In this document: one piece after another, positions 1-64,000 of the stretch | Layout: the number at the start of each line of letters is the position of its first letter | How positions within the stretch are numbered: position 1 is the first letter of the stretch | Assembly: GCA_019359615.1 (NCBI GenBank) | Contig: JAHHHA010000001.1 | Span: 62,001 to 126,000 of the forward strand | DNA length: 64,000 nucleotides | Origin: Cyanosarcina radialis HA8281-LM2 | GTDB taxonomy: Bacteria; Cyanobacteriota; Cyanobacteriia; Cyanobacteriales; CCAP-1448 | Reading direction: 5' to 3' | Notes under the pieces: model-generated | Database searches by the model: none | What the model was told of the DNA's origin: nothing | The model's input: the letters and a program-made list of their open reading frames with translations, nothing else | Translations under genes and position numbers: made by a program

Positions 1-1469
1 CAAGCCAAGTAGCCGATTTCAACTCTCAAGCCCTTGCCTACGTTATCTACACCTCTGGTTCTACCGGAACGCCCAAAGGGGTAATGGTTCAACATCAATC
101 TTTAGTCAACTTCACCCAAACTGCAATTGAAGAATATGAAATAACTCAAAGCGATCGCATTTTACAATTTGCTTCTATTAGTTTCGATGCTGCGGCTGAA
201 GAAATCTATCCTTGTCTGGCTGCTGGCGCTACTTTAGTGTTGCGTACCGACGAAATGCTCGGTTCGGCCAGAAAATTCGTTCGAGCTTGCCAAGATTGGG
301 CCCTGACAGTATTAGATTTACCAACTGCTTACTGGCACCAATTGACTGCGGATCTAGCTACAGCAGAATTGCAATTACCCCCTTCGCTGCGCTTGACAAT
401 TATCGGCGGAGAGCAAGCACCATCAGAATCTGTAGAAAATTGGCGAAAGTGTGCGAATAATTGCTCTTTAATTAACACCTACGGACCTACTGAAGCCACT
501 GTAGTCAGCACCAGCTATCGCCTGCCAGAATCGGGATCGACTTTGAATATTGGCAACAGCATCAGTGGGGTTCAAACTTACATTTTAGATCCATTTCTTC
601 AGCCAGTTCCCATCGGGATTCCTGGAGAACTATACATCGGCGGTACGAACCTAGCTAGGGGCTATCTCCATCGTCCAGAACTGACAGACGATCGCTTTAT
701 TTCCAACCCCTTTAGTAAAGAATTAGGGGCGCGAATGTACCGCAGTGGGGACTTAGTTCGCTATCTTGCCGATGGCAATATCGAGTTTTTGGGAAGGCTC
801 GATCGACAAGTCAAGATTCGAGGATTTAGAGTTGAAACTTCAGAAATTGAAGCCGTTTTAAGTCAATACCCAGGAGTTAAAGCCAGTTTAGTTTTACTCA
901 GGGAAGACGAGCCAGGAAATCGACAACTAGTAGCCTATCTAGTCACTCAGCCAGAGTTAGAACTTTCTACTAGCGACTTACGAAACTTCTTTAAACAAAA
1001 ATTACCCTCATACATGGTTCCTGCGGCAGTAATACGGCTAGACAATTTCCCGCTTACACCAAACGGCAAAATCGATCTTAAAGCATTGCCCCAACAGTCA
1101 GATAGCCGCCCAGAACTAGAAGTTAATTACGTCATCCCGCAAACAGAGGCAGAAAAAATTATTGCTACCGTATGGCAGCAATATCTCAAAGTCGATCGAA
1201 TAGGAATTCACGATAGCTTCTTCGACTTGGGAGGCAATTCATTATTAATGATAAAAGTCAATAGCCAATTGCAAGAAAAATTTAATACTGAAATCTCTCT
1301 CATAGAAATGTTTAGATATCCCACCATTGACTCTTTAGCCAGACACCTCGATCGAACCTCAAAATCCACCCCGATCGACAACATATCGATCGCCAACATT
1401 AGACATAGTAAAAACAGACAAAAAGAACGCCTAGCAAAAATGCAACAAATCGGAAAAATCAACCAATAG
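1..1469 (+). CDS. NRPS, C-terminal part: adenylation (A) and thiolation (T) domains; 5' end outside the window
   Basis: The frame is open from base 3 and begins just upstream of the A3 core (YTSGSTGTPKG), so the gene starts before the window. Later A-domain motifs are intact (NTYGPTE, YRSGDLVRYL, GRLDRQVKIRGFR, NGKID). A T domain follows with LGGNSL; its phosphopantetheine Ser codon is near base 1239. The specificity code read by eye is D-A-E-D-I-G-T-V-V. The acidic Glu239/Asp278 pair would suit a basic side chain such as Lys, but this is an inference. The C-terminal 40 residues are charged and basic and may dock onto the PKS encoded next. It would load the residue just before the ketide extension. 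An internal Met codon at base 84 is not the real start. Confidence 0.93.
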   Translation, partial: SQVADFNSQALAYVIYTSGSTGTPKGVMVQHQSLVNFTQTAIEEYEITQSDRILQFASISFDAAAEEIYPCLAAGATLVLRTDEMLGSARKFVRACQDWALTVLDLPTAYWHQLTADLATAELQLPPSLRLTIIGGEQAPSESVENWRKCANNCSLINTYGPTEATVVSTSYRLPESGSTLNIGNSISGVQTYILDPFLQPVPIGIPGELYIGGTNLARGYLHRPELTDDRFISNPFSKELGARMYRSGDLVRYLADGNIEFLGRLDRQVKIRGFRVETSEIEAVLSQYPGVKASLVLLREDEPGNRQLVAYLVTQPELELSTSDLRNFFKQKLPSYMVPAAVIRLDNFPLTPNGKIDLKALPQQSDSRPELEVNYVIPQTEAEKIIATVWQQYLKVDRIGIHDSFFDLGGNSLLMIKVNSQLQEKFNTEISLIEMFRYPTIDSLARHLDRTSKSTPIDNISIANIRHSKNRQKERLAKMQQIGKINQ

Positions 1470-1472
1470 AGA

Positions 1473-1560
1473 AAACGATAACTTATCAAGTACATCTGTG
1501 TTTATCTGTGTACCCTGCGGGAAGCCGCTAGCGCGTCTACATCTGTGGTTCTATATCAAA
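1473..1560 (+). repeat. Intergenic repeat with ATCTGTGTT units, cluster junction 1
   Basis: The NRPS-PKS spacer holds a CGATAACTTATCA-like block followed by repeats of ATCTGTGTT, interrupted by a short GC-rich palindromic insert (near 1516-1540). Closely related blocks occur at the spacers near 6546, 12440, 22039 and 26517, all in this cluster. Confidence 0.6.
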
Positions 1561-1580
1561 AGCCTTAACTCCCACCAACC

Positions 1581-4500
1581 ATGCTGAAAGAATCTCCCAT
1601 CAACGGTTCAGAAATCGCCATTATCGGGATGGCAGGGCGCTTCCCTGGAGCAAACAACATCGATCGCTTTTGGTCAAACCTGCAAACCTCCGTCGAATCG
1701 ATCTCCGGCTTTACCGACGAAGAGCTATTAAAATTAGGATGCGATCGAGAAGTAATAAACCAGAATAATTACGTCAAAGCAGGCGCAATATTAGAAGACG
1801 TAGAATTATTTGATGCCAACTTCTTTAACTTCAACCCCAGAGAAGCAGAAATTACCGATCCGCAGCAGCGACTATTCTTAGAATCTGCTTGGGAAGCATT
1901 AGAAAATGCTGGCTATAACGGCGAATTGCGACCGAGTGGAATCGGCATTTTTGCTGGTGCGAGTTTGAGCGATTATTTATTCAATATTTACGATCGCTAT
2001 CGAGCGGGCGAGTTAGATGAAGACCAACTCTTAATTGCAGTCGATAAAGACTTCCTCACCACCCGCGTTTCCTACAAACTCAATTTAGAAGGACCGAGTT
2101 ATACAGTTCAAACTGCCTGTTCGACATCGCTAGTCGCCGTGCATCTAGCTTGTCAAAGCCTGTTGAACGGGGAATGCGATCTAGCTTTAGCTGGAGGCGT
2201 TTCTATTAATGGCTCCCGCCAAATCGGTTACTTCTATACCGAAGGCGGAATCGCCTCTCCCGACGGACATTGCCGCGCTTTTGATGCCAAGGCTCAAGGA
2301 ACTGTATCGGGTGAAGGAGTGGGAATCGTAGTTTTAAAGAGATTGGCAGAAGCTTTAAGCGATCGCGATTCGATTCATGCCATCATCAAAGGTTCTGCGA
2401 TCAACAACGATGGGGGCGACAAAGTTAGCTACAGCGCCCCCCGCATCGACAGCCAAGCCAAGGTAATTAGAACCGCCCAAGCGATCGCAGAAGTCGAACC
2501 AGAAACCATCACCTACATTGAAGCGCACGGCACGGGAACGGCTTTAGGCGATCCGATCGAAATTGCGGCCCTGACTCAAGCCTTTCAGAGCGATCGACGT
2601 AATTTTTGCGCTATAGGTGCGGTTAAAACCAATATCGGTCATTTAGATGCAGCCGCTGGAGTCGCTGGATTAATTAAAACCGTCCTCGCCCTCAAACACC
2701 GACAAATACCGCCCAGTTTGCACTTTGAGGAACCAAATCCTCTGATAGATTTTGCCAACAGCCCGTTTTACGTCAATACTAAGCTCGCCGAATGGCAGGC
2801 TAACGGCATTCCCCGTCGCGCTGGAGTTAGTTCTTTCGGGGTGGGTGGTACTAATGTTCATGTGGTGTTAGAGGAGAGTGAGAAGAGGGCGAGGAGGGCG
2901 AAGAGAGAGGAGAAGAAATCCCATTTATTGATAATCTCAGCGAAAACGAGTTCGGCTTTGGACGCTGCTACTGAGAATTTAGTTGCACATCTGCAACAGC
3001 ATCCCGATTTGAACTTGGCTGATGTGGCTTATACCCTGCAAGTTGGGAGAAGAAATTTTGACTACCGCCGGATAGCGGTGTGTCAGAACGTTGATGATGC
3101 GGTGCAAACGCTATCAGCCCTCATCCCCCAGCCCCTTCTCCCAAGCTTGGGAGAAGGGGGGCAAGAAATTAAAGTCCCTCTCCAGCAAAAGAAACTTCCA
3201 TCTCCCTCTCCTACCCCCCTTAAAAAGGGGGGCAGGGGGGATCGGAGAGGGCAGGGTGAGGTGGGAGAGGGATTTAGGGTGAGGGCAAACAACCCAGATC
3301 CGCAGCGCGTTTCAACTCATTACGAAGCACCCAGCCATCGCCCTGTGGCCTTTATGTTTTCTCCTCAAGGGGCGCAGTACGTCAATATGGCGGCGGAACT
3401 TTACCAACAAGAGCCTACTTTTACTAATTGGATAGATCGCTGTGCTGAAGAGTTAAAAACCCACTTGAGAATCGACTTGCGAACGGTACTTTACTCAAAT
3501 GATGATGCCAGCGAGGAACTGAGGCCAACTGCGATCGCTCAACCAGCCTTGTTTGCGATCGAATATGCCCTAGCTCAATTATGGCTCTCTTGGGGAGTGC
3601 TTCCTACAGCAGCGATCGGCCACAGTATCGGCGAATATGTCGCTGCAACTATAGCGGGGGTTTTTAGCTTAGAAGATGCTTTAGCCTTAGTTGCGACTAG
3701 AGGAAGATTGATGCAACAACTCCCCGCTGGGGCAATGCTTTCTGTGGCTTTGTCGGAAGAGGAAGTGAGGGGGAGATGGGGAGATGGGGAGATGGGGAGA
3801 TGGGGAGAGAGGGAGAGAGGGAGAGAGGGAGAGAGGGAGAGAGGGAGAGAGGGAGAGAGGGAGGGAATTCTTAACTCAACACTCAACACTCAACACTCAA
3901 CACTTTCCATAGCTGCCATCAATGCACCTAATTCATGCGTTGTTTCGGGTACGGAGGAGGCGATCGCTTTTTGGGAACAACAGTTGCAGGCTGAGGGGAT
4001 CAGTTGTCGGCGGCTCCATACTTCTCATGCTTTTCATTCGTCGATGATGGCACCGATTGTCAAACCATTTACGGAAGCGGTGGCGAAAATTCAACTCAAT
4101 CCGCCGAAAATACCGTTTTTATCTAACGTTACTGGAACTTGGATTACGGCAGAACAAGCTACAGATCCTCGATATTGGGCGCAACATCTCCGAGAGCCAG
4201 TGCGTTTTAGTGCGGGAGTTGCCCAATTACTGCAAAATCCCCAGCAAATTCTGCTAGAAGTCGGTCCTGGGCGAACCTTAAGCACTTTTGCCAAACAGCA
4301 TCAATCCGATAATTCCAGGATTTTAACTTCCTTGCGCCATCCTCAAGAACAAGAGTCAGATGTGGCTTTTTTACTCAATACTTTGGGGCGGTTGTGGCTG
4401 TTGGGAGTTTCGATCGACTGGTTGAAGTTATGGGAGTCAGAACAACCCTCTCGCATACCTTTACCGACTTATCCTTTTGAACGCCAACGTTATTGGATCG

Positions 4501-6542
4501 ATTCTAAAATCCCCACTGTGAAAACATTTGGTAATGAAAAGAGAGATATTAATGACTGGTTTTATGTCCCTGTTTGGCAAGAATCGATCGCCTTCAAGTT
4601 TGGCTCGGAATTACCTAGATGGTGTTGGTTAGTCTTTCTCGATCGCTTGGGATTGGGAGCAGAAGTAGCTCAAAGGCTCGAAAAACAAGGTCAAAAGGTG
4701 GTGACTGTGAGGATGGGCGAGAAATTCGATCGCCTTGATGATTCTAGTTACGCGATCGATCCGGGGAAACCAGATGATTACCACACCCTAATGCAAACTT
4801 TACGCGATCGCCAAATGCTACCTCAAGCGATCGCTCACTTTGGCGGTGTGGGAGATGATGAATTGGATCTGGGGTTTTACAGTCTCCTATTTCTGACGCA
4901 AGCCATAGCGAAAGAGAATATTACCGATCCTCTGAAGTTGATGGTAGTTACTAGTAACGTCCATGACGTGACGGGAGAAGAGAGGATTTATCCCCAAAAG
5001 GCGACTATTTTGGGAATTTGTCAGGTTATTAGGCAAGAATACCCGAATATTACCTGTTGTTGTCTCGATGTCTCTCTGCCTGAGTTAAACACCCATAATA
5101 AAATTGTAGGTTGGGTTGAACAAAGTGAAACCCAACACCCCGGAAATGTTGGGTTTCGCGATCGACCAAATTTGATATCGGATAAGCAGATCGATCGTCT
5201 GATGCGGGAATTGTTCGTTCCTCCTACCGAAAATGCGATCGCCTATAGGGGAAATCGTCGCTGGGTGCAATACTTTGAACCCGTGCGCTTAAATACCTCA
5301 GAGACGTTGCAATGCAACGTTTCTACATCCCTTTCTCAAATACCAAGATTAAGGGCAGGGGGCGTTTATCTCATTACTGGAGGATTGGGCGGCATCGGCT
5401 TAGTTCTGGCTGAATATCTTGCCCGACAGGTGCAAGCAAAGCTAATTCTCATCGGGCGTTCTTGGTTCCCACCTAGAGAAGAGTGGTCGAATTATCAGCT
5501 AGAAGACGGTATTACCACTAAAATTGCCAAAATTAGAGAATTAGAGGCTTTAGGATCTGAAGTTCTGGTAATTAGGGCTGATGTTGCCGATCGATCTTCA
5601 ATGAATGATGCGATCGCTTTAGCTACAGAATGCTTTGGCGAGATTCACGGAGTTATCCACGCCGCGCACTGTACTACCCAGCCAGAGACGATCTCAGAGA
5701 TTAGTAAAGCCCAGTGCGATCGCCAGTTTCAAGCTAAAGTCCGAGGAACTCTGGTTTTGGAAACTTTGTTTCGGGGACAAAAGCTCGATTTCTGCATTTT
5801 AATGTCTTCTTTGTCGTCAATTTTGGGTGGTTTGGGGTTTGCTGCCTACGCCGCTGCCAACTCGTTTATGGATGCTTTCGCGCAACAGCAAAATCAGATC
5901 GGCGATTTTCCTTGGTTTGCGATTAACTGGGATGGCTGGGAACTTCCAGAAGAAATGGCGGTTGAAACCGCAGCTACACAAACGAAGTCCTTGGGAATGA
6001 CTCCAGAAGAGGGCGTAGAAGCATTCCAGCGGATTTTATCTCTGCCAGAACCGACTCAAGTTATTGTCTCGACTGGCGATCTCTCCGCCAGGATGAAGCA
6101 ATGGCTGAAACCAGAATCTTTGCCTAAAGAGGATTTTGGCTCCGATTATCCGCGCCCAAACTTACAAAATTCCTATGTAGCACCCAGGAATGAGTTAGAA
6201 GAGGCGATCGCTCTCATTTGGGGCAAACTTTTGGGAATTGCAGAAATCGGGATTCACGACAACTTTTTTGACTTAGGGGGCGATTCTCTTTTAGCGACTC
6301 AGGTAGTCGCGCAGTTGCGCCAATCGTTGCAAGTAGAAGTTTCTTTGCGAGAGTTCTTTCAACGGCCGACAATCGCTGATGTGGCTTTGGCTTTGGCAGC
6401 AGGAGAAAAAACTAGCTCTAATCCGATTATGCGAGTCGATCGGGGGAATAGTTCTGAAGTTTTGGCGCAAGTCGATCGCCTTTCCGATCGGGATGTTGAG
6501 GGTTTGTTACAGGAACTGTTGGCGGCTAAGAATTTTGAATAA
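1581..6542 (+). CDS. Type I polyketide synthase module KS-AT-KR-ACP
   Basis: 1653 residues. The KS domain (about 10-435) has the active-site Cys180 in TACSTS plus EAHGTGT and NIGHLDAAAG. The AT domain (about 595-915) has GHSIGE with nucleophile Ser682 and HAFH at 816, which indicates malonyl-CoA. A long KR (about 1000-1450) has the Rossmann motif TGGLGGIG and the Tyr motif YAAANSF. The ACP has LGGDSL with Ser1569. No DH, ER or methyltransferase is seen, so the module should add one malonate unit and leave a beta-hydroxyl. Placed between NRPS modules, it would convert the upstream aminoacyl chain into a 4-amino-3-hydroxy (statine-like) unit; that is inference. Three repeat-derived stretches interrupt linker regions in frame (KS-AT linker, an AT loop, and the KR structural half). 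Confidence 0.95.
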   Translation: MLKESPINGSEIAIIGMAGRFPGANNIDRFWSNLQTSVESISGFTDEELLKLGCDREVINQNNYVKAGAILEDVELFDANFFNFNPREAEITDPQQRLFLESAWEALENAGYNGELRPSGIGIFAGASLSDYLFNIYDRYRAGELDEDQLLIAVDKDFLTTRVSYKLNLEGPSYTVQTACSTSLVAVHLACQSLLNGECDLALAGGVSINGSRQIGYFYTEGGIASPDGHCRAFDAKAQGTVSGEGVGIVVLKRLAEALSDRDSIHAIIKGSAINNDGGDKVSYSAPRIDSQAKVIRTAQAIAEVEPETITYIEAHGTGTALGDPIEIAALTQAFQSDRRNFCAIGAVKTNIGHLDAAAGVAGLIKTVLALKHRQIPPSLHFEEPNPLIDFANSPFYVNTKLAEWQANGIPRRAGVSSFGVGGTNVHVVLEESEKRARRAKREEKKSHLLIISAKTSSALDAATENLVAHLQQHPDLNLADVAYTLQVGRRNFDYRRIAVCQNVDDAVQTLSALIPQPLLPSLGEGGQEIKVPLQQKKLPSPSPTPLKKGGRGDRRGQGEVGEGFRVRANNPDPQRVSTHYEAPSHRPVAFMFSPQGAQYVNMAAELYQQEPTFTNWIDRCAEELKTHLRIDLRTVLYSNDDASEELRPTAIAQPALFAIEYALAQLWLSWGVLPTAAIGHSIGEYVAATIAGVFSLEDALALVATRGRLMQQLPAGAMLSVALSEEEVRGRWGDGEMGRWGERERGREGERERGREGEREGILNSTLNTQHSTLSIAAINAPNSCVVSGTEEAIAFWEQQLQAEGISCRRLHTSHAFHSSMMAPIVKPFTEAVAKIQLNPPKIPFLSNVTGTWITAEQATDPRYWAQHLREPVRFSAGVAQLLQNPQQILLEVGPGRTLSTFAKQHQSDNSRILTSLRHPQEQESDVAFLLNTLGRLWLLGVSIDWLKLWESEQPSRIPLPTYPFERQRYWIDSKIPTVKTFGNEKRDINDWFYVPVWQESIAFKFGSELPRWCWLVFLDRLGLGAEVAQRLEKQGQKVVTVRMGEKFDRLDDSSYAIDPGKPDDYHTLMQTLRDRQMLPQAIAHFGGVGDDELDLGFYSLLFLTQAIAKENITDPLKLMVVTSNVHDVTGEERIYPQKATILGICQVIRQEYPNITCCCLDVSLPELNTHNKIVGWVEQSETQHPGNVGFRDRPNLISDKQIDRLMRELFVPPTENAIAYRGNRRWVQYFEPVRLNTSETLQCNVSTSLSQIPRLRAGGVYLITGGLGGIGLVLAEYLARQVQAKLILIGRSWFPPREEWSNYQLEDGITTKIAKIRELEALGSEVLVIRADVADRSSMNDAIALATECFGEIHGVIHAAHCTTQPETISEISKAQCDRQFQAKVRGTLVLETLFRGQKLDFCILMSSLSSILGGLGFAAYAAANSFMDAFAQQQNQIGDFPWFAINWDGWELPEEMAVETAATQTKSLGMTPEEGVEAFQRILSLPEPTQVIVSTGDLSARMKQWLKPESLPKEDFGSDYPRPNLQNSYVAPRNELEEAIALIWGKLLGIAEIGIHDNFFDLGGDSLLATQVVAQLRQSLQVEVSLREFFQRPTIADVALALAAGEKTSSNPIMRVDRGNSSEVLAQVDRLSDRDVEGLLQELLAAKNFE
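3117..3286 (+). repeat. In-frame GC-rich palindromic repeats in the PKS KS-AT linker
   Basis: The segment contains CTCCCAAGCTTGGGAG, a CCCCCCTTAAAAAGGGGGG palindrome and a closing GGGTGAGGGC, all belonging to repeat families seen elsewhere in the window. It is translated as a low-complexity Pro/Gly/Lys-rich linker at about residues 513-569 without breaking the frame. Confidence 0.8.
3771..3903 (+). repeat. Octamer (GGGAGATG/GGGAGAGA) and heptamer (TCAACAC) tandem repeats inside the AT domain
   Basis: About twelve period-8 units are followed by about four heptamer units, read through in frame as an Arg/Glu/Gly-rich stretch (about residues 731-775) between GAMLSVALSEEEV and the following AT core. 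A period of 8 is not a multiple of 3, so unit gain or loss would shift the frame. Confidence 0.85.
5102..5162 (+). repeat. GTTGGGTT-type inverted repeat inserted in frame in the KR region
   Basis: An AGGTTGGGTTGAAC...GTGAAACCCAACA...TGTTGGGTTTC hairpin. Near-identical copies lie in spacers at 36890-36945 and 49563-49619, so this is a mobile-type repeat that has entered the coding sequence. Confidence 0.8.
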
Positions 6543-6689
6543 CAAACCACAGATGCACACAGATGAACACAGATGTTTTTGATGATTTATCGACTGATGC
6601 TATACCAAGCGGGCGGACTTAGATTGTGCAGCCGCGAATTTATTCGCCAGGGCTTTTAATCCTAGAGAAAATCCAAAATCTAAAATTAA
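6543..6689 (+). repeat. PKS-NRPS spacer with CACAGATG repeat units
   Basis: It starts with CCACAGATGCACACAGATG, the reverse-complement orientation of the ATCTGTGTT units at the other cluster junctions. No gene or terminator hairpin is visible, so read-through from the PKS is likely. Confidence 0.5.
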
Positions 6690-9600
6690 ATGATGGATAT
6701 TTCAACACTATCAGTTACAGAAAAAAGAGCATTGTTGGCAGATTTATTGCAAAAAAAAGCCAGTTATTTTCCTCTGTCTTTTGCTCAGCAAAGGCTATGG
6801 TTTCTCGATCGATTGAATCCCAATAAGTTTAACTATAACTTAGCTTTTGGGGTACGACTGACAGGGCTGCTGGATATTAAATCTCTAGAACAAACTTTAA
6901 ATGAAGTCGTTCGCCGCCATGAAACTTTGCGAACCTCTTTTAAAATAGTTGAGGGTCGTTCAGTTCAGGTAATCGAGCCAGCTTTAACTTTAAGTTTGCC
7001 AGTAGTTAATCTCCAGGAATTATCGGAAGTCGATCGAGCAAATGAGATCCAAAGATTAATTGAAAAAGAATCTCAGCACATCTTCAATTTAACTCAAGCT
7101 CCTTTATTAAAAACTACTTTGCTGCGATCGAGCGAGACGGAACATATATTGCTGTTAACCATGCACCACATTATCTCTGATGCTTGGTCGATCGCGCTCT
7201 TAATCCAGGAAGTCGCTACTATTTACGCTGCTTTTAGTAGCGGTAAACCCTCACCTCTACCAGAACTTACTATCCAATATGCAGATTTTGCCGTTTGGCA
7301 GCATCAATTGTTGCAAGACGGAAAATTGGAGTCTCAATTAGCCTACTGGCAGCAACAGCTTGACAGCGATCCGCCAGTTCTTCAGTTACCTACAGATCGC
7401 CCTCGCCCAGCAGTTCAAACCTTTCGAGGAACGACGCAATCTTTCTCTCTATCGCCTGAATTGAGTCGAGCGATCGCATCTCTTAGTCGTCAAGCCGAAG
7501 TCACTCTATTCATGACGTTGCTGGCGGCTTTTAAAACTTTGCTTTACCGCTACACTTCCCAAGAAGATATTTTAGTAGGTTCGCCGATCGCCAATCGCCA
7601 TCGTGCCGACACTAATGAATTAATCGGATTTTTTGTTAATACTTTGGTCCTCCGTACCGATCTATCGGGAAACCCTAGTTTTTGGGAACTGCTAAAGCGA
7701 GTTAAGGAATGTACTTTATCTGCCTATGCCCATCAAGATTTGCCGTTTGAGTATTTGGTGGAAAAGCTGCAACCCGATCGAGATTTAAGTCACAATCCCC
7801 TATTTCAGGTATCTTTTGGACTGCAAAACGTCCCGACAGATAAGCTAGAACTCCCAGGTTTGGCGATCGATTACCTCAAGTTAGAAAGCCAGACGGCTAA
7901 CTTCGATTTAAGTCTGGATATATATGAAACTGAGTCGGAAATTGCTGGCGCGTTTGAGTACAACACCGATCTATTCGAGGCAGCGACGATTGACAGGATG
8001 ATAGAGCATTTTTGTAACTTACTGTCAGCAATTGTGGCAAATCCTCACCAGCAGATCGCTCAGTTATCGTTACTCAGTTCTTCAGAACGACATCAGTTAC
8101 TCGAAAAAGGGAATTTTAGAGAAAGCTATAAATCCGAACTTTGCATCCACCAGCTATTTGAACGGCAAGTAGAGAAAACACCAGAGGCGATCGCCCTAAT
8201 CTTTGAAAACCAACACCTAACTTATCGCGAACTCAACGAACGGGCTAACCGTCTCGCCCATCACCTGCAACAGCTAGGAGTGGAATCAGATGTTTTAGTC
8301 GGACTATGCGTCGATCGCTCTTTAGACATGGTGGTGGGAATTTTGGCAATTCTCAAAGCTGGCGGCGCTTACGTTCCGTTAGATCCTACCTATCCTCAAG
8401 AACGTCTAGCCTTCATGCTGGCAGATTCCCAAGTGCCAGTTTTACTGACTCAATCCCACTTAATCCCCACCCTCCCAGAACACAATGCCCAAGTAGTCTG
8501 TCTCGATACCGACTGGGAATCCAGCCCTCACCCCGCCCTATCGGGCACCCCTCTCCCAAGCTTGGGAGAGGGGAAGGGGGTGAGGGCAAGCAAAGTCAAC
8601 TCTCAAAACCTCGCTTACGTCATCTACACCTCTGGTTCTACAGGTAAACCTAAAGGCGTATTAATCCCTCATGCCAATGTGGTTCGCCTGCTGGAAGCAA
8701 CTCAATCTTGGTTTCAGTTCGATCGCCACGATGCTTGGACTCTATTTCACTCCTACGCCTTCGACTTCTCGGTGTGGGAAATTTGGGGGGCATTACTCTA
8801 TGGCGGGCGATTGGTAATCGTTCCTTACTGGGTAAGTCGATCGCCAGCGGCTTTTTACGATCTACTCTGCCAACAGCAGGTAACTGTCTTAAATCAAACG
8901 CCTTCAGCTTTTCGGCAGCTAATTCACTTAGAGTCATCCGATAAATTGAACCTGCGCTTAGTCATCTTTGGCGGAGAAGCCCTAGAAATCCAAAGCTTGA
9001 AACCTTGGTTTGAAAAACACGGTGACGAGTTTCCCCGGTTAGTCAATATGTACGGGATTACCGAAACTACCGTCCACGTTACCTATCGTCCCTTGACGAT
9101 CGCCGATTTGGATCGGACGGGAAGTGCTATAGGTTGTCCGATTCCCGATTTATCAGTTTACGTGTTGGATCGCTACTTGCAACCAGTACCGATTGGAGTT
9201 CCTGGGGAAATGTACGTCGGTGGCGCTGGGTTGGCTAGAGGCTACCTGAACCGCCCCGAACTGGACGCAGAAAGGTTTATTTCCAGTCCCTTTAAATCGG
9301 AACGACTCTATAAAACCGGAGATTTAGCCCGCTATCTGCCCAATGGAGATCTGGAATATCTGGGGCGGATCGACAGCCAAGTTAAAATTCGAGGTTTTCG
9401 GATCGAACTGGGGGAAATTGAGGCGGTTCTAAGTCAACACCCAGCGATCGCGCAAAGTACGATCTTACTGCGAGACGATCGATTGGTAGCTTATGTAGTC
9501 TCTAAGTTCGATCGCCCTCCTACCACTACCGAACTGCGAAGCTTTCTAAAACAGCAGTTACCCGATTATATAGTGCCATCGGCGTTTGTATTTCTGCCGT

Positions 9601-11390
9601 CGTTGCCCCTGACGAGTAATGGCAAGATCGATCGCCAAGCACTACCCGCACCCGATACCAATCGACCGGAATTAGCCGAAGCTTTCGTAGCTCCTAGTAC
9701 AGCAGCAGAGCAGATCCTAGCAGAAATTTGGAGTCGGGTTTTAGGGATCGATCGCATCGGTGTTGATGACAACTTTTTTGCGCTGGGGGGAGATTCGATC
9801 CGCAGCATTCAAGTTCGATTCCACTCGCAGGCAAAAGGTTTGCACTTTTCCCTTCAGCAATTGTTCCAGCATCAGACGATTAGAACATTGGCGCAAAATC
9901 TGGCAGCGGGGGAAGTAGAGGCGCAGCCAGTCGAACCATTTGCCCTAATTTGTCCGGAAGATCGAGCAATGTTACCCGCAGATGTCGAAGATGCTTATCC
10001 CTTAACTGCGCTGCAAATGGGGATGTTATTTCACAGCGAGTACAACCCAGATTCAGCCGTCTATCACAACGTTTCTAGCGTTCACCTGCAAGCGCCTTTT
10101 GACTGGGAGAAATTACAAATCGCCATACGGGATTTAGTCGATCGCCATCCGATCTTACGGACTTCCTTCGATTTGACTAAATATAGAGAACCGTTGCAAT
10201 TAGTCAGGAAAAAAGTAGATATTCCCTTACCAGTGGAAGATTTACGCCATCTGTCTGTCGCCGAACAAGACAATATCCTTGGCTTGTGGTTTGAAGCCGA
10301 AAAGAAACATCCGTTTGCTTATCAGAACGCACCCCTGTTGCGCTTTCAAATTCATCGCCGCAGCGAAGAGACATTTCAGTTTAGCTTCACCGAACATCAT
10401 GCCATTCTCGACGGTTGGAGTTTAGCTTCGGCAATATCTGAGTTATTCGAGCATTATTTGTTCCTTCTGGGTAAAGAAGTTCCACCAATTGCGCCACTAC
10501 CTGTCAGCCATTTCCGAGATTTTGTCGCTTTACAGAAACAAGCTTGGCAGTCGGTAGAATGTCAGGAGTATTGGCAGCAAAAACTTCATAGCTGCCAGAT
10601 GACAACTTTGCCCCGCTGGGGAGTTAAGTCGGGAGTTGCCACAGTCTATTCGGTAGAAGTGGCGATCGATCCTGAAGTTTCTCAAAGCTTGAAACAATTA
10701 GCCGATACTCTTGGCGTTCCCCTCAGAAGCGTATTACTAGCGGCACACCTGCAAGTCTTAAGCGTCGTCAGCAGTCGATCGGACGTGCTAACGGGACTTT
10801 CATCTAATGGTAGACCGGAAACCGCCGACGGAGAGCGGTGTTTGGGGTTATTTCTCAACACCTTACCGTTTCGGTTGCAACTGAGTGCGGGTAATTGGAC
10901 GGATTTAGTCCGCCAAACTTTTGAAGGCGAACGAGAATTGCTACCTTTCCGCAGATATCCGACGATCCAAATTCAACAAGATTTAGGCGGCAAGCATCTA
11001 TTTGAAACCTCTTTCAACTTCACCAACTTTCACGTTTATCAAAGACTGCAAAAATCAGGCGATATCGAGGTTTTAAATTGGCGATCGTTTGCGATTACGG
11101 ATTTAGTTTTGCTCGCCAACTTCAGTTTCGATCCGATCGCCTCTCAAATCTATCTCGATTTGGAATGGAACGCCTATGAGTTATGTGCCGAACAAGCCCA
11201 AGACTTGGGTAACTATTACGCCAAAGTTCTCGAACTGATGGCAACGAATCCTCAAGGATACTGGGGAAAATCTGAAGCGATCGCCATGCAGGAACAAACT
11301 CAAAAATTGCTGGAGATGAAAAAGCAAGAAGTCAAAGACAAACACCTCAGCAGACTAAAGGCGATCGAAAGAAAAGTTGTACGAGGATAG
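6690..11390 (+). CDS. NRPS, C-A(Thr)-T-C
   Basis: 1566 residues. The first C domain (about 25-470) has an intact catalytic motif, HHIISDAWS. The A domain (about 480-985) has YTSGSTGKPKG and YKTGDLARY. Its specificity code, read by eye, is D-F-W-N-I-G-M-V-H, the well-known Thr code. The T domain has LGGDSI near residue 1030. A second C domain (about 1100-1530) starts EDAYPLTALQMGMLF and keeps EHHAILDGWS, so it looks active although no A domain follows in this protein. That C domain should serve the Asp module whose A domain is encoded two genes downstream; the oxygenase gene lies between them. The C-terminal tail is rich in Lys/Glu and is probably a docking helix. One palindromic repeat is inserted in frame just before A3. 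An ATG doublet starts the protein. The next gene follows after 9 bases. Confidence 0.95.
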   Translation: MMDISTLSVTEKRALLADLLQKKASYFPLSFAQQRLWFLDRLNPNKFNYNLAFGVRLTGLLDIKSLEQTLNEVVRRHETLRTSFKIVEGRSVQVIEPALTLSLPVVNLQELSEVDRANEIQRLIEKESQHIFNLTQAPLLKTTLLRSSETEHILLLTMHHIISDAWSIALLIQEVATIYAAFSSGKPSPLPELTIQYADFAVWQHQLLQDGKLESQLAYWQQQLDSDPPVLQLPTDRPRPAVQTFRGTTQSFSLSPELSRAIASLSRQAEVTLFMTLLAAFKTLLYRYTSQEDILVGSPIANRHRADTNELIGFFVNTLVLRTDLSGNPSFWELLKRVKECTLSAYAHQDLPFEYLVEKLQPDRDLSHNPLFQVSFGLQNVPTDKLELPGLAIDYLKLESQTANFDLSLDIYETESEIAGAFEYNTDLFEAATIDRMIEHFCNLLSAIVANPHQQIAQLSLLSSSERHQLLEKGNFRESYKSELCIHQLFERQVEKTPEAIALIFENQHLTYRELNERANRLAHHLQQLGVESDVLVGLCVDRSLDMVVGILAILKAGGAYVPLDPTYPQERLAFMLADSQVPVLLTQSHLIPTLPEHNAQVVCLDTDWESSPHPALSGTPLPSLGEGKGVRASKVNSQNLAYVIYTSGSTGKPKGVLIPHANVVRLLEATQSWFQFDRHDAWTLFHSYAFDFSVWEIWGALLYGGRLVIVPYWVSRSPAAFYDLLCQQQVTVLNQTPSAFRQLIHLESSDKLNLRLVIFGGEALEIQSLKPWFEKHGDEFPRLVNMYGITETTVHVTYRPLTIADLDRTGSAIGCPIPDLSVYVLDRYLQPVPIGVPGEMYVGGAGLARGYLNRPELDAERFISSPFKSERLYKTGDLARYLPNGDLEYLGRIDSQVKIRGFRIELGEIEAVLSQHPAIAQSTILLRDDRLVAYVVSKFDRPPTTTELRSFLKQQLPDYIVPSAFVFLPSLPLTSNGKIDRQALPAPDTNRPELAEAFVAPSTAAEQILAEIWSRVLGIDRIGVDDNFFALGGDSIRSIQVRFHSQAKGLHFSLQQLFQHQTIRTLAQNLAAGEVEAQPVEPFALICPEDRAMLPADVEDAYPLTALQMGMLFHSEYNPDSAVYHNVSSVHLQAPFDWEKLQIAIRDLVDRHPILRTSFDLTKYREPLQLVRKKVDIPLPVEDLRHLSVAEQDNILGLWFEAEKKHPFAYQNAPLLRFQIHRRSEETFQFSFTEHHAILDGWSLASAISELFEHYLFLLGKEVPPIAPLPVSHFRDFVALQKQAWQSVECQEYWQQKLHSCQMTTLPRWGVKSGVATVYSVEVAIDPEVSQSLKQLADTLGVPLRSVLLAAHLQVLSVVSSRSDVLTGLSSNGRPETADGERCLGLFLNTLPFRLQLSAGNWTDLVRQTFEGERELLPFRRYPTIQIQQDLGGKHLFETSFNFTNFHVYQRLQKSGDIEVLNWRSFAITDLVLLANFSFDPIASQIYLDLEWNAYELCAEQAQDLGNYYAKVLELMATNPQGYWGKSEAIAMQEQTQKLLEMKKQEVKDKHLSRLKAIERKVVRG
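8524..8587 (+). repeat. In-frame palindromic repeat (CCCTCACC...AAGCTT...GGTGAGGGC) before A3 of the Thr domain
   Basis: It is centred on CTCTCCCAAGCTTGGGAGAG with outer arms GCCCTCACCCC and GGGGGTGAGGGC. It sits immediately before LAYVIYTSGSTG in a loop where the other three complete A domains of this cluster also carry a (different) repeat. Confidence 0.85.
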
Positions 11391-11399
11391 GAATTAATC

Positions 11400-12410
11400 G
11401 TGCCAAAATCTAGTTATAGCCAACTTCAGATCGGTGGGAGAAAGTCGGTTAAAGTTTCTCAAGCCGAACTGATTAACTTTGAGTATTTCAATTCTCAAAA
11501 TTCTTTTCCTCTCATAGTCAAACCGAATATAGAGGATTTGAGTTTAACAGCTTGGGCTGATAGCGATCGCTCTCAAGTCGAAATTCAATTATTACGCCAT
11601 GGCGCTATTTTGTTTCGCGGATTCAAAGTAGATGGGATCGAGGGATTCGAGCAATTCATTCAAACCATAGCTGGAAACTTACTAAAGTACGATTATGGTT
11701 CGACCCCGCGCAGTCGAGTCAGTGGAAATATCTATACCTCAACCGAATATCCTGCCAGTCAATTTATTCCCTTACATAACGAGATGTCTTATTCTCGAAG
11801 TTACCCCAGTAAGATTGCTTTCTATTGCCTCAAACAAGCTGAATCTGGCGGAGAAACACCAATTGCTGACAGCCGTAGAGTTAGCGATCGCCTCTCTCAT
11901 AAACTCAAGCAAAAATTTATTGAATCTGGAGTAATGTATGTCAGAAATTACCGTCACGGAATAGATTTATCTTGGCAAAATTCGTTTAATACAACTGACA
12001 AATCCGAGGTAGAATGTTATTGTAAAGATCTAGAAATTAAGTTTGAATGGAAAGATAAAGATTGCTTGAGAACCAGTCAAGTTTGTCAGGCGATCGCTAT
12101 CCATCCTCAAACAGGTGAAGAAGTTTGGTTTAACCAAGCTCATCTCTTTCATATCTCCCAACTAGAACCAACCGTTCGCCAACAGCTTTTAGCAGATTTT
12201 GCTGAAACAGATTTGCCGCGCAATGCTTATTACGGCGATGGTTCTCCAATTGAAGATTCTGTCTTAGAAGAAATTCGCAGCATCTATCAGCAAGAAACGA
12301 TAACCTTCCCCTGGCAAGAAGGAGATGTTTTGCTGTTAGACAATTTATTAGCCGCACACGGACGCAATCCCTTTACTGGTTCGCGTCGGGTTGTCGTCGG
12401 TATGGCTTGA
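11400..12410 (+). CDS. TauD/SyrP-like Fe(II)/2-oxoglutarate-dependent oxygenase, putative aspartyl beta-hydroxylase
   Basis: 336 residues, GTG start with a weak GAGGATAGG upstream, 9 bases after the NRPS. The metal site is visible: His126-x-Glu128 in LHNEMSY and the distal His320 in LLAAHGRNPF, followed by the 2-oxoglutarate-binding Arg region GSRR. The carboxylate ligand is present, so a hydroxylase is expected rather than a SyrB2-type halogenase, which lacks it. SyrP-like members hydroxylate Asp tethered to an NRPS carrier. It lies between a free-standing C domain and a degenerate C-A(Asp)-T protein, so carrier-bound Asp is the likely substrate. The C-terminal 320 residues of the NRPS at 15961 are a paralogue. 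The exact hydroxylation position and stereochemistry cannot be read from the sequence. Confidence 0.9.
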   Translation: MPKSSYSQLQIGGRKSVKVSQAELINFEYFNSQNSFPLIVKPNIEDLSLTAWADSDRSQVEIQLLRHGAILFRGFKVDGIEGFEQFIQTIAGNLLKYDYGSTPRSRVSGNIYTSTEYPASQFIPLHNEMSYSRSYPSKIAFYCLKQAESGGETPIADSRRVSDRLSHKLKQKFIESGVMYVRNYRHGIDLSWQNSFNTTDKSEVECYCKDLEIKFEWKDKDCLRTSQVCQAIAIHPQTGEEVWFNQAHLFHISQLEPTVRQQLLADFAETDLPRNAYYGDGSPIEDSVLEEIRSIYQQETITFPWQEGDVLLLDNLLAAHGRNPFTGSRRVVVGMA

Positions 12411-12500
12411 ACAATAAACTCGATTACAAGTCAATAAACCATCAGAATCATCTGCGTTTATCCGCGTTACATCTGCGTTATAAATCCAAAATTTTAAATT
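12411..12500 (+). repeat. Cluster spacer with ATCTGCGTT units, junction 3
   Basis: It contains CATCTGCGTTTATCCGCG and TTACATCTGCGTT, a diverged form of the repeat found at the other cluster junctions. No terminator hairpin is seen. Confidence 0.5.
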
Positions 12501-15500
12501 ATGCAAGAAAAACTACTTGAAGGATTTCGACTTTCTCCCCAGCAAAAGCATCTCTGGCTACTACAAAGTCAATTTGACGAACCACAGAGGCACAAAGAAC
12601 ATAAAGGGCAAGCAATGCCTTATCGAGTTCAGTTTGGAATTTTGATGGAAGGTAAGCTCGATATAAAAGCTTTGGAAATAGCTTTACAGAAAGCGATCGA
12701 TCGCCATGAAATCCTCAGAACTAAATTTGATTGTTTGCCAGGGATGACTATTCCCCTACAAGTTATAGATGAAAGCTACCAACTATCTATTGATGAATGC
12801 CATCTGGACGATGAAGAGGTAGAAATCGACTTGTTTTTAGAGAAAGTTAGAAGATCTATATTTTCTTCTGAATCGTGCTTGCAGGTAAACTTAGTTACTT
12901 TAGCTTCTAAAAAATACCTATTAATAATTAGCTTGTCTGCCTTAATGGCAGACAGGATATCTATTGAAATTCTGTTAAAAGAGATTGCCGATCTATATTG
13001 TCATATTTTAGAAGGCAAGGAAATAGATGAATCGCCCATGCAATATGCCGATATTGCTGAATGGCAAAACGAACTGTTAGCAAATCCCGATTCAGAATTG
13101 GGCAAGCAGTATTGGCAAAAACAAGATTTTAGTTATCTGCGTCAGTCGAGTTTGTGGTTTGAAGATAGTCAGAGCGATTGCTTGGATTTTCAACCTCGAT
13201 TTTTAACTTTGAAACTGGCTGGTAATGTTGCAGAAAAGATGCAAGCGATCGCCCACAAAAATTGCGTACATCGACCTGATGTTTTATTAGCAATTTGGCA
13301 AGTTCTATTATGGAAAATTATTCAACAGCCAAATCTAATTATTGCCACCGCTAGCGATGGTAGAAAATATGCCGAGTTAGAGCGATCGCTTGGACTTTTA
13401 ACTAAATATTTACCCTTACATTTTCAGTTAGAGAAAGATCTAACATTTACGGATGCGTTGCAACAAGCTAATCGCTTAATAACCGAAGCTAATGAATGGC
13501 AAGAATACTTTAATTGGGAAGAAATTATCGAGCCAGATTTACCAGCAGCAGATTATCCCATTGGTTTTGAGTATCAAAAAGTTGCAGATAAGTTCGATCT
13601 CGCCGGAATTTCTTTTTCTATTTATCAGCAATATGCTTGTAGTGAACGATTAAAGTTAAAACTAACTTGTCTCGAAAGTAGCGATCGTTTAATTGCCGAG
13701 TTCCATTACGATACTGGAGTATTTGCGGCTGAAGACATCGCTAACTTAGCCCAACAATTTGAAACTTTATTAGATAGTGCGATCGCCAATCCAGAAGTAG
13801 CGATCGGAGAGTTAGAAATATTGTCAGAAAGCGATCGCCATCGACTATTAGTTGAATTCAACCAAACTCAAGCCGATTATCCTCAAGATAAGTGCATTCA
13901 TCAGTTATTTGAAGAATGGGTAGAGCGATCGCCTAATAGTATTGCCGTTGTTTTTGAAAACGATCGACTTACTTATCAGGAACTCAACGATCGAAGCGAT
14001 CGATTAGCTAATTACCTACAACAATTAGGAGTTCGGGCAGAAACTCTAGTTGCTATTTGGATCGAACGTTCTCTAGATGCGATCGTCGGAATACTGGGTA
14101 TTCTCAAAGCTGGCGCGGCTTACTTACCGTTAGATCCTGCCATGCCAGCAGTGCGTCTCAATCTAATTCTAGAAGATTCCCAGCCAGCACTTTTATTAAC
14201 CCAACCAGATTTAGTTACTCAATTTAGCCAAAATACAACCCCAGTAATCTCTCTATCAGAAGTCGAAGATCGCGAATTTAGAAATCAACTCAAAACTCAA
14301 AACTCAACAATATCTGTGGGGGTGGGCGAAGCATTCGGTGAAAAATCTTTACTCGATCGCAATAAGTTATCGCCCGAATGCTTCGCCCCTACAACATTAA
14401 AAAATCTGGCTTATGTCATCTACACCTCTGGTTCGACTGGTGTACCGAAAGGGATTGCAGTAGAACATCGACAACTCATTAACTATCTCTATGGCATCCT
14501 GGAAAGATTAGCTCTGCCGCCTGGTTCCAGTTTCGCTACGGTTTCTACTTTTGCCGCTGATTTGGGCAATACAGCCATTTTTCCGGCTTTGTGTACTGGT
14601 GGCTGTCTGCATATCATCGATCGAGATACAGCGATGGATGCAGAGGCTTTGGCGGCTTATTGCGATTCCCATCCGATCGATTGTCTCAAAATCGTTCCCT
14701 CTCACCTAGCAGCACTATTAAATTCTCCATTTGGCAAATCGATTTTGCCCCGTCAGCGATTGGTATTGGGTGGTGAAGTGGCAACTTGGGATTTAATCGA
14801 TCGCGTGCGGCAATTGTCTGATGAATGTCAAATTATCAATCATTACGGGCCGACAGAGACAACGGTGGGAGTTCTCACCTATGCAGTAGCATCGCCCGAT
14901 CCTCGATCGACTACCGTTCCGATTGGCAAAGCGATCGCTAATACTCAAATCTACATCCTCAACGAATATCTTCAGCCCGTAGCGATCGGCGTACCTGGAG
15001 AAATCTACATCGGCGGCGCTAGTCTGGCGCGAGGCTACTGGCAAAAACTAGAATTGACAGCGGAAAAATTCATTCAAAATCCGTTTTTGGGGACAGAAAT
15101 TGTAGGGGCGCAAGGCCTTGCGCCCCTACAGGAGACATGGGGGAATTTACTTTATAAAACTGGAGATTTAGCCCGTTATCTTCCTGATGGCAATATCGAG
15201 TTTCTGGGGCGAATTGACAACCAAATCAAGATTCGAGGCTTTCGGATCGAGTTGGGAGAAATAGAGGCGGTGTTAGAACAGCATCCAGATGTAGTGCAGG
15301 CTGTAGTTACAGTCCGGGAAGACGTGCAGGGTGACTTCCAAGCCGGAGACAATCCAAAATCAGATCCCCCCCTACCCCCCCTTAAAAAGGGGGGGGGAAT
15401 CCAAAATCCAAAATCGAATGACAAGTGCTTGGTAGCTTACTTAATTCCCAGTCAAAAGCCAGCACCTAGTATTAGCGATCTGCGTAGTTTTTTAAACTCA

Positions 15501-15968
15501 AAACTGCCCGACTACATGATGCCATCGGTTTTCGTCATGCTAGAGGCTTTCCCTTTAACTCCTAACGGCAAAGTCGATCGATCGCAACTACCAGCACCAG
15601 ATCGAGTCCAAAAAACCTTTGTGGCTCCCCGTAACGATATCGAGCAAAAGATCGCCGGAATTTGGTCGGAAGTCCTCAGTCTCGATCGAGTAGGGATAGA
15701 CGATAACTTCTTCGATCTAGGAGGGCATTCCCTATCAGCCACCCAGATTGTTTCCCGACTGCGCCAAGCATTCCAGATCCAGTTACCCCTACGTTACTTG
15801 TTTGATTTTCCCACAGTAGCCGATTTGGGGGCGATCGTGGCCCAAAAGCTGGCAGAACAGACGGATAGCGAAGTCCTGGCGCAGATGCTAGCGGAACTAG
15901 AGGAACTACCGGAAGAAGAAATTAAGGAAGTTCTGGCACATCAAGGAGGAGGCAAAGGAAATGAGTAA
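12501..15968 (+). CDS. NRPS, degenerate C (interface-like)-A(Asp)-T
   Basis: 1155 residues. The N-terminal domain (about 1-430) has the condensation fold signature (RLSPQQKHLWLLQ, RHEILRTKF) but the HHxxxDG motif is replaced by SALMAD (Ser146-Asp151), so it cannot be a normal peptide-bond-forming C domain. The A domain (about 450-1010) has FAADLGNTAIF and NHYGPTETTVG. Its code read by eye is D-L-T-K-V-G-H-V-G, matching the Asp code. The T domain has LGGHSL near residue 1078. A degenerate C domain following a TauD-type hydroxylase matches the interface domain described for siderophore Asp beta-hydroxylases; the degenerate domain would dock the hydroxylase while the upstream C domain makes the bond. 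Five repeat-derived segments are in frame. The stop overlaps the next start by 8 bases. Confidence 0.93.
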   Translation: MQEKLLEGFRLSPQQKHLWLLQSQFDEPQRHKEHKGQAMPYRVQFGILMEGKLDIKALEIALQKAIDRHEILRTKFDCLPGMTIPLQVIDESYQLSIDECHLDDEEVEIDLFLEKVRRSIFSSESCLQVNLVTLASKKYLLIISLSALMADRISIEILLKEIADLYCHILEGKEIDESPMQYADIAEWQNELLANPDSELGKQYWQKQDFSYLRQSSLWFEDSQSDCLDFQPRFLTLKLAGNVAEKMQAIAHKNCVHRPDVLLAIWQVLLWKIIQQPNLIIATASDGRKYAELERSLGLLTKYLPLHFQLEKDLTFTDALQQANRLITEANEWQEYFNWEEIIEPDLPAADYPIGFEYQKVADKFDLAGISFSIYQQYACSERLKLKLTCLESSDRLIAEFHYDTGVFAAEDIANLAQQFETLLDSAIANPEVAIGELEILSESDRHRLLVEFNQTQADYPQDKCIHQLFEEWVERSPNSIAVVFENDRLTYQELNDRSDRLANYLQQLGVRAETLVAIWIERSLDAIVGILGILKAGAAYLPLDPAMPAVRLNLILEDSQPALLLTQPDLVTQFSQNTTPVISLSEVEDREFRNQLKTQNSTISVGVGEAFGEKSLLDRNKLSPECFAPTTLKNLAYVIYTSGSTGVPKGIAVEHRQLINYLYGILERLALPPGSSFATVSTFAADLGNTAIFPALCTGGCLHIIDRDTAMDAEALAAYCDSHPIDCLKIVPSHLAALLNSPFGKSILPRQRLVLGGEVATWDLIDRVRQLSDECQIINHYGPTETTVGVLTYAVASPDPRSTTVPIGKAIANTQIYILNEYLQPVAIGVPGEIYIGGASLARGYWQKLELTAEKFIQNPFLGTEIVGAQGLAPLQETWGNLLYKTGDLARYLPDGNIEFLGRIDNQIKIRGFRIELGEIEAVLEQHPDVVQAVVTVREDVQGDFQAGDNPKSDPPLPPLKKGGGIQNPKSNDKCLVAYLIPSQKPAPSISDLRSFLNSKLPDYMMPSVFVMLEAFPLTPNGKVDRSQLPAPDRVQKTFVAPRNDIEQKIAGIWSEVLSLDRVGIDDNFFDLGGHSLSATQIVSRLRQAFQIQLPLRYLFDFPTVADLGAIVAQKLAEQTDSEVLAQMLAELEELPEEEIKEVLAHQGGGKGNE
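12580..12608 (+). repeat. In-frame ACCACAGAGGCACAAAGA repeat in the interface domain
   Basis: The string ACCACAGAGGCACAAAGAAC resembles a common interspersed repeat. It is translated as a short charged loop (PQRHKEHKG) absent from the paralogous domain at 22099. Confidence 0.45.
14316..14392 (+). repeat. In-frame inverted repeat (GGGCGAAGCATTCGG / CCGAATGCTTCGCCC) before A3
   Basis: The arms GGGCGAAGCATTCGG and CCGAATGCTTCGCCC flank about 45 bases. It lies in the loop just before LAYVIYTSGSTG. Confidence 0.85.
15102..15129 (+). repeat. Perfect palindrome GTAGGGGCGCAAGG... in frame before A7
   Basis: A 28-base perfect palindrome with half-site GTAGGGGCGCAAGG. It sits just before YKTGDLARYLPDG; the Asp domain at 22099 carries a related, longer copy at the same site. 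Confidence 0.9.
15352..15416 (+). repeat. In-frame CCCCCCTTAAAAAGGGGG repeat between A8 and A9
   Basis: A TACCCCCCTTAAAAAGGGGG core is flanked on each side by AATCCAAAAT-type sequence. It is translated as Pro/Lys/Gly-rich sequence before LVAYL; the Gly A domain has a different repeat at the same position. Confidence 0.85.
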
Positions 15969-18900
15969 TTTCAGAGAACGGATCGCAGCACTTTCTCCTG
16001 AGAAACGCCAACTACTCGTGCAACAACTAGAGCGACAAAGGCAGAAGGTCGCGCCCACCCAAATTACACCTCAAAGTCGCGACTCCCAGGCTTTACCCTT
16101 ATCCTTCGGTCAGTTGCGGTTGTGGTTCCTCGATCGCCTGGAACCGGGGAACCCTTTTTATAACATTCCTGCGGCTGTCAGACTCAAAGGTAAGCTGAAT
16201 GTAGCGGCGCTGGAACGAAGCATCAACGAAATTATCCGCCGACACGAAGTTTTGCGGACTGCTTTTAAAAACACTGAATCCAGCCCTCACCCCCTTCCCC
16301 TCTCCCAAGCTTGGGAGAGGGGTGCCGGAGGCGGGGTGAGGGCTGGCAAAGTAGCTGACGGACAACCAATTCTAGCTATTACTCCCAGCTTGTCATTGAG
16401 CTTAACGGTGCTGGATTTACGCCAACTGCCTGAAAGCGATCGCGAATCAGAGGTTCGGCGATTGGCGACTGAGGAAGCAGAACGACCTTTTGACCTGAAA
16501 CAAGCACCGTTGCTGCGAGCCAGCTTGCTGCATCTAGAGGAATCGGAATACGTCTTGCTCTTCACCATGCACCACATCGTCTCTGATGGTTGGTCGATGG
16601 GAATTTTGGTGCGGGAACTGAGCCTGCTTTACGAAGCTTTCTCTAGCGATCGACCTTCCCCCTTGCCCGAACTCCCCATCCAATATGCAGACTTTGCCTG
16701 CTGGCAGCGCCAATGGCTTCAGGGAGAAGAGTTGAACGCCCAGATGAGTTACTGGAAACAGCAATTGGGCGGCAGCCTGCCCGTGTTAGAGTTGCCTACC
16801 GATCGACCTCGACCGGCCGTACAAACCTTTCCCGGTGCAGTGCAAACGTTGGTTTTACCCCAGGAGCTAACAGAGCAATTAACTCAGTTAAGCAAGCAGG
16901 AGGGAACCACTTTATTTATTACCCTGCTAGCAGCATTCAAAATCTTACTCTACCGCTACACTAGGCAAACAGATATCCTCGTAGGATCGCCAATTGCCAA
17001 CCGCGATCGCCCCGAAATCGAAGGGTTAATCGGTTTTTTTATCAACACCCTGGTACTGCGTACTAACTTAAGCAATCGTCCCAGCGTGCGGGAGCTACTC
17101 AGTCGAGTCAAAGAAGTAGCTTTAGAAGCTTACGATCGCCAAAATTTACCGTTTGAGAAGCTGGTAGAAGAGTTGCAGCCAGAGCGCAACTTGAGCCATA
17201 CGCCCCTGTTTCAGGTAATGTTTATCTTCCAGAGCGCCCAAAAGGAAGTTTTAGAGCTTTCAGGGCTGACTCTACAGCCTATAGAAGTCGATCCCACAAC
17301 GGCAAAATTCGATCTGACCCTCTCGATCGTCGATACCGAGGGAGAACTGACGGCAAATTTAGAGTACAACACAGATTTGTTCGATCGCAGCACGATTTCC
17401 AGGATGCTAGGTCATTTCCAAACCTTATTGTCAGGAATGGCGACTAATCCGCAGCAAAGGATCTCGGAGTTACCAATGTTAACCCAGTCAGAGCAACACC
17501 AGTTGCTAGTGGAGTGGAGCGGAAGGAGAGAGGGAGATGGGGAGATGGGGAGATGGGGAGATGGGGAGAATTATTCGTGTATCCATCAGTTGTTTGAACG
17601 ACAGGTGAAGAGGACACCAGAAGCGATCGCTCTAGTATTTGAAGACCAACAACTCACCTACCGAGAACTCAACGATCGCGCCGAGCGACTGTGCGATCGC
17701 TTGCAACAACTAGGTGTAGGGCCAGAGGTACTGGTAGGGATTTGCGTAGAACGCTCTTTAGAAATGGTAGTTGGACTTCTAGCCATTCTCAAAGCTGGCG
17801 GCGCTTACGTTCCATTAGATCCTGCCTATCCTCAAGAACGATTGGCCTTCATGCTGTCAGATTCTCAAGTGCCAATTTTACTCACCCAATCCCACTTACT
17901 CCCCACCCTACCAGAACACAACGCTCAAACTGTCTATCTCGATTCCAGTTGGGAAGAAGACGTAGGGGCGCAAAGCTTTGCGCCCCTACCAACCCAAAAC
18001 ACAACCAACCTGGCTTATGTAATCTACACCTCCGGCTCAACTGGCAAACCCAAAGGCGTGCAAATTTCCCACGGCGCTTTAGTTAACTTCTTAAACGCCA
18101 TGCGCCTAACGCTAGGTGTAACCGATAAAGATACCTTACTCTCAGTCACCACCTTATCTTTTGACATCGCCGCGTTAGAAATTTACCTACCTCTAATTGT
18201 CGGCGCTCGCCTAGTAGTAGTCAGCCGTGAAGTTGCCGCTGACGGAACTCAGTTGCTAGCGACCATGGCTAACTCCAGCGTTACGGTGATGCAAGCCACT
18301 CCTGCCACCTGGCAACTGCTTTTAACTGCGGGTTGGCAAGGTAGTGGGAAGCTGAAAATTCTCTGCGGCGGTGAGGCACTACATTACTCCCTCGCCCATC
18401 AATTGCTAGAACGGGGCAGCGAAGTCTGGAACCTATACGGCCCGACAGAAACCACTATCTGGTCGTCTGCCCACAAAGTAGAAACTCAAAAAAGTGTCGA
18501 TTCAGGATACAGCCTCGTCCCTATCGGTCGCCCCATTGCCAACACCCAGTTTTACGTTCTCGACCCCAACTTACAACCCGTACCAGTAGGAGTCTGGGGC
18601 GAACTCTACATCGGCGGTGCTGGGCTAGCCCGTGGTTATCTCGATCGACCGGAACTCACAGCCGAGAAGTTCGTCTCTAATCCCTTTAACCGCGATCGCA
18701 CTTCTCGGCTTTACAAGACTGGGGACGTAGTTTGCTATCGATCGAATGGCGCGATCGAGTATCAAGGGCGGCTCGATTATCAGGTCAAGGTGCGAGGTTT
18801 CCGCATCGAACTCGGAGAAATCGAGGCAGTTCTGAGCCAACATCCAGAGGTACTACAAGCTGTGGTGGCGGTGCGGGAGAACGAACCAGGTTCTCAGCCC

Positions 18901-21900
18901 TCACCCCGCCCTAGCGGGCACCCCTCTCCCAAGCTTGGGAGAGGGGACGGGGGTGAGGGCCAACCAGGTTTTGCTAACCGAATTTTGGATCGAAGCTTAG
19001 TCGCCTACCTAGTGCCGCAGCCAGATCGGGAACTCAACATTTCTCGGCTGCGCGACTTCCTCAAAGATAAGCTACCTCAGTACATGGTGCCGACCGCGTT
19101 TGTCCTGTTAGAGGCGCTACCCTTAACGCCCAACGGTAAAGTAGACCGCCGCGCCCTCCCAGCGCCCGCAGCTACTCGACCTGAGTTAGAAAAACCTTTG
19201 ACAGCACCTCGGACACCGATAGAAGAGGTACTAGCTACCATCTGGCTCAACATCTTGGGTTTAGAAGCCTTGGGGATCGACGACAACTTCTTTGAACTAG
19301 GCGGACATTCACTCCTCGCTACCCAGGTAGTTTCCCAAGTGCGATCGCTTTTTCAAGTCGAAATCCCTCTGCGCTGGTTGTTTGAGTCGCCGACGGTAGC
19401 CCAATTGAGCGATCGCCTTGCCAATCTAATTAGTGCTACCCCAGAACCCGCTACCTTACCCATTACTGGGGTTCCCCACCGGACAAATTTACCTCTGTCT
19501 TTTGCCCAACAACGGCTGTGGTTTTTAGACCAATTACAGCCAAATAACACAGCTTACAATATGCCTGTGGCGCTGCGTCTCGTCGGTAATTTGAACCTGG
19601 CAGCGTTAGAGCAAAGTTTAAACGAAATTATCCGCCGTCATGAGGTTTTAAGGACTAATTTCGCTGTTGTAGACGGGGAACCAGTACAGGTTATCGCTCA
19701 CCCTCACCCCGCCTGCGGCACCCCTCTCCCGTGGGAGAGGGGAAGGGGTGAGGGCAAACCAGGCTTCGCTAAGTCGATTTCGCATCAGATCCCCCCTACC
19801 CCCCTTAAACAGGGGGGAGAATCCAAAATCCAAAATCGACAGACTTTAAAATTACCAGCGATCGATCTGCAAATGTTACCGAAAGCAGAACGGGAAGCGA
19901 AAGCCTTAGATTTAGCCAACGCAGAAGCAAATTTACCGTTTAATTTAGCCCAAGATCGCTTAATTAGAGGTAAATTACTGAAATTGGGGGCAACCGAGCA
20001 TATTATCTTGCTGACGATGCACCACATTGTTTACGATGCTTGGTCGGAAGGAGTGTTGATTCGGGAAATAACCGCGCTCTACGAGGCATTTTCCGCCGGA
20101 AAACCCTCTCCTTTGCCAGAATTACCGATTCAGTATGCTGATTTCGCCTCTTGGCAGCGTCAATGGTTGCAGGGAGAGTTATTAGAGCGACTGCTATCTT
20201 ACTGGCAAAAACAGCTAGCGGGCGCGACTGGAGGGATAGATTTTAAATCTTGGCCAGTCGTCCAACGGTGCAGCGGCGTAGAAGAAGAAGGAAAAACATC
20301 TTTCTTACTGAACCCAGATTTAACAACAAAATTGCACGAACTCAGTCGCCAAGAAGGAGTCACCTTGTTTATGACTCTGCTGGCGCTACTGCAAACCTTG
20401 CTCTATCGTTACAGCGATCGCGAAGATATTGTAGTTGGAACTGACATCGCCAATCGCGATCGGGCGGAATTAGAACCTTTAATCGGGTTTTTCGTGAATT
20501 TATTGGTGATGCGTACCAGCTTTGCTGGCAATCCTAGTTTTCGGGAATTACTAGCGCGGGTGCGGGAAGTCGCTTTAGGAGCCTACACTCATCAAGATTT
20601 ACCCTTTGCCAAGTTAGTTGAAGTTCTGCAACCAGAAAGAAGTAGCAGTCATACACCTTTATTTGAGGTTTTATTTGTTTTCCAAAACACTCCAGATTCA
20701 ACTTTAAATTTAGGCGACTTGACTGTATCTTCTTTCAATGAAAATGCCAAGACAGGAAAATTCGATCTAGTTTTGTTTGCAACCGAAACATCTGAAGGGA
20801 TCGAAGGTAATTGGCAATACAACCCAGAAATATTTAATCCTAGTGCGATCGCCCAGATATCACAACATTTTGAAACTTTAGTAAATGATGCGATCGCCAA
20901 TCCCAATACCAGAATTAATTCTTTAGAAATCATGACCCAAGCTGAAAAAATCCAACAAACGCTGACTGAAGAACAAAGCGCCAAATCCAAATTTCAGAAA
21001 TTCAAATCGATTAAACCCAAAGCTGTCAATCTCCCTCAAGGCGAATTAGTTAAAACGGGTTATTTAGAAGTAGGAGAAACATTACCATTAGTCATTCAGC
21101 CTAATTTAACCGAATTTGATGTCGCTAACTGGGCAAAAAACAATCGATCGTTTATCGAAACCGAATTATACAAACACGGTGGGATTTTATTTCGAAGGTT
21201 TGAATTAAAATCTGTTACTGACTTTGAAAACTTTGCTGGAGCTATTTGTCCTCAGCTATTCGGCGAATACGGAGATTTACCCAGAGAAGGAGTTAGCGCC
21301 AAAGTTTATGGTTCTACACCATATCCTAGCGATCGAGCCATTTTATTTCACAATGAAAGTTCTCACTTAAATCGCTATCCGTTAAAGATTTGGTTTTTCT
21401 GCATCCAGCCAGCAGCCAAGGGCGGAGAAACGCCGATCGTCGATTGCCGTCAAGTGTATAAACTGTTGAATCCCAAATTGCGAGAAATATTTGCTCGCAA
21501 GCAGTTAATGTACGTCCGCAATTATATTGAAGGATTGGATGTAAGCTGGCAAGACTTCTTTCACACCAACGACAAAACAGTAGTAGAAGATCGTTGCCGT
21601 CAAGCCGGAATCGACTGGGAATGGGTTTCGGAAAATCACTTGCGAACTCGAACGATTCGACCCGCCATAATCCAACATCCTCAAACTGGAGAAACATCAT
21701 TTTTCAACCAACTACAGTTACATCACATCTCATGCTTAGAACCCAGCGTTCGATCGTCCTTACTCTCGGTGTTCGCCCCAGAAAATCTACCGCGTCACGT
21801 TTATTACGGTGATGGTTCGCCGATCGAAGACTCTGTAATTGAAGAAATTATGGCAGTTTATCAGCAGGCTACTCGCAGTTTCCCATGGCAACAAGGCGAC

Positions 21901-21999
21901 GTTTTAATGCTAGATAACATCCTATCTGCACACGGCAGAAATCCTTATGAAGGTTCGCGAAAGATTGTCGTTGCCATGGGCGAAATAACTCATAGCTAA
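15961..21999 (+). CDS. NRPS, C-A(Gly)-T-C fused to a TauD-type oxygenase
   Basis: 2012 residues; start supported by AGGAGGAGG upstream and an 8-base overlap with the preceding gene. Domains: C1 (about 40-510, HHIVSDGWS), A (about 540-1045, code by eye D-I-L-Q-L-G-L-I-W, a Gly code), T (about 1085-1155, LGGHSL), C2 (about 1177-1660, HHIVYDAWS) and a C-terminal Fe(II)/2-oxoglutarate oxygenase (about 1694-2012) with His1797-x-Glu1799 and His1991 in AHGRNPY. The fused oxygenase is paralogous to the free one at 11400. C2 plus oxygenase are followed by a degenerate C-A(Asp)-T-R protein, so the first Asp-module layout is repeated with the hydroxylase fused to the condensation protein. Several repeat elements are inserted in frame. 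Confidence 0.95.
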   Translation: MSNFRERIAALSPEKRQLLVQQLERQRQKVAPTQITPQSRDSQALPLSFGQLRLWFLDRLEPGNPFYNIPAAVRLKGKLNVAALERSINEIIRRHEVLRTAFKNTESSPHPLPLSQAWERGAGGGVRAGKVADGQPILAITPSLSLSLTVLDLRQLPESDRESEVRRLATEEAERPFDLKQAPLLRASLLHLEESEYVLLFTMHHIVSDGWSMGILVRELSLLYEAFSSDRPSPLPELPIQYADFACWQRQWLQGEELNAQMSYWKQQLGGSLPVLELPTDRPRPAVQTFPGAVQTLVLPQELTEQLTQLSKQEGTTLFITLLAAFKILLYRYTRQTDILVGSPIANRDRPEIEGLIGFFINTLVLRTNLSNRPSVRELLSRVKEVALEAYDRQNLPFEKLVEELQPERNLSHTPLFQVMFIFQSAQKEVLELSGLTLQPIEVDPTTAKFDLTLSIVDTEGELTANLEYNTDLFDRSTISRMLGHFQTLLSGMATNPQQRISELPMLTQSEQHQLLVEWSGRREGDGEMGRWGDGENYSCIHQLFERQVKRTPEAIALVFEDQQLTYRELNDRAERLCDRLQQLGVGPEVLVGICVERSLEMVVGLLAILKAGGAYVPLDPAYPQERLAFMLSDSQVPILLTQSHLLPTLPEHNAQTVYLDSSWEEDVGAQSFAPLPTQNTTNLAYVIYTSGSTGKPKGVQISHGALVNFLNAMRLTLGVTDKDTLLSVTTLSFDIAALEIYLPLIVGARLVVVSREVAADGTQLLATMANSSVTVMQATPATWQLLLTAGWQGSGKLKILCGGEALHYSLAHQLLERGSEVWNLYGPTETTIWSSAHKVETQKSVDSGYSLVPIGRPIANTQFYVLDPNLQPVPVGVWGELYIGGAGLARGYLDRPELTAEKFVSNPFNRDRTSRLYKTGDVVCYRSNGAIEYQGRLDYQVKVRGFRIELGEIEAVLSQHPEVLQAVVAVRENEPGSQPSPRPSGHPSPKLGRGDGGEGQPGFANRILDRSLVAYLVPQPDRELNISRLRDFLKDKLPQYMVPTAFVLLEALPLTPNGKVDRRALPAPAATRPELEKPLTAPRTPIEEVLATIWLNILGLEALGIDDNFFELGGHSLLATQVVSQVRSLFQVEIPLRWLFESPTVAQLSDRLANLISATPEPATLPITGVPHRTNLPLSFAQQRLWFLDQLQPNNTAYNMPVALRLVGNLNLAALEQSLNEIIRRHEVLRTNFAVVDGEPVQVIAHPHPACGTPLPWERGRGEGKPGFAKSISHQIPPTPLKQGGESKIQNRQTLKLPAIDLQMLPKAEREAKALDLANAEANLPFNLAQDRLIRGKLLKLGATEHIILLTMHHIVYDAWSEGVLIREITALYEAFSAGKPSPLPELPIQYADFASWQRQWLQGELLERLLSYWQKQLAGATGGIDFKSWPVVQRCSGVEEEGKTSFLLNPDLTTKLHELSRQEGVTLFMTLLALLQTLLYRYSDREDIVVGTDIANRDRAELEPLIGFFVNLLVMRTSFAGNPSFRELLARVREVALGAYTHQDLPFAKLVEVLQPERSSSHTPLFEVLFVFQNTPDSTLNLGDLTVSSFNENAKTGKFDLVLFATETSEGIEGNWQYNPEIFNPSAIAQISQHFETLVNDAIANPNTRINSLEIMTQAEKIQQTLTEEQSAKSKFQKFKSIKPKAVNLPQGELVKTGYLEVGETLPLVIQPNLTEFDVANWAKNNRSFIETELYKHGGILFRRFELKSVTDFENFAGAICPQLFGEYGDLPREGVSAKVYGSTPYPSDRAILFHNESSHLNRYPLKIWFFCIQPAAKGGETPIVDCRQVYKLLNPKLREIFARKQLMYVRNYIEGLDVSWQDFFHTNDKTVVEDRCRQAGIDWEWVSENHLRTRTIRPAIIQHPQTGETSFFNQLQLHHISCLEPSVRSSLLSVFAPENLPRHVYYGDGSPIEDSVIEEIMAVYQQATRSFPWQQGDVLMLDNILSAHGRNPYEGSRKIVVAMGEITHS
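16283..16343 (+). repeat. In-frame AAGCTT-centred palindromic repeat in C1
   Basis: Same family as 8524-8587 but in the opposite orientation, read in a different frame (PLPLSQAWERG). It lies between RTAFKN and DGQPILAI, a surface loop position of C domains. Confidence 0.85.
17532..17568 (+). repeat. GGGAGATG octamer repeat at the C-A junction
   Basis: Four complete GGGAGATG units and a partial fifth, translated as alternating Gly/Asp/Glu/Met/Arg/Trp between the C domain and the A domain start (CIHQLFERQV). Confidence 0.85.
17962..17989 (+). repeat. Perfect palindrome GTAGGGGCGCAAAG... in frame before A3 of the Gly domain
   Basis: A 28-base palindrome with half-site GTAGGGGCGCAAAG, translated as VGAQSFAPL, just ahead of LAYVIYTSGSTG. 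Confidence 0.9.
18897..18960 (+). repeat. In-frame AAGCTT-centred palindromic repeat between A8 and A9 of the Gly domain
   Basis: Same family and orientation as 8524-8587 but read in another frame (SPRPSGHPSPKLGRG). The element has no stop codon in the frames used, so it tolerates insertion in several ways. Confidence 0.85.
19697..19839 (+). repeat. Two adjacent in-frame repeats in C2
   Basis: A CCCTCACCCC...GGGGTGAGGGC element is followed 30 bases later by a CCCCCCTACCCCCCTT...AGGGGGG element with AATCCAAAAT flanks. Both are translated between DGEPVQVI and the next C-domain helix. Confidence 0.8.
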
Positions 22000-22098
22000 T
22001 TTATCGCCATCATTTGAAAATCGACCCTCCCTTCACAATCGATAACTCATCATCTGTATCTGTGTTCATCTGTGTTCATCTGTGGTTTTTATTAAAAA
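22000..22098 (+). repeat. Cluster spacer with ATCTGTGTTC units, junction 4
   Basis: GATAACTCATCATCTGTATCTGTG is followed by two TTCATCTGTG units. The same GATAACTCATCA lead-in is at 26518. Confidence 0.6.
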
Positions 22099-25000
22099 AT
22101 GCAAAGTTTAACTATTCAAGGTTTTCGACTATCACCACAACAAAAGCATTTGTGGTCGTTACAACAAGATAGCTGTGAATATCGCGCCCAATGCACGATT
22201 CAGATTAGTGGAAATTTAAATGTAGAAGTCCTAAAATTAGCATTACAAGAAATTGGCGCTCGCCATGAAATTCTTCGCACTAAATTCGAGCATCAACCGG
22301 GCATGAAGTTTCCACTTCAGGTAATTGGCGATCGTTGTAATCTTTCCTGGGAAGCAATCGATGTTTGCCCTCACCCTGGGGGCCTAGCGGACACCCCTCT
22401 CCCAAGCTTGGGAGAGGGGCAGGGGGTGAGGGCTGGCTTCAGCGTGTCCTTAGTAGTTTTTGGCAAAGACCAATATCTTTTAAATGTCGAACTGCCATCT
22501 ATGTATGCAGATAGTTACTCCCTGAAGAATTTATTTTTAGAAATCACTGAAACTTACAATGCTTGCCTCAATAATAAAAAATTAACTGATGAAGTATTCC
22601 AATACATTCAGTTTTCCGAATGGCAAAACGAATTACTACAAGATGATGATGCTGCCATCGGTCAAAATTACTGGCAAGGACCAAAATTTTCAGCTTCGCC
22701 AATTCTGCCTTTTGAAAAAAAAGCTACCGAAGATATCCAGTTCTCATCCGATGTTTATGGAATTAAACTTGAGACGCAATTAACTCAGAAAATTGCCGCT
22801 CTTGCCAATCGATGCCATAGTACGATCGCGGACTTATTATTTGCTTGTTGGCAAACACTGATTTATCGAATAGTAGGAAAATCAGAATTTGCGATCGCTA
22901 CTCCATTTAGCGGCAGAAAATATGAAGAATTAGATCGTTGCTTGGGATTGTTGGCGAAGTATTTACCTGTTGGCTGTGCTTTAGAAAATAATTTTAAAAT
23001 TAGCGAAGTTGTAGCACAACTTCGAGAAACTTTACAGCAACATGAGAAATGGCAAGAGTACGGTGATATCGTCGAGTCACCAATTAGCTTTGAGTTTGTA
23101 GAATTACCTGAAAACCGTTTAGCAGGTGGAGTGACATTTACCCTAGAAAAGTTGTATGCAGTCGGCGATCGCTTTAAAGTCAAACTCGCTTGCATCCAAC
23201 AAGAAGAATCCCTGACAACAGAATGGCACTACGATCGCCAGTTAATCGATCGAGGTTGGATCGAGTACCTAGCCGAACAATTTCAAGCTTTATTGGTTAG
23301 TGTTGTTAATAACCCAGAAGCGACAATTGGGCAATTAGATATTTTAAGCGATCGCCAACTTCAACAATTACTTATTGAGTTCAATCAAACTTCAGTTAAT
23401 TACCCGCAAAACAAGTGCGTGCATCAACTATTTGAAAACCAAGTAGAGCGATCTCCTGATGCAATTGCGATCGTATTTGGAGATAAGCAATTAACCTATC
23501 GCGAAGTTAACACCCGCGCCGACTTGTTAGCTGGCTACCTGCAACAATTAGGAGTAGGAAAAGAAGTCATCGTCGGGATTTACTTAGAGCGATCGCCAGA
23601 AGTTATCATTGCTTTACTTGCCATTCTCAAAGCTGGCGGCGCATATCTTCCCATCGATCCAGCTTTACCACCAGCAGGCTTAATCTGGCGCTTGCAAGAT
23701 GCAAAAGCACCCGTACTCATTACCCAACAGTCTCTAGCCGCCAATCTTCCTAAATTAACAACTCAAATCGTTTATTTAGAGAACTTACCTGCAAACCCCG
23801 CATATGGTAGGGGCGCACTAGCGAAGCCATGCCCGCCAGGGCTATTGCTTTGCGCCCCTACTTCCCTCAACAATCTGGCTTACGTCATCTACACCTCTGG
23901 TTCGACTGGGAAACCGAAGGGAGTGGCGGTGGAACACCAACAGATTCTCAACTACTTGCATGGAATTCTAGATCGATCGAACTTGCCAGCGGGGGCTAGT
24001 TACGCCACGGTTTCCACCTTTGCGGCTGACTTGGGTAACACGGCAATTTTCCCAGCTTTGTGTACGGGTGGCTGTCTCCACATCATTTCTCAGGAAATAG
24101 CTTCAGATCCGGTAGCTTTAGCCGATTATTGCGATCGCTACCCGATCGATTGTCTCAAAATTGTCCCCTCACACCTAGCTACTCTCCTTGCCAATTCCTC
24201 ATCTCCTGCAATTCTTCCGCGTCAGCGCCTCATTTTAGGAGGCGAAGTCGCTAACTGGGAATTAATCGCACAGATTCAAGCTTTATCCCCCGATTGTCAA
24301 ATTATCAATCACTACGGTCCCACAGAAACTACTGTTGGCGTACTCACTTACCCAGTCAAAAACCGCCCTGATTGCGCAGCTACAGTTCCCCTCGGTTCTC
24401 CTTTACCTAACACCCAAGTTTACATCCTCGATCGCTACTTAAAACCCGTTCCCATCGGCGTAACCGGAGAATTATATATCGGCGGATCGCTTGTCAGTCG
24501 GGGATATCTCAACCAACCGGAATTAACCGCAGAAAAGTTTATTCGGAACCCGTTTGAGAAAATTGTAGGGGCGCAATCCTTCGACAAGCTCAGGAACAGC
24601 TTTGCGCCCCTACAGAAGGCGGTAGGCAATTTAATTTACAAAACTGGTGATTTAGCGCGTTACCTTCCCGATGGCAATATCGAGTTTCTCGGAAGAATGG
24701 ATTCCCAAGTAAAAATTCGCGGTTTTCGAGTGGAATTAGGAGAAATTGAAACCGTACTAAGTCAACATCCTCAAGTACAGCAAGTCGCTGTTTCCATCTG
24801 GGAAGAAAAACCAGGCGATCGCCGCTTAGTTGCTTATATAGGTCCTCGTCAACAAAAAGCACCTACATTAAGCGATATTCGGAGTTTTTTGCGAGAGAAA
24901 CTACCTGAATATACAATCCCCTCAGCCTTAATCGTACTTAAAGCTTTACCCCTCACTTCCAATGGCAAAATCGATCGTCGATCGTTACCAATACCTAGTA

Positions 25001-26508
25001 GCGATCGCAGCGAAGCAGAAGCAATTTATATCGCCCCGCGCACCCCAACAGAAGCAAAAATGGCAGCAATTTGGGCAAAAATTCTCGGTTTAGAACGAGT
25101 GGGGATTCACGACAATTTCTTTGAACTAGGAGGACATTCTCTGTTGCTAACTCAGCTACTCGTACAAGTGCGAGAAGCTTTTGATACCGACTTATCTTTA
25201 AACACCCTATTTACATCTCCAACTGTAGCCAGCTTAGTCGATAAAATTGATGTTAGCAGCCAAACAGAATCCCTCGATCGATTTATTCCTAATTGGGATA
25301 TTGAAACCATCCTCGATCGCACAATTAACCCTTTCTCCCCATCTCCCCATCTCCCCATCTCCCCATCTCCCCATCTCCCCATCTCCCCATCTCTCCTCCT
25401 CACTGGTGCTACAGGTTTTTTGGGTGCTTTCTTACTGTACGAACTACTCCAACAAACAGACAGTAATATTTATTGCTTAGTTCGTGCTTCTAACGTTGAA
25501 TTAGCTAAAGCAAAACTGCAAGACGTTTTGGAGGCTTACTTGCTGTGGGATGAAGCTTTCAGTTCTAGAATTATTCCAGTTTTAGGCGATCTCTCGAAAT
25601 CGCTTTTAGGTCTTTCTTCAGATGAATTTGCTGCTCTAGCAGATCGAATCGATGCCATTTACCATAACGGCGCTTGGGTACATCATAGTTCCGATTACTA
25701 CACGCTCAAACCTGCTAATGTTTTAGGAACTCAGGAAATTCTGAGACTAGCTTGTCAAACTAAAACTAAGCCATTGCATTTCATTTCTACTATCAGTGTT
25801 TTTGATAGCGATCGCAGCGACGAACTAACTTTAATTAAAGAAACAGATAGTTTAGGCGATCGCCCTCCCAATTCTAACGGTTACGTTCAGAGTAAATGGG
25901 TAGCCGAGAAGTTAGTAAATACCGCTCGCGAGCGGGGATTGCCAGTCTCTATTTATCGTCCAGGACGCATATCGGGTCACAGTCAAACCGGAGTATTTAA
26001 TCCCAACGATCTATTGTACAGATTAATAATTGGCTGCATCCAACTAGGGAGTATTGCTAAAGATGATGAAAGTTTAGAGCTAGCTCCAGTAGATTATGTA
26101 AGTCGAGCGATCGTCCATTTATCAAAGCAGCCAGAATCTTTAGGAAAAGCCTTTCATTTAGTTAACCATCATCCGCTATTATCGAGTTCGATTTTCAAAT
26201 CTATTCGCTCTTTTGGTTATTCAATTAAAGAGGTTTCTGACGAACAATGGCACTCAGAATTAATCGAAATAGCCCAACATTCTCCCGAACATCCTCTCTA
26301 CCCATTAGTACCATTTTTCTCTATTGGTGAAGGAGAAGCAGCATCTAACTCAGGAGCGATCGCCTTCGATTGTCAAAACGCCATTGCAGGATTAACAGGT
26401 ACTTCGATCGTTTGTCCACCCATAGACGAACAAATCTTGCATACCTACTTTTCTTACTTAATTCAAAGTGGCGTTCTCACTCCATCAGCATATCGCTCGA
26501 ACCTCTAG
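22099..26508 (+). CDS. NRPS termination module, degenerate C (interface-like)-A(Asp)-T-thioester reductase
   Basis: 1469 residues. The N-terminal condensation-like domain (about 1-420) has PSMYAD (133-138) in place of HHxxxD. The A domain (about 440-960) has the code D-L-T-K-I-G-H-V-G by eye, again Asp, and closely resembles the A domain at 12501. The T domain has LGGHSL near 1012. The reductase domain (about 1095-1469) has the NAD(P)H motif TGATGFLG and the Y-x3-K pair in YVQSKWVAEKL. No thioesterase domain is present, so the chain should be released by reduction to an aldehyde or alcohol. An octamer repeat makes up the T-R linker and two palindromes sit in A-domain loops. The downstream aminotransferase could aminate the aldehyde. 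Confidence 0.95.
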   Translation: MQSLTIQGFRLSPQQKHLWSLQQDSCEYRAQCTIQISGNLNVEVLKLALQEIGARHEILRTKFEHQPGMKFPLQVIGDRCNLSWEAIDVCPHPGGLADTPLPSLGEGQGVRAGFSVSLVVFGKDQYLLNVELPSMYADSYSLKNLFLEITETYNACLNNKKLTDEVFQYIQFSEWQNELLQDDDAAIGQNYWQGPKFSASPILPFEKKATEDIQFSSDVYGIKLETQLTQKIAALANRCHSTIADLLFACWQTLIYRIVGKSEFAIATPFSGRKYEELDRCLGLLAKYLPVGCALENNFKISEVVAQLRETLQQHEKWQEYGDIVESPISFEFVELPENRLAGGVTFTLEKLYAVGDRFKVKLACIQQEESLTTEWHYDRQLIDRGWIEYLAEQFQALLVSVVNNPEATIGQLDILSDRQLQQLLIEFNQTSVNYPQNKCVHQLFENQVERSPDAIAIVFGDKQLTYREVNTRADLLAGYLQQLGVGKEVIVGIYLERSPEVIIALLAILKAGGAYLPIDPALPPAGLIWRLQDAKAPVLITQQSLAANLPKLTTQIVYLENLPANPAYGRGALAKPCPPGLLLCAPTSLNNLAYVIYTSGSTGKPKGVAVEHQQILNYLHGILDRSNLPAGASYATVSTFAADLGNTAIFPALCTGGCLHIISQEIASDPVALADYCDRYPIDCLKIVPSHLATLLANSSSPAILPRQRLILGGEVANWELIAQIQALSPDCQIINHYGPTETTVGVLTYPVKNRPDCAATVPLGSPLPNTQVYILDRYLKPVPIGVTGELYIGGSLVSRGYLNQPELTAEKFIRNPFEKIVGAQSFDKLRNSFAPLQKAVGNLIYKTGDLARYLPDGNIEFLGRMDSQVKIRGFRVELGEIETVLSQHPQVQQVAVSIWEEKPGDRRLVAYIGPRQQKAPTLSDIRSFLREKLPEYTIPSALIVLKALPLTSNGKIDRRSLPIPSSDRSEAEAIYIAPRTPTEAKMAAIWAKILGLERVGIHDNFFELGGHSLLLTQLLVQVREAFDTDLSLNTLFTSPTVASLVDKIDVSSQTESLDRFIPNWDIETILDRTINPFSPSPHLPISPSPHLPISPSLLLTGATGFLGAFLLYELLQQTDSNIYCLVRASNVELAKAKLQDVLEAYLLWDEAFSSRIIPVLGDLSKSLLGLSSDEFAALADRIDAIYHNGAWVHHSSDYYTLKPANVLGTQEILRLACQTKTKPLHFISTISVFDSDRSDELTLIKETDSLGDRPPNSNGYVQSKWVAEKLVNTARERGLPVSIYRPGRISGHSQTGVFNPNDLLYRLIIGCIQLGSIAKDDESLELAPVDYVSRAIVHLSKQPESLGKAFHLVNHHPLLSSSIFKSIRSFGYSIKEVSDEQWHSELIEIAQHSPEHPLYPLVPFFSIGEGEAASNSGAIAFDCQNAIAGLTGTSIVCPPIDEQILHTYFSYLIQSGVLTPSAYRSNL
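22367..22433 (+). repeat. In-frame AAGCTT-centred palindromic repeat in the interface domain
   Basis: Arms GCCCTCACC and GGTGAGGGC around CTCTCCCAAGCTTGGGAGAG, inserted shortly before the degenerate PSMYAD motif. Confidence 0.85.
23807..23861 (+). repeat. In-frame GTAGGGGCGC...GCGCCCCTAC inverted repeat before A3
   Basis: The arms GTAGGGGCGCA and TGCGCCCCTAC flank about 33 bases. Fourth A domain with a repeat at the pre-A3 loop. Confidence 0.85.
24565..24613 (+). repeat. In-frame GTAGGGGCGCAA...TTTGCGCCCCTAC inverted repeat before A7
   Basis: Same site as the 15102 palindrome in the other Asp domain, but with extra internal sequence (CTTCGACAAGCTCAGG), which suggests a second repeat nested in the loop. 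Confidence 0.85.
25335..25390 (+). repeat. Seven CTCCCCAT octamers forming the T-R linker
   Basis: Seven perfect 8-base units, translated as SPSPHLPI-type repeats between the T domain and the reductase. Loss or gain of one or two units would frameshift the reductase off the protein. Confidence 0.95.
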
Positions 26509-26600
26509 CCAAAGCCGATAACTCATCAATTATATCTGCGTTTATCTGTTTTCATCTGCGTTATATATTCCAAACCACAAATCACACCAAAAATGTAATT
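26509..26600 (+). repeat. Cluster spacer with ATCTGCGTT units, junction 5
   Basis: CGATAACTCATCAATTATATCTGCG followed by further TCTG units. It has the same layout as the spacer at 22039. Confidence 0.55.
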
Positions 26601-28046
26601 ATGCTCGAAACCAAAGCAGGAAATCTGAGCGAGAGTGCTCCGCACACGCTAGTTGCATCCGAACGCGATCGCCAATCTGAATATTTAGCTCAGTCGATCG
26701 CACGTCATACAGAAAAAACCAAAATCTCAAAACAGATCGCTCAGAAATATCGTCCAGTTTTAGCTGACAAGAGAACCCTAGTAGATTTTCTTCTTCCGTT
26801 TAAAGAAATTTACTATCCCATAGTCACTAAACGCTCTTTTGGTGCCAAAATTTGGGATGTAGACGGGAACGAATATATAGATCTAATTATGGGTTTTGGA
26901 GTCAATCTTTTCGGTCACAATCCTATCTGGATTCGACAGGTTTTACAAGAGCAACTTGAAACTGGCATAGAACTAGGTCTGCAACCAGAACTTGTTGGCG
27001 AAGTTGCCCAAATGATTTGTGACTTAACTGGGATGGAGAGGGTAACTTTTACTAACACGGGTACCGAAGCAGTAATGACAGCCATCCGTTTAGCGAGAGC
27101 AGTTACAAATCGCCAGAAAATTGCTATTTTTACAGATTCATATCACGGTCATTTCGATGGCATTCTCGGACAATTAGAAAAGAGCGATCGCTCCTGGAAA
27201 ACTATACCAACTACTATAGGTATTTCACCTAATTACGTAGCAGATCTGGTAATTTTAGATTATGGCAATTTTGAATCATTAGAAATCGTCAAAAAGTACA
27301 AACACGAACTCGCTGCTGTCTTAGTCGAACCAGTTCAAAGTCGCCGAATCGATCTACAACCCAAAGAGTTTTTACAACAATTACGGCAACTGACTAAAGA
27401 ATTAGATATTGCCTTAATCTTCGATGAATTAGTTACAGGTTTCCGCATTCATCCTGGGGGCGCACAAGCTTGGTTTGGAGTCGAAGCCGACATCGCCACC
27501 TATGGCAAAATCCTTGGCGGTGGAATGCCGATCGCTGTGATTGCTGGGAAAGCCGCTTACATGGATAAAATAGACGGTGGTGTGTGGAATTATGGCGATG
27601 ATTCTTTCCCCAGTTCCGAAAAGATATTTTTTGCTGGTACTTTCTGCAAACATCCCTTAGCGATCGCTGCTGCTCATACTATATTGCAACATTTCAAAGA
27701 GCGAGGCTCTACCGTTCAAGAAGAATTAAATCAACGTACAACTCAGTTCGTGCAAACATTAAATACTTACTTTGAATCGCAGGAGTTGCCCATTCAATTA
27801 GCAAATTTTGGTTCGATTTTTGGACCCGCATCCGTTTCAATAGCAGAAGATGAGAAATTTTTAGAAGAAGAATCGGCTATTAATGGCTTCGACTTGTTGT
27901 ACTATCACCTTTTAAATCGAGGCATTATGTTGCGAGGCGATCGAGGATTTTTATCTACAGCGCATACAGATGAAGATCTCGATCGCATAATTTCAGCCGT
28001 GCAAGATAGCATTAACGAACTAATTGAAGGAGGGTTTTTTAGTTAG
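26601..28046 (+). CDS. Class III PLP-dependent aminotransferase of the NRPS/PKS-associated type
   Basis: 481 residues from the ATG at 26601. The frame is open further upstream, but that part overlaps the reductase gene and spacer repeats. It resembles glutamate-1-semialdehyde-aminotransferase-like AMT proteins of natural-product clusters: FTNTGTEAVMTAIRLAR near residue 150, DSYHGHFDG, IFDELVTGFR and the PLP Lys303 in TYGKILGGG. All key residues look intact. It directly follows a reductase-ended NRPS. In myxochelin biosynthesis a related enzyme (MxcL) aminates the aldehyde released by the reductase, so conversion of the terminal aldehyde to an amine is the favoured role. An alternative is action on an earlier keto intermediate. 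No clear Shine-Dalgarno is seen. Confidence 0.9.
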   Translation: MLETKAGNLSESAPHTLVASERDRQSEYLAQSIARHTEKTKISKQIAQKYRPVLADKRTLVDFLLPFKEIYYPIVTKRSFGAKIWDVDGNEYIDLIMGFGVNLFGHNPIWIRQVLQEQLETGIELGLQPELVGEVAQMICDLTGMERVTFTNTGTEAVMTAIRLARAVTNRQKIAIFTDSYHGHFDGILGQLEKSDRSWKTIPTTIGISPNYVADLVILDYGNFESLEIVKKYKHELAAVLVEPVQSRRIDLQPKEFLQQLRQLTKELDIALIFDELVTGFRIHPGGAQAWFGVEADIATYGKILGGGMPIAVIAGKAAYMDKIDGGVWNYGDDSFPSSEKIFFAGTFCKHPLAIAAAHTILQHFKERGSTVQEELNQRTTQFVQTLNTYFESQELPIQLANFGSIFGPASVSIAEDEKFLEEESAINGFDLLYYHLLNRGIMLRGDRGFLSTAHTDEDLDRIISAVQDSINELIEGGFFS

Positions 28047-28074
28047 TATACCAGGAAAACAAAAAGCCCCTCTC

Positions 28075-28152
28075 CAATAAAAAGAAACTTCCTTTTCCCT
28101 CTCCTTGTAGGAGAGGGCAGGGTGAGGTAAGAGAGGGGTTGGGGATGAGGTC
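28075..28152 (+). repeat. Interspersed repeat, CCCTCTCC...GGAGAGGG type
   Basis: It contains CCCCTCTCCAATAAAAAGAA, CCCTCTCCTTGTAGGAGAGGG and GGGTGAGG blocks. An inverted copy near 43390-43660 is split by a MITE-like element, so this copy shows the uninterrupted state. Confidence 0.75.
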
Positions 28153-28198
28153 CGATCCTACTGACGAACGCAAATCGATATTCAACTAGGAGACAAAA

Positions 28199-28444
28199 AT
28201 GGATTTCAAAGAAACAGAAGATCGAACGATCTATAAAGTCGTAATCAACCACGAAGAGCAATATTCTATCTGGCTTGCCGAACGAAAAAATCCTCTGGGA
28301 TGGCGCGATGTAGGTAAAAGTGGATCGCGATCGGAATGTTTGGAATATATCAAAGAAGTTTGGACTGATATGAGGCCGTTAAGTCTACGTCAACAAATGG
28401 GAAGATCCGCCGTTCGTACCGATCGAGCGAGCCTTACTAGTTAA
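28199..28444 (+). CDS. MbtH-like protein
   Basis: 81 residues with the family signature: [27 protein letters not shown] and [11 protein letters not shown]. The ATG is preceded by a good Shine-Dalgarno (CTAGGAGACAAAA). MbtH-like proteins bind A domains and help their folding and activity. It is co-directional with the NRPS genes and only 21 bases ahead of the thioesterase, so the two are probably co-transcribed. Confidence 0.96.
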
Positions 28445-28465
28445 TTTGAGGTGTATTAACATTCA

Positions 28466-29218
28466 ATGCAAACGAACCTAATTACCCATCCCCAACCCAA
28501 TCTTCAGGCAAAGTTGCGACTATTCTGCTTTCCTTATGCAGGTGGAAGTTCTTTCAGCTTTCGCGGCTGGTCGGATAATCTACCTGAAACCGTGGAATTA
28601 TGCCCTATAGAACTTCCAGGACGGGGAACCCAGATGAAATCAGCCCCGCTGACGCAGCTACAACCTCTAGTTGAGACGATCGCGTCTCACTTACTGCCAC
28701 ACTTAGATCGACCCTTTGCCTTTTTCGGTCACAGTTTAGGAGGAACGATCGCTTTTGAGACAGTTCGGTTACTCCACAGGCAATATGGCTTCAATCCAGT
28801 TTACCTGTTCGTTTCTGGTTGTCGCGCTCCTCAAATTCCTGCTAAAACAGCCCCCATTCATGACTTGCCAGAACCCGAATTCATAGAAGAACTCCGCCGT
28901 CTGAATGGAACTCCTGAAGCCGTATTCCAAAACCCCGAACTGATGGAAATGTTGATGCCGATTTTGAGAACTGATTTTGCCGTCATGGAAACCTATGCTT
29001 ACGTTCCCGAACCGATGCTAAATTGCCCCATTGCGGCTTTTGGTGGCTGGCAAGATTTAGAAGTCAGTCAGGGAGATTTAGCCCCATGGCAAGAACAGAC
29101 GCTCGCTTCTTTTTCCCTAGAGATGTTTCCTGGCGACCACTTTTTTCTCCACACAGATCGATCGGCACTTTTAACCAGCATTTCTAGTAAATTAATCGCA
29201 GCGATCGCACGAAATTAA
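28466..29218 (+). CDS. Type II (editing) thioesterase
   Basis: 250 residues, alpha/beta hydrolase of the type II thioesterase family: FCFPYAGGSS near the N terminus, nucleophile Ser90 in GHSLGG, and the catalytic His225 in GDHFFLH. Such enzymes clear wrongly primed or stalled carrier proteins in NRPS/PKS lines. It is the last gene of the cluster; a hairpin terminator lies 240 bases downstream. The chain-release enzyme is the reductase, so this TE is unlikely to be the release enzyme. Confidence 0.95.
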   Translation: MQTNLITHPQPNLQAKLRLFCFPYAGGSSFSFRGWSDNLPETVELCPIELPGRGTQMKSAPLTQLQPLVETIASHLLPHLDRPFAFFGHSLGGTIAFETVRLLHRQYGFNPVYLFVSGCRAPQIPAKTAPIHDLPEPEFIEELRRLNGTPEAVFQNPELMEMLMPILRTDFAVMETYAYVPEPMLNCPIAAFGGWQDLEVSQGDLAPWQEQTLASFSLEMFPGDHFFLHTDRSALLTSISSKLIAAIARN

Positions 29219-29456
29219 GGGTGTCGCGCTAGTACCGGAACTACTGGAGCGACCACGTAACCCACCAGAACTGATGTACGAAGCTACTGCGTCAGACTGG
29301 TGACAGGAAATTCAACAAATTTTGATAACTGCTTCTAAGTTTCCAACTATTGGTAACTTTTTACCACTTTTAACAACTGTCAAATTAAAGAAAATCTGCT
29401 TTGCTAAAGATGGGTAGAGTCAATCAAACCCTGGTGTGTCCCTCTATCCTCAGACT
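29219..29456. other. Spacer between the cluster and the regulator, no gene seen
   Basis: About 240 bases of AT-rich sequence with no convincing reading frame, ending in the terminator hairpin. Confidence 0.5.
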
Positions 29457-29512
29457 AAGGCTCCAGTTTGCTTCTTCCTGGTAACAACCAGTCCAAGACT
29501 GGAGCCTTTTAC
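29457..29512 (+). terminator. Hairpin terminator at the end of the NRPS/PKS cluster
   Basis: An 11-bp perfect stem, AAGGCTCCAGT (29457-29467) with ACTGGAGCCTT (29498-29508), followed by TTTT. It lies between convergent genes and may serve both strands, but the T-run favours the plus strand. Confidence 0.75.
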
Positions 29513-29513
29513 T

Positions 29514-30221
29514 TCAATCAGACCCAATACCAAACCGATAACCTTTGCCGTAGACAGTATGAATTAGCGGTGCTTCACCTGGAGTTTCAATTTTGCGGCG
29601 CAGCAACCTCACTAAGGCGGCTAAAACATTACTACTAGGCTGTTCTCCATTGCCCCACAGGTGTTGATGAATTTGGGTATGAGTCAATAATTGACCTGCG
29701 TGCTGCATAAAATAAGCTAATAGCTGAGCTTCTTTTTCAGATAGTTCGATCGCCTGGTTTTGGCGATAGGCTAACTGGTTGTAGAGATCTAATTCCAAAT
29801 CTCCTACTCGAATAGAGGTTGCTGGCGATGTTACCTGCGGCATTTCTGGATTTGTGCTTCGACGCAGCAGGGCGCGAACTCTAGCTAGCAATTCCCGGAG
29901 TTCAAACGGTTTGACTAAATAGTCATCAGCACCCGCATCTAATCCGATTACTCGATCGTCTAAGGTATCTTTGGCAGTGAGAAACAGAACGGGTGTATGG
30001 TATCCGGTGCGGCGTAACTGTTGGCAAATCTCTAAACCAGGGATCTGCGGTAACATCCAATCTAAGATCAGCAGATCGTAATTGCCCTCTAATGCTAGTT
30101 GCATCCCCGAAGGGCCGTTATCGGCTACGTCAACGGCATAACCCTCGCGCTTTAAAGCGCAACTGAGAGGCTCTGTCAGTTCTACCTCGTCGTCAACTAA
30201 AAGAATCCGTAAATCTACCAT
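29514..30221 (-). CDS. OmpR/PhoB-family response regulator (RppA-like)
   Basis: 235 residues from the internal ATG (MVDLRILLVDDE). The frame is open 30 codons further upstream, but that stretch is repeat-derived sequence and unlike a receiver domain. The receiver domain has VDDE at the N terminus, the phospho-acceptor Asp in LILDWMLP and the Lys in LVKPFELREL. The C-terminal winged helix has ELSEKEAQLLAYF and YGKGYRF. It is most similar in form to cyanobacterial RppA-type regulators. No histidine kinase gene is adjacent. It converges on the NRPS cluster but nothing shows that it controls it. Confidence 0.88.
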   Translation of the reverse strand: MVDLRILLVDDEVELTEPLSCALKREGYAVDVADNGPSGMQLALEGNYDLLILDWMLPQIPGLEICQQLRRTGYHTPVLFLTAKDTLDDRVIGLDAGADDYLVKPFELRELLARVRALLRRSTNPEMPQVTSPATSIRVGDLELDLYNQLAYRQNQAIELSEKEAQLLAYFMQHAGQLLTHTQIHQHLWGNGEQPSSNVLAALVRLLRRKIETPGEAPLIHTVYGKGYRFGIGSD

Positions 30222-30320
30222 ATGCAAAGAGGGGAGAGGGGGAGAGGGGGAGATGGGGAAGCCGGGGAGGCAGGGGAAGCAAGAGAGAATTTTTAACTCA
30301 ACACTCAACACTCACACTTC
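30222..30320. repeat. GGGGAGA/GGGGAGAT tandem repeat and AACTCAACACTCAACAC heptamers upstream of the regulator
   Basis: The same octamer and heptamer units as in the PKS AT domain, here in the 5' leader of the response regulator. Confidence 0.7.
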
Positions 30321-30473
30321 TATAGCTTCTGAACTTCTAATTTTCCGTATTTTCACTTAATTGGTACTAACTAAATTTCGATCGCTCTTGAGTGCTTTAA
30401 AGGCAATATAGGGCATGATGAAATTAACAGACTTTCTGCTCGTTAATCCTCTTGCCCTCGAAATAGTGACCTT

Positions 30474-32108
30474 ATGCAATCGACTCTGCCGCCAGAAACT
30501 ATTTTGCAAAAACGCTATCGCTTGCTCAAACCATTAGGCAAGGGAGGGTTTGGTGTAACTTACTTAGCAGAAGACCAAGAGCGTTTTAACGAACTTTGCG
30601 TCCTCAAGGAATTTCAACCCGACGCTAAGGGCGATCGAGCTTTAAACAAATCTAAAGAGTTATTTTATCGAGAGGCGGCAGTTCTCTATCAAATAGATCA
30701 CCCTCAAATTCCTAAATTCCGCGCCAGCTTCGAGCAGAACAAACGCTTGTTTTTGGTTCAAGACTTTGCTGAAGGCCAGACTTATGCGTCATTGCTAGCG
30801 GATCGTTTAGAAATCGGTCAAACTTTCTCTGAAGCGGAGGCAATCGAGTTTTTGCTCCAGATGCTGCCAGTGTTGGAACACATTCACTCTAAGGGCATTA
30901 TTCACCGGGACATCGCTCCAGATAATATTATTTTGCGCGATCGCGATCGCCTGCCAGTATTGATCGACTTTGGCGTGGTTAAGGCTGGGGTATCTCAATT
31001 AGAAGCAGAAGATAACGCCCCTCAAGGAACCACTGTAGGCAAACTCGGCTATTCACCTACCGAACAACTGCAAACCGGGCAAGTTTATCCTAACAGCGAC
31101 CTCTACGCTCTAGGCGTGACCGCTGTAGTGATGATGACTGGGCGCAAGCCAGAAGCTTTAATGGACCAATTGACCATGACTTGGCGCTGGCATCAATGGG
31201 TTCCCAGCCTCAGCCCTTGGTTTGGCAAAATTTTGAATCGAATGCTAAGTCAAAAACCCAGCAATCGCTATCAATCTGCTACCGAGGTAGCTCAAGCTTT
31301 GCGATCGATTGCTGGTTTAGGCTCTATCCCAACTTCTTCTGTTTTCAACCAACCCTCCAAGTCAATCCCACCATCTCCCGTCAAAAATACCCCAAGCTCG
31401 AACCAGGTTAACTCGCAAAAGAACTCAAATACTCACATTCCTTCATTAAATCGTTCTGTCGTCTACGCACAGACTAAAAACTCTATTTTAGATAAGCCTT
31501 GGGCTTTAGCTGCGATCGTTGGTGGCATTTTGCTCTCCCTCACCGTTGTCCCTTTGCTGTTATTAGGGGTGATGTTTCCTACCGAGCGGCTAAACACCTC
31601 TGATAAAAAGCCCAGAACGCCTACTCGTGAGGAGGTAGTTAATAGCCCTAGTGAAGTCAACGTTAATCCCTCCCAAATCGCTATCTCTCCTAGCCCTGCG
31701 GTTGTCCCTAGTCCTACTCAAGTTGCCCTTTCTCCAACACCCCTGCCCACGGCAAGTTCAACTACCACCAATCCTGGAGGGTTTGAAGAACGTCTGAGCT
31801 TGTTGTCAGGACAAAGTTTAGCTAAACAGGGCAATCTCAAAACCAATCAAACCGTTACTTATGTGGTTTCGGGGCAGCAAGGACAGAAACTTAATGTCGC
31901 GATCGCGCAAGGAGGAGTGCTACTTACCATCTTGGCACCTAATAAGGAATTACTAAATTTTCAAGCCAAGCAAGTATCCCGCTGGGAAGGATTGCTACCA
32001 GTTTCTGGAGACTACTATATTCAGCTTAGCCCCCTCAATGGAGTTGCCGACAGTAACTACACGATCGATCTGCTGTTAAATATGCCAGCAGCAGTAAGTA
32101 ACAAGTAA
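30474..32108 (+). CDS. Hanks-type serine/threonine protein kinase with membrane anchor
   Basis: 544 residues. The kinase domain (about 10-285) has the glycine loop GKGGFGVTY, the Lys in CVLKEF, the catalytic HRDIAPDN (His144-Arg145-Asp146) and DFGVV, all intact. A Ser/Pro/Asn-rich linker follows, then one membrane segment (about 343-368) and a C-terminal beta-rich domain (about 430-540) resembling a bacterial pre-peptidase (PPC) domain, which would be extracytoplasmic. The layout suggests a sensor kinase: outside ligand, inside phosphorylation of Ser/Thr. The target is unknown. The next gene, a membrane protease, follows after 80 bases containing TAATAAG repeats. Confidence 0.93.
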   Translation: MQSTLPPETILQKRYRLLKPLGKGGFGVTYLAEDQERFNELCVLKEFQPDAKGDRALNKSKELFYREAAVLYQIDHPQIPKFRASFEQNKRLFLVQDFAEGQTYASLLADRLEIGQTFSEAEAIEFLLQMLPVLEHIHSKGIIHRDIAPDNIILRDRDRLPVLIDFGVVKAGVSQLEAEDNAPQGTTVGKLGYSPTEQLQTGQVYPNSDLYALGVTAVVMMTGRKPEALMDQLTMTWRWHQWVPSLSPWFGKILNRMLSQKPSNRYQSATEVAQALRSIAGLGSIPTSSVFNQPSKSIPPSPVKNTPSSNQVNSQKNSNTHIPSLNRSVVYAQTKNSILDKPWALAAIVGGILLSLTVVPLLLLGVMFPTERLNTSDKKPRTPTREEVVNSPSEVNVNPSQIAISPSPAVVPSPTQVALSPTPLPTASSTTTNPGGFEERLSLLSGQSLAKQGNLKTNQTVTYVVSGQQGQKLNVAIAQGGVLLTILAPNKELLNFQAKQVSRWEGLLPVSGDYYIQLSPLNGVADSNYTIDLLLNMPAAVSNK

Positions 32109-32135
32109 TAAGTAATAAGTAATAAGTCCCAGCAG
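32100..32135 (+). repeat. TAATAAGT short tandem repeat
   Basis: Four AGTAATAAGT-type units straddle the stop codon of the kinase gene. Confidence 0.7.
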
Positions 32136-32188
32136 GATTTAGAAAAAATAGGTATAAAGTAAAGATAACAACATCTTACTTATAATCT

Positions 32189-33523
32189 ATGTGGCTAGTT
32201 GTAGGTTTTATTTGTTTGGGCTGGATGGTATCGCTATGCCTCCACGAGTTCGGTCATGCCATAGTAGCTTATTGGGGTGGAGATACTTCAGTTAAAGATA
32301 AAGGCTATTTGACTTTAAATCCGCTCAAATATACCGAACCTGGCTTGAGTCTGATATTGCCAATATTTTTTCTGCTAATTGGGGGAATCGCTCTGCCCGG
32401 TGGAGCGGTTTACATTAATCAAAGCCGCTTGCGCGATCGCTTTTGGCAAAGTGCCGTTTCTGCGGCTGGCCCTCTAGCTAATATTCTTTTGATTTTATTC
32501 CTGTCAATTCCTTTTATATTGACAAGTAATTCCGTTTTAAGTTGGGAATCATTCAATTTAAATCGAGAATTATTGCAGATTATTTATGTGAGTTTAGCGT
32601 TTGTTATTAATTTGAATGTATACGTAGTTATAATCAATCTGCTACCCCTACCGCCTTTAGATGGATATGGAATTATCGAACCGTGGTTGCCTGGATCGAT
32701 TCGTCCTCAACTCCAACAATTTGGTAAATATGGCATTTGGATATTAATCGGATTGCTTTGGTTCGCCCAGCCGTTCAATCAGTTTCTCTGGCAGATTGCC
32801 GATCCAGTCAGCAATGGGCTTCGGATTCCACCTTTAGCTGCTGCGATCGGGGGAGAAATATTTCGTCGCAATTCGGTTTATCTAGTATTAGGATTAATTG
32901 TTATTTTATGGATATTTAGAGATAAGAAAGCTGGGATTTATCGTCAGGGTACTAAATTTATCGCCGCTGGAAAATACCAAGAAGCGATCGCCGCATTCGA
33001 TCGAGCAATTGCGATCGATCCAAAATATGCTGAAGCTTGGCAGATGCGGGGCTATGCCCTACTTTGTTGGCAAAAATATGCTGAAGCTTTAACCGCCTAC
33101 GATCGGGCGCTACAAATTCAGCCTGAATCCCCAGATTTTTGGAACGAGCGCGGGTTGGTGTTAAATAGATTAAACCGAGATGAAGAGGCATTAACTGCTT
33201 ACGAAAAAGCCACTCAATTACAGCCAGATTTCCCTTTATTTTGGTACAATCAAGCGCGAACTCTATTTAGCTTGCAACGTTATGAAGAGGCTATATCTGC
33301 TTACGATCGAACGATCGAACTTAAAGCCGATGCGGCTGATGCCTGGTACGACAAAGCTTGTTGTTATGCCGCACTCGGAAACTTACCTCTAGCAATTTCT
33401 CATTTACAAGAAGCTATTGCCCTCGGTTCGGAAGAACTTAGAGAATTTGCTAAAACCGATGTAGATTTTGAATCAATCCGAGAAGATCCTCAGTTTCAAA
33501 AGGCGATCGCTACTCCCGATTAA
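32189..33523 (+). CDS. Site-2 protease-type M50 zinc peptidase fused to TPR repeats
   Basis: 444 residues. The first membrane segment carries the zinc motif HEFGH (residues 19-23), and the second metal site is in PLPPLDG (Asp158), as in site-2 proteases. Five or so hydrophobic segments fill residues 1-240. The C-terminal half (about 250-430) is built of four TPR units (for example YAEAWQMRGYALL, YDRALQIQPE). M50 enzymes cut membrane-bound substrates inside the bilayer. The TPR part would be a partner-binding platform. It follows a transmembrane kinase, which is consistent with a membrane signalling pair, but that is inference. Confidence 0.9.
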   Translation: MWLVVGFICLGWMVSLCLHEFGHAIVAYWGGDTSVKDKGYLTLNPLKYTEPGLSLILPIFFLLIGGIALPGGAVYINQSRLRDRFWQSAVSAAGPLANILLILFLSIPFILTSNSVLSWESFNLNRELLQIIYVSLAFVINLNVYVVIINLLPLPPLDGYGIIEPWLPGSIRPQLQQFGKYGIWILIGLLWFAQPFNQFLWQIADPVSNGLRIPPLAAAIGGEIFRRNSVYLVLGLIVILWIFRDKKAGIYRQGTKFIAAGKYQEAIAAFDRAIAIDPKYAEAWQMRGYALLCWQKYAEALTAYDRALQIQPESPDFWNERGLVLNRLNRDEEALTAYEKATQLQPDFPLFWYNQARTLFSLQRYEEAISAYDRTIELKADAADAWYDKACCYAALGNLPLAISHLQEAIALGSEELREFAKTDVDFESIREDPQFQKAIATPD

Positions 33524-33525
33524 AA

Positions 33526-34227
33526 TTATTCTGGTAGTTCCCCGAATTGCTGGCGATATCGATCGAGTTGTTGTTGCGCTAATTCCAGTTGCTCTCGTGC
33601 TTGGCGTTCTGCTTCCTCTGGAGTCAAGTACCGATTACCCGCTTCATCGTACCAGTACAATACCTCTCGTTGAATGCTACCAAATTGACGGGGCGATCGC
33701 CCAATTCCCAAACCGATTTCTGGCATCCAGAATGGTTCGCCTATTTGTAACTGATAGTTACCATCTACTAAGCGATAAATCTCCAATGGTAGATGTCCAT
33801 CTCGCTGCCAATATTGAGGATTATAAATGACGTAATAGGATACGCCTAATTTGGCATAAGTCGTTAATTTTTTATCGTATTCTCCCCCTGGAGTTAGAGA
33901 GACAATTTCCAAGACAAAAAGCGGCACAACCTGGTTTTCTTCCCAGACGACATAGCTGTTGCGAGATTTTCCTTCTTTTCGGCGTTCCACCCCTAAGCTT
34001 AAAAATCCATCGGGCACAACTGGAACTAGATGGCTCACGCCAGTAGTATGATAAACAGCCATATCTACTCCGAAAAACCAATCGTTTCGAGTTGCCCAGA
34101 TATATTGGAGCAAAAATAGTAAGAAATTGGGCAAAAAATTTTGGTCTTCGTTATCCACGGGTGTATCGTCCGAACATGGCAGTTCGGCGCTCGTAGGTAG
34201 CTCTAGCTGCAAATCAGATTTGCCCAT
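33526..34227 (-). CDS. Uma2-family (DUF820) putative restriction-endonuclease-like protein
   Basis: 233 residues. Family features: PDGFLSLGV, FVLEIVSLTPGGEYDKKLTTYAKLGV and a C-terminal coiled-coil tail rich in Gln/Arg (EEAERQAREQLELAQQQLD). Uma2 proteins have a PD-(D/E)XK nuclease fold and are greatly expanded in cyanobacteria. Their biological role is not established. The gene converges with the protease gene and their stops are 2 bases apart. Confidence 0.88.
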   Translation of the reverse strand: MGKSDLQLELPTSAELPCSDDTPVDNEDQNFLPNFLLFLLQYIWATRNDWFFGVDMAVYHTTGVSHLVPVVPDGFLSLGVERRKEGKSRNSYVVWEENQVVPLFVLEIVSLTPGGEYDKKLTTYAKLGVSYYVIYNPQYWQRDGHLPLEIYRLVDGNYQLQIGEPFWMPEIGLGIGRSPRQFGSIQREVLYWYDEAGNRYLTPEEAERQAREQLELAQQQLDRYRQQFGELPE

Positions 34228-34352
34228 GGCGAACTCCAGAACTCTCGAACTACTGATTCTATTTTAAAGTGAATAAAAGAGTTTAAGATTAGCAATTACG
34301 TTGGTGCAGCCTGTCCGCAGGACATACTCCGAATTCCTTTCCTCCGAACTTT

Positions 34353-35126
34353 ATGGAAGTTATCCCAGCAATTGATTTATTAGAAGGTCGATGCGTGCGA
34401 CTGTATCAAGGAGATTACGATCGATCGCAAGTCTTCGACGATAATCCTGCCGATGTCGCCAAACATTGGGTAGAACAAGGCGCATCGAGATTGCACGTTG
34501 TCGATCTAGATGGCGCTAAAGCTGGTAAGCCAGTTAACCTAGATGCGATCGCTAAAATCGCCGAAGCTGTCTCAGTGCCGATTCAAGTGGGCGGCGGATT
34601 GCGCGACTATGCTAGCGTTACCACCCTACTAGGAATAGGCGTTCAAAGGGCAATTTTAGGGACTATAGCTGTAGAACAGCCCCAATTAGTGGCAGATCTG
34701 TGCGGCGAATTTCCCGGACAAATTCTGGTGGGCATTGATGCTCGTAATGGCAAAGTAGCAACTCGCGGCTGGCTGGAAACCTCTGAAGTTGAGGCCACAG
34801 CATTAGCGCCACAAATAGCCTCCATGGGAGTTGCTGCAATTATTTACACCGACATTCATCGAGATGGCACCCTTTCGGGACCAAACTTAGATGCCTTAAG
34901 AGAACTCGCCAGCGTGACTCCCGTTCCTGTAATCGCCTCTGGGGGTGTCAGTTCCCTTACCGATCTTTTAAGCCTGCTGGCCTTGGAATCTCTGGGCGTA
35001 TGTGGTGTTATAGTCGGTCGCGCCCTCTATACTGGCAACGTCTCGCTCAAAGAAGCGCTCCGAGCAGTCGGTCCCGGACGCTGGCAAGACATTCCACCAG
35101 ATTTTGGCTCTTCAGCCTTTGCCTAA
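34353..35126 (+). CDS. hisA: Phosphoribosylformimino-5-aminoimidazole carboxamide ribotide isomerase
   Basis: 257 residues, TIM-barrel HisA. It starts [21 protein letters not shown] with the catalytic Asp8. VGGGLR and the second catalytic Asp in [10 protein letters not shown] follow, and IASGGVSSL binds phosphate. It catalyses the fourth step of histidine synthesis in the cytoplasm. Length is normal. The gene stands alone, as is common in cyanobacteria, where his genes are dispersed. Confidence 0.97.
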
Positions 35127-35212
35127 AGGGGAGGCAGGGGAGGCAGAGGAGCAGAGGGGAAAATTAACTATGGACTACTGACTACTGACATTCTGAACTC
35201 CTGAACTTCTGA
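35127..35212. repeat. GGGGAGGCAG and ACTACTGACTACTGAC repeats
   Basis: Low-complexity purine-rich repeats between hisA and the transposase gene. No terminal inverted repeat of the insertion sequence was recognised. Confidence 0.5.
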
Positions 35213-36376
35213 TCAAAGCTGTACGATCGATCGCAAGTTGCTCAAGCGAACCTTCCAATCTTGTTCCTTTTTTCCAGAGTATTGTTGGATAAAGGGCGGT
35301 TTGGGCTTGTTTGATGGTACTGGTGGTGGTTGTTGGAAAATATCGGAGTGCAAACTGACCATCCAATGGGCGCTAAAAATCATCTCCCACCATCTTTCAA
35401 TAGCGCGGTAGTTGGTCAAGCGAAAATCTCCCCAACCTAGCTCTTGTTTGAGATGCTTAAATCCAGATTCGATCCAGCCGATCAGATTGTTGATGTTCCC
35501 AAATTCTTGCAACATAGCTTCTGGATAGTTAGTCATTACAGACCAAGTTACATTGCTCGATCGCTGGGTGATGTCAGGCTCGATTTGACGGTACTGAAGG
35601 TTTTGCAACTTGCTGTAAATATTTTCGCTTTCTGGAGGGCAGCCATTACCATTACTAGCAAAAATCCGCTCGAATCCTTGACAGTTATCGCAATTCGCTC
35701 GATCGCCACTTAATGAAGCTCTCTGAGAAGCCTTAACGGCAATTAATAGTTTCAGAGAAATTCGATTGAGGTATTCGACAAAATCGCAATTTTTGGCATA
35801 TAACATATCTGCCATCACTAGCTCGAAATTAAACCCTCTTTCTCTCAATTCTTGAATGATTTCAATGGCTAGTTGAGGCTTGGTTTTATATCTCTCGCCT
35901 TCTGGTAGGCTATTTTGAGGCTTAAATACTTTGAAGGTCAGTGGAAATGTTACTCCATCTAAAACTCCATAAGCATTAACAGAAACTATACTGTTTTCGC
36001 TTTTTCCCAAATCTCCAATATACTGTCTGGTAACGTAATCAGTCTTTTTACCTTTCTTCTTATCTCCGATTTCGTTAACGATCAAGATAAAGGAACGGTT
36101 GTTTAACTTATCTTTAATCCAATTCAATCTCTGCTCTCTTAAACCGCGAACGTCCCAAGGAGAGTTTTTTAAAAAGTTATTGAGAGACTGAGAATCTTTT
36201 AAGCCAACGCTTTTGGCGATCTCAGGTAAAGATTTGCGGCGAATATCAGAAATAATTCCCATGTGTAAAAACTTGAAACTCTCAAAGCTTCTAACTTCAG
36301 GAAATAGTTGTTTGTAATTACTGCAATACTCATCGACAAAAGAAACTGTCGGTACTGCACCTCTAGGCAAAACCAT
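35213..36376 (-). CDS. IS701-family-like transposase, probably inactive
   Basis: 387 residues. Typical IS701/DDE_5 features: GDKKKGKKTDYVTRQYIG, NAYGVLDGVTFPL, KTKPQLAIEIIQEL, the second acidic residue in VMADMLYA, and KQELGWGDFRLTNYRAIERWWE near the end. The first catalytic Asp, normally in the motif IVDETGDKKK, is Asn101 (IVNEIGDKKK). The codon was checked on the complementary strand and reads AAC. The frame is otherwise intact. Loss of this residue should abolish DDE chemistry, so this is a fixed or domesticated copy. No terminal repeats or target duplications were found. Confidence 0.85.
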   Translation of the reverse strand: MVLPRGAVPTVSFVDEYCSNYKQLFPEVRSFESFKFLHMGIISDIRRKSLPEIAKSVGLKDSQSLNNFLKNSPWDVRGLREQRLNWIKDKLNNRSFILIVNEIGDKKKGKKTDYVTRQYIGDLGKSENSIVSVNAYGVLDGVTFPLTFKVFKPQNSLPEGERYKTKPQLAIEIIQELRERGFNFELVMADMLYAKNCDFVEYLNRISLKLLIAVKASQRASLSGDRANCDNCQGFERIFASNGNGCPPESENIYSKLQNLQYRQIEPDITQRSSNVTWSVMTNYPEAMLQEFGNINNLIGWIESGFKHLKQELGWGDFRLTNYRAIERWWEMIFSAHWMVSLHSDIFQQPPPVPSNKPKPPFIQQYSGKKEQDWKVRLSNLRSIVQL

Positions 36377-36889
36377 AGGTCGATCGTGATAATTAGTAAA
36401 TTTATATTTCGATATTGCCCTAATTCGATCGATGACGGTGATGGGAAATTTACTTAATTACTGCTATAGCAATATCTTTACAAACGTAGATTTACTGATA
36501 TTGAGGGAGACGACTCAAAAATCAAAAATAGATCCGTAAATACTCGGAGGGGTTAAATAAACTGATTTGAATAGATCGATAATTCACGCACCTTTTCTAG
36601 AAATAATTAATTCAACTAGGTTAGCAACACGAAGTTCGATCGCTGCACGTTCCTGTTAGAGATGAGGGCGCGTCTGCAAGTCGGTTTAAACATTCCTGTC
36701 TTTTTAGTCTGCACCAGCAGAGTGCCCTGATATAACCACGACTTCAGCGACCAGCTAAAAGTTTCCGACTGATGAATAAAATTAGTAGATCGGCGATTGA
36801 AACTTCAGCAATGCAGACATAACCTATCTGGCAGAGTTAAATAGAATGAGGAATTTGACATCAAATTAGGTCGAGCGACCATAATTAAT
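36377..36889. other. Spacer with no recognised gene
   Basis: About 510 bases of AT-rich sequence upstream of the transposase frame and downstream of proB. No convincing frame, tRNA or rRNA is seen; it may hold one end of the insertion sequence. Confidence 0.4.
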
Positions 36890-36945
36890 GTAGGTTAGGT
36901 TGAGCGATAGCGAAACCCAACACCACACGAGTGTTGGGTTTCTAC
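36890..36945. repeat. GTTGGGTT-type inverted repeat
   Basis: TAGGTTAGGTTGAGCGATAG followed by CGAAACCCAACACC and GTGTTGGGTTTC. Same family as 5102-5162 and 49563-49619. Confidence 0.8.
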
Positions 36946-36998
36946 AAATTCATTCGCTAGGTGTCAGGGAAACAAATTATCAGTCCCTAAACTCCTCT

Positions 36999-38102
36999 TC
37001 AGATCGACGCTAAATTATCTCGGTGGACTACGGTTTCTGCACCCGTATAACCCAAAATGGTGGAAATTTCTTCCGAACGACGACCGCGAATCTGTTGCAG
37101 TTCCTCGCTACTGTAGTTAACAATACCCCTAGCGATTTCGCTACCTTCGGCATCGCACAATAAAACGGCATCTGAGGCTTCAAACTCACCCTCAACTCGC
37201 GTAATTCCAGCCGCTAACAAAGATTTACCCGATCGAGAAATAGCCGCGATCGCCCCAGCATCTAAATACAACTTGCCAGCGGGGATTAAGCCGTAAGCGA
37301 TCCAACTTTTGCGGTTGTTACCAGTCCGGGGTTGCGGCTCGAATTGAGTGCCGATCGATTCTCCTTGCAAGATCTTCTCGATATTGTGAGGAAAGCGACC
37401 TTGAGTAATTACCGTGCGAGTCCCCGCACTGGTAGCCAGACGAGCGGCGTTAATTTTCGTCACCATCCCGCCAGTTCCCCATGGCGTGCCCCGATCGCCC
37501 GTTTGGACTTGCAATTCTTCTAGCTGCTTCATATCCTCTATTAAGGCAATCGGCTTGGCATCGGGACTCGATCGCGGATCGGCCGTATAGAGTCGATCGA
37601 CATCAGTTAGTAAAAACAGCCAATCGGCCTTAATCGCGATCGCTACCATAGCTGAGAGGCGATCGTTATCTCCAAACTTCAACTCATCGACGGCTACGGT
37701 GTCGTTTTCATTCACGATCGGGATGACTCCCAACCGCAACAGCGCGTGAAACGTATTGTAAGCATTTACATAACTGGTGCGTTCTCTGAAAGTATGGCGA
37801 GTGAGGAGAACTTGAGCGATCGGTTGTTGCAATTCGCTAAATAAATCGTCATACACCCGCATCAGCCGCCCTTGCCCGACAGCAGCCGCAGCTTGTTTGA
37901 GGGCGATCGCTTTCGGGCGTTTCTTTAAGCCCAATCGGGCGCAACCGACACCTACAGCCCCAGAAGAAACCAAAACCACGCTGTACCCCAAAGTCCGCAG
38001 TTTCGTCAGCGTTTCTACCAAAGCTGCGATCGTCGAAAGAGCTAATTTACCATCAGACTGAGTGAGGCTAGAAGTCCCAATTTTAATAACAATGCTGGTC
38101 AT
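36999..38102 (-). CDS. proB: Glutamate 5-kinase
   Basis: 367 residues from [13 protein letters not shown]; the frame extends six codons further into a short tandem repeat, which is unlikely to be the start. The amino-acid kinase domain has [20 protein letters not shown] and [11 protein letters not shown]-terminal PUA domain (about 275-360) is present, as in long ProB proteins. It phosphorylates glutamate in the first step of proline synthesis and is usually feedback-inhibited by proline. It lies downstream of the YqeG-like, MltG and DUF3727 genes on the same strand. Confidence 0.97.
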
Positions 38103-38103
38103 T

Positions 38104-38137
38104 AAAAAGTCAAAAGTCAAAAGTCAAAAGTCAAAAG
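38104..38137. repeat. AGTCAAAA octamer tandem repeat upstream of proB
   Basis: Four AGTCAAAA units directly before the proB start codon, replacing a normal leader. A similar tract is at 49537-49560. Confidence 0.85.
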
Positions 38138-38254
38138 GGAAAACGCTATCTTCCGCAGGACTTACGCCAACAGGAGTTTAGCCAGTGTAGAGTGTAACGC
38201 GTGAAGTCAAGAATTCTCCCCCCTCTCCCTTCTCCGTGTCTCCCCTCTTCCCCT

Positions 38255-38312
38255 GCCTACCAAAAAACCTTAGAGCGCCAAACCTCTAACTGTGAGGCAT
38301 GACGCTCTAGAT
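38255..38312 (-). terminator. Hairpin downstream of the YqeG-like gene
   Basis: On the minus strand an AGAGCG...CGCTCT stem containing an inner CCTC/GAGG stem is followed by AAGGTTTTTT. This fits a rho-independent terminator for the yqeG-mltG side, before proB. The rest of the 38,138-38,435 spacer shows no gene. Confidence 0.55.
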
Positions 38313-38435
38313 ATTATTTTGTGCTTTTTATATTTAGGGTCTTTATATTGGCTGACCCCATTTGAACCATCTTTATAATGCCAGCAGTTTTTATTAATCT
38401 GGAATTTCCTAATGATTTCTTTATATTTCTGTTTC

Positions 38436-38984
38436 TCACGATCTGTCATGTTTTTTTAAGTTTTGTTGCTTAGCAGGCAGAGAGACTCCAAATGCTTGAG
38501 ACAACAGCACTTCTATAGTTCTAATCGGGAAAGAGCGCACCGCCACCGCCGGATCGACCATCGGTTCCACCAGAATGGTAAACATTCCCAAGCGATTGCC
38601 AGCTAAAACATCTGTAAACAACCGATCGCCTACCATCCCCACTTGTTCTACAGGCAATTGCATCGCTTCTACAGCTTGTCTGATTTTCTGTCGCGAAGGC
38701 TTGCGAGCAGCTAAAAGATAAGGCAAGTTAAGAGATTTAGCGATCTTGCTAATCCGATTTTTACTCAGGTTATTACTCACCAACCAGAGATCGGCCACTT
38801 GCCGGATCTGTTCCACCCACAGTAACAAGGCTTCTGAAGCTTGGGTAGAAGAATTGGGGACTAGCGTTTCATCGACATCTAGCACCAATCCTTTGAGGTT
38901 ATATTGCTGTAACATTTCAGGGGTAAGACTGAGAATCGGCCCCCCTAGAATCAAGTCAGGCTGCAAAAGTTCGTCCCAGGACAT
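38436..38984 (-). CDS. YqeG-family HAD phosphatase (subfamily IIIA)
   Basis: 182 residues. HAD motif I is LDVDETLV, motif II is LVSNN, and motif III/IV are in ARKPS and GMVGDRLFTDVL. YqeG-like enzymes are predicted cytoplasmic phosphatases; relatives act on phosphatidylglycerophosphate, so a lipid role is possible. It lies just downstream of mltG on the same strand, a common cyanobacterial arrangement. Confidence 0.9.
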   Translation of the reverse strand: MSWDELLQPDLILGGPILSLTPEMLQQYNLKGLVLDVDETLVPNSSTQASEALLLWVEQIRQVADLWLVSNNLSKNRISKIAKSLNLPYLLAARKPSRQKIRQAVEAMQLPVEQVGMVGDRLFTDVLAGNRLGMFTILVEPMVDPAVAVRSFPIRTIEVLLSQAFGVSLPAKQQNLKKHDRS

Positions 38985-39135
38985 AGAACAGAAAGTGTTG
39001 AGTGTGGAGTGTGGAGTTACGGATTGTTAATCTCACTCTCATAACTTTAACGCGCGATCGAGATCTACCGATCTTCCCCAAGTATGCAAGCAGGATAAAC
39101 GATATATTCCTATGCCTGATGCCCGATGCCCTTTT
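38985..39135. other. Spacer with GTGTTGAGTGTGGAGTGTGGAG repeats
   Basis: Heptamer-like short tandem repeats (near 38,995-39,018) separate mltG from the YqeG-like gene; nothing else is recognised. Confidence 0.5.
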
Positions 39136-40236
39136 TTAGGAGCGTTGAGATTGTCGCTGTCGCCGGATAGCATTGGTAGCGGCTACGTGTTCTTGAAGGG
39201 TTTTGCTGAAGACATGAGTGCCATCGTAACGAGCGACGAAAAAGATATATTCAGTTTTGTCTGGATTCAAAGTTGCTTCCAAGCTGCCGACAGCAGGGCT
39301 AGCGATCGGCCCTGGAGGCAATCCGCCATTAACATAAGTGTTATAGGGAGAAGGGGTTCTGACTTGGGCGATCGTCAATGGTTTATCGGCTGTTTGCTTA
39401 ATCGACAGTCCGTACTCAACCGTCGGATCGGATTCTAACCTCATGCCCTTTTGCAGTCGATTGGTAAAGACCCCAGCAATTAAGGGACGCTCTACAGGCA
39501 CTACCGATTCTTTTTCGACAATGCTAGCTAACGTTACCCACTCCAGTAAGCTCATCTCGGTACTGCTTTGATGTTGCTGATATACGGGTAGTGCCACCTG
39601 CTCGAACTGATACAGCATCTCGTTGATGACCGCTTGCGGAGTAATGCGATCGCTCGGTAGTTTGTAAGTTTCTGGATACAAAAATCCTTCTAGATGCGGC
39701 AAATCATTGGGCAACCAAGAATATTTATCTTTGGGAATCTCGCGGGTAGCCGCGAGAAACTCTTCGGCACTAAAAAATCCTTGAGTTTCAAAGTAAGCTG
39801 CCATCTCTTTTAACGACCAACCTTCTTTAATGGTGAAGCTGGTCTGGACTACTTTTCCCTTCCAAATTTGACTGGCGATATCTGGTAAAGATAGATCTGA
39901 AGATAGCTCGTAAGTGCCCGATTTAAAACCGCCCTGCTTGTCTTGCTGCGACAACCAAAGCGACCAAACTTTCCAAGCATTACTAGAGCGAATTAAACCG
40001 GCCGTCTCTAATTGCCGACCGATTTCTTGACTAGCCGTACCGGGTGCAATTTTGATTTGCACTGTTTTGGCTGTTTCTTTCTTCGTCGCTATCGGCGAAG
40101 TCGCCCAAGTCCACCACGACCAGCTTTGCCATCCCGCGATCGCCAAAACTACTGGCACTATACCCAAAACGTACAACCATTTGGGAACTGATTTGTTAGG
40201 TCTTTTAGATTTGATGGACTTGACAGATTTGTTCAT
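39136..40236 (-). CDS. mltG: Endolytic murein transglycosylase MltG (YceG-like)
   Basis: 366 residues. A basic N terminus is followed by one membrane segment (about 20-45) and a periplasmic region. LysM-like sequence (about 60-150) precedes the YceG catalytic domain, with the catalytic Glu in LASIVEKES and LEGFLYPETY, RLESDPTVEYG and SPYNTYVNGGLPPGPI. It cuts nascent peptidoglycan strands and so sets glycan length at the inner membrane. Length is normal for the family. Confidence 0.95.
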   Translation of the reverse strand: MNKSVKSIKSKRPNKSVPKWLYVLGIVPVVLAIAGWQSWSWWTWATSPIATKKETAKTVQIKIAPGTASQEIGRQLETAGLIRSSNAWKVWSLWLSQQDKQGGFKSGTYELSSDLSLPDIASQIWKGKVVQTSFTIKEGWSLKEMAAYFETQGFFSAEEFLAATREIPKDKYSWLPNDLPHLEGFLYPETYKLPSDRITPQAVINEMLYQFEQVALPVYQQHQSSTEMSLLEWVTLASIVEKESVVPVERPLIAGVFTNRLQKGMRLESDPTVEYGLSIKQTADKPLTIAQVRTPSPYNTYVNGGLPPGPIASPAVGSLEATLNPDKTEYIFFVARYDGTHVFSKTLQEHVAATNAIRRQRQSQRS

Positions 40237-40475
40237 CGCTCAATACATCATAATGTGGCAAGGGGTGAGGCTTAAAAGCAAAACAAGTCCATTGGGTGAA
40301 TTTCCCCAAACTTGGATGCGTCTATCCTCAATAAACTAACTTTGTTAACCCAGCTTTATTTCTGATTGAGAAAAACTAAATTCTAAAATCCAAGCTTCGA
40401 CCCTTCGGCCCTTTGGCAGAACTTCAGGACATCGCAAGCTCAGCTACCAATCGAAAATCTAAAATCTAAATCGAT
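40237..40475. other. Spacer between the DUF3727 gene and mltG
   Basis: 240 bases. AATCTAAAATC-type short repeats occur at 40,453-40,470. No gene or clear promoter is seen. Confidence 0.4.
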
Positions 40476-41042
40476 TTATTCCATTTCGTCAAACATCTGC
40501 TCTTCTAACAGGGGTTGGATTTTCTTAAATTCTTCTGGAGAAAGCAGTTCTGGTTGACCGTTTTGGTTTTTGCGGGCAAAAAATAACAGCGGATCGAGCG
40601 GAGTGTAAATCTCGTACTCTTGCTCCTCGTGATAGAAGCTGACCAAAAATTGAAATTCTTCTGGTTCGATTTCGCTGTTTTCTTCTTCGTCTTCCACCGA
40701 AAGGATGTCTTGTTCCTCTACTGGTGGCAGATCTCCTTCTACTGTCAGCGTGTAAGCAGTACGTTTGAGTTTGAGGTTCTGCTCTTCTAGAACTGCTTGA
40801 GCATCGGCGAAAATTTTACTAATTACTTCCTCTTCTTCGACAAAGGTAGCTTCTTCATCGTCATCGTCATCCCAAACGACTATTTCTATGGGGTAATCTA
40901 CTGGTAAAAGCAGCATATATTCGGCTCCTTCTACCTCTAGGGAATGCTCGACATAACAAGGGAGCGATCGCCCGTTTGCGTCCGTCAGGGTGACAGTCGG
41001 CTCTAAATTCTCTTGGTCTTGGGAGTTGGAAAATGAAGACAT
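40476..41042 (-). CDS. DUF3727 family protein
   Basis: 188 residues from the internal ATG; a GTG seven codons upstream (41063) is also possible. It is very acidic, with a DDDDDEE run and a second acidic stretch. The two halves (VTLTDANGRSLPCYVEH and FLVSFYHEEQEYEIYTPLDP) look like a DUF3727 domain plus a DUF1292-like segment. The family is conserved in cyanobacteria and chloroplasts and usually lies next to mltG. Its function is not known. Confidence 0.85.
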   Translation of the reverse strand: MSSFSNSQDQENLEPTVTLTDANGRSLPCYVEHSLEVEGAEYMLLLPVDYPIEIVVWDDDDDEEATFVEEEEVISKIFADAQAVLEEQNLKLKRTAYTLTVEGDLPPVEEQDILSVEDEEENSEIEPEEFQFLVSFYHEEQEYEIYTPLDPLLFFARKNQNGQPELLSPEEFKKIQPLLEEQMFDEME

Positions 41043-41095
41043 GAAAAATTTGCTGCTACTCACGTCAGTGCAGGTGGCTCAAACTTCAGAATATC

Positions 41096-41278
41096 ATGTT
41101 GTGCGATCGCGATCGCCCGATCGATCCCCCTGAACTAACTCCTGAAACCCTATTTTTCCTTGATGTCTGTCGATGCCTTGTCAATCGAGAAGTTGAGGAC
41201 ATCGATCTCGGTCTGGCTGCCAAAATTTTCTCTTCGATCGCCAATTCGTCACTTTCTCCCCTTGGCAATTTAGAATAA
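41096..41278 (+). CDS. Possible small protein of unknown function
   Basis: 60 codons, ATG start, no Shine-Dalgarno. The translation has a plausible composition (PPELTPETLFFLDVCRCLV) and sits between divergent genes. Nothing is recognised. It could equally be leader sequence of the HIT gene. Confidence 0.25.
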   Translation: MLCDRDRPIDPPELTPETLFFLDVCRCLVNREVEDIDLGLAAKIFSSIANSSLSPLGNLE

Positions 41279-41321
41279 CGATCGAAAACTAGACCTTTGC
41301 CAAATAAATTGGCTTTCGAGC

Positions 41322-41672
41322 ATGAGCGAAACTACAGAAACTATTTTTAGCAAAATTATTCGCCGTCAAGTTCCAGCTAACGTGGTCTTGGAAGATGATG
41401 TCGCGATCGCTTTTACCGATAATAGCCCGCAAGCGCCGATGCACATTTTAGTAGTTCCCAAAAAACCGATTCCCAAGTTAGATGATGCCGAACCCCAAGA
41501 TGCAGCTATTCTTGGACACTTACTATTAATGGTGAAGAAAGTCGCCAAACACGTCGGACTCAACAAAGGTTATCGGGTAGTCATTAACAATGGTTCCGAA
41601 GGCGGTCAAACAGTCGATCATCTACACATCCATATTCTCGGCGGTCGCCAGATGAAATGGCCGCCAGGTTGA
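41322..41672 (+). CDS. HIT domain (HINT-type) nucleotide-binding hydrolase
   Basis: 116 residues. The histidine triad is complete in VDHLHIHILGG, with the substrate-side segments IFSKIIRRQVPA and APMHILVVPKKPI. HINT enzymes hydrolyse adenosine phosphoramidates and related AMP conjugates in the cytoplasm. Standard family length. Confidence 0.95.
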   Translation: MSETTETIFSKIIRRQVPANVVLEDDVAIAFTDNSPQAPMHILVVPKKPIPKLDDAEPQDAAILGHLLLMVKKVAKHVGLNKGYRVVINNGSEGGQTVDHLHIHILGGRQMKWPPG

Positions 41673-41810
41673 CTTTGCAAAGTGTCGAGTGTGGAGTGTT
41701 TGGAAGTGTTAAGTGTTGAGTTAAGAATTCTTCGCCCTCTTCGCCCTCTCTTCCTCTCTCCCTCTCGCTTTGGCTGCTCTCTCCTGCTCTTAAGATTTAT
41801 TTAAAACTTT
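41673..41810. repeat. Short tandem repeats between the HIT gene and psbA
   Basis: GTGTGGAGTGTTTGGAAGTG and TTAAGTGTTGAG heptamer-type repeats are followed by pyrimidine-rich CTCTTCGCCCTCT units. Confidence 0.6.
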
Positions 41811-41896
41811 GGAAATATTTATAAAAGTTTATACGAAAAATATCGAGCGCTCACCAACTTTTCCTTAACCAATTGACTCGATCGCAGCTATTTCAA

Positions 41897-41926
41897 TTGC
41901 TTCAGTAAACTATACAGAAATATATG
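41897..41926 (+). promoter_or_regulatory. Possible psbA promoter
   Basis: TTGCTT (41897-41902), 18 bases, then TATATG (41921-41926) in an AT-rich region. The match to a sigma-70 promoter is weak and the leader would be about 115 bases. Confidence 0.3.
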
Positions 41927-41989
41927 AATTTTTGTAACGAAATTCAATGTTTCATTTCCAAAATCAAACAATTAGTTTAATCTAAAAAA

Positions 41990-42020
41990 CAAGGTAGGTA
42001 AGTCCTTACCGAGAACCTTG
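41990..42020 (+). promoter_or_regulatory. Hairpin in the psbA 5' leader
   Basis: Outer arms CAAGGT/ACCTTG and inner arms GGTAAG/CTTACC form a compact stem about 30 bases before the psbA start. psbA leaders often carry stability or translation elements; the role here is inferred. Confidence 0.45.
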
Positions 42021-42050
42021 AAAATCGAATCTAGCAATCATTCATAACAT

Positions 42051-43133
42051 ATGACCACAACCATTCAACGTCGCGAAAGCGCCAATGCTTGGGATCGGTT
42101 TTGCAACTGGGTGACTTCCACCGACAACCGCCTTTATGTAGGCTGGTTCGGTGTCATCATGATCCCTACCTTGCTGACCGCAACCATTTGTTACATCATT
42201 GCCTTCATCGCTGCTCCTCCAGTGGACATCGACGGCATCCGCGAACCCGTATCTGGTTCGTTGCTCTACGGCAACAACATCATCTCAGGTGCGGTCGTAC
42301 CTTCTTCTAACGCCATCGGCTTGCACTTTTATCCCATCTGGGAAGCCGCTAGCTTGGATGAATGGCTGTACAATGGCGGTCCTTACCAACTAGTTGCCTT
42401 CCACTTCTTGCTAGGCATCTGCTGCTGGATGGGTCGTCAGTGGGAACTGAGCTTCCGTCTGGGGATGCGTCCTTGGATCTGCGTCGCTTACAGCGCCCCA
42501 GTTTCAGCCGCCTTCGCCGTCTTCCTAATCTATCCCCTCGGACAAGGCAGCTTCAGCGATGGTATGCCTTTAGGCATCAGCGGCACGTTCAACTTCATGA
42601 TCGTGTTCCAAGCCGAGCACAACATCCTCATGCACCCCTTCCATATGCTGGGTGTAGCTGGCGTGTTTGGAGGCTCCCTGTTCTGTGCCATGCACGGGTC
42701 TTTGGTGACTTCTAGCTTGGTGCGGGAAACCACCGAAAGCGAATCTCAAAACTACGGATACAAATTCGGTCAAGAAGAAGAAACCTACAACATCGTCGCC
42801 GCTCACGGCTACTTTGGTCGGTTGATCTTCCAATATGCTTCCTTTAACAACAGCCGTTCCTTGCACTTCTTCTTGGGGGCTTGGCCGGTAGTGTGCATCT
42901 GGTTCACCGCTTTAGGTGTCAGCACGATGGCATTTAACCTCAATGGTTTCAACTTCAACCAGTCGATTCTAGACTCGCAAGGTCGAGTGATCGGTACTTG
43001 GGCAGACGTGATCAACCGCGCTGGCTTGGGTATGGAAGTAATGCACGAGCGCAACGCTCACAACTTCCCCTTAGACTTGGCTGCTGGTGAAGCTACTCCT
43101 GTAGCGATGACTGCTCCAGCCATTCATGGTTAA
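42051..43133 (+). CDS. psbA: Photosystem II reaction-centre protein D1
   Basis: 360 residues, standard length. The oxygen-evolving complex ligands Asp170, Glu189, His332, Glu333, His337 and Asp342 and the C-terminal processing site after Ala344 are present, as are Tyr161 (YZ), His190, His198, His215 and His272. Residue 130 is Gln, as in low-light-type D1 proteins. Several normally conserved sites differ: Trp126 (usually Tyr), Phe155 (usually Thr), Cys212 (usually Ser) and Cys282 (usually Gly). Tyr126 and residue 130 both contact the D1 pheophytin. Nothing suggests a non-functional protein. No typical Shine-Dalgarno is seen. A strong terminator follows. Confidence 0.98.
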
Positions 43134-43150
43134 TTTCCATTAAGAATGGA

Positions 43151-43181
43151 AAAACGCTCTCCTGACGGAGGGCGTTTTTTT
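43151..43181 (+). terminator. Rho-independent terminator of psbA
   Basis: A 10-bp stem, AACGCTCTCC with GGAGGGCGTT, loop TGAC, one G-U pair, followed by seven T residues overall (43175-43181). Confidence 0.92.
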
Positions 43182-43251
43182 GTGCGCTCAAAAGATGGAG
43201 TAATGTCAAATCCGTCTCATGCCCTCCAATCGATACCTCATATCAAATCCG

Positions 43252-43395
43252 GTTCTCATACCATCCATTGCTGCCCTCACCCCCAACCCCTCTCCCACGG
43301 GAGAGGGGAGCCGGAGTCGGGGCGAGGTCAAGACGGTTTTGTAAACCGGATTTGGTATCACCCCCAGCCCCTCTCCACCTCAAAGAAGCCCTCTC
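43252..43395. repeat. Interspersed GC-rich repeats downstream of psbA
   Basis: Blocks CCCTCACCCCCAACCCCTCT, CCCACGGGAGAGGGG and CCCCAGCCCCTCTCCACC belong to the same families as the in-frame repeats of the NRPS genes. A plus-strand open frame across 43,146-43,553 is only a by-product of these repeats. Confidence 0.75.
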
Positions 43396-43622
43396 CTTGT
43401 AGGCTACCGTGTATACACATCTGTGGGAAAACTTGGAGGCCCTGCATTAGATCCCCCCTAGCCCCCCTTAAAAAGGGGGGGAGTTGCGGCGAGGTTCCCT
43501 CGCTGTGCAGCTGGCACCAAACAGGGGGAAGTTATCAAAGTCCCCCTTTTTAAGGGGGATTTAGGGGGATCTTAGTGTGAAACGGCAAATCGATAACTTA
43601 TGTATACACGGTAGCCTTGTAG
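43396..43622. mobile_element. 213-bp MITE-like element with 15-bp terminal inverted repeats and 7-bp target duplications
   Basis: Terminal inverted repeats GCTACCGTGTATACA (43403-43417) and TGTATACACGGTAGC (43601-43615) are perfect. They are flanked by direct repeats CTTGTAG at 43396-43402 and 43616-43622. The element has interrupted a CCCTCTCCTTGTAGGAGAGGG repeat, whose intact form exists at 28,100. No transposase is encoded. The interior contains a second inverted pair (GATCCCCCCTAGCCCCCCTT and AGGGGGATTTAGGGGGATC), so it can form a long hairpin. Confidence 0.85.
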
Positions 43623-43680
43623 GAGAGGGGAAAGGAAGTTTCTTTTTATTGGAGAGGGGAGCCGGAGGCAGGCAAGCTGT

Positions 43681-44361
43681 CTAATATAGGTTTGAAGCTT
43701 GTCTGCCGCCTAACCGCTCTTCCCCAGCAGGCGGCAAAGAATGCACGGAAATGGTGGCATAGGCTCCCATTTGCTGTTGAATGATGAGCAAGCGGATAAA
43801 GTCTCCTACAGTTTCTATCAACCGGGCTTGGCGCAGTTGCCCGCAATCGATCGCCTGAAACCCAATTTCTCCAGCTAATTGCATTACCGTTTGCTTGGCT
43901 GATTCGTTATCTCCAGCGACAAACACCGATACGTCATGAGATTTAAGAGGATCGGGAGCTAATTCAAACACTTCTTGCGCCATGGTGTTGAAGGCTTTCA
44001 CCACGTATGCCATGGGCACTTCGGCAGCTAGTTTTTCAGCTAGAGATTGAATGATTGTAGGGTAAGCAAAATCTGCCGGAATCTCCTGATTGTTGCAATC
44101 GATGAGAATTTTGCCCGTTAGCACCTCGATCGAGGTTAAGACTTCAGCCGGATTAATGCCTCGAACGGTGTAGAGCAAAACCTCTCCAAAAGCCGCCGCT
44201 TCATCGTTGGTGCCCCCTTGAGTGCCTTCACCTGCGATCGCTGCAACCTGCTGCCCTTTTTCCGCCGTGCGGGCCCCAAAAAACACCTCATGTCCCCGTT
44301 CTGCCCACAGAATGCCGAGAGATCGCCCCATATTGCCGCTGCCAAGGATGCCAATTTTCAT
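43681..44361 (-). CDS. NADPH-dependent F420-reductase-like dinucleotide-binding protein
   Basis: 226 residues. The Rossmann motif GILGSGNMGRSLG is at the N terminus, with FFGARTAEKG for NADP(H), IDCNNQEIP and VVKAFNTMAQEVF as in the F420H2:NADP oxidoreductase-like family. Cyanobacteria generally do not use this protein for F420-dependent methanogenic chemistry, so the substrate is unknown. The C-terminal dozen residues run into repeat sequence, which suggests the original end was altered. It is the last gene of a four-gene minus-strand operon. Confidence 0.85.
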   Translation of the reverse strand: MKIGILGSGNMGRSLGILWAERGHEVFFGARTAEKGQQVAAIAGEGTQGGTNDEAAAFGEVLLYTVRGINPAEVLTSIEVLTGKILIDCNNQEIPADFAYPTIIQSLAEKLAAEVPMAYVVKAFNTMAQEVFELAPDPLKSHDVSVFVAGDNESAKQTVMQLAGEIGFQAIDCGQLRQARLIETVGDFIRLLIIQQQMGAYATISVHSLPPAGEERLGGRQASNLY

Positions 44362-44370
44362 CTTTGATTT

Positions 44371-44550
44371 CTACTTGTAGATGATTTCTGTTTCGGACGC
44401 TTCAGCAAATTGTTTGTGGAGGACGAGATAAGACTGAGCGATCGCATCTGGATCGAACCAAGGATTTAACGCCAAACCGCCCCCCGTAAATAAAATGCTG
44501 CCTCGTCCTTTAGTGCCAAATCCCACGATCGCGCATACAGCTTGACTCAT
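44371..44550 (-). pseudogene. Remnant of a short-chain dehydrogenase (59 codons)
   Basis: An ATG with AGAGGTAAAA upstream opens a 59-codon frame. MSQAVCAIVGFG resembles the start of an SDR and is joined directly to GSILFTGGGLALNPW, a segment typical of the middle of SDR enzymes (after the cofactor-binding half). About 70 residues between them, and the rest of the catalytic half with Tyr-x3-Lys, are missing. It lies between the isochorismatase-like and F420-reductase-like genes with normal operon spacing, so an internal deletion of a once-intact operon gene is likely. The fragment could still be translated. Confidence 0.75.
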
Positions 44551-44561
44551 TTTTACCTCTT

Positions 44562-45209
44562 TTAGCGAACTCGATCGACTTTATCTAACGTGGTGTTGAA
44601 GGTATTAATATCGGCGATTAAACTAGCTGACTGAAGATTGCCCAGCGATCGCGCTCGACTCTGCTCTGAAAAAGAATAGCAAGCATCAGCGATTAAAACT
44701 GGAATGTAGCCCAAATCTGCGGCGTGGCGTACCGTTGGCTCGATACCGAATTCTAGAACCGCCCCGACAATGGCGATCGCTTCGATGCGGGCATCGCGCA
44801 AAGCTAAATCGAGATACGATCCCACAAATGCTGACATGGTGAGTTTGTCGAAGGCGGCTTCTGAGGGCAACGGCAATAGCTCTGGTACTATCTCATGGGC
44901 AACAGAATTGGGTAAAAAATTAGGTTGAACTTCACTTACCGCCGTCACCCGTTGCAATGCCATTGCTCCTTTGAGTTGGGAAACGCCTGCGATTTCTTTT
45001 GGTAGCGTGGTGTGGCGAGAGAAGAAAATCCGCATCTGATGCGATCGCGCTTTATCGACTACCTGCTTCACCTGCTCGATAAATTCAGCCGCATTCGGTA
45101 GCTGTTTGGCGATCCCCACCTGCATATCGTAGACCAAAAGTGCCATTTTTTGAGGCTGGCAAACGTCTTCTAAGGTCGTGGGAATATTGAGTCCAAAAGC
45201 AGTTTGCAC
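44562..45209 (-). CDS. Isochorismatase-family hydrolase lacking the nucleophilic Cys
   Basis: 215 residues, GTG start with AGGAGG embedded in the last codons of the upstream NmrA-like gene (stop and start 3 bases apart). The fold features are VYDMQ (Asp) and AFDKLTMSAF (Lys). At the usual Cys position the sequence is LEFGIEPTVRHA, with Gly instead of Cys. So the cysteine-hydrolase reaction is not expected. True isochorismatases also lack Cys, but no siderophore-type isochorismate genes are near. Substrate unknown. Confidence 0.85.
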   Translation of the reverse strand: MQTAFGLNIPTTLEDVCQPQKMALLVYDMQVGIAKQLPNAAEFIEQVKQVVDKARSHQMRIFFSRHTTLPKEIAGVSQLKGAMALQRVTAVSEVQPNFLPNSVAHEIVPELLPLPSEAAFDKLTMSAFVGSYLDLALRDARIEAIAIVGAVLEFGIEPTVRHAADLGYIPVLIADACYSFSEQSRARSLGNLQSASLIADINTFNTTLDKVDRVR

Positions 45210-45212
45210 GAG

Positions 45213-46094
45213 TTAACCTCCTACAGTTGCGAAGAAGTCTTGGGAATGAGTTTGAACGTAATCTCCCACGAACGCTGCAAACGAGTTGGGGGGTTGGTGC
45301 AAGAGATCGGCAATGGTTGTCGTGACGATCGAGCCTGCCCCAGTTCGCCAACAGTCAAACAGTTGTGCTTCTGCATCTAAATACCATTCCGGTTCCCCGT
45401 CAGCCAATCGGGCCGCTTTCATGTCGGCAGGGGTAACGTTAACGTATCGAACGGGGCGATTGAGAACTTGAGAAAAATACTCGGCGACTTGAGTAAAAGC
45501 AATGGCTTCAGCCCCAGTCAGATCGTATGCTCGATTTTCGTGTCCCGGTTGGCTCAAACAAACCGCTGCCACGGCTGCTACATCCCGCGCGTCCACATGA
45601 GCAATTTTGGTATCGCCGACGGAATGGTAAAAGGCTCCTTGTTGGGCGATGGATTGGGCAAACCAGCGCATATTCTGCATCAACATATTCGGACGTAAAT
45701 GCGTCCATGCCATCCCCGATCCTTCTAGGCGTTGCTCGATCTGACGGTGCCACTGTTGAAACGCACTGGGCAATTCTCCAGCGTGAAGCACCGAAAGCTT
45801 CACCAGATGGCGAACTCCCGCCCGTTTAGCCGCATCGATAAAATTGCCTTCCAGTTCGACTTGATGGCGATCGTTTGGCATCACCAAAAATGCTCGATCG
45901 ATTCCTTGGAGTGCCAGATCGAGGCTATCGGGTTGACTGAAATCTCCGACGGCAAGTTCAATGCCTTGGGCTTCGAGTTGGGTGGCTTTAGAGCGATCGC
46001 GTACTAGGGCCCGCAATGGCATCTGTTTTTCAACTAAATGCTTGACTACTTCACCACCGATGTTTCCGGTTGCACCTGTAATTAGAATTGTCAT
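45213..46094 (-). CDS. NmrA-like NAD(P)-binding protein (atypical SDR)
   Basis: 293 residues. ILITGATGNIGGEVV binds NAD(P); LRALVRDRSKA suggests NADP preference. VKLSVLHAG and HLRPNMLMQNM are typical of NmrA/QOR2-like atypical SDRs. These act as quinone reductases or redox sensors. First gene of the operon with the isochorismatase-like, SDR-remnant and F420-reductase-like genes. Confidence 0.9.
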   Translation of the reverse strand: MTILITGATGNIGGEVVKHLVEKQMPLRALVRDRSKATQLEAQGIELAVGDFSQPDSLDLALQGIDRAFLVMPNDRHQVELEGNFIDAAKRAGVRHLVKLSVLHAGELPSAFQQWHRQIEQRLEGSGMAWTHLRPNMLMQNMRWFAQSIAQQGAFYHSVGDTKIAHVDARDVAAVAAVCLSQPGHENRAYDLTGAEAIAFTQVAEYFSQVLNRPVRYVNVTPADMKAARLADGEPEWYLDAEAQLFDCWRTGAGSIVTTTIADLLHQPPNSFAAFVGDYVQTHSQDFFATVGG

Positions 46095-46230
46095 CTGAAT
46101 TATGAATGATGAAAATCTCGTGGATATAGCCTTGTGAGGTGTTGCTCTCTAGCCCGCCCCCTGGGACAGCCAAGATAGCGATCGCCTGAAGATGAGTCCC
46201 TCCACCCTCTGAGTTGAGAAATGCCAGATT

Positions 46231-46671
46231 TTAAGTGCAATAATTTTTAGACATTAACTCGATCGCTTGCAAGCAATTACCAGCAATGGCATTTTGGGGG
46301 TCAAGCTTGAGTGCTTGTTGCCAAGAGGAGATCGCGGCTCGAAATTCTCCTTGCGATGCTGACAGTTGACCAGCCAAGGCATGGAAGTCAGCATGAGTGT
46401 AATACAAAGCTATAGCTCGATCGTTATGTGCGGCTGCTTCTGAATAACGTCTTTGTGAGAATAAATGTAGTGCTTGTCTGTGATCCCAGATAGCACGATC
46501 GTGTAGGCGGAACAAGTCAGACAAATCGGCTTGGCAGCGTCGGCAAGTTGGGGAGGATGGAGCAGTGCTGGGAACAGTTTCTGCCTCAGAAGAATTATTA
46601 CCTAGAGCGAGAGAGCCTTCGCTTCTCTTTGGCGGACGATAAACGGCACCGCAGACAGGACATTTCATCAT
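46231..46671 (-). CDS. Zinc-ribbon/TPR protein of the chaperone cassette
   Basis: 146 residues. Two Cys pairs, CPVCG and CRRCQ, form a likely zinc ribbon in the first 50 residues. TPR-like helices follow (SEAAAHNDRAIALYY, GEFRAAISSWQQALKLDP). Its start is 3 bases after the stop of the Hsp70 gene, so it should be translated with it and may act as a client or co-chaperone adaptor. Confidence 0.8.
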   Translation of the reverse strand: MMKCPVCGAVYRPPKRSEGSLALGNNSSEAETVPSTAPSSPTCRRCQADLSDLFRLHDRAIWDHRQALHLFSQRRYSEAAAHNDRAIALYYTHADFHALAGQLSASQGEFRAAISSWQQALKLDPQNAIAGNCLQAIELMSKNYCT

Positions 46672-46674
46672 TGC

Positions 46675-48450
46675 TCACTCTGCCTCATTGGTACTGGCGT
46701 AGTAAAGAAAATCTGACAGTTCTGCTTGTAACTCGGTAAGTTCTGTACTCTGGTTAGCGTTGGCGCTAGCACGTATCGCCTTTTCTATCTGGTCTAATAA
46801 GTCTTGTAATTCTTCTGCTGCTTCTGCGTCTAAGGTCGGAAGTGCTTGTCGAGCGCGGTTTAAAAGTTCTGCTAATTCTGGGGCGATTTCTACCGCATCG
46901 CCTAGCTCTTCACCAGAGATTTCAATGATTTCATCGCTTTCAAATAATGCGTCTAAATCTGCCCTAGCTTGCTTGAGATCGTGGCTAGAAAGTTTCTGGA
47001 TACTGGCATGATTTACTACTAGCGTTCCTTGTTGCCCTTTGCCTTTCTCAGTGCTGGTGACAGTGAGAATACCGTTCAGGTCAAAGTCAAAGTGAACTTC
47101 GATTTGAATGGTTCCTGCGGGTTTAGGTGGTAAGTTCTCCACTCGAAAAGAACCGAGAGGAACATTTTCTGAAGCGATCGCATTTTCACCTTGAAAAACT
47201 TCAATTTCTACTGCTTCTTGCTCGTCAAACACGGTGGAATAAACATGGGAGCGAGAAACGGGAACCACGCTGTTACGAGGGATAATCGCGCTAAAGTAAT
47301 CGGGCATTATCCCCATTGGTGTCGTTATGGCCGCCGCAATCCCCAAGGAATGAGGAATCACATCTACTAGAATGGCATCTACCGATTCACCTCCTAGCAC
47401 CCCAGCTTGCAAAGCGGCTCCTAAAGCCACGCAAAGATCTGGTTGAATCCCATCGGTGGGAGCTTGTCCCAGATGCTCTTGAATCATTTGCTGCACTAGG
47501 GGAATGCGCGTAGAACCACCAACGAGAATAATTCGATCGATCTCTTCGGGTTCCAAGTTAGCATCTGTCAGAGCGCGATCGATCGCCTCTAGGGTTTCTA
47601 CTAAAAGCGGGTGAATCAATTTTTCCAAATCTGCCCGTGCTACTTCGATTTCCAGATGTAGTGGAGTTTTGCCTTTACTACCCAAAAAGGCTTCCCTGAC
47701 TGTGGCAAAGGCGTGGGAACTCAAGTCAATTTTTAACTGCTCGGCGGCTCGGAGCAGACGCGCCTGGGTAGCTGCATCATCTGGCAGATCTACACCATGC
47801 TGTTGGCGGAATAAATCTGCTAGATGGAGTTGCAAAAGTCGATCGAAATCGTCTCCACCCAAGCGGTTATTACCATGACTGGCGAGGACTTCCGTGACTT
47901 CGCCTGTAATTTCAACCACCGACACGTCAAAAGTACCGCCTCCCAAGTCATAAACCACCACCCTTTCTGTCTCTTCGGAACGCAGATCGTAAGCTAAAGC
48001 CGCTGCTGTTGGTTCGTTGATAATTTGCAGGACTTCCAAACCAGCAATTTCCCCAGCGGTTTTAGTTGCTTGCCGTTGAGCGTCGGTAAAGTAAGCGGGA
48101 ACTGTAATCACAGCTTGAGTAATTGTTTCTCCCAAAGCCTTCTCTGCTCGTTGTTGCAGGGCGCGGAGAATCATCGCCGCCACTTCATGAGGTAGGTATT
48201 CTTTATCTCCGAAAGTGGTTTTGTGGTCTGTTCCCATCCACCGCTTAATTGACTTCACGGTGCGTTCTGGGGCGGCGGCATACTGACGCAGGGCTTCGCG
48301 TCCCACCAGCAGTTTTCCCGTATCGCTAAATCCCACACAGGAAGGTAAAATCGAGTCTCCATCTTCACCTGGTAATACCCGCACCTGTCCGTTTTCGACA
48401 ATTGCCACTTCGGAATTTGTTGTGCCTAAGTCAATACCAACTACTTTCAT
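46675..48450 (-). CDS. DnaK-like Hsp70 chaperone (accessory type)
   Basis: 591 residues from MKVVGIDLGTTNSEVAIV; the TTG three codons upstream is less likely. The ATPase domain has the Hsp70 phosphate and adenosine motifs (VYDLGGGTFDVSV, ILVGGSTRIP). The substrate-binding domain (about 380-500) includes ENLPPKPAGTIQIEV. The lid is short and ends with an acidic tail. It lacks the EEVD-like end of main DnaK. It sits in a cassette with J-like, GrpE and TPR genes, so it is a specialised Hsp70 rather than the housekeeping one. Confidence 0.93.
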   Translation of the reverse strand: MKVVGIDLGTTNSEVAIVENGQVRVLPGEDGDSILPSCVGFSDTGKLLVGREALRQYAAAPERTVKSIKRWMGTDHKTTFGDKEYLPHEVAAMILRALQQRAEKALGETITQAVITVPAYFTDAQRQATKTAGEIAGLEVLQIINEPTAAALAYDLRSEETERVVVYDLGGGTFDVSVVEITGEVTEVLASHGNNRLGGDDFDRLLQLHLADLFRQQHGVDLPDDAATQARLLRAAEQLKIDLSSHAFATVREAFLGSKGKTPLHLEIEVARADLEKLIHPLLVETLEAIDRALTDANLEPEEIDRIILVGGSTRIPLVQQMIQEHLGQAPTDGIQPDLCVALGAALQAGVLGGESVDAILVDVIPHSLGIAAAITTPMGIMPDYFSAIIPRNSVVPVSRSHVYSTVFDEQEAVEIEVFQGENAIASENVPLGSFRVENLPPKPAGTIQIEVHFDFDLNGILTVTSTEKGKGQQGTLVVNHASIQKLSSHDLKQARADLDALFESDEIIEISGEELGDAVEIAPELAELLNRARQALPTLDAEAAEELQDLLDQIEKAIRASANANQSTELTELQAELSDFLYYASTNEAE

Positions 48451-48469
48451 AAAATTCAAAGTTTAAAAG

Positions 48470-49225
48470 TTATTCCTTAGTTTCTCGCGTTGCTACAATT
48501 ACCTGAGCTTCTCTCAAGATTCGATCGCCCCATAAATAACCTCGTACTACTTCCTGAATCACAGTATTATCTGTAATATCTGTTCTGGCTTCGCGTCCCA
48601 CAGCATACATGGTTTGGGAGTCAAAGGGTTTGCCCTCAGTCGCGATCGGCACCACGCGTCTTTGTCGTAAGATTTCTAACAGCGATCGCCTAATTAATTC
48701 CACACCCTGTTGATGGCTGGCGATAATTTCCCTGAATGATTCTGGTGTCGGCGATTTTTCCGACTCCTTAAACTGAGTATAATTGCCCCCAAACCGCTCT
48801 TTGAGCTTTTCCCAAAAGCTGGTCGAGCGAGGAGGTTTTGGGTTTGAAGTTGCAGATGATAATTCTAATTCTTCTTGCCAGTAACTACAAGCTCGATCTA
48901 AAGCATCCACGATCTCTAGCAATTCTTTTAAGAGTTTCTCTTGTTGTGACTCGAATTGAGCTAATGCCTGTTTTTGGCTCGCTTCTAACTGTTCTTGCTG
49001 AGCGTGAGTTACTGCCAATGCTTGCTGAAGAGTATCTTGGGTAGAACGCCATAATTTCCCTTGTTGCTTGAGTTCGTGGCGCAGGGCAGTCCATTCTGCC
49101 ACCATTTGATAAGTATCGAAAGCATTTGCCGATTCTGGTGGTTCGCCCCAATACTCAGGGGGTGTTGGTTCTGAGTGTAAATAATCTAGAAATTTGGCAA
49201 ATAAAGCTTCTCGATCGTCAGTCAT
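48470..49225 (-). CDS. GrpE-type nucleotide exchange factor
   Basis: 251 residues. A long coiled coil (about 55-110, Gln-rich with ASQKQALAQFESQQEKLLKE) precedes the GrpE head with LLEIVDALDRA, VPIATEGKPFDSQTMYAVG and GYLWGDRILREAQVIV. It would drive ADP release from the partner Hsp70 encoded 20 bases downstream. It is longer at the N terminus than housekeeping GrpE, consistent with a dedicated partner. Confidence 0.92.
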   Translation of the reverse strand: MTDDREALFAKFLDYLHSEPTPPEYWGEPPESANAFDTYQMVAEWTALRHELKQQGKLWRSTQDTLQQALAVTHAQQEQLEASQKQALAQFESQQEKLLKELLEIVDALDRACSYWQEELELSSATSNPKPPRSTSFWEKLKERFGGNYTQFKESEKSPTPESFREIIASHQQGVELIRRSLLEILRQRRVVPIATEGKPFDSQTMYAVGREARTDITDNTVIQEVVRGYLWGDRILREAQVIVATRETKE

Positions 49226-49236
49226 ATCAAAATTAA

Positions 49237-49533
49237 TTAAAATGTGGCACGAATTAAATCTTCGAGGCTAACTTCTAGTTGAGCGATCGCTTTTTCTTGT
49301 ACCTGTTTTAAGCTCTCTAGGTTCAGTTCGGCTTCGAGAGGTCGAAATTTTAAGAAATCCTCGTGTTGAGTTGTTTCTCCTCGGCGAATTGCTTCGTAAG
49401 CTCCTCGAATTGCCTTAAACTCTTCGGGATAAGTATGAGCGGGAAATTCTCGCAGTTTAGCATGATATGCCGCTTTAATTTGGGCGGTAGTAGCTCCGGG
49501 AGAAAGTCCTAATTGTTCGTAGTGAGAAGTCAT
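49237..49533 (-). CDS. J-domain-like protein with degenerate HPD motif
   Basis: 98 residues. HYEQLGLSPGATTAQIKAAY and FKAIRGAYEAIR match J-domain helices I and II/III. The HPD loop is replaced by FPAHTYPEEF, so normal stimulation of Hsp70 ATPase is doubtful. The remaining part (about 60-98) is a short helical tail. Its place ahead of GrpE and Hsp70 supports a co-chaperone role with an altered mode. Confidence 0.85.
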   Translation of the reverse strand: MTSHYEQLGLSPGATTAQIKAAYHAKLREFPAHTYPEEFKAIRGAYEAIRRGETTQHEDFLKFRPLEAELNLESLKQVQEKAIAQLEVSLEDLIRATF

Positions 49534-49536
49534 AAC

Positions 49537-49620
49537 AAGTCAAAAGTCAAAAGTCAAAAGTAGATTGTAGGTTGGGTTGAACGGAGTGAAACCCAACACC
49601 CCAGGAACGTTGGGTTTCTG
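49537..49620. repeat. AGTCAAAA tandem repeat and GTTGGGTT-type inverted repeat
   Basis: Three AAGTCAAA units are followed by the hairpin GTTGGGTTGAAC...GAAACCCAACACC...GTTGGGTTTC, nearly the same as the copy inside the PKS gene. It separates the TPR gene from the J-like gene. Confidence 0.85.
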
Positions 49621-49679
49621 GAAAAACTTTTCATTTCTTCTCCTTGAAGGGGGGCTTAAAACCCATTATCCTTGGTCAT

Positions 49680-52172
49680 TTAAAACAATTCTGGAAAACC
49701 GCCTCTTCTTCTCTTCTTTCGTTGCTTCCGTGCTGACGGTAAGTTGCCAAAGATAAAATCTAAATCGAGATCTTCGTCTTCCTCATCTTCGTCTTCATCG
49801 AAGTCAGGCATACTATTTAACATCATTTGTTTGAGTTCTGGCAGCATCCGTTCAAACTCCGCTTTTGGCATTTTGTTTCCCAACATTTTTCTCAGCATTC
49901 CTGATAATAAATCGTCAATATTTGACATATTAAAATTGTCTGGGTCTGGCATGATGCTATTTACTTCTCGCGCCGAGAGAAACGCTTGTTCTTCCCGAAA
50001 TGCTTGTAAAGCTTTGGCATCTTGGAGGCGACGGGCTAATTCAAATCCCTGTTCCTTAAATTGTTCGTAGTTGGGGCTATCGACATCGTAGGTAGTGGCT
50101 TTAGCTAATAGTAGCAAAGCATTTTGGGGTTCTCGACGCAGTGCTGATTCTAGGCTTGGTACTAGAGTGGTAATCCGGCCAAAACGACGTGCCTGAAGTT
50201 GAATGTTGGCTAAAGCATTTCCTGGTTGGGGCATGGTGTCGAGGTAAATCCGCAGGGGAAACTCTAGTTTTTCGGGACTATTTTCTTTGACGGCTAAGAC
50301 TACTAAATGAGCAACTCTGGCTTCTGGGTGTTCGGTTGATAAGTTGAATAATTTTTGGAGATACTGACTGGTTAAAGCAGCGATGCCTTTTTCCCGTTTG
50401 GCAAAGAGGTGGATAGCTAGAACGATCGCCTGCAATACGGGAATTCGATCGCTTCCAGATAATTTGGCCAACAGACTGTCCCAAGCGGCGGCGGCTTTTT
50501 GGTTTAAGGCCACTCGACCGCCGGAATTAGGCGGACTTTGGACGGCATTCACGAAGATCTGACAGGCATCGATCGCTGGCTCTTTTTGCTCTTTACCCTG
50601 CACTAGGCGGCTAAATAAGGGATAACTTAACGTCGATAGAGCCTCTACCCAAGGTAAGATTTCCACTTCGGTTTCCACGCTCAAGTCGCCAAAGTGCTTA
50701 CCAAAACGGCGGCGGGCTTCATTACGTGCTTGTTTGTCTTCTAGTTCGTCCCAACAATCCAGCAAGGCATCGTAAGCTTCGCGATACCGACATCCACCTT
50801 CTAGTGCTTGGGTAAGTAAAGCGATCGCTTCGGTATAATTTTCCGACGCGGCCGCAATCATTCCCCGACGACCGATTACTTCTGGGGATGTGGGGCAGAT
50901 GCGTTCGGCTTGCTGTAGAGCGCCTAAAGCTGCACCCTGACGATCCCGTACCATGTACGCATCTGCTATCCAGCAGTGGAGATGAGCTAAGGTGGGTTTT
51001 AAGCGTGTATCCGGCCATTCTTGCGGTTTTTGTTTCCCTTCCTGCTCCAACCACCGCAAAAGCTGAGTGAGAACGCGCTGGCGTTCTCGGTCGGAATCAT
51101 TAGCCTCCAAAACTTGTAACAGGTTGACTGCTAACTGGGGGTTGAAGGGTTTTTCTGTTAACAACGGCTGCCAAAATATCTCGGCACATTCTGCTTCTCC
51201 TTGGCTGAGTGCCTGTTGGCCAGCGAGTGTCAACAGCGATTGCCGCAGATTATCTAGTTCTGGGAAGCGAGTCGAACTGCGTTCCTGGCGTAGCCACACA
51301 TGGGCAGCATCGTGATAGTTGCCCTGGTTAATTAGCTGTACAATTGCCAACGCCGATACCGCATCTCGGATGGTTCGCTCTGCTCGATCGAGATGCTCTG
51401 GATCTAGCGGTGGTTCTCCCGTCTTGGCTTGTTGGAAAGTTGCCAATCGCTCTAGAATTGGATGTTCTAAATACTTCGGTCGGCTGAAGGTATATATAGA
51501 TGACTGCAACCCCAATTCCTTAGCCGCTGCCTGCCAATTGCCGCTCATTTGCTGGCTGTAAGCTATCCAAGCTGTTGGTAAATCTCCTGGTGTGAGCGGG
51601 CGCTTAATTTTTTGAAAAGATGTCAAAGCGGCTTCTGGTTGTCCCTGCTTGAGAGCCAGCACCCCCCGAACCCAGTGGAGTTGGGCTGCACTAAACCGTT
51701 TGGCTTGTCGATCGATTAACTCCTCAACTTTGGCAATATCTCCTTTGAGCCATAGCAGTTTGAGATAACAGATGTTGTAGTCTTTGGCCAAGCGGCCGGA
51801 TTCAAAAGCCTCGCCGAGCAATTTCAAGGCGGCATCCAATTTATTCAACTCCAACAGACATTTAGCTTGCCAGTAGTGAACTTCTCCCACTAGCCCCAAT
51901 TCCAGAGCGCGTCCAAAAGATTTTTCTGCTTGTTGAAAATCTAGCTTTTGCAATTCCTGCTGTCCCCGCAGACACCAAATTTCTGATTCTTTGGGAGTGA
52001 ATTCCATATCGGGGTGAGTTCGCTGAATTTTTTTGATTTCCTCCAAAGCCTGCCGATATTTTTTCTGCTTCAGCAATGCTTGCAGTTGGCTCTCAAAGGA
52101 GTTTACCGCCAGTTCTGTCCCCTTGCTAGAGACTTGTTGTGGCGATCGCTTTTGGGACTGTTGTTTAGCCAC
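49680..52172 (-). CDS. Large TPR protein of the chaperone cassette
   Basis: 830 residues, GTG start. Helical TPR-type repeats cover most of the length (for example KKYRQALEEIKKIQR, LDFQQAEKSFGRALELG, NYTEAIALLTQALEGG). The C-terminal 60 residues contain a Met/Leu-rich helix, an acidic run (DEDEDEEDED) and a basic tail (RKQRKKRRRGG). It has no signal peptide. It lies upstream of the J-like/GrpE/Hsp70 genes on the same strand and could be the substrate-selecting scaffold. The function is not established. Confidence 0.85.
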   Translation of the reverse strand: MAKQQSQKRSPQQVSSKGTELAVNSFESQLQALLKQKKYRQALEEIKKIQRTHPDMEFTPKESEIWCLRGQQELQKLDFQQAEKSFGRALELGLVGEVHYWQAKCLLELNKLDAALKLLGEAFESGRLAKDYNICYLKLLWLKGDIAKVEELIDRQAKRFSAAQLHWVRGVLALKQGQPEAALTSFQKIKRPLTPGDLPTAWIAYSQQMSGNWQAAAKELGLQSSIYTFSRPKYLEHPILERLATFQQAKTGEPPLDPEHLDRAERTIRDAVSALAIVQLINQGNYHDAAHVWLRQERSSTRFPELDNLRQSLLTLAGQQALSQGEAECAEIFWQPLLTEKPFNPQLAVNLLQVLEANDSDRERQRVLTQLLRWLEQEGKQKPQEWPDTRLKPTLAHLHCWIADAYMVRDRQGAALGALQQAERICPTSPEVIGRRGMIAAASENYTEAIALLTQALEGGCRYREAYDALLDCWDELEDKQARNEARRRFGKHFGDLSVETEVEILPWVEALSTLSYPLFSRLVQGKEQKEPAIDACQIFVNAVQSPPNSGGRVALNQKAAAAWDSLLAKLSGSDRIPVLQAIVLAIHLFAKREKGIAALTSQYLQKLFNLSTEHPEARVAHLVVLAVKENSPEKLEFPLRIYLDTMPQPGNALANIQLQARRFGRITTLVPSLESALRREPQNALLLLAKATTYDVDSPNYEQFKEQGFELARRLQDAKALQAFREEQAFLSAREVNSIMPDPDNFNMSNIDDLLSGMLRKMLGNKMPKAEFERMLPELKQMMLNSMPDFDEDEDEEDEDLDLDFIFGNLPSARKQRKKRRRGGFPELF

Positions 52173-52309
52173 TGGCCGTTCTTCCCGATTGTTTAAAGAT
52201 CTATATCAATCAGTATCACTTCTTTATCCCCCATCGGTAAATCTTTAACTAAGTGTTTTTGGTTTTGATGTCAATGTTCTGACTGACGATCGCATTAAAG
52301 AATCGAAAT

Positions 52310-52894
52310 CTATCGATTTGCTCGTTGTTTCGGTTTGGGATACAACCATTTAGCAAACAGTTTAGTCAGTCGAGGCATGACCACATAGGTCATGATTGAA
52401 ACTATCGACAGCACGACTACTAAGGTTTGTAGCAAGCGCGGCAATGGCTGGAGTAATGGTACTAGAAATGTTGTGGCTAAATTGAGCAAAATGAAAATGG
52501 CAATCCCAGATAAGACAACCATTTTATAGCGGGGTGGTGCGGGTAATCCGGGTTGCGCTGGTAGGGTGAACCAGGTTTCTAGCCCCGTGATAATCGAAAT
52601 TTGTCCCTCATCGAGAGTTAACTGACGGACTTGCTGTAGCAATCGCTGTCGAATTGGTGACGATTCCCACTGTTTGAGATGGCTGATGCGATCGAACTTA
52701 AACACGATGCGATATTCAGAATTGCCCGTGCGAAACACGTTTACACCCAGATGTCCTTCAAAGGAACTGGCAGCGGCGATTAAATCTTTGACTGACTGCT
52801 CGAAAGTTTGTTCGCAACCTGGTTTTACCCGCTGGATCACATCTACGGTAACTGGCGGATCGTCAGTCGGATTGAGGGAAGATTGGATGCTCAT
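52310..52894 (-). CDS. Membrane-anchored antibiotic-biosynthesis-monooxygenase (ABM) domain protein
   Basis: 194 residues. The N-terminal 100 residues are an ABM-type dimeric alpha/beta barrel (VDVIQRVKPGCEQTFEQ, YRIVFKFDRISHLKQWE). Two membrane segments follow (about 128-148 and 155-175), as in ABM proteins of the transmembrane type. Role unknown; the ABM fold binds small hydrophobic ligands or quinones. Its start is 9 bases after the stop of the SMP-30-like gene. Confidence 0.85.
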   Translation of the reverse strand: MSIQSSLNPTDDPPVTVDVIQRVKPGCEQTFEQSVKDLIAAASSFEGHLGVNVFRTGNSEYRIVFKFDRISHLKQWESSPIRQRLLQQVRQLTLDEGQISIITGLETWFTLPAQPGLPAPPRYKMVVLSGIAIFILLNLATTFLVPLLQPLPRLLQTLVVVLSIVSIMTYVVMPRLTKLFAKWLYPKPKQRANR

Positions 52895-52903
52895 TAGCGT
52901 TGT

Positions 52904-53821
52904 CTATCCCTCCAGCGGCAATCCTGGAACGCCCACGTCTAGGCGAACCACCTTGGCAGGTTCGAGGCCTGTAGGAGGTGGAAACGACATCCCGCCGTTG
53001 TTGACGACATAAACGCTGGTTCGATCTGCTGCGCTCCGTCCGAATGCTAAGGCGGTGTTCCCCGTCATTCCTTCTGCGGCTCCGGCAATTGTAGTTAGCT
53101 TACCATCGGGCGAAACTTTGACCGCACTGTTGTAAATATGGGTGGTGCCATAAAGATTGCCCTGAAGATCGAAGGCAAAGTCATCGAGATTAATTGGGCT
53201 GACGAAGATTTCTGGCTTTCCAGGTTGTCCGTTGGCGATCGGAATTTTGACAAGTTGCATTTTTTCGGTATTAGAAGCATACAGCACGCCGTTAAAGATT
53301 TTCAGTCCGTTGACTGCGGGAAACTCTTTATCTGGGGAACTGCGAGCTAGAGCGGGATGTTCCAACCAAATTTGCACCGTTTTTTCTGAGACGTTGAGTT
53401 GCCAAATCGCTCCTCGATAGGAGTCGGCAATCAACACGCGTTCGCGATCTAAAAGCGTCATGCCGTTGAGAAATTGTGCGTCGGGCATCGAAACTAAAAC
53501 GCTGGTTTCTCCGGTTGACGAGATGCCGAATACTGTAGGAATATCTCGTTCGTCCCAGGCGCTCAATAAGAGTTCGCCATTTGGCAAGAAGGCAAGTCCG
53601 GCAGCTTTGCCAGCAATCTGGGCATGAAGAACGGGTGGCTCTTCTTTAGCGATCCGCCACACGCAGCCATCGAAATGACTGGTAATAAATATGGTGTTAT
53701 CGGCGCTAACGGCAATACTTTCGAGGAACGTGTTGATGGGAAAAGTCGCGATCGTCTTAGCTGGAACTAGAGCGATCGCAGTTCGATCGAAGATGGGAGG
53801 TAATCCCGATGATGCAACCAT
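52904..53821 (-). CDS. SMP-30/NHL-like beta-propeller protein
   Basis: 305 residues. Repeated beta-propeller blades are visible (ESIAVSADNTIFITSH, AAGLAFLPNGELLLSAW, LNGMTLLDRERVLIADS, LDDFAFDLQGNLYGTT). The fold is that of SMP-30/gluconolactonase or NHL-repeat proteins. Metal-binding residues cannot be assigned by eye. No signal peptide. Probably co-transcribed with the ABM gene downstream. Confidence 0.8.
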   Translation of the reverse strand: MVASSGLPPIFDRTAIALVPAKTIATFPINTFLESIAVSADNTIFITSHFDGCVWRIAKEEPPVLHAQIAGKAAGLAFLPNGELLLSAWDERDIPTVFGISSTGETSVLVSMPDAQFLNGMTLLDRERVLIADSYRGAIWQLNVSEKTVQIWLEHPALARSSPDKEFPAVNGLKIFNGVLYASNTEKMQLVKIPIANGQPGKPEIFVSPINLDDFAFDLQGNLYGTTHIYNSAVKVSPDGKLTTIAGAAEGMTGNTALAFGRSAADRTSVYVVNNGGMSFPPPTGLEPAKVVRLDVGVPGLPLEG

Positions 53822-54139
53822 GCAAACTCTTTTAACTAAATTATGAATTATGGATGATGACTAATGAAATTACCATAGCTAATTAGTTGTGGAGTTTAGT
53901 TAACGAGCGCTGACCTTGCTGTTTTCGCCTGTGATTTGAGTGGGACAGCCCAGAGGGCTATCCCACAAGAGTTACTCATTTTTAACTTCGATCGAGGAGA
54001 GGGGAGAATAAATAGGAACCTAGAAGCAGATGAGAGCCGGATTCTAAGTCACTCTCCCAGGAGCTATGCTTTACCCACATCTGATGAAATCTTCACCGAT
54101 TCTTGCTTTCCACTGCCGAGCGATTCAGCGGCTCATAGC
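53822..54139. other. Spacer with a GTGGGACAGCCC hairpin repeat
   Basis: Between convergent/tandem minus-strand genes. At 53,939-53,974 GTGGGACAGCCCAGAGGGCT is followed by ATCCCACAAGAGTTAC, a hairpin repeat also present at 58,243-58,278. A plus-strand frame here (53,936-54,151) has no recognisable protein. Confidence 0.6.
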
Positions 54140-54784
54140 TCAGTCCGTTGAATATGTAGTTCGTTTTCTAAACAAGAACGATGCTAACCTGGGCGATCGA
54201 GCTTTATCGTTCTCGTGCCACCACTCTTGGAAGTCTTCAAGAAGGAAATTATGATTTTTTCCTGCATTCAAAAAATCTGAGATGTGATGTACAAAAGCGG
54301 GAATCTCAATTGTCTCTGAATTCCTTTGAAAATTAGCTTGAGTTCCTCGATACTGTCTGAATGGATGCAATTCGCAGATGAAAAAATATCCTCCTTTAAC
54401 TAAGACGCGATCGGCTTCTGAAAAGATGAATGAGAGATCTTCAATGTGTTCTAAAACGAGATTGCAGGAAATTAAATCGGCAGAATCACTACTACAATTC
54501 CAGGGTTGGGTGAGGTCGCCTTTAATAAATGTTACGTTGGGCGAGTTGACTTTCTCTTTAGCCTTTTCGAGCATGGAGTCGGAAAAATCGATCGCATAAA
54601 CTTTGTCAGCGATTTGTGCAAGCAGCAGCGTATTTTTACCCGTGCCACAGCCAAGTTCGATCGCCGATTTAAATTTCAAGCCCATCAAGGTTTCTCTAGT
54701 GACGGTGCAATCGAGATCTCGCGTTAGATTTTCGTCAGTATCGTAGGTAGCCGACCAATTATCGTATGCCGATCGAATGCTCAT
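54140..54784 (-). CDS. Class I SAM-dependent methyltransferase
   Basis: 214 residues. SAM-binding motif I is AIELGCGTGKNT, the acidic post-I residue is in VYAIDFSDSML, and motif II/III are NLVLEHIEDL and VLVKGGYFF. Substrate unknown; the C-terminal part (PFRQYRGTQANF, VHHISDFLNA) is like small-molecule methyltransferases of the UbiE/BioC-like group. Length is normal. Confidence 0.88.
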   Translation of the reverse strand: MSIRSAYDNWSATYDTDENLTRDLDCTVTRETLMGLKFKSAIELGCGTGKNTLLLAQIADKVYAIDFSDSMLEKAKEKVNSPNVTFIKGDLTQPWNCSSDSADLISCNLVLEHIEDLSFIFSEADRVLVKGGYFFICELHPFRQYRGTQANFQRNSETIEIPAFVHHISDFLNAGKNHNFLLEDFQEWWHENDKARSPRLASFLFRKRTTYSTD

Positions 54785-54935
54785 AGTCTGGTTCTTCCAT
54801 GTACTACGGTTGGATTAAATACTTTAGTGGCGATCGCCTGGAAAAAGCAGGATTTGTTCGGAAAGTTAGATCCCCAAGCGATCGCCGTCAGGCGATAATT
54901 CAACCAAACTAAGAGCAGAAAAGGCAGGGGGATAG

Positions 54936-55658
54936 CTAACTCCGATCGAGTAGGTGTTGGAAATCCTCACGCCAGCGAGCGAATTCTGCAATGAAGTTGT
55001 AACCGCATACTGTCTCCAGCGATCGATTGGAAATAATCTCTAGTATCCGGGCGGCGCGATCGCGCGTCTCTTGTTTCGGCCCGAAAGGATTGAGTCGCAT
55101 TTTAGCTCCTGGCGGGAAGGCATAGTCGCAGATAAACAAGACTTGGCGGTAGATATACATGGTGAAGCCCGGTGAGTGGCCGCCAATATGAAACGCTTCG
55201 ATCCCCCGCTCGGTAAAGTCACCCTCAAATGGGCGATCGACGGGAAATGGTCTAGCGATGGGGATCTCGGCATCAAGAGCGTGCAAGTAGACTTTGGCTC
55301 CCCAGAGATCGCGATATTGGTTAGATGCCCCCAGGAAATCCTTATGGGTGAAGTAGATCGCTTCTACTGGCTCCAAGTCTCGGTTGAAGGCTGACGGACA
55401 ATCAATCCAGACCGCCCCCGCATCGGTTTCAATCCGGTAAGCCGCGTGTTCCAAACCAAGACGAGGTACAGAGCGCAATTGCGTCACGTACTCATTGACT
55501 TGATGCGGTGCGACTCGATAGGTTTGCTCTGCCTTATCCCAAGAGACGAATTTTTCATGACGCGCTCCGCAGAACGGACAGACATCAGGCATTTCACCCA
55601 TCATGTTATAGCCACAAGTGGTGCAAACCCACTGCTGGTGTTGGGTTGTAGGGTACAT
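54936..55658 (-). CDS. Rubredoxin-like zinc-ribbon/MBL-fold protein
   Basis: 240 residues from the ATG with GGAGGA upstream; the longer frame from 55,799 overlaps the XapX gene and is rejected. CTTCGYNM and CPFCGA form a rubredoxin-like metal site in residues 10-35. The rest is metallo-beta-lactamase-like, with GGHSPGFTMY and FICDYAFPPG. The usual HxHxDH motif is reduced to FTHKDFLGA, so the standard two-metal site is probably incomplete. A redox or oxygen-related role is possible. Confidence 0.82.
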   Translation of the reverse strand: MYPTTQHQQWVCTTCGYNMMGEMPDVCPFCGARHEKFVSWDKAEQTYRVAPHQVNEYVTQLRSVPRLGLEHAAYRIETDAGAVWIDCPSAFNRDLEPVEAIYFTHKDFLGASNQYRDLWGAKVYLHALDAEIPIARPFPVDRPFEGDFTERGIEAFHIGGHSPGFTMYIYRQVLFICDYAFPPGAKMRLNPFGPKQETRDRAARILEIISNRSLETVCGYNFIAEFARWREDFQHLLDRS

Positions 55659-55687
55659 CGTAGATTCCTCCAAATTTGACTTTTGAT

Positions 55688-55855
55688 TCAGCCAAGTAAA
55701 AAATGCTTTAATTGTTCGATCGATCGAGCACCCAATAGAATCCCCAGTGCCCCTACGAATCCCATTAAAGGAGGTGCGGGTAAAGGCAGTTTCAGCCACC
55801 CAAACAGGACACCGACGATCCAGCCTGCGACCAGGGAAAGCATGAATTCTTTCAC
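55688..55855 (-). CDS. XapX-domain (DUF1427) small membrane protein
   Basis: 55 codons. GTG start with AGAAGAGG upstream. The translation has two hydrophobic segments and the XapX features GVLFGWLKLPLPAPP and GFVGALGILLG. XapX proteins are small inner-membrane proteins of unknown function, often beside MBL or amidohydrolase genes. The stop is 29 bases ahead of the MBL gene, so they form an operon. Confidence 0.85.
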   Translation of the reverse strand: MKEFMLSLVAGWIVGVLFGWLKLPLPAPPLMGFVGALGILLGARSIEQLKHFLLG

Positions 55856-55889
55856 GATTTAATACCTCTTCTCTTGCCTTTAGACTATT

Positions 55890-56273
55890 CTATTCATTGG
55901 GCTGAAAGCGGCTGAAGCCAGCGAAATGGGGTGTCACGGACACGATGACCCCATTGTCGGAGAACGGTTGTATTCCCTTCATCACAGCCTTATTGGGCTG
56001 CCCGTAAATATCCAAACGCTTCACCGTACTGTGCTGCATGACGTTACGGATGTACGGGTCAGATATCTGCCAGTGGAACAGAATAGACTCAGAGTTACGG
56101 TGGAACTGGAAGCTATAGGCTCGCATATTCGTTTCGTCAATATAGACCTCTACCATGAGTTGAGATCCATTCGCCTCCACAAACTCAAGCGACTGCTTCA
56201 CGCTCTCTTTGAAATCCTCTAGTTTGCCTTTGTCGATCTGCATGGTATTAACGAGCAGAATGGATTCAGACAT
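55890..56273 (-). CDS. Small alpha/beta-barrel (ABM-like) protein
   Basis: 127 residues; AAGGAGAG precedes the ATG. ILLVNTMQIDKGKLEDFKES and YSFQFHRNSESILFHWQ resemble the dimeric alpha/beta-barrel (ABM/NIPSNAP) fold. No catalytic residues can be assigned. It leads the operon with XapX and the MBL protein and lies downstream of an AraC gene in the same direction. Confidence 0.65.
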   Translation of the reverse strand: MSESILLVNTMQIDKGKLEDFKESVKQSLEFVEANGSQLMVEVYIDETNMRAYSFQFHRNSESILFHWQISDPYIRNVMQHSTVKRLDIYGQPNKAVMKGIQPFSDNGVIVSVTPHFAGFSRFQPNE

Positions 56274-56378
56274 ACTTTCTCTCCTTCCCTTGCCGGGTTG
56301 TTCGGTGCAGTGATGAATTTAGTATGTAAAATCTCTAGAAGCGATGTCTTGCAAATTCCTGTACTTTTGAGCAGATTC

Positions 56379-57278
56379 TTACTGACTGTTGAGGAAAGCT
56401 TTAGGACTGCTGCCCACTAAGCGTTTGAAGTGATAACTGAAGTGACTTTGATGAGTGAAGCCCAAGCGATAAGCAATTTCTGCAATGCTCGATTCGCCCT
56501 GTCGCAATAGCTGTTTGGCCCGATCGATCCGATAGCGAATCACATATTGATGGGGCGATCTGCCAGTGGATTGTTTGAACGAGCGAGAGAAATAACTCGG
56601 ACTCATGCGAGCGATCGCAGCTAGCGTTTCTAGCGTCAAATCTCGATCGAGATGTTCGTGAATGTAATCTACAACTTGCTGCAATATCTGCTTGGGCAAA
56701 CCGTTCCCAATTGAGGGCAGCGAGTATTTTTGCACGGAGTAATGCCGCAACAAATGCGCCATTAATGCCGTCGCGATCGCATCTACGTACAAACGACCGC
56801 CAATTCCACCAGATTCCAGTTCTGATTTCAGGGTTAACCCAATACTGTGAATCAAGGGATCGGCAGGGTTAACGATCGGCAGCAGTTCTACGGAGTTGAC
56901 ATCAGTTCTATCAGTGATTTGCCGTGCCAATAAATCTGGTTCAAATGCCAGCATCATAAACTGATGCTCCATCTCCCAATACGCTGAGGTTCGAGCGTTG
57001 GCTGGTAACACTCTCACCAAACCGCGCAGCGCTGGATGCGACCGTTCGATCCCTTCAAAGGTTTCAACGATCGGGGATCTCAAGGTGCGATCGTGAACGA
57101 TTAAGCGATGCTGCGGACAGGAATGCTCGGACATTTCAGGGGATGGCTGATGGTGATACTGCCAATAAAGTCCGCCCCAATCAGATGAATCGCTAGACAG
57201 AATTGCTTTGTGCGGATAAATCCTTGAAAGATCGCTATTTCCAACCAGATCGATCCTCAGAGCTTCGTTTGCTGCCAT
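56379..57278 (-). CDS. AraC-family transcriptional regulator
   Basis: 299 residues. The C-terminal 100 residues have two helix-turn-helix units typical of AraC (LTLETLAAIARMSPSYFSRS and SIAEIAYRLGFTHQSHFSYHFK). The N-terminal half (about 1-190) is a divergent sensor domain. Upstream of the ABM-like/XapX/MBL operon on the same strand, which it may control. Confidence 0.93.
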   Translation of the reverse strand: MAANEALRIDLVGNSDLSRIYPHKAILSSDSSDWGGLYWQYHHQPSPEMSEHSCPQHRLIVHDRTLRSPIVETFEGIERSHPALRGLVRVLPANARTSAYWEMEHQFMMLAFEPDLLARQITDRTDVNSVELLPIVNPADPLIHSIGLTLKSELESGGIGGRLYVDAIATALMAHLLRHYSVQKYSLPSIGNGLPKQILQQVVDYIHEHLDRDLTLETLAAIARMSPSYFSRSFKQSTGRSPHQYVIRYRIDRAKQLLRQGESSIAEIAYRLGFTHQSHFSYHFKRLVGSSPKAFLNSQ

Positions 57279-57333
57279 GACTCACAGCCTCCCTGTCTAA
57301 CTAAGAGTCGCTATTTACGTAGTCGAAATGACT

Positions 57334-57480
57334 TCATTTTAATGCAGCATTTGGTGCTTGAGTTACATTTGGTGGAAATAAATTTGCCATTTGGCTCGCT
57401 TGCTCGATCTTGTCTGGATTTCGCACGCTGTAAATCGATCGAATAGAGTCGTCTACAATATCGAAATCGTGCGATGGGCA
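57334..57480 (-). pseudogene. C-terminal fragment of an ECF sigma factor (SigJ/ECF41-like)
   Basis: Immediately after the DUF1772 stop codon and in the same frame, about 48 codons read HDFDIVDDSIRSIYSVRNPDK and then a tail to a TGA at 57334. IRSIYSVRNPDK matches the terminal motif of SnoaL-tailed ECF41/SigJ sigma factors. The rest of the sigma gene is absent. ECF41 genes are usually next to small redox enzymes, which fits this neighbourhood. The call rests on one short motif. Confidence 0.45.
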
Positions 57481-57972
57481 TCATCCTTTGCCAAGGGTAA
57501 CGCTCAGTAATGCGGCCGATCCCAGTGCTGCTGCCGTGCGAACGTGGTTCCACATCGTCCAGTCAGTCAGGTATTTGGCCCAGAGGTTTGCGCCTTCGGT
57601 GCTGTCTGGTTTGGCGATCGCTAAGGTATCGTTTAGGGGCACGTTGAACCCCATAGTCACGCCAAACGTGCCGACGAGGTACAGCAAGCTGCCCACTAGC
57701 AAATAAACAGCACCAGGTTGACTCCACTTTAACAGCGAGAAGATAGCCAGGAAAATGCAAGCCGCAGCCGTTCCCAGGAATGCGCTCATAAACCACGGAT
57801 TAATTACTGTGATGTTAATAGATTGCATGGCAGCAATGCCCTCGGACGGTTGGAGTCGTGCCAGAGCGTTTATTACGAAGGTCGAGAAGGCAAAGAAAAC
57901 TCCTGCTATCAGACCACAGCCTAGCGCTGTCAAGAGTTTCAAAACGAAAGGTAAATGGTAAAGGGTTGCCAT
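57481..57972 (-). CDS. DUF1772 membrane protein
   Basis: 163 residues with an ideal AGGAGG upstream. Four hydrophobic segments (about 8-30, 55-77, 85-105 and 140-160) and family features GLIAGVFFAFSTFV and TWNHVRT-like TMWNHVRTA. Family members include anthrone-oxygenase-like proteins, but bacterial DUF1772 proteins have no known reaction. Confidence 0.88.
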   Translation of the reverse strand: MATLYHLPFVLKLLTALGCGLIAGVFFAFSTFVINALARLQPSEGIAAMQSINITVINPWFMSAFLGTAAACIFLAIFSLLKWSQPGAVYLLVGSLLYLVGTFGVTMGFNVPLNDTLAIAKPDSTEGANLWAKYLTDWTMWNHVRTAAALGSAALLSVTLGKG

Positions 57973-58240
57973 AAATCCTCCTAGAGAATGCTTGCCAACA
58001 GTTGCCTCAGCCTATCTGGGATAGGGGCGTAAAGCTTTCATGGGTGTCAACTTAAAGCTACAACTAAGGTTAAGAATTAAATTCGGTAATTGTGGGGCAG
58101 GCAGGCATCCATTGGTGTCAACTTAAGGCTAGAGCTATTGCTGTACCTCGATCTTCAGCCCCAACCGCCAGGGGTTTTCAACCCCTGACGGATGAAGGTT
58201 TTGACCGTTAACTTGACACCGATGGCAGGCAGGATGCCTG
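57973..58240. repeat. Spacer with GGTGTCAACTTAA direct and inverted repeats
   Basis: GGTGTCAACTTAAAGCTA (58,044) and GGTGTCAACTTAAGGCTA (58,114) are direct repeats, and TTAACTTGACACCGATGG (58,208-58,225) is an inverted partner. The inverted pair spans about 115 bases and may be a small palindromic element. No gene is seen. Confidence 0.65.
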
Positions 58241-58279
58241 CTCGTGAGACAGCCCAGAAGACTATCCCACAAGAATTAC
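58241..58279 (-). repeat. GTGGGATAG/CTGTCTCAC hairpin repeat after azoR
   Basis: GAGACAGCCCAGAAGACT followed by ATCCCACAAGAATTAC is a diverged copy of the 53,939 hairpin. Directly downstream of azoR it could act as a weak terminator. Confidence 0.55.
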
Positions 58280-58283
58280 CCAA

Positions 58284-58916
58284 TTATTTAGCCACCAGTC
58301 GATCGATTTGAGTGCGGGCAGAAGCGATCGATTTTGCCAAGCCCGTGCCGCCCAACTCCTCATTCTCGATATGAATAAAGGTAATGTCGGTGATGCCGAT
58401 GAATCCAAAGATAGTTTTGAGATAGGGATCTTGATAATTTAACTGCTCGTATCGCTCGCCCGGCCCGTAGCCAGACGAACCGCGAGCCGTAACGATAAAC
58501 ATTTTCTTCTGTAAAACTAGCGGATTGTAAGGATATTCAAGATTTTCTGGGGCAAATTCAAAGGTGCGCCCGATCCTGACGATTTGGTCGATGTAGGCTT
58601 TGAGCGTACTGGGAATGCTGTAGTTGTACATCGGCACGCCCAAGACGTAGATATCGGCTGCTAAGAGTTCGTCGATTAATTCGTCCCCGATCCGAATGGC
58701 TTCCCACAGTTCGGGCGGGCGTTGTTCTGGTGGAGTATAAACTGCTGCAATCGTCAGTTCGTCCAAGTGGGGAACGGGATGCCGTCCGACATCCCTGTAA
58801 GTAACGGTATCGGCAGGATGTACCTGCTTCCACGCCTCCACGAATTCTCTAGCGAACTGGCGAGAGCGAGAACGCTCTCCTCTAGGGCTAGAATCGATAT
58901 GTAGAAGATGTGCCAT
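58284..58916 (-). CDS. azoR: FMN-dependent NADH-azoreductase
   Basis: 210 residues from MAHLLHIDSSPRGERS with GAGGAA upstream; a longer frame from 58,994 is not supported. HIDSSPRGERSRS binds FMN phosphate, and PMYNYSIPSTLKAYIDQI and VTARGSSGYGPG are AzoR/flavodoxin-like quinone-reductase motifs. It performs two-electron reduction of quinones, azo compounds and nitro-aromatics in the cytoplasm. It is transcribed divergently from an AraC gene 150 bases away. Confidence 0.93.
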   Translation of the reverse strand: MAHLLHIDSSPRGERSRSRQFAREFVEAWKQVHPADTVTYRDVGRHPVPHLDELTIAAVYTPPEQRPPELWEAIRIGDELIDELLAADIYVLGVPMYNYSIPSTLKAYIDQIVRIGRTFEFAPENLEYPYNPLVLQKKMFIVTARGSSGYGPGERYEQLNYQDPYLKTIFGFIGITDITFIHIENEELGGTGLAKSIASARTQIDRLVAK

Positions 58917-59067
58917 ATTTCCTCGCGAGCGATTACCATTCCAGGTTAGGTAAGCTATCACCCTTGGGCTATCTGATTCTTGCGCAACTATCAAAATCTG
59001 GCGATCGATTTTTAAGGGATATAGCTACGCCTCTAACTATCAAAGCTAGAAGAGTTGAGTTGCGATC
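58917..59067. promoter_or_regulatory. Divergent promoter region between azoR and an AraC gene
   Basis: A 151-base spacer with no gene. The layout suggests that the AraC protein acts here on azoR and itself. No operator repeat could be assigned with confidence. Confidence 0.45.
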
Positions 59068-59940
59068 GTGAAAACTCCTGCCACCCTTCAGATTGAATGC
59101 GCTAGCTCGCCCATTTTGTCGAGTCGCGATCGAGGTTGGGAGAATATTCTCGTCGAGCAATTTCAACATCCAGCGGGAGAAGGAAGAACTTATTACGGCA
59201 AAGAACACGCGATTTGTTTGTCTCTGTCCCCGCGTCCAGTGCGCTTGCTGCACGCTTGGGGAGATAAGATGCAGACGGGATTTTACGCTCAGGGGGACTT
59301 TTGCATTACCCCTGCGGGAGCGCCATTTTTTGCCCGTTGGGATAGCGACGATCGCTACTTGCAGATTCGCATCGCCTCTGGTTTTCTTCAGCAAGTTGCT
59401 GGCGAGTCTCTGGCGATGAATCCCGATCGAATTGAGTTCATCCCCGAATTTAGGACTCGCGATCCGCACGTTGAATCGATGGGAATGCTGTTGCTTTCGG
59501 AACTACAACAAGAAAAGTTAGGCGGTAGTCTGTACGTCGAATCGCTAGCAAATATTTTGGCGGTGCATTTGCTCAGACAATATTCTGCCACCCAACCTCG
59601 TCTGACAATTAACCAAGGTGGATTATCCCATCGCCAACTGCTGCCAGTTTTAGAATATATTAACGAATATCTCGATCGAGATCTCAAGCTGGCAGATTTA
59701 GCCCAATTGCTGGGCATGAGTCAATTTCATTTCAGCCATCGATTCAAGCAAGCAACGGGCAAGACCCCTTACCAATATTTGCTACAGCAACGGATAGAAC
59801 GGGCCAAGCAATTATTGAAACAAACCGATCGAGCGATCGTGGAAATTGCCCTAGAATGCGGGTTCAACAGCCACAGCCATTTGAGCAAGCAGTTTCGGCA
59901 ACTTACAGGCATGACACCAAAAGCCTACAGAGCAGATTGA
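59068..59940 (+). CDS. AraC-family transcriptional regulator, divergent from azoR
   Basis: 290 residues, GTG start. The sensor half (about 1-175) has a cupin-like pattern (GDFCITPAGAPFFARW). The DNA-binding end has two helix-turn-helix units (LKLADLAQLLGMSQFHFSHRFK and IVEIALECGFNSHSHLSKQFR). It is distantly paralogous to the AraC protein at 56379. Probably the regulator of the divergent azoreductase gene. Confidence 0.93.
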   Translation: MKTPATLQIECASSPILSSRDRGWENILVEQFQHPAGEGRTYYGKEHAICLSLSPRPVRLLHAWGDKMQTGFYAQGDFCITPAGAPFFARWDSDDRYLQIRIASGFLQQVAGESLAMNPDRIEFIPEFRTRDPHVESMGMLLLSELQQEKLGGSLYVESLANILAVHLLRQYSATQPRLTINQGGLSHRQLLPVLEYINEYLDRDLKLADLAQLLGMSQFHFSHRFKQATGKTPYQYLLQQRIERAKQLLKQTDRAIVEIALECGFNSHSHLSKQFRQLTGMTPKAYRAD

Positions 59941-59971
59941 CTCTGTGCCAAACGGTTCTTTTGATATTACC

Positions 59972-61453
59972 TCATCTCGCTCTCTTGAGTTCGTCGATGA
60001 CAGCAAAGCGAACATCGCGCTTTTCTGCTACTAGTTTGATGCCTGGTTGTCCTAACTTTAGGAAATCTAAACCAACTTCTCGACCGCTAACTAAAAAATC
60101 ACTAGTTGCTATGCGGTAACTGCGGTTAGGATCGAGAGGCTTGCCAGCAATTATCCATTTTTTAGTAGTTGGATCTTGGCTGACATTAGCAGTTTGCAGG
60201 TAGCCACCAGTACCTCGGTTAGCTTGCCCCTGGTTTAAAACCCTCTCTAAGATTTTGCCGTCTAGATCGACAGCTAAAACTTTGCCACCAAACGGCAAGA
60301 TCCGAATTACGTCGTATTGAGTAATTGGCCCCGGAGGAATCGCATCATCTATCCGAATCGAACCACCATTAAACACTGCCAGGTCGGCATTTGGTACTTC
60401 TTTGAACATACTGTTAGCGATTAAGTCCGTCAGATTTGTGCTGCGGTTGCGAACGCTAGCTTCTAAACCGTCTAATATTACTGAAGTAGTTGCCACTACT
60501 CGTTCTGGAGCAAATCCATCAGCCCGGAATGCTTGAAAACCTTTTTCGACCCATTGTTTTACTACTTTTGCCGTGTTGGGTCCGTCAGCAATTTCATTGG
60601 TAATTGGCTGAAGCCGGGAGTCAATTTTTAAGCGGCGAGTTTTAGTATCGTAAAGTAAGTTGTGAATGTATACGGTGCGGGCATTAGCATCAGCTTTAAA
60701 AATGGGGGTAAAGTCTTGCCCTCGCCACTGTTGAATATTTTCGTGTTCGTGACCGCCAAAAATTGCATCTATTTCTGGGACGCTTTCTGCTAACTCTCGA
60801 TCTTGAGTAATAGCCAGATGGGTAATGGCGATCGTAATATCGACTTTGTTTTTTAGCAGTTTGACCTGTTCTTTGGCTACTTCTATAGGGTCGCGATAAC
60901 TGACATACGATCGACGATTGCTATCGATAGTTAGTCCGATTAATCCCACTCTCACTACTGCGCCTCGATCGCCTTTAATATTGATAATTTGAGATTGAGG
61001 AATTTTAGGGAACGGCTGACCTTTAGCGTCAAAAACATTACTGGAAACCCATTTAAATTGAGATTCTTTTAGCCTCTGATAAAATGAGTCTTCTGGAATA
61101 TCAAACTCGTGATTGCCAAAGGTAGCAAAATCTAACCCCATAGCATTTAGGACTGCTACCATTTGTTGTCCGGCTAAAGGCTTGCCATCGACCTTGGCTG
61201 TTCCCAAGGCTGAAGGGCTAAAGAAATCCCCAGCCAAAAGAGCATAGGTGCGAGGATTTTGGCGTTTTAATTGTTGCTTTAAAGTGGCAACTCTTGCCAA
61301 ACCGCCACTACTGCCTCCTGAAACTGGGGTGATTTCGTAAACATCATTCAGTTGCAAGAAGGTGATATTGACATTTTCAGCTAAGGCTGGAGAGGCAAAA
61401 CTAACTAGCAGTATTTGTAGTGCTAGATGGCAGGGATTTGAGATTGATTTCAT
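59972..61453 (-). CDS. Periplasmic 5'-nucleotidase/metallophosphatase (UshA-type)
   Basis: 493 residues. A signal peptide (about 1-25, ending SPALA) precedes the metallophosphatase domain with LQLNDVYEI, LLAGDFFSPS, FGNHEFDIP, ITHLAI and GGHEHEN. The C-terminal 5'-nucleotidase domain (about 320-490) has NGGSIRIDDAIPPG and the substrate-stacking region. It would release phosphate from nucleotides outside the cytoplasmic membrane. Length and domain order are standard. Confidence 0.94.
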   Translation of the reverse strand: MKSISNPCHLALQILLVSFASPALAENVNITFLQLNDVYEITPVSGGSSGGLARVATLKQQLKRQNPRTYALLAGDFFSPSALGTAKVDGKPLAGQQMVAVLNAMGLDFATFGNHEFDIPEDSFYQRLKESQFKWVSSNVFDAKGQPFPKIPQSQIINIKGDRGAVVRVGLIGLTIDSNRRSYVSYRDPIEVAKEQVKLLKNKVDITIAITHLAITQDRELAESVPEIDAIFGGHEHENIQQWRGQDFTPIFKADANARTVYIHNLLYDTKTRRLKIDSRLQPITNEIADGPNTAKVVKQWVEKGFQAFRADGFAPERVVATTSVILDGLEASVRNRSTNLTDLIANSMFKEVPNADLAVFNGGSIRIDDAIPPGPITQYDVIRILPFGGKVLAVDLDGKILERVLNQGQANRGTGGYLQTANVSQDPTTKKWIIAGKPLDPNRSYRIATSDFLVSGREVGLDFLKLGQPGIKLVAEKRDVRFAVIDELKRAR

Positions 61454-61840
61454 TTGTCAGCGATCGCCAATTGATATCAAAGTTTAGAATTAATTATCGT
61501 AAAACAATATATAACATTTAATCGAGTCAATGTAACTTCTTTCAGGGCGATCGGAGTAGTATTTGAGGCCAACGATCTGGCGAACAACATCAAGTAATTT
61601 GGGTAGTTGCTCCATGGTGGAGCGTGTTGGCGATCGGGCTAATCTCCTAAATTAGGGTATTAGACAGAATTTTTCGGTCTAATCATCTCAGAAAATACGG
61701 AATTTTGGGGTAGTGTTGACGGTAGGGTTAGGATTGACGGTATTATCGCTGACGTTAGTTGAGCAGATTAGGCAGACAAGCCTAGTCAGGCTAATCCGCC
61801 AATTAGGGATATTAGGCGGAAAGATTCAGTCTAATCAATA
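61454..61840. repeat. Spacer with two diverged CTAATC...TATTAG...GTCTAATC repeats
   Basis: GGCTAATCTCCTAAATTAGG near 61,636 and GGCTAATCCGCCAATTAGGG near 61,788 begin two related units of about 50 bases, each ending with GTCTAATCA. Local hairpins are visible. No gene is recognised. Confidence 0.55.
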
Positions 61841-62114
61841 GTTGCTCTGCCTGGAGTTAAATGTTAGCGCCTGGGAACACTATAGAAGCGCCAGGCACAA
61901 CAACTACTGCGTTGGAGCCGACGAACGACGTTAGCCCGACGACGCGACCTAAGCGTCGTTCGCGGCTCAACTTCAACGTTGCTCTGCCTGGAGTTAAATG
62001 TTAGCGCCTGGGAACACTATAGAAGCGCCAGGCACAACAACTACTGCGTTGGAGCCGACGAACGACGTTAGCCCGACGACGCGACCTAAGCGTCGTTCGC
62101 GGCTCAACTTCAAC
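61841..62114 (+). repeat. Perfect tandem duplication of a 137-bp unit
   Basis: Copies 61841-61977 and 61978-62114 are identical by eye over all 137 positions. Each unit contains an imperfect palindrome (GAGCCGACGAACGACG with CGTCGTTCGCGGCTC) and a smaller stem (GCGCCTGG with CGCCAGGC). The unit boundary is CAACGTT and the end of the second copy is also CAACGTT, as expected of site-specific or unequal recombination. A plus-strand frame through it is not convincing. Confidence 0.92.
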
Positions 62115-62248
62115 GTTATGCGGCTTCGGTTGAAGTTAAAGTTAGTGAGAAAAGAGTACTCTTTCGAGGTCTATCCAAGCATCGCTCTCTATCCTATGTT
62201 GAGTCTAATATTCTGCATGGCACACGAATAGCAAGTGAGGAAATTCAG

Positions 62249-62847
62249 GTGATGACTCGACAACCAAGGGTTGGGGCTTACGAATGGTGTGAACAAACTA
62301 ATGGGCGACTCAGCCGAAGTGAAAAGTTTGAGCTAGTCCGAATGCTCATCCGCTCTCAGTTAGGAAACTTATTGGAAAAGCTGGCGTATAACTCAGGAAT
62401 TCTCCGCGATCGCTTATCCCGAATTGACATTAATACGATTCAGGTGCCGGATTCAGAGATTGCACTGGAAGCAGAGTTGCTGGCAAAGAATAGTTGCACT
62501 GCCGCACTGCTCAATCATAGCTACCGGACTTATTTTTGGGGTTCGTTGCTAGGACAAGCAGGATTGTTGCAGCCCGACGCTGAATTGCTTTTTATGGAGT
62601 CGAAGCGAAGTTGCTGAAAGATGGTGCAACGATGGATGTCATCGGTGTGCGATCGCACTGTCTTCCGAGTGCTGCAATTCAAGCGGTTCACGATCGATTT
62701 CCCAGAGCAGAATTTCGAGAAGAGATTTTGGCATCAATTAATGATGTTTCCCATGCTCCAGATTCGCGTCCCCAATTTCTTAGTCGAGGGTTTGGTATTC
62801 TTGCCGCAAGAAATCCTTTGGATGGGGCTGCGATTACAGGTTCGTAA
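62249..62847 (+). pseudogene. HD-domain hydrolase, internally deleted and frameshifted
   Basis: The first frame (to 62617) encodes an N-terminal region ending TAALLNHSYRTYFWGSLLG, as in cyanamide-hydratase-like HD proteins. The expected metal-binding HD segment that should follow is missing. The C-terminal part continues in another frame (AKLLKDGATMDVIGVRSH ... FLSRGFGILAARNPLDG). A deletion of roughly 80 codons with loss of frame near 62,595-62,617 explains this. Its 3' end overlaps the antisense phosphatase remnant. Confidence 0.78.
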
Positions 62848-63281
62848 GGATTTCTTCCAGTTTGCTTGACGGCAGAGATTGCTGATTTGCTGGAGAATCC
62901 GCGTCCAGCTACGAGCCATGCAGCTAAAATATGTCCTGTACGCCCAATTCCGCCGGAGCAATGAACAACCACTTTCTCATTCTGTTGGTTAGCAATGGTT
63001 AAAAAAGGCAAAATCTGGCGAACAAGAATTTCAGGTGCCACAAAGTTAAAATCCTCGATCGGTGCCCAACAGGCTCGATCGTGTCCAAAGACTTATCGAT
63101 AAACGCCAAGCAAATCTGAATAGCGAGTTAGCTGAGTTTCTGGTAATAAACAGCAGACGCGCTGAATGCTTCGATCCTGCATGAATTCGATCCACTCATT
63201 GACCTGTTGATTGGTGTAGCCAGGTCGAGCAGAGCCAAATACGATGGTTTCATTTTCTGAAGCCGCAGCAAATTTGTACAT
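62688..63281 (-). pseudogene. Protein tyrosine phosphatase-like gene with an in-frame stop
   Basis: The N-terminal part (63,281-63,096) reads IVFGSARPGYTNQQVNEWIE ... LLGVYR and then meets TAA at 63093-63095. The same frame continues with VFGHDRACWAPIEDFNFVAP and reaches the phosphatase loop VVVHCSGGIGRTG, the Cys-x5-Arg signature, and GRNPYEPVIAA. A single CAA-to-TAA change would account for the break. Beyond about 62,835 the frame is only the complement of the HD remnant, so the original C terminus is also lost or altered. Confidence 0.78.
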
Positions 63282-63534
63282 CCTGTATTGTTGAGATGTT
63301 TAACAGCCAATTTTAACGCTTAAGTTTTCATCTCAATGCCAGTGCAACCTATCTATTTGCTTTCAAGTCAAACTGTAGCAAGGTGTCTAGTAGAGCGATC
63401 GTTTGAAGGTGTTGCTGAAACAATTGAGATGTCTTTTGTAAAACATAAGAATAGTTCGATAATTACGTCAGGACTTGACGTAATTCCTCGCTAGGATACA
63501 CATGACGATCGTTCACATGACGATTTCAAGGTTT
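63282..63534. other. Spacer upstream of the beta-lactamase-like gene
   Basis: About 250 bases, AT-rich, between divergent genes. A short inverted pair TTACGTCA/TGACGTAA occurs at 63,463-63,482. It may contain the promoter of the lipoprotein gene; none is assigned. Confidence 0.45.
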
Positions 63535-64000
63535 ATGATTCAATCAATCAGTAAAACAATGGATAAAAAAGTCTGGCTTTGTATATTTTGCTTGTCTTTA
63601 TTAACGGTTAGTTGTACGGGCAGTACCTCTAATAAAGGAGATGGCAACCAAGACAGCCAAGCGAATTCACTGAAAGAGGTTGTAACATCTAACACGGGCA
63701 ACGAAAACGAATTACGCGATCGCCTAGAACAAATCGCTCGCACCGCACAAGGGCGGGTTGGGGTTACAGCTACGGTGCTAGAAACCGGACAGTCAGTGAC
63801 GCTCAATGGAAACCAACAATTTCCGATGCTAAGCGTTGCCAAGCTTCCGATTGGAATGGCTGTGCTCGCTCAGGTCGATCGAGGAAAATTAAAACTCGAT
63901 CGAAAAGTTCGGATTGAGCCAGGCGATATTGCCTCAAGTAGCTCGGTTCTAGACCAGAAGGCAGTAGGGAAAGAATTCAGTCTGGCTGAACTCCTGAAGT
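63535..64000 (+). CDS. Class A beta-lactamase-like serine hydrolase, lipoprotein; 3' end outside the window
   Basis: 155 codons are visible. The start is 63535 or, equally possible, the ATG at 63559. A lipoprotein signal ends in LTVSC, so the mature protein should be lipid-anchored. The catalytic SxxK motif is in MLSVAKLPIGM. The preceding region (GRVGVTATVLETGQSV) and following region (GKLKLDRKVRIEPGD) match class A beta-lactamases. The SDN and KTG motifs would lie beyond the window, so activity on beta-lactams cannot be judged. Confidence 0.88.
   Translation, partial: MIQSISKTMDKKVWLCIFCLSLLTVSCTGSTSNKGDGNQDSQANSLKEVVTSNTGNENELRDRLEQIARTAQGRVGVTATVLETGQSVTLNGNQQFPMLSVAKLPIGMAVLAQVDRGKLKLDRKVRIEPGDIASSSSVLDQKAVGKEFSLAELLK

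Follow-up and report, generated by a model that had tools for sequence, protein, structure and literature searches.

The terminal residue of myxochelin is lysine. In the portions of the papers available, the last domain of the myxochelin B NRPS (MxcG) is a thioester reductase (R), and a GSAM-like class III aminotransferase (AMT), MxcL, is held to turn the aldehyde into an amine (PMC3870968, PMC3547906). TamH of the tambjamine pathway, as far as the accessible text describes it, is a natural transaminase-thioester reductase fusion, whose activities were coupled in vitro and convert fatty acids into amines (PMC9594044). In addition, the excerpt at hand of a model for anachelin names Red, MT and AmT (PMC4247773). 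Furthermore, the available sections on cyanochelin B describe a beta-hydroxyaspartate lipopeptide siderophore with Asp modules, an Asp beta-hydroxylase and a terminal R, and its product ends in ethanolamine (PMC12628792). Ethanolamine is an alcohol, and we found R without an AMT in the 13 kb read of the cyanochelin B cluster (AP017310), so R can yield an alcohol without a partner enzyme.

The DNA analyzed here (the window, 64,000 nucleotides of Cyanosarcina radialis HA8281-LM2) holds an assembly line with a terminal R followed by a class III AMT (Table 1). The line as found starts with a KS-AT-KR-ACP module, and an MFS gene lies at the cluster start. No A-like match, as a fatty acyl-AMP ligase would give, was found before the first NRPS within the line. 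Profile matches and code alignment gave two Asp-type codes and two TauD domains in the cluster, and the C-terminal TauD domain is 48% identical to the free-standing one. We assume the amino acid meaning of each A-domain code from general knowledge. By eye, the Asp A domains had first looked like the type without Asp235; this was dropped, since the alignment gave ordinary Asp-type codes. The C' domains are presumably the non-catalytic (interface) domains of beta-hydroxylating NRPSs. For siderophore uptake, none of the 18 PF00593 matches lies inside the cluster, and the nearest on the contig (C21:188419) is about 97 kb downstream. The product of the cluster is probably a metal-binding peptide.

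Table 1. Positions of the assembly-line genes and domains in the window
Feature	Position	Strand	Evidence or remark
PKS module KS-AT-KR-ACP, same assembly line	1581..6542	+	KS, AT, KR placed; ACP by eye
NRPS C-A-T-C, Thr-type code DFWNIGMVH	6690..11390	+	translation, code alignment
TauD/2-oxoglutarate oxygenase, free-standing, likely Asp beta-hydroxylase (substrate predicted)	11400..12410	+	PF02668 169.3 bits
NRPS C'-A-T, Asp-type code DLTKVGHVG	12501..15968	+	C' without HHxxxDG (motif by eye)
NRPS C-A-T-C with C-terminal TauD oxygenase domain, Gly-type code DILQLGLIW	15961..21999	+	
Terminal NRPS C'-A-T-R, Asp-type code DLTKIGHVG, 1469 aa	22099..26508	+	
NAD(P)H thioester reductase (R) domain	25393..26475	+	TIGR01746; nearest solved relative MxaA
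Class III aminotransferase (AMT), free-standing, 481 aa, PLP Lys303 (codon 27507-27509)	26601..28046	+	
MbtH-like protein	28199..28444	+	PF03621 76.8 bits
Thioesterase, type II by place and size	28466..29218	+	PF00975 172.4 bits

An earlier note, made from the letters of this DNA, had claimed that the line ends in an NAD(P)H thioester reductase and that the next gene is a complete class III AMT with its PLP lysine at 303. Both claims held. The terminal NRPS matches Condensation, AMP-binding, PP-binding and NAD_binding_4 in Pfam, and its residues 1099-1459 match the NCBIfam model TIGR01746, 'thioester reductase domain', with 357.6 bits (cut-off 213.35). By sequence, the closest solved relative of R is MxaA (4u7w, E 8.7e-97), which we take to be a four-electron reductase. 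The AMT frame opens with ATG and matches PF00202 (Aminotran_3) with 182.6 bits, and the motif YGKILGGG places the lysine. Both genes are intact and on the same strand, with a gap of 92 bases.

On this basis, the following mechanism is proposed. The last module would load Asp, and a TauD oxygenase would hydroxylate the beta-carbon of the carrier-bound Asp. R, using NAD(P)H, would release the peptidyl thioester as a free aldehyde, and the free-standing PLP-dependent AMT would convert this aldehyde into a primary amine and so forestall reduction of the aldehyde to an alcohol. We consider such reductive release of the line, followed by amine capping by the AMT, to be likely. The product would end in an N3-acylated 3,4-diamino-2-hydroxybutanoate with CH2NH2 in place of the C-terminal carboxyl; this vicinal-diamine end depends on a correct reading of the Asp code and the hydroxylase. 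The alpha-hydroxycarboxylate of beta-hydroxyaspartate would be left untouched by the R-AMT chemistry and is the likely metal ligand. The earlier note had called the end group rare and chelating, but a contribution of the new amine to chelation is conjectural. The amine might also form and then close on the free carboxyl, giving a 4-amino-3-hydroxy-pyrrolidin-2-one lactam end. This would be a sub-case of amine capping whose odds overlap with it, and geometry is its one argument, as the CH2NH2 group is positioned for a five-membered ring with the side-chain carboxyl. However, no ring-closing gene was recognised between the AMT and the thioesterase, and closure would lose a metal ligand, so that a lactam seems quite improbable.

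Compared with the described systems, the window pair is a variant of a known release, since release by R plus AMT is known or proposed in myxochelin B, TamH and anachelin. The earlier note had drawn the parallel to myxochelin B. The way of working is the same as far as the available text on myxochelin goes, with a terminal R and a class III AMT, but the parallel does not extend to the enzymes: the mxc-locus AMTs of two myxobacterial genomes (L148 and L149), which we take from their place to be MxcL, are 25-26% identical to the window AMT and group with GSAM. A kinship between them was dropped, as they fall outside the clade of the window AMT. The terminal code of the window is also Asp-type, whereas myxochelin has a terminal lysine. 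Recruitment of the two AMT lineages to this task was probably independent. As in TamH, going by its accessible description, acyl thioester reduction and aldehyde transamination are proposed for the window; compared by description, however, TamH has fused domains and a fatty acyl substrate, whereas R and AMT of the window lie on separate genes.

A cassette of R, SAM methyltransferase and AMT was found in Gloeocapsa PCC 7428 and on two Agrobacterium/Allorhizobium plasmids (L183, L184, L185), and we infer that these clusters make Dmaq (anachelin/fabrubactin type). Their AMTs are 46-51% identical to the window AMT, and the window has R and the homologous AMT in the same order. However, no MTx/MTy match lies near R and AMT of the window. 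The cassettes are followed by MbtH and two small proteins, whereas the window lacks the small siderophore protein pair and has MbtH and a thioesterase after the AMT. The terminal code is DAPTLGAVN in L183 and L184 and DLTKIGHVG in the window. Like cyanochelin B in the sections available, the window has Asp modules, TauD-type hydroxylases and a terminal R. Nevertheless, cyanochelin B ends on a Gly module and the window line on an Asp-type module, and the window line has neither a fatty acyl-AMP ligase match at its start nor an adjoining transporter set.

Among solved structures, the window AMT is closest to the AMT domain of mycosubtilin synthase MycA (6kfm, 450.5 bits; best GSAM 191.3 bits). 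A HemL (glutamate-1-semialdehyde aminomutase) function was rejected, because the window AMT reaches 288.7 bits with TIGR00713, below the cut-off of 527.3, and the genome has its own HemL on C45 (598.9 bits). The free-standing AMTs formed one clade, with SH-aLRT 98 in a large tree with 43 of the 78 embedded AMTs and 99/97 (bootstrap/SH-aLRT) in a tree with 4 embedded rows; two duplicate AMT rows were removed from the trees. Both the PKS-embedded and the mxc-locus AMTs lay outside this clade, and the large tree showed the free-standing AMTs to be kin to the PKS-embedded ones. The window AMT thus shares its kinship group with MycA, but it stands free behind R and not inside a PKS/NRPS. A diagnostic active-site residue for aldehyde or beta-keto substrates was sought and given up: at the thresholds used, N107 was the only alignment column that separated free from embedded AMTs, and it decides nothing. 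Because of this kinship and this single column, the aldehyde substrate is unproven by sequence.

These results bear on a different role for the AMT. The same line has an upstream PKS module with KS, AT, MT and ACP and no KR found (C21, about 47.3-51.6 kb), so a beta-keto group would be left. The AMT could act in trans on the beta-ketoacyl thioester of this module and give a beta-amino acid within the chain, as MycA-type enzymes do, and R alone would give a terminal alcohol or aldehyde. The relation to MycA and the embedded AMTs is consistent with this role. However, no ketosynthase match was found in three of the six other R-AMT clusters (G203, G334 and G300; about 49-59 kb read each), which have no evident polyketide substrate, and the PKS modules of the remaining three (G308, G074 and G062) have a KR match. 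For example, G203 repeats the 3' order of the window (TauD, Asp, Gly, TauD, Asp, R, AMT) without a PKS. The position of the AMT behind R, and of another enzyme in its place in relatives (see below), also argues against this role, and we regard it as unlikely.

To turn to the distribution of the pair, with at most four AMT candidates scored per genome, a free-standing AMT like that of the window (sharing about 50% identity or more) occurs in 21 of 386 cyanobacterial genomes, and in every one of the 21 it immediately follows an R domain. Of the 17 other genomes with an AMT match, 12 have copies that are embedded, judged by frame length, and 5 have weak GSAM-like copies. Among the relatives fetched, R was found within 2.6 kb upstream of 32 of the 38 free-standing copies and of 0 of the 79 PKS/NRPS-embedded copies, the latter read with 1.5 kb flanks, so that only this stretch was visible. 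Members of the AMT set were chosen for their similarity to the window protein (the best 80 of 585 confirmed places, and the 386 sampled genomes). Thus, the counts describe relatives of the window enzyme and not all AMTs. Matches with fewer than 330 aligned residues were excluded from this count, wider reads (L122-L137) stood in for L014-L029 at the same places, and the R-AMT loci L182-L186 were found later and stand outside it. As evidence against amine capping, five free-standing AMTs follow TE-ended lines with no R beside them (L045, L060, L071, L079 and L120). Another (L055) stands apart from any NRPS gene within the 21 kb read, although its genome has a second AMT behind R. The adjacency of R and AMT and their shared phylogeny may partly reflect a 3' end inherited as a block.

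The pair is no isolated case, because it follows terminal codes of Asp, His-like, Orn-like, Lys-like, Val and Thr type, as well as DAPTLGAVN. This variety also bears on the proposal that two reductions by R end the chain in an amino alcohol, while the AMT supplies one of the modules with a free precursor (e.g. a diamino acid). The four-electron reduction presumed for MxaA and the isolated AMT at L055 would suit this proposal, as would the alcohol end of cyanochelin B, whose cluster has R and no adjoining AMT in the 13 kb read. However, a precursor enzyme has no need to follow R after so many terminal codes. Furthermore, G334 has a second class III AMT that could serve precursors; this weak match had been a candidate embedded domain and proved to be a separate, distant protein (24% identical, by eye of the diaminobutyrate type). 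Taken with the exchange of genes behind R described next, the precursor role is very improbable.

Some relatives have an aldo/keto reductase gene (PF00248; L166, L167, L168 and L181) behind R instead of an AMT. In the R tree, these four loci fall into three supported groups (100/100, 99/96 and 100/97) together with relatives that have an AMT; one R row (L043) was removed from the tree as short. The R loci without AMT (L166-L179) were hand-picked, mostly from top-ranked R matches and R matches of the own genome, and are not a random sample. The aldo/keto reductase family is not confined to this place, since three of its six members in the 386 genomes lie elsewhere. Aldo/keto reductases and AMTs both act on aldehydes. 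Since an alcohol-making enzyme occupies the same place in some related clusters, the gene behind R seems to set the end of the molecule, as far as gene order can tell. The earlier note's proposal of reductive release followed by transamination is well supported by comparison, through the 21 genomes, the clade, the clusters free of ketosynthase and the aldo/keto reductase swap; the KR-less PKS module upstream still allows a less likely acyl or polyketide substrate in this cluster.

More broadly, and with somewhat more confidence than doubt, we propose that many cyanobacterial metallophore synthetases have an exchangeable finishing slot behind R, where an AMT would give an amine, an AMT with a methyltransferase an N-methylated amine and an aldo/keto reductase an alcohol, or where neither kind of enzyme stands. 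In an origin independent of the myxochelin enzyme, the AMT finisher would have arisen once from PKS-embedded AMTs by becoming free-standing and taking up peptide aldehydes as substrates, and the 3,4-diamino-2-hydroxybutanoate predicted for the window would be a siderophore end for which we found no precedent. Among the literature matches listed (titles and abstract openings, with subscription journals mostly outside), there was no R-AMT release from a beta-hydroxyaspartyl module; within the same scope, with few subscription journals, there was no AMT/aldo-keto reductase alternative behind R.

This proposal offers a testable rule, namely that the C-terminus of uncharacterised cyanobacterial peptides can be read from one gene, the one behind R. 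A terminal amine would alter the charge, and perhaps the uptake, of beta-hydroxyaspartate siderophores, and it gives a coupling handle. In addition, similar R domains that are naturally followed by either an AMT or an aldo/keto reductase provide worked examples for the engineering of chain release. Finally, the clade of free-standing AMTs may illustrate the path from an in-line domain to a finisher that acts in trans.

We found that the window's assembly line ends in a thioester reductase domain (R) and that a class III aminotransferase (AMT) gene comes next, as the earlier note had described. The R domain exceeds the NCBIfam thioester reductase cut-off; among solved proteins, the MxaA reductase is closest to it in sequence. 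The AMT is complete (start at 26601, PLP lysine 303) and has the MycA AMT domain as its closest solved relative. Its identity as HemL was rejected (288.7 bits vs a cut-off of 527.3); the genome's own HemL is encoded elsewhere. The window is cyanobacterial DNA: among the best 80 of 585 places, the nearest named AMT relatives (loci L043-L051) are all from cyanobacteria, and the AMT sequence of genome G376, which belongs to the order of the window's genome, is identical to that of a Desmonostoc record.

To estimate the breadth of this pairing, 386 sampled cyanobacterial genomes were searched, and 38 contained an AMT relative at E 1e-60 or better. A free-standing AMT at about 50% identity or more was present in 21 of the 38, with R directly upstream in all 21; frame lengths and identities placed the others as embedded AMT only (12) or a weak GSAM-like match (5). 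The arrangement thus recurs in cyanobacteria (21/386). Among the fetched relatives, R lay within 2.6 kb upstream of 32 of the 38 free-standing copies and of 0/79 embedded copies, whose flanks sometimes spanned 1.5 kb only (31/37 and 78 copies after removal of duplicates). The other six had a TE upstream (four) or neither (L071 and L055), and in L071 a TE is present further up than the stretch counted. The 37 free-standing AMTs formed one clade (SH-aLRT 98), one change from the embedded AMTs, with mxc-locus AMTs and GSAM outside. The tree was rooted on a distant outgroup; the branch between free and embedded forms is independent of the rooting, and the free form as the derived state depends on it. 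Free-standing AMTs in the TE-ended lines of L045, L060, L071, L079, and L120 count against an R-linked role; a second AMT match was found in the line at all five. These AMTs share the clade of the R-linked ones and are placed behind TE-ended PKS modules. In Fischerella sp. PCC 9431 (L055), an AMT of this clade has no NRPS genes near it in the stretch read; it is a second, unlinked copy, and R-AMT occurs elsewhere in that genome.

Positions of the features discussed (window coordinates unless a locus or contig is named)
Feature	Coordinates	Place or note
PKS KS-AT-KR-ACP		upstream of window, after MFS gene
PKS module KS-AT-MT-ACP, KR not found, next to the four-gene set	L009:5318-13125 (contig C21 about 47.3-55.1 kb)	upstream of window
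Four-gene set: 3-hydroxyacyl-CoA dehydrogenase, ACP, acyl-CoA dehydrogenase, protein without Pfam match		upstream of window
NRPS, 2755 aa		after four-gene set, extends into window
C' domains before the Asp A domains	12501-13800; 22099-23400	
R domain	25393-26475	ends NRPS 22099-26508
AMT	26601-28046	
Protein kinase, then peptidase M50/TPR protein	30474-33523	just downstream of cluster
Second 3HCDH/ACAD/FkbH-like set	G000:C50 about 119-127 kb (L173)	window's genome
TE-ended lines with free AMT	L045 about 577-11506; L060, L079, L120 about 7600-11450; L071 about 1-11506	
Unlinked AMT	L055:10001-11365	
Second class III aminotransferase of G334	L156:19038 to L126 start	about 456 aa frame

The cluster starts upstream of the window on contig C21 (genome size 6.5 Mb) with an MFS gene on the opposite strand, and the upstream stretch read shows no loading domain where the line begins. 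The KR-less module adjoins the four-gene set, which is of hydroxy/methoxymalonyl type; its protein without Pfam match is presumably FkbH-like. The second such set in the genome is 64-72% identical and adjoins KS, AT, and R matches; an ORF of 880 aa and an MFS gene come after it. The order in the window is PKS KS-AT-KR-ACP, C-A-T-C (Thr-type code), free TauD oxygenase, C'-A-T (Asp-type), C-A-T-C-TauD (Gly-type), C'-A-T-R (Asp-type), aminotransferase, MbtH, and thioesterase; the codes were obtained by alignment, and the amino acids are our assumed assignments. By eye, the HHxxxDG motif is missing from the C' domains preceding both Asp A domains, which we take to resemble the interface domains that pair with beta-hydroxylases. 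No uptake genes adjoin the cluster, and the closest TonB-type receptor match on the contig lies ~97 kb downstream; thus, the predicted product is likely, and no more firmly than that, a siderophore.

R-AMT was found behind terminal codes for Asp (eight loci, window included), His-like DSALIAEVW (eight), Orn-like (two), Lys-like (L124 and L182), Val (two), and Thr (one), and behind DAPTLGAVN (nine, with a methyltransferase match beside AMT in 9/9). Over the 29 labelled rows of the AMT tree, 8 changes of terminal code are required, and with all nine groups 13 vs a shuffled mean of 27.3; this clustering could be due to block inheritance of the cluster end. Gloeocapsa PCC 7428 and Agrobacterium/Allorhizobium plasmids carry R, methyltransferase, AMT, MbtH, and then two small proteins, cassettes that resemble the Dmaq pathway modelled for anachelin (PMC4247773). 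Dmaq biosynthesis is said to be established for fabrubactins (PMC12971057).

The main rival would have the AMT act on a PKS module's beta-keto group, like the AMT domain of MycA. It is a possible reading for the window, because one PKS module of its line lacks KR. However, among six other clusters, each read over ~49 to 59 kb around R-AMT, three (G203, G334, and G300) have no ketosynthase match, and the PKS module of the others (G308, G074, and G062) has a KR match; R and AMT are kept in 6/6, with an evident beta-ketoacyl intermediate in 0/6. G300 has a single weak AT match ~27 kb ahead of its first NRPS-type match. G203 comes nearest to the window in layout, with no PKS and the order TauD, C'-A(Asp), C-A(Gly), C-TauD, C'-A(Asp), R, AMT. 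Active-site columns did not separate free-standing from embedded AMTs. The second aminotransferase of the G334 cluster is 24% identical and, by eye, of the diaminobutyrate type.

R domains related to the window's were also found without AMT. For instance, among hand-picked loci with an Asp-terminated module and TauD just upstream, R is followed by an aldo/keto reductase in L166, L167, and L168 and by neither finisher in L169, L170 (where a thioesterase is next), and L171. Orn-type modules have AMT behind R in L130 and L134 and an aldo/keto reductase in L181 (Nostoc sp. NIES-3756), where the genes after it are MbtH, a thioesterase, and one named FetB. In the R-domain tree (50 rows: 34 AMT, 4 aldo/keto reductase, and 12 neither), three groups mix the two finishers: L127 and L054 with L166 (100/100), L044 and L125 with L167 and L168 (99/96), and L130 and L134 with L181 (100/97), AMT loci being named first. 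To fit the starred branches, the aldo/keto reductase must have been gained or lost at least 3 times, yet the finisher label remains clustered across the tree as a whole (8 changes vs a shuffled mean of 14.8). This reductase family has six members in the 386 genomes, three behind R and three elsewhere, and none at E 1e-80 in the window's genome. In L043, L044, L046, L125, L167, L168, and L175, 647-789 residues separate the terminal A domain from R (usually about 210), with a weak C-like match in several and perhaps an additional domain.

Aldo/keto reductases turn an aldehyde into an alcohol, and aminotransferases turn it into an amine. The simplest account from sequence would be that R yields a free aldehyde and the gene in the slot sets its fate. 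The cyanochelin B cluster (AP017310) has R without either partner in the 13 kb read, and the published end is ethanolamine (PMC12628792).

For the window, R would reduce a peptidyl-beta-hydroxyaspartyl thioester and the AMT would transaminate the product, giving a predicted N3-acyl-3,4-diamino-2-hydroxybutanoate end. Its hydroxycarboxylate would stay available for metal binding, and the new amine would complete a vicinal diamine whose other nitrogen belongs to the amide. On paper, this end group could also close to a pyrrolidinone ring. Reductive release followed by transamination, as proposed earlier, is plausible, and the mode of working would be that of myxochelin B release, but the window's aminotransferase is of a different lineage. 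The novelty would lie in the beta-hydroxyaspartyl end and, in a broader sense, in a slot behind R whose occupant can be exchanged.
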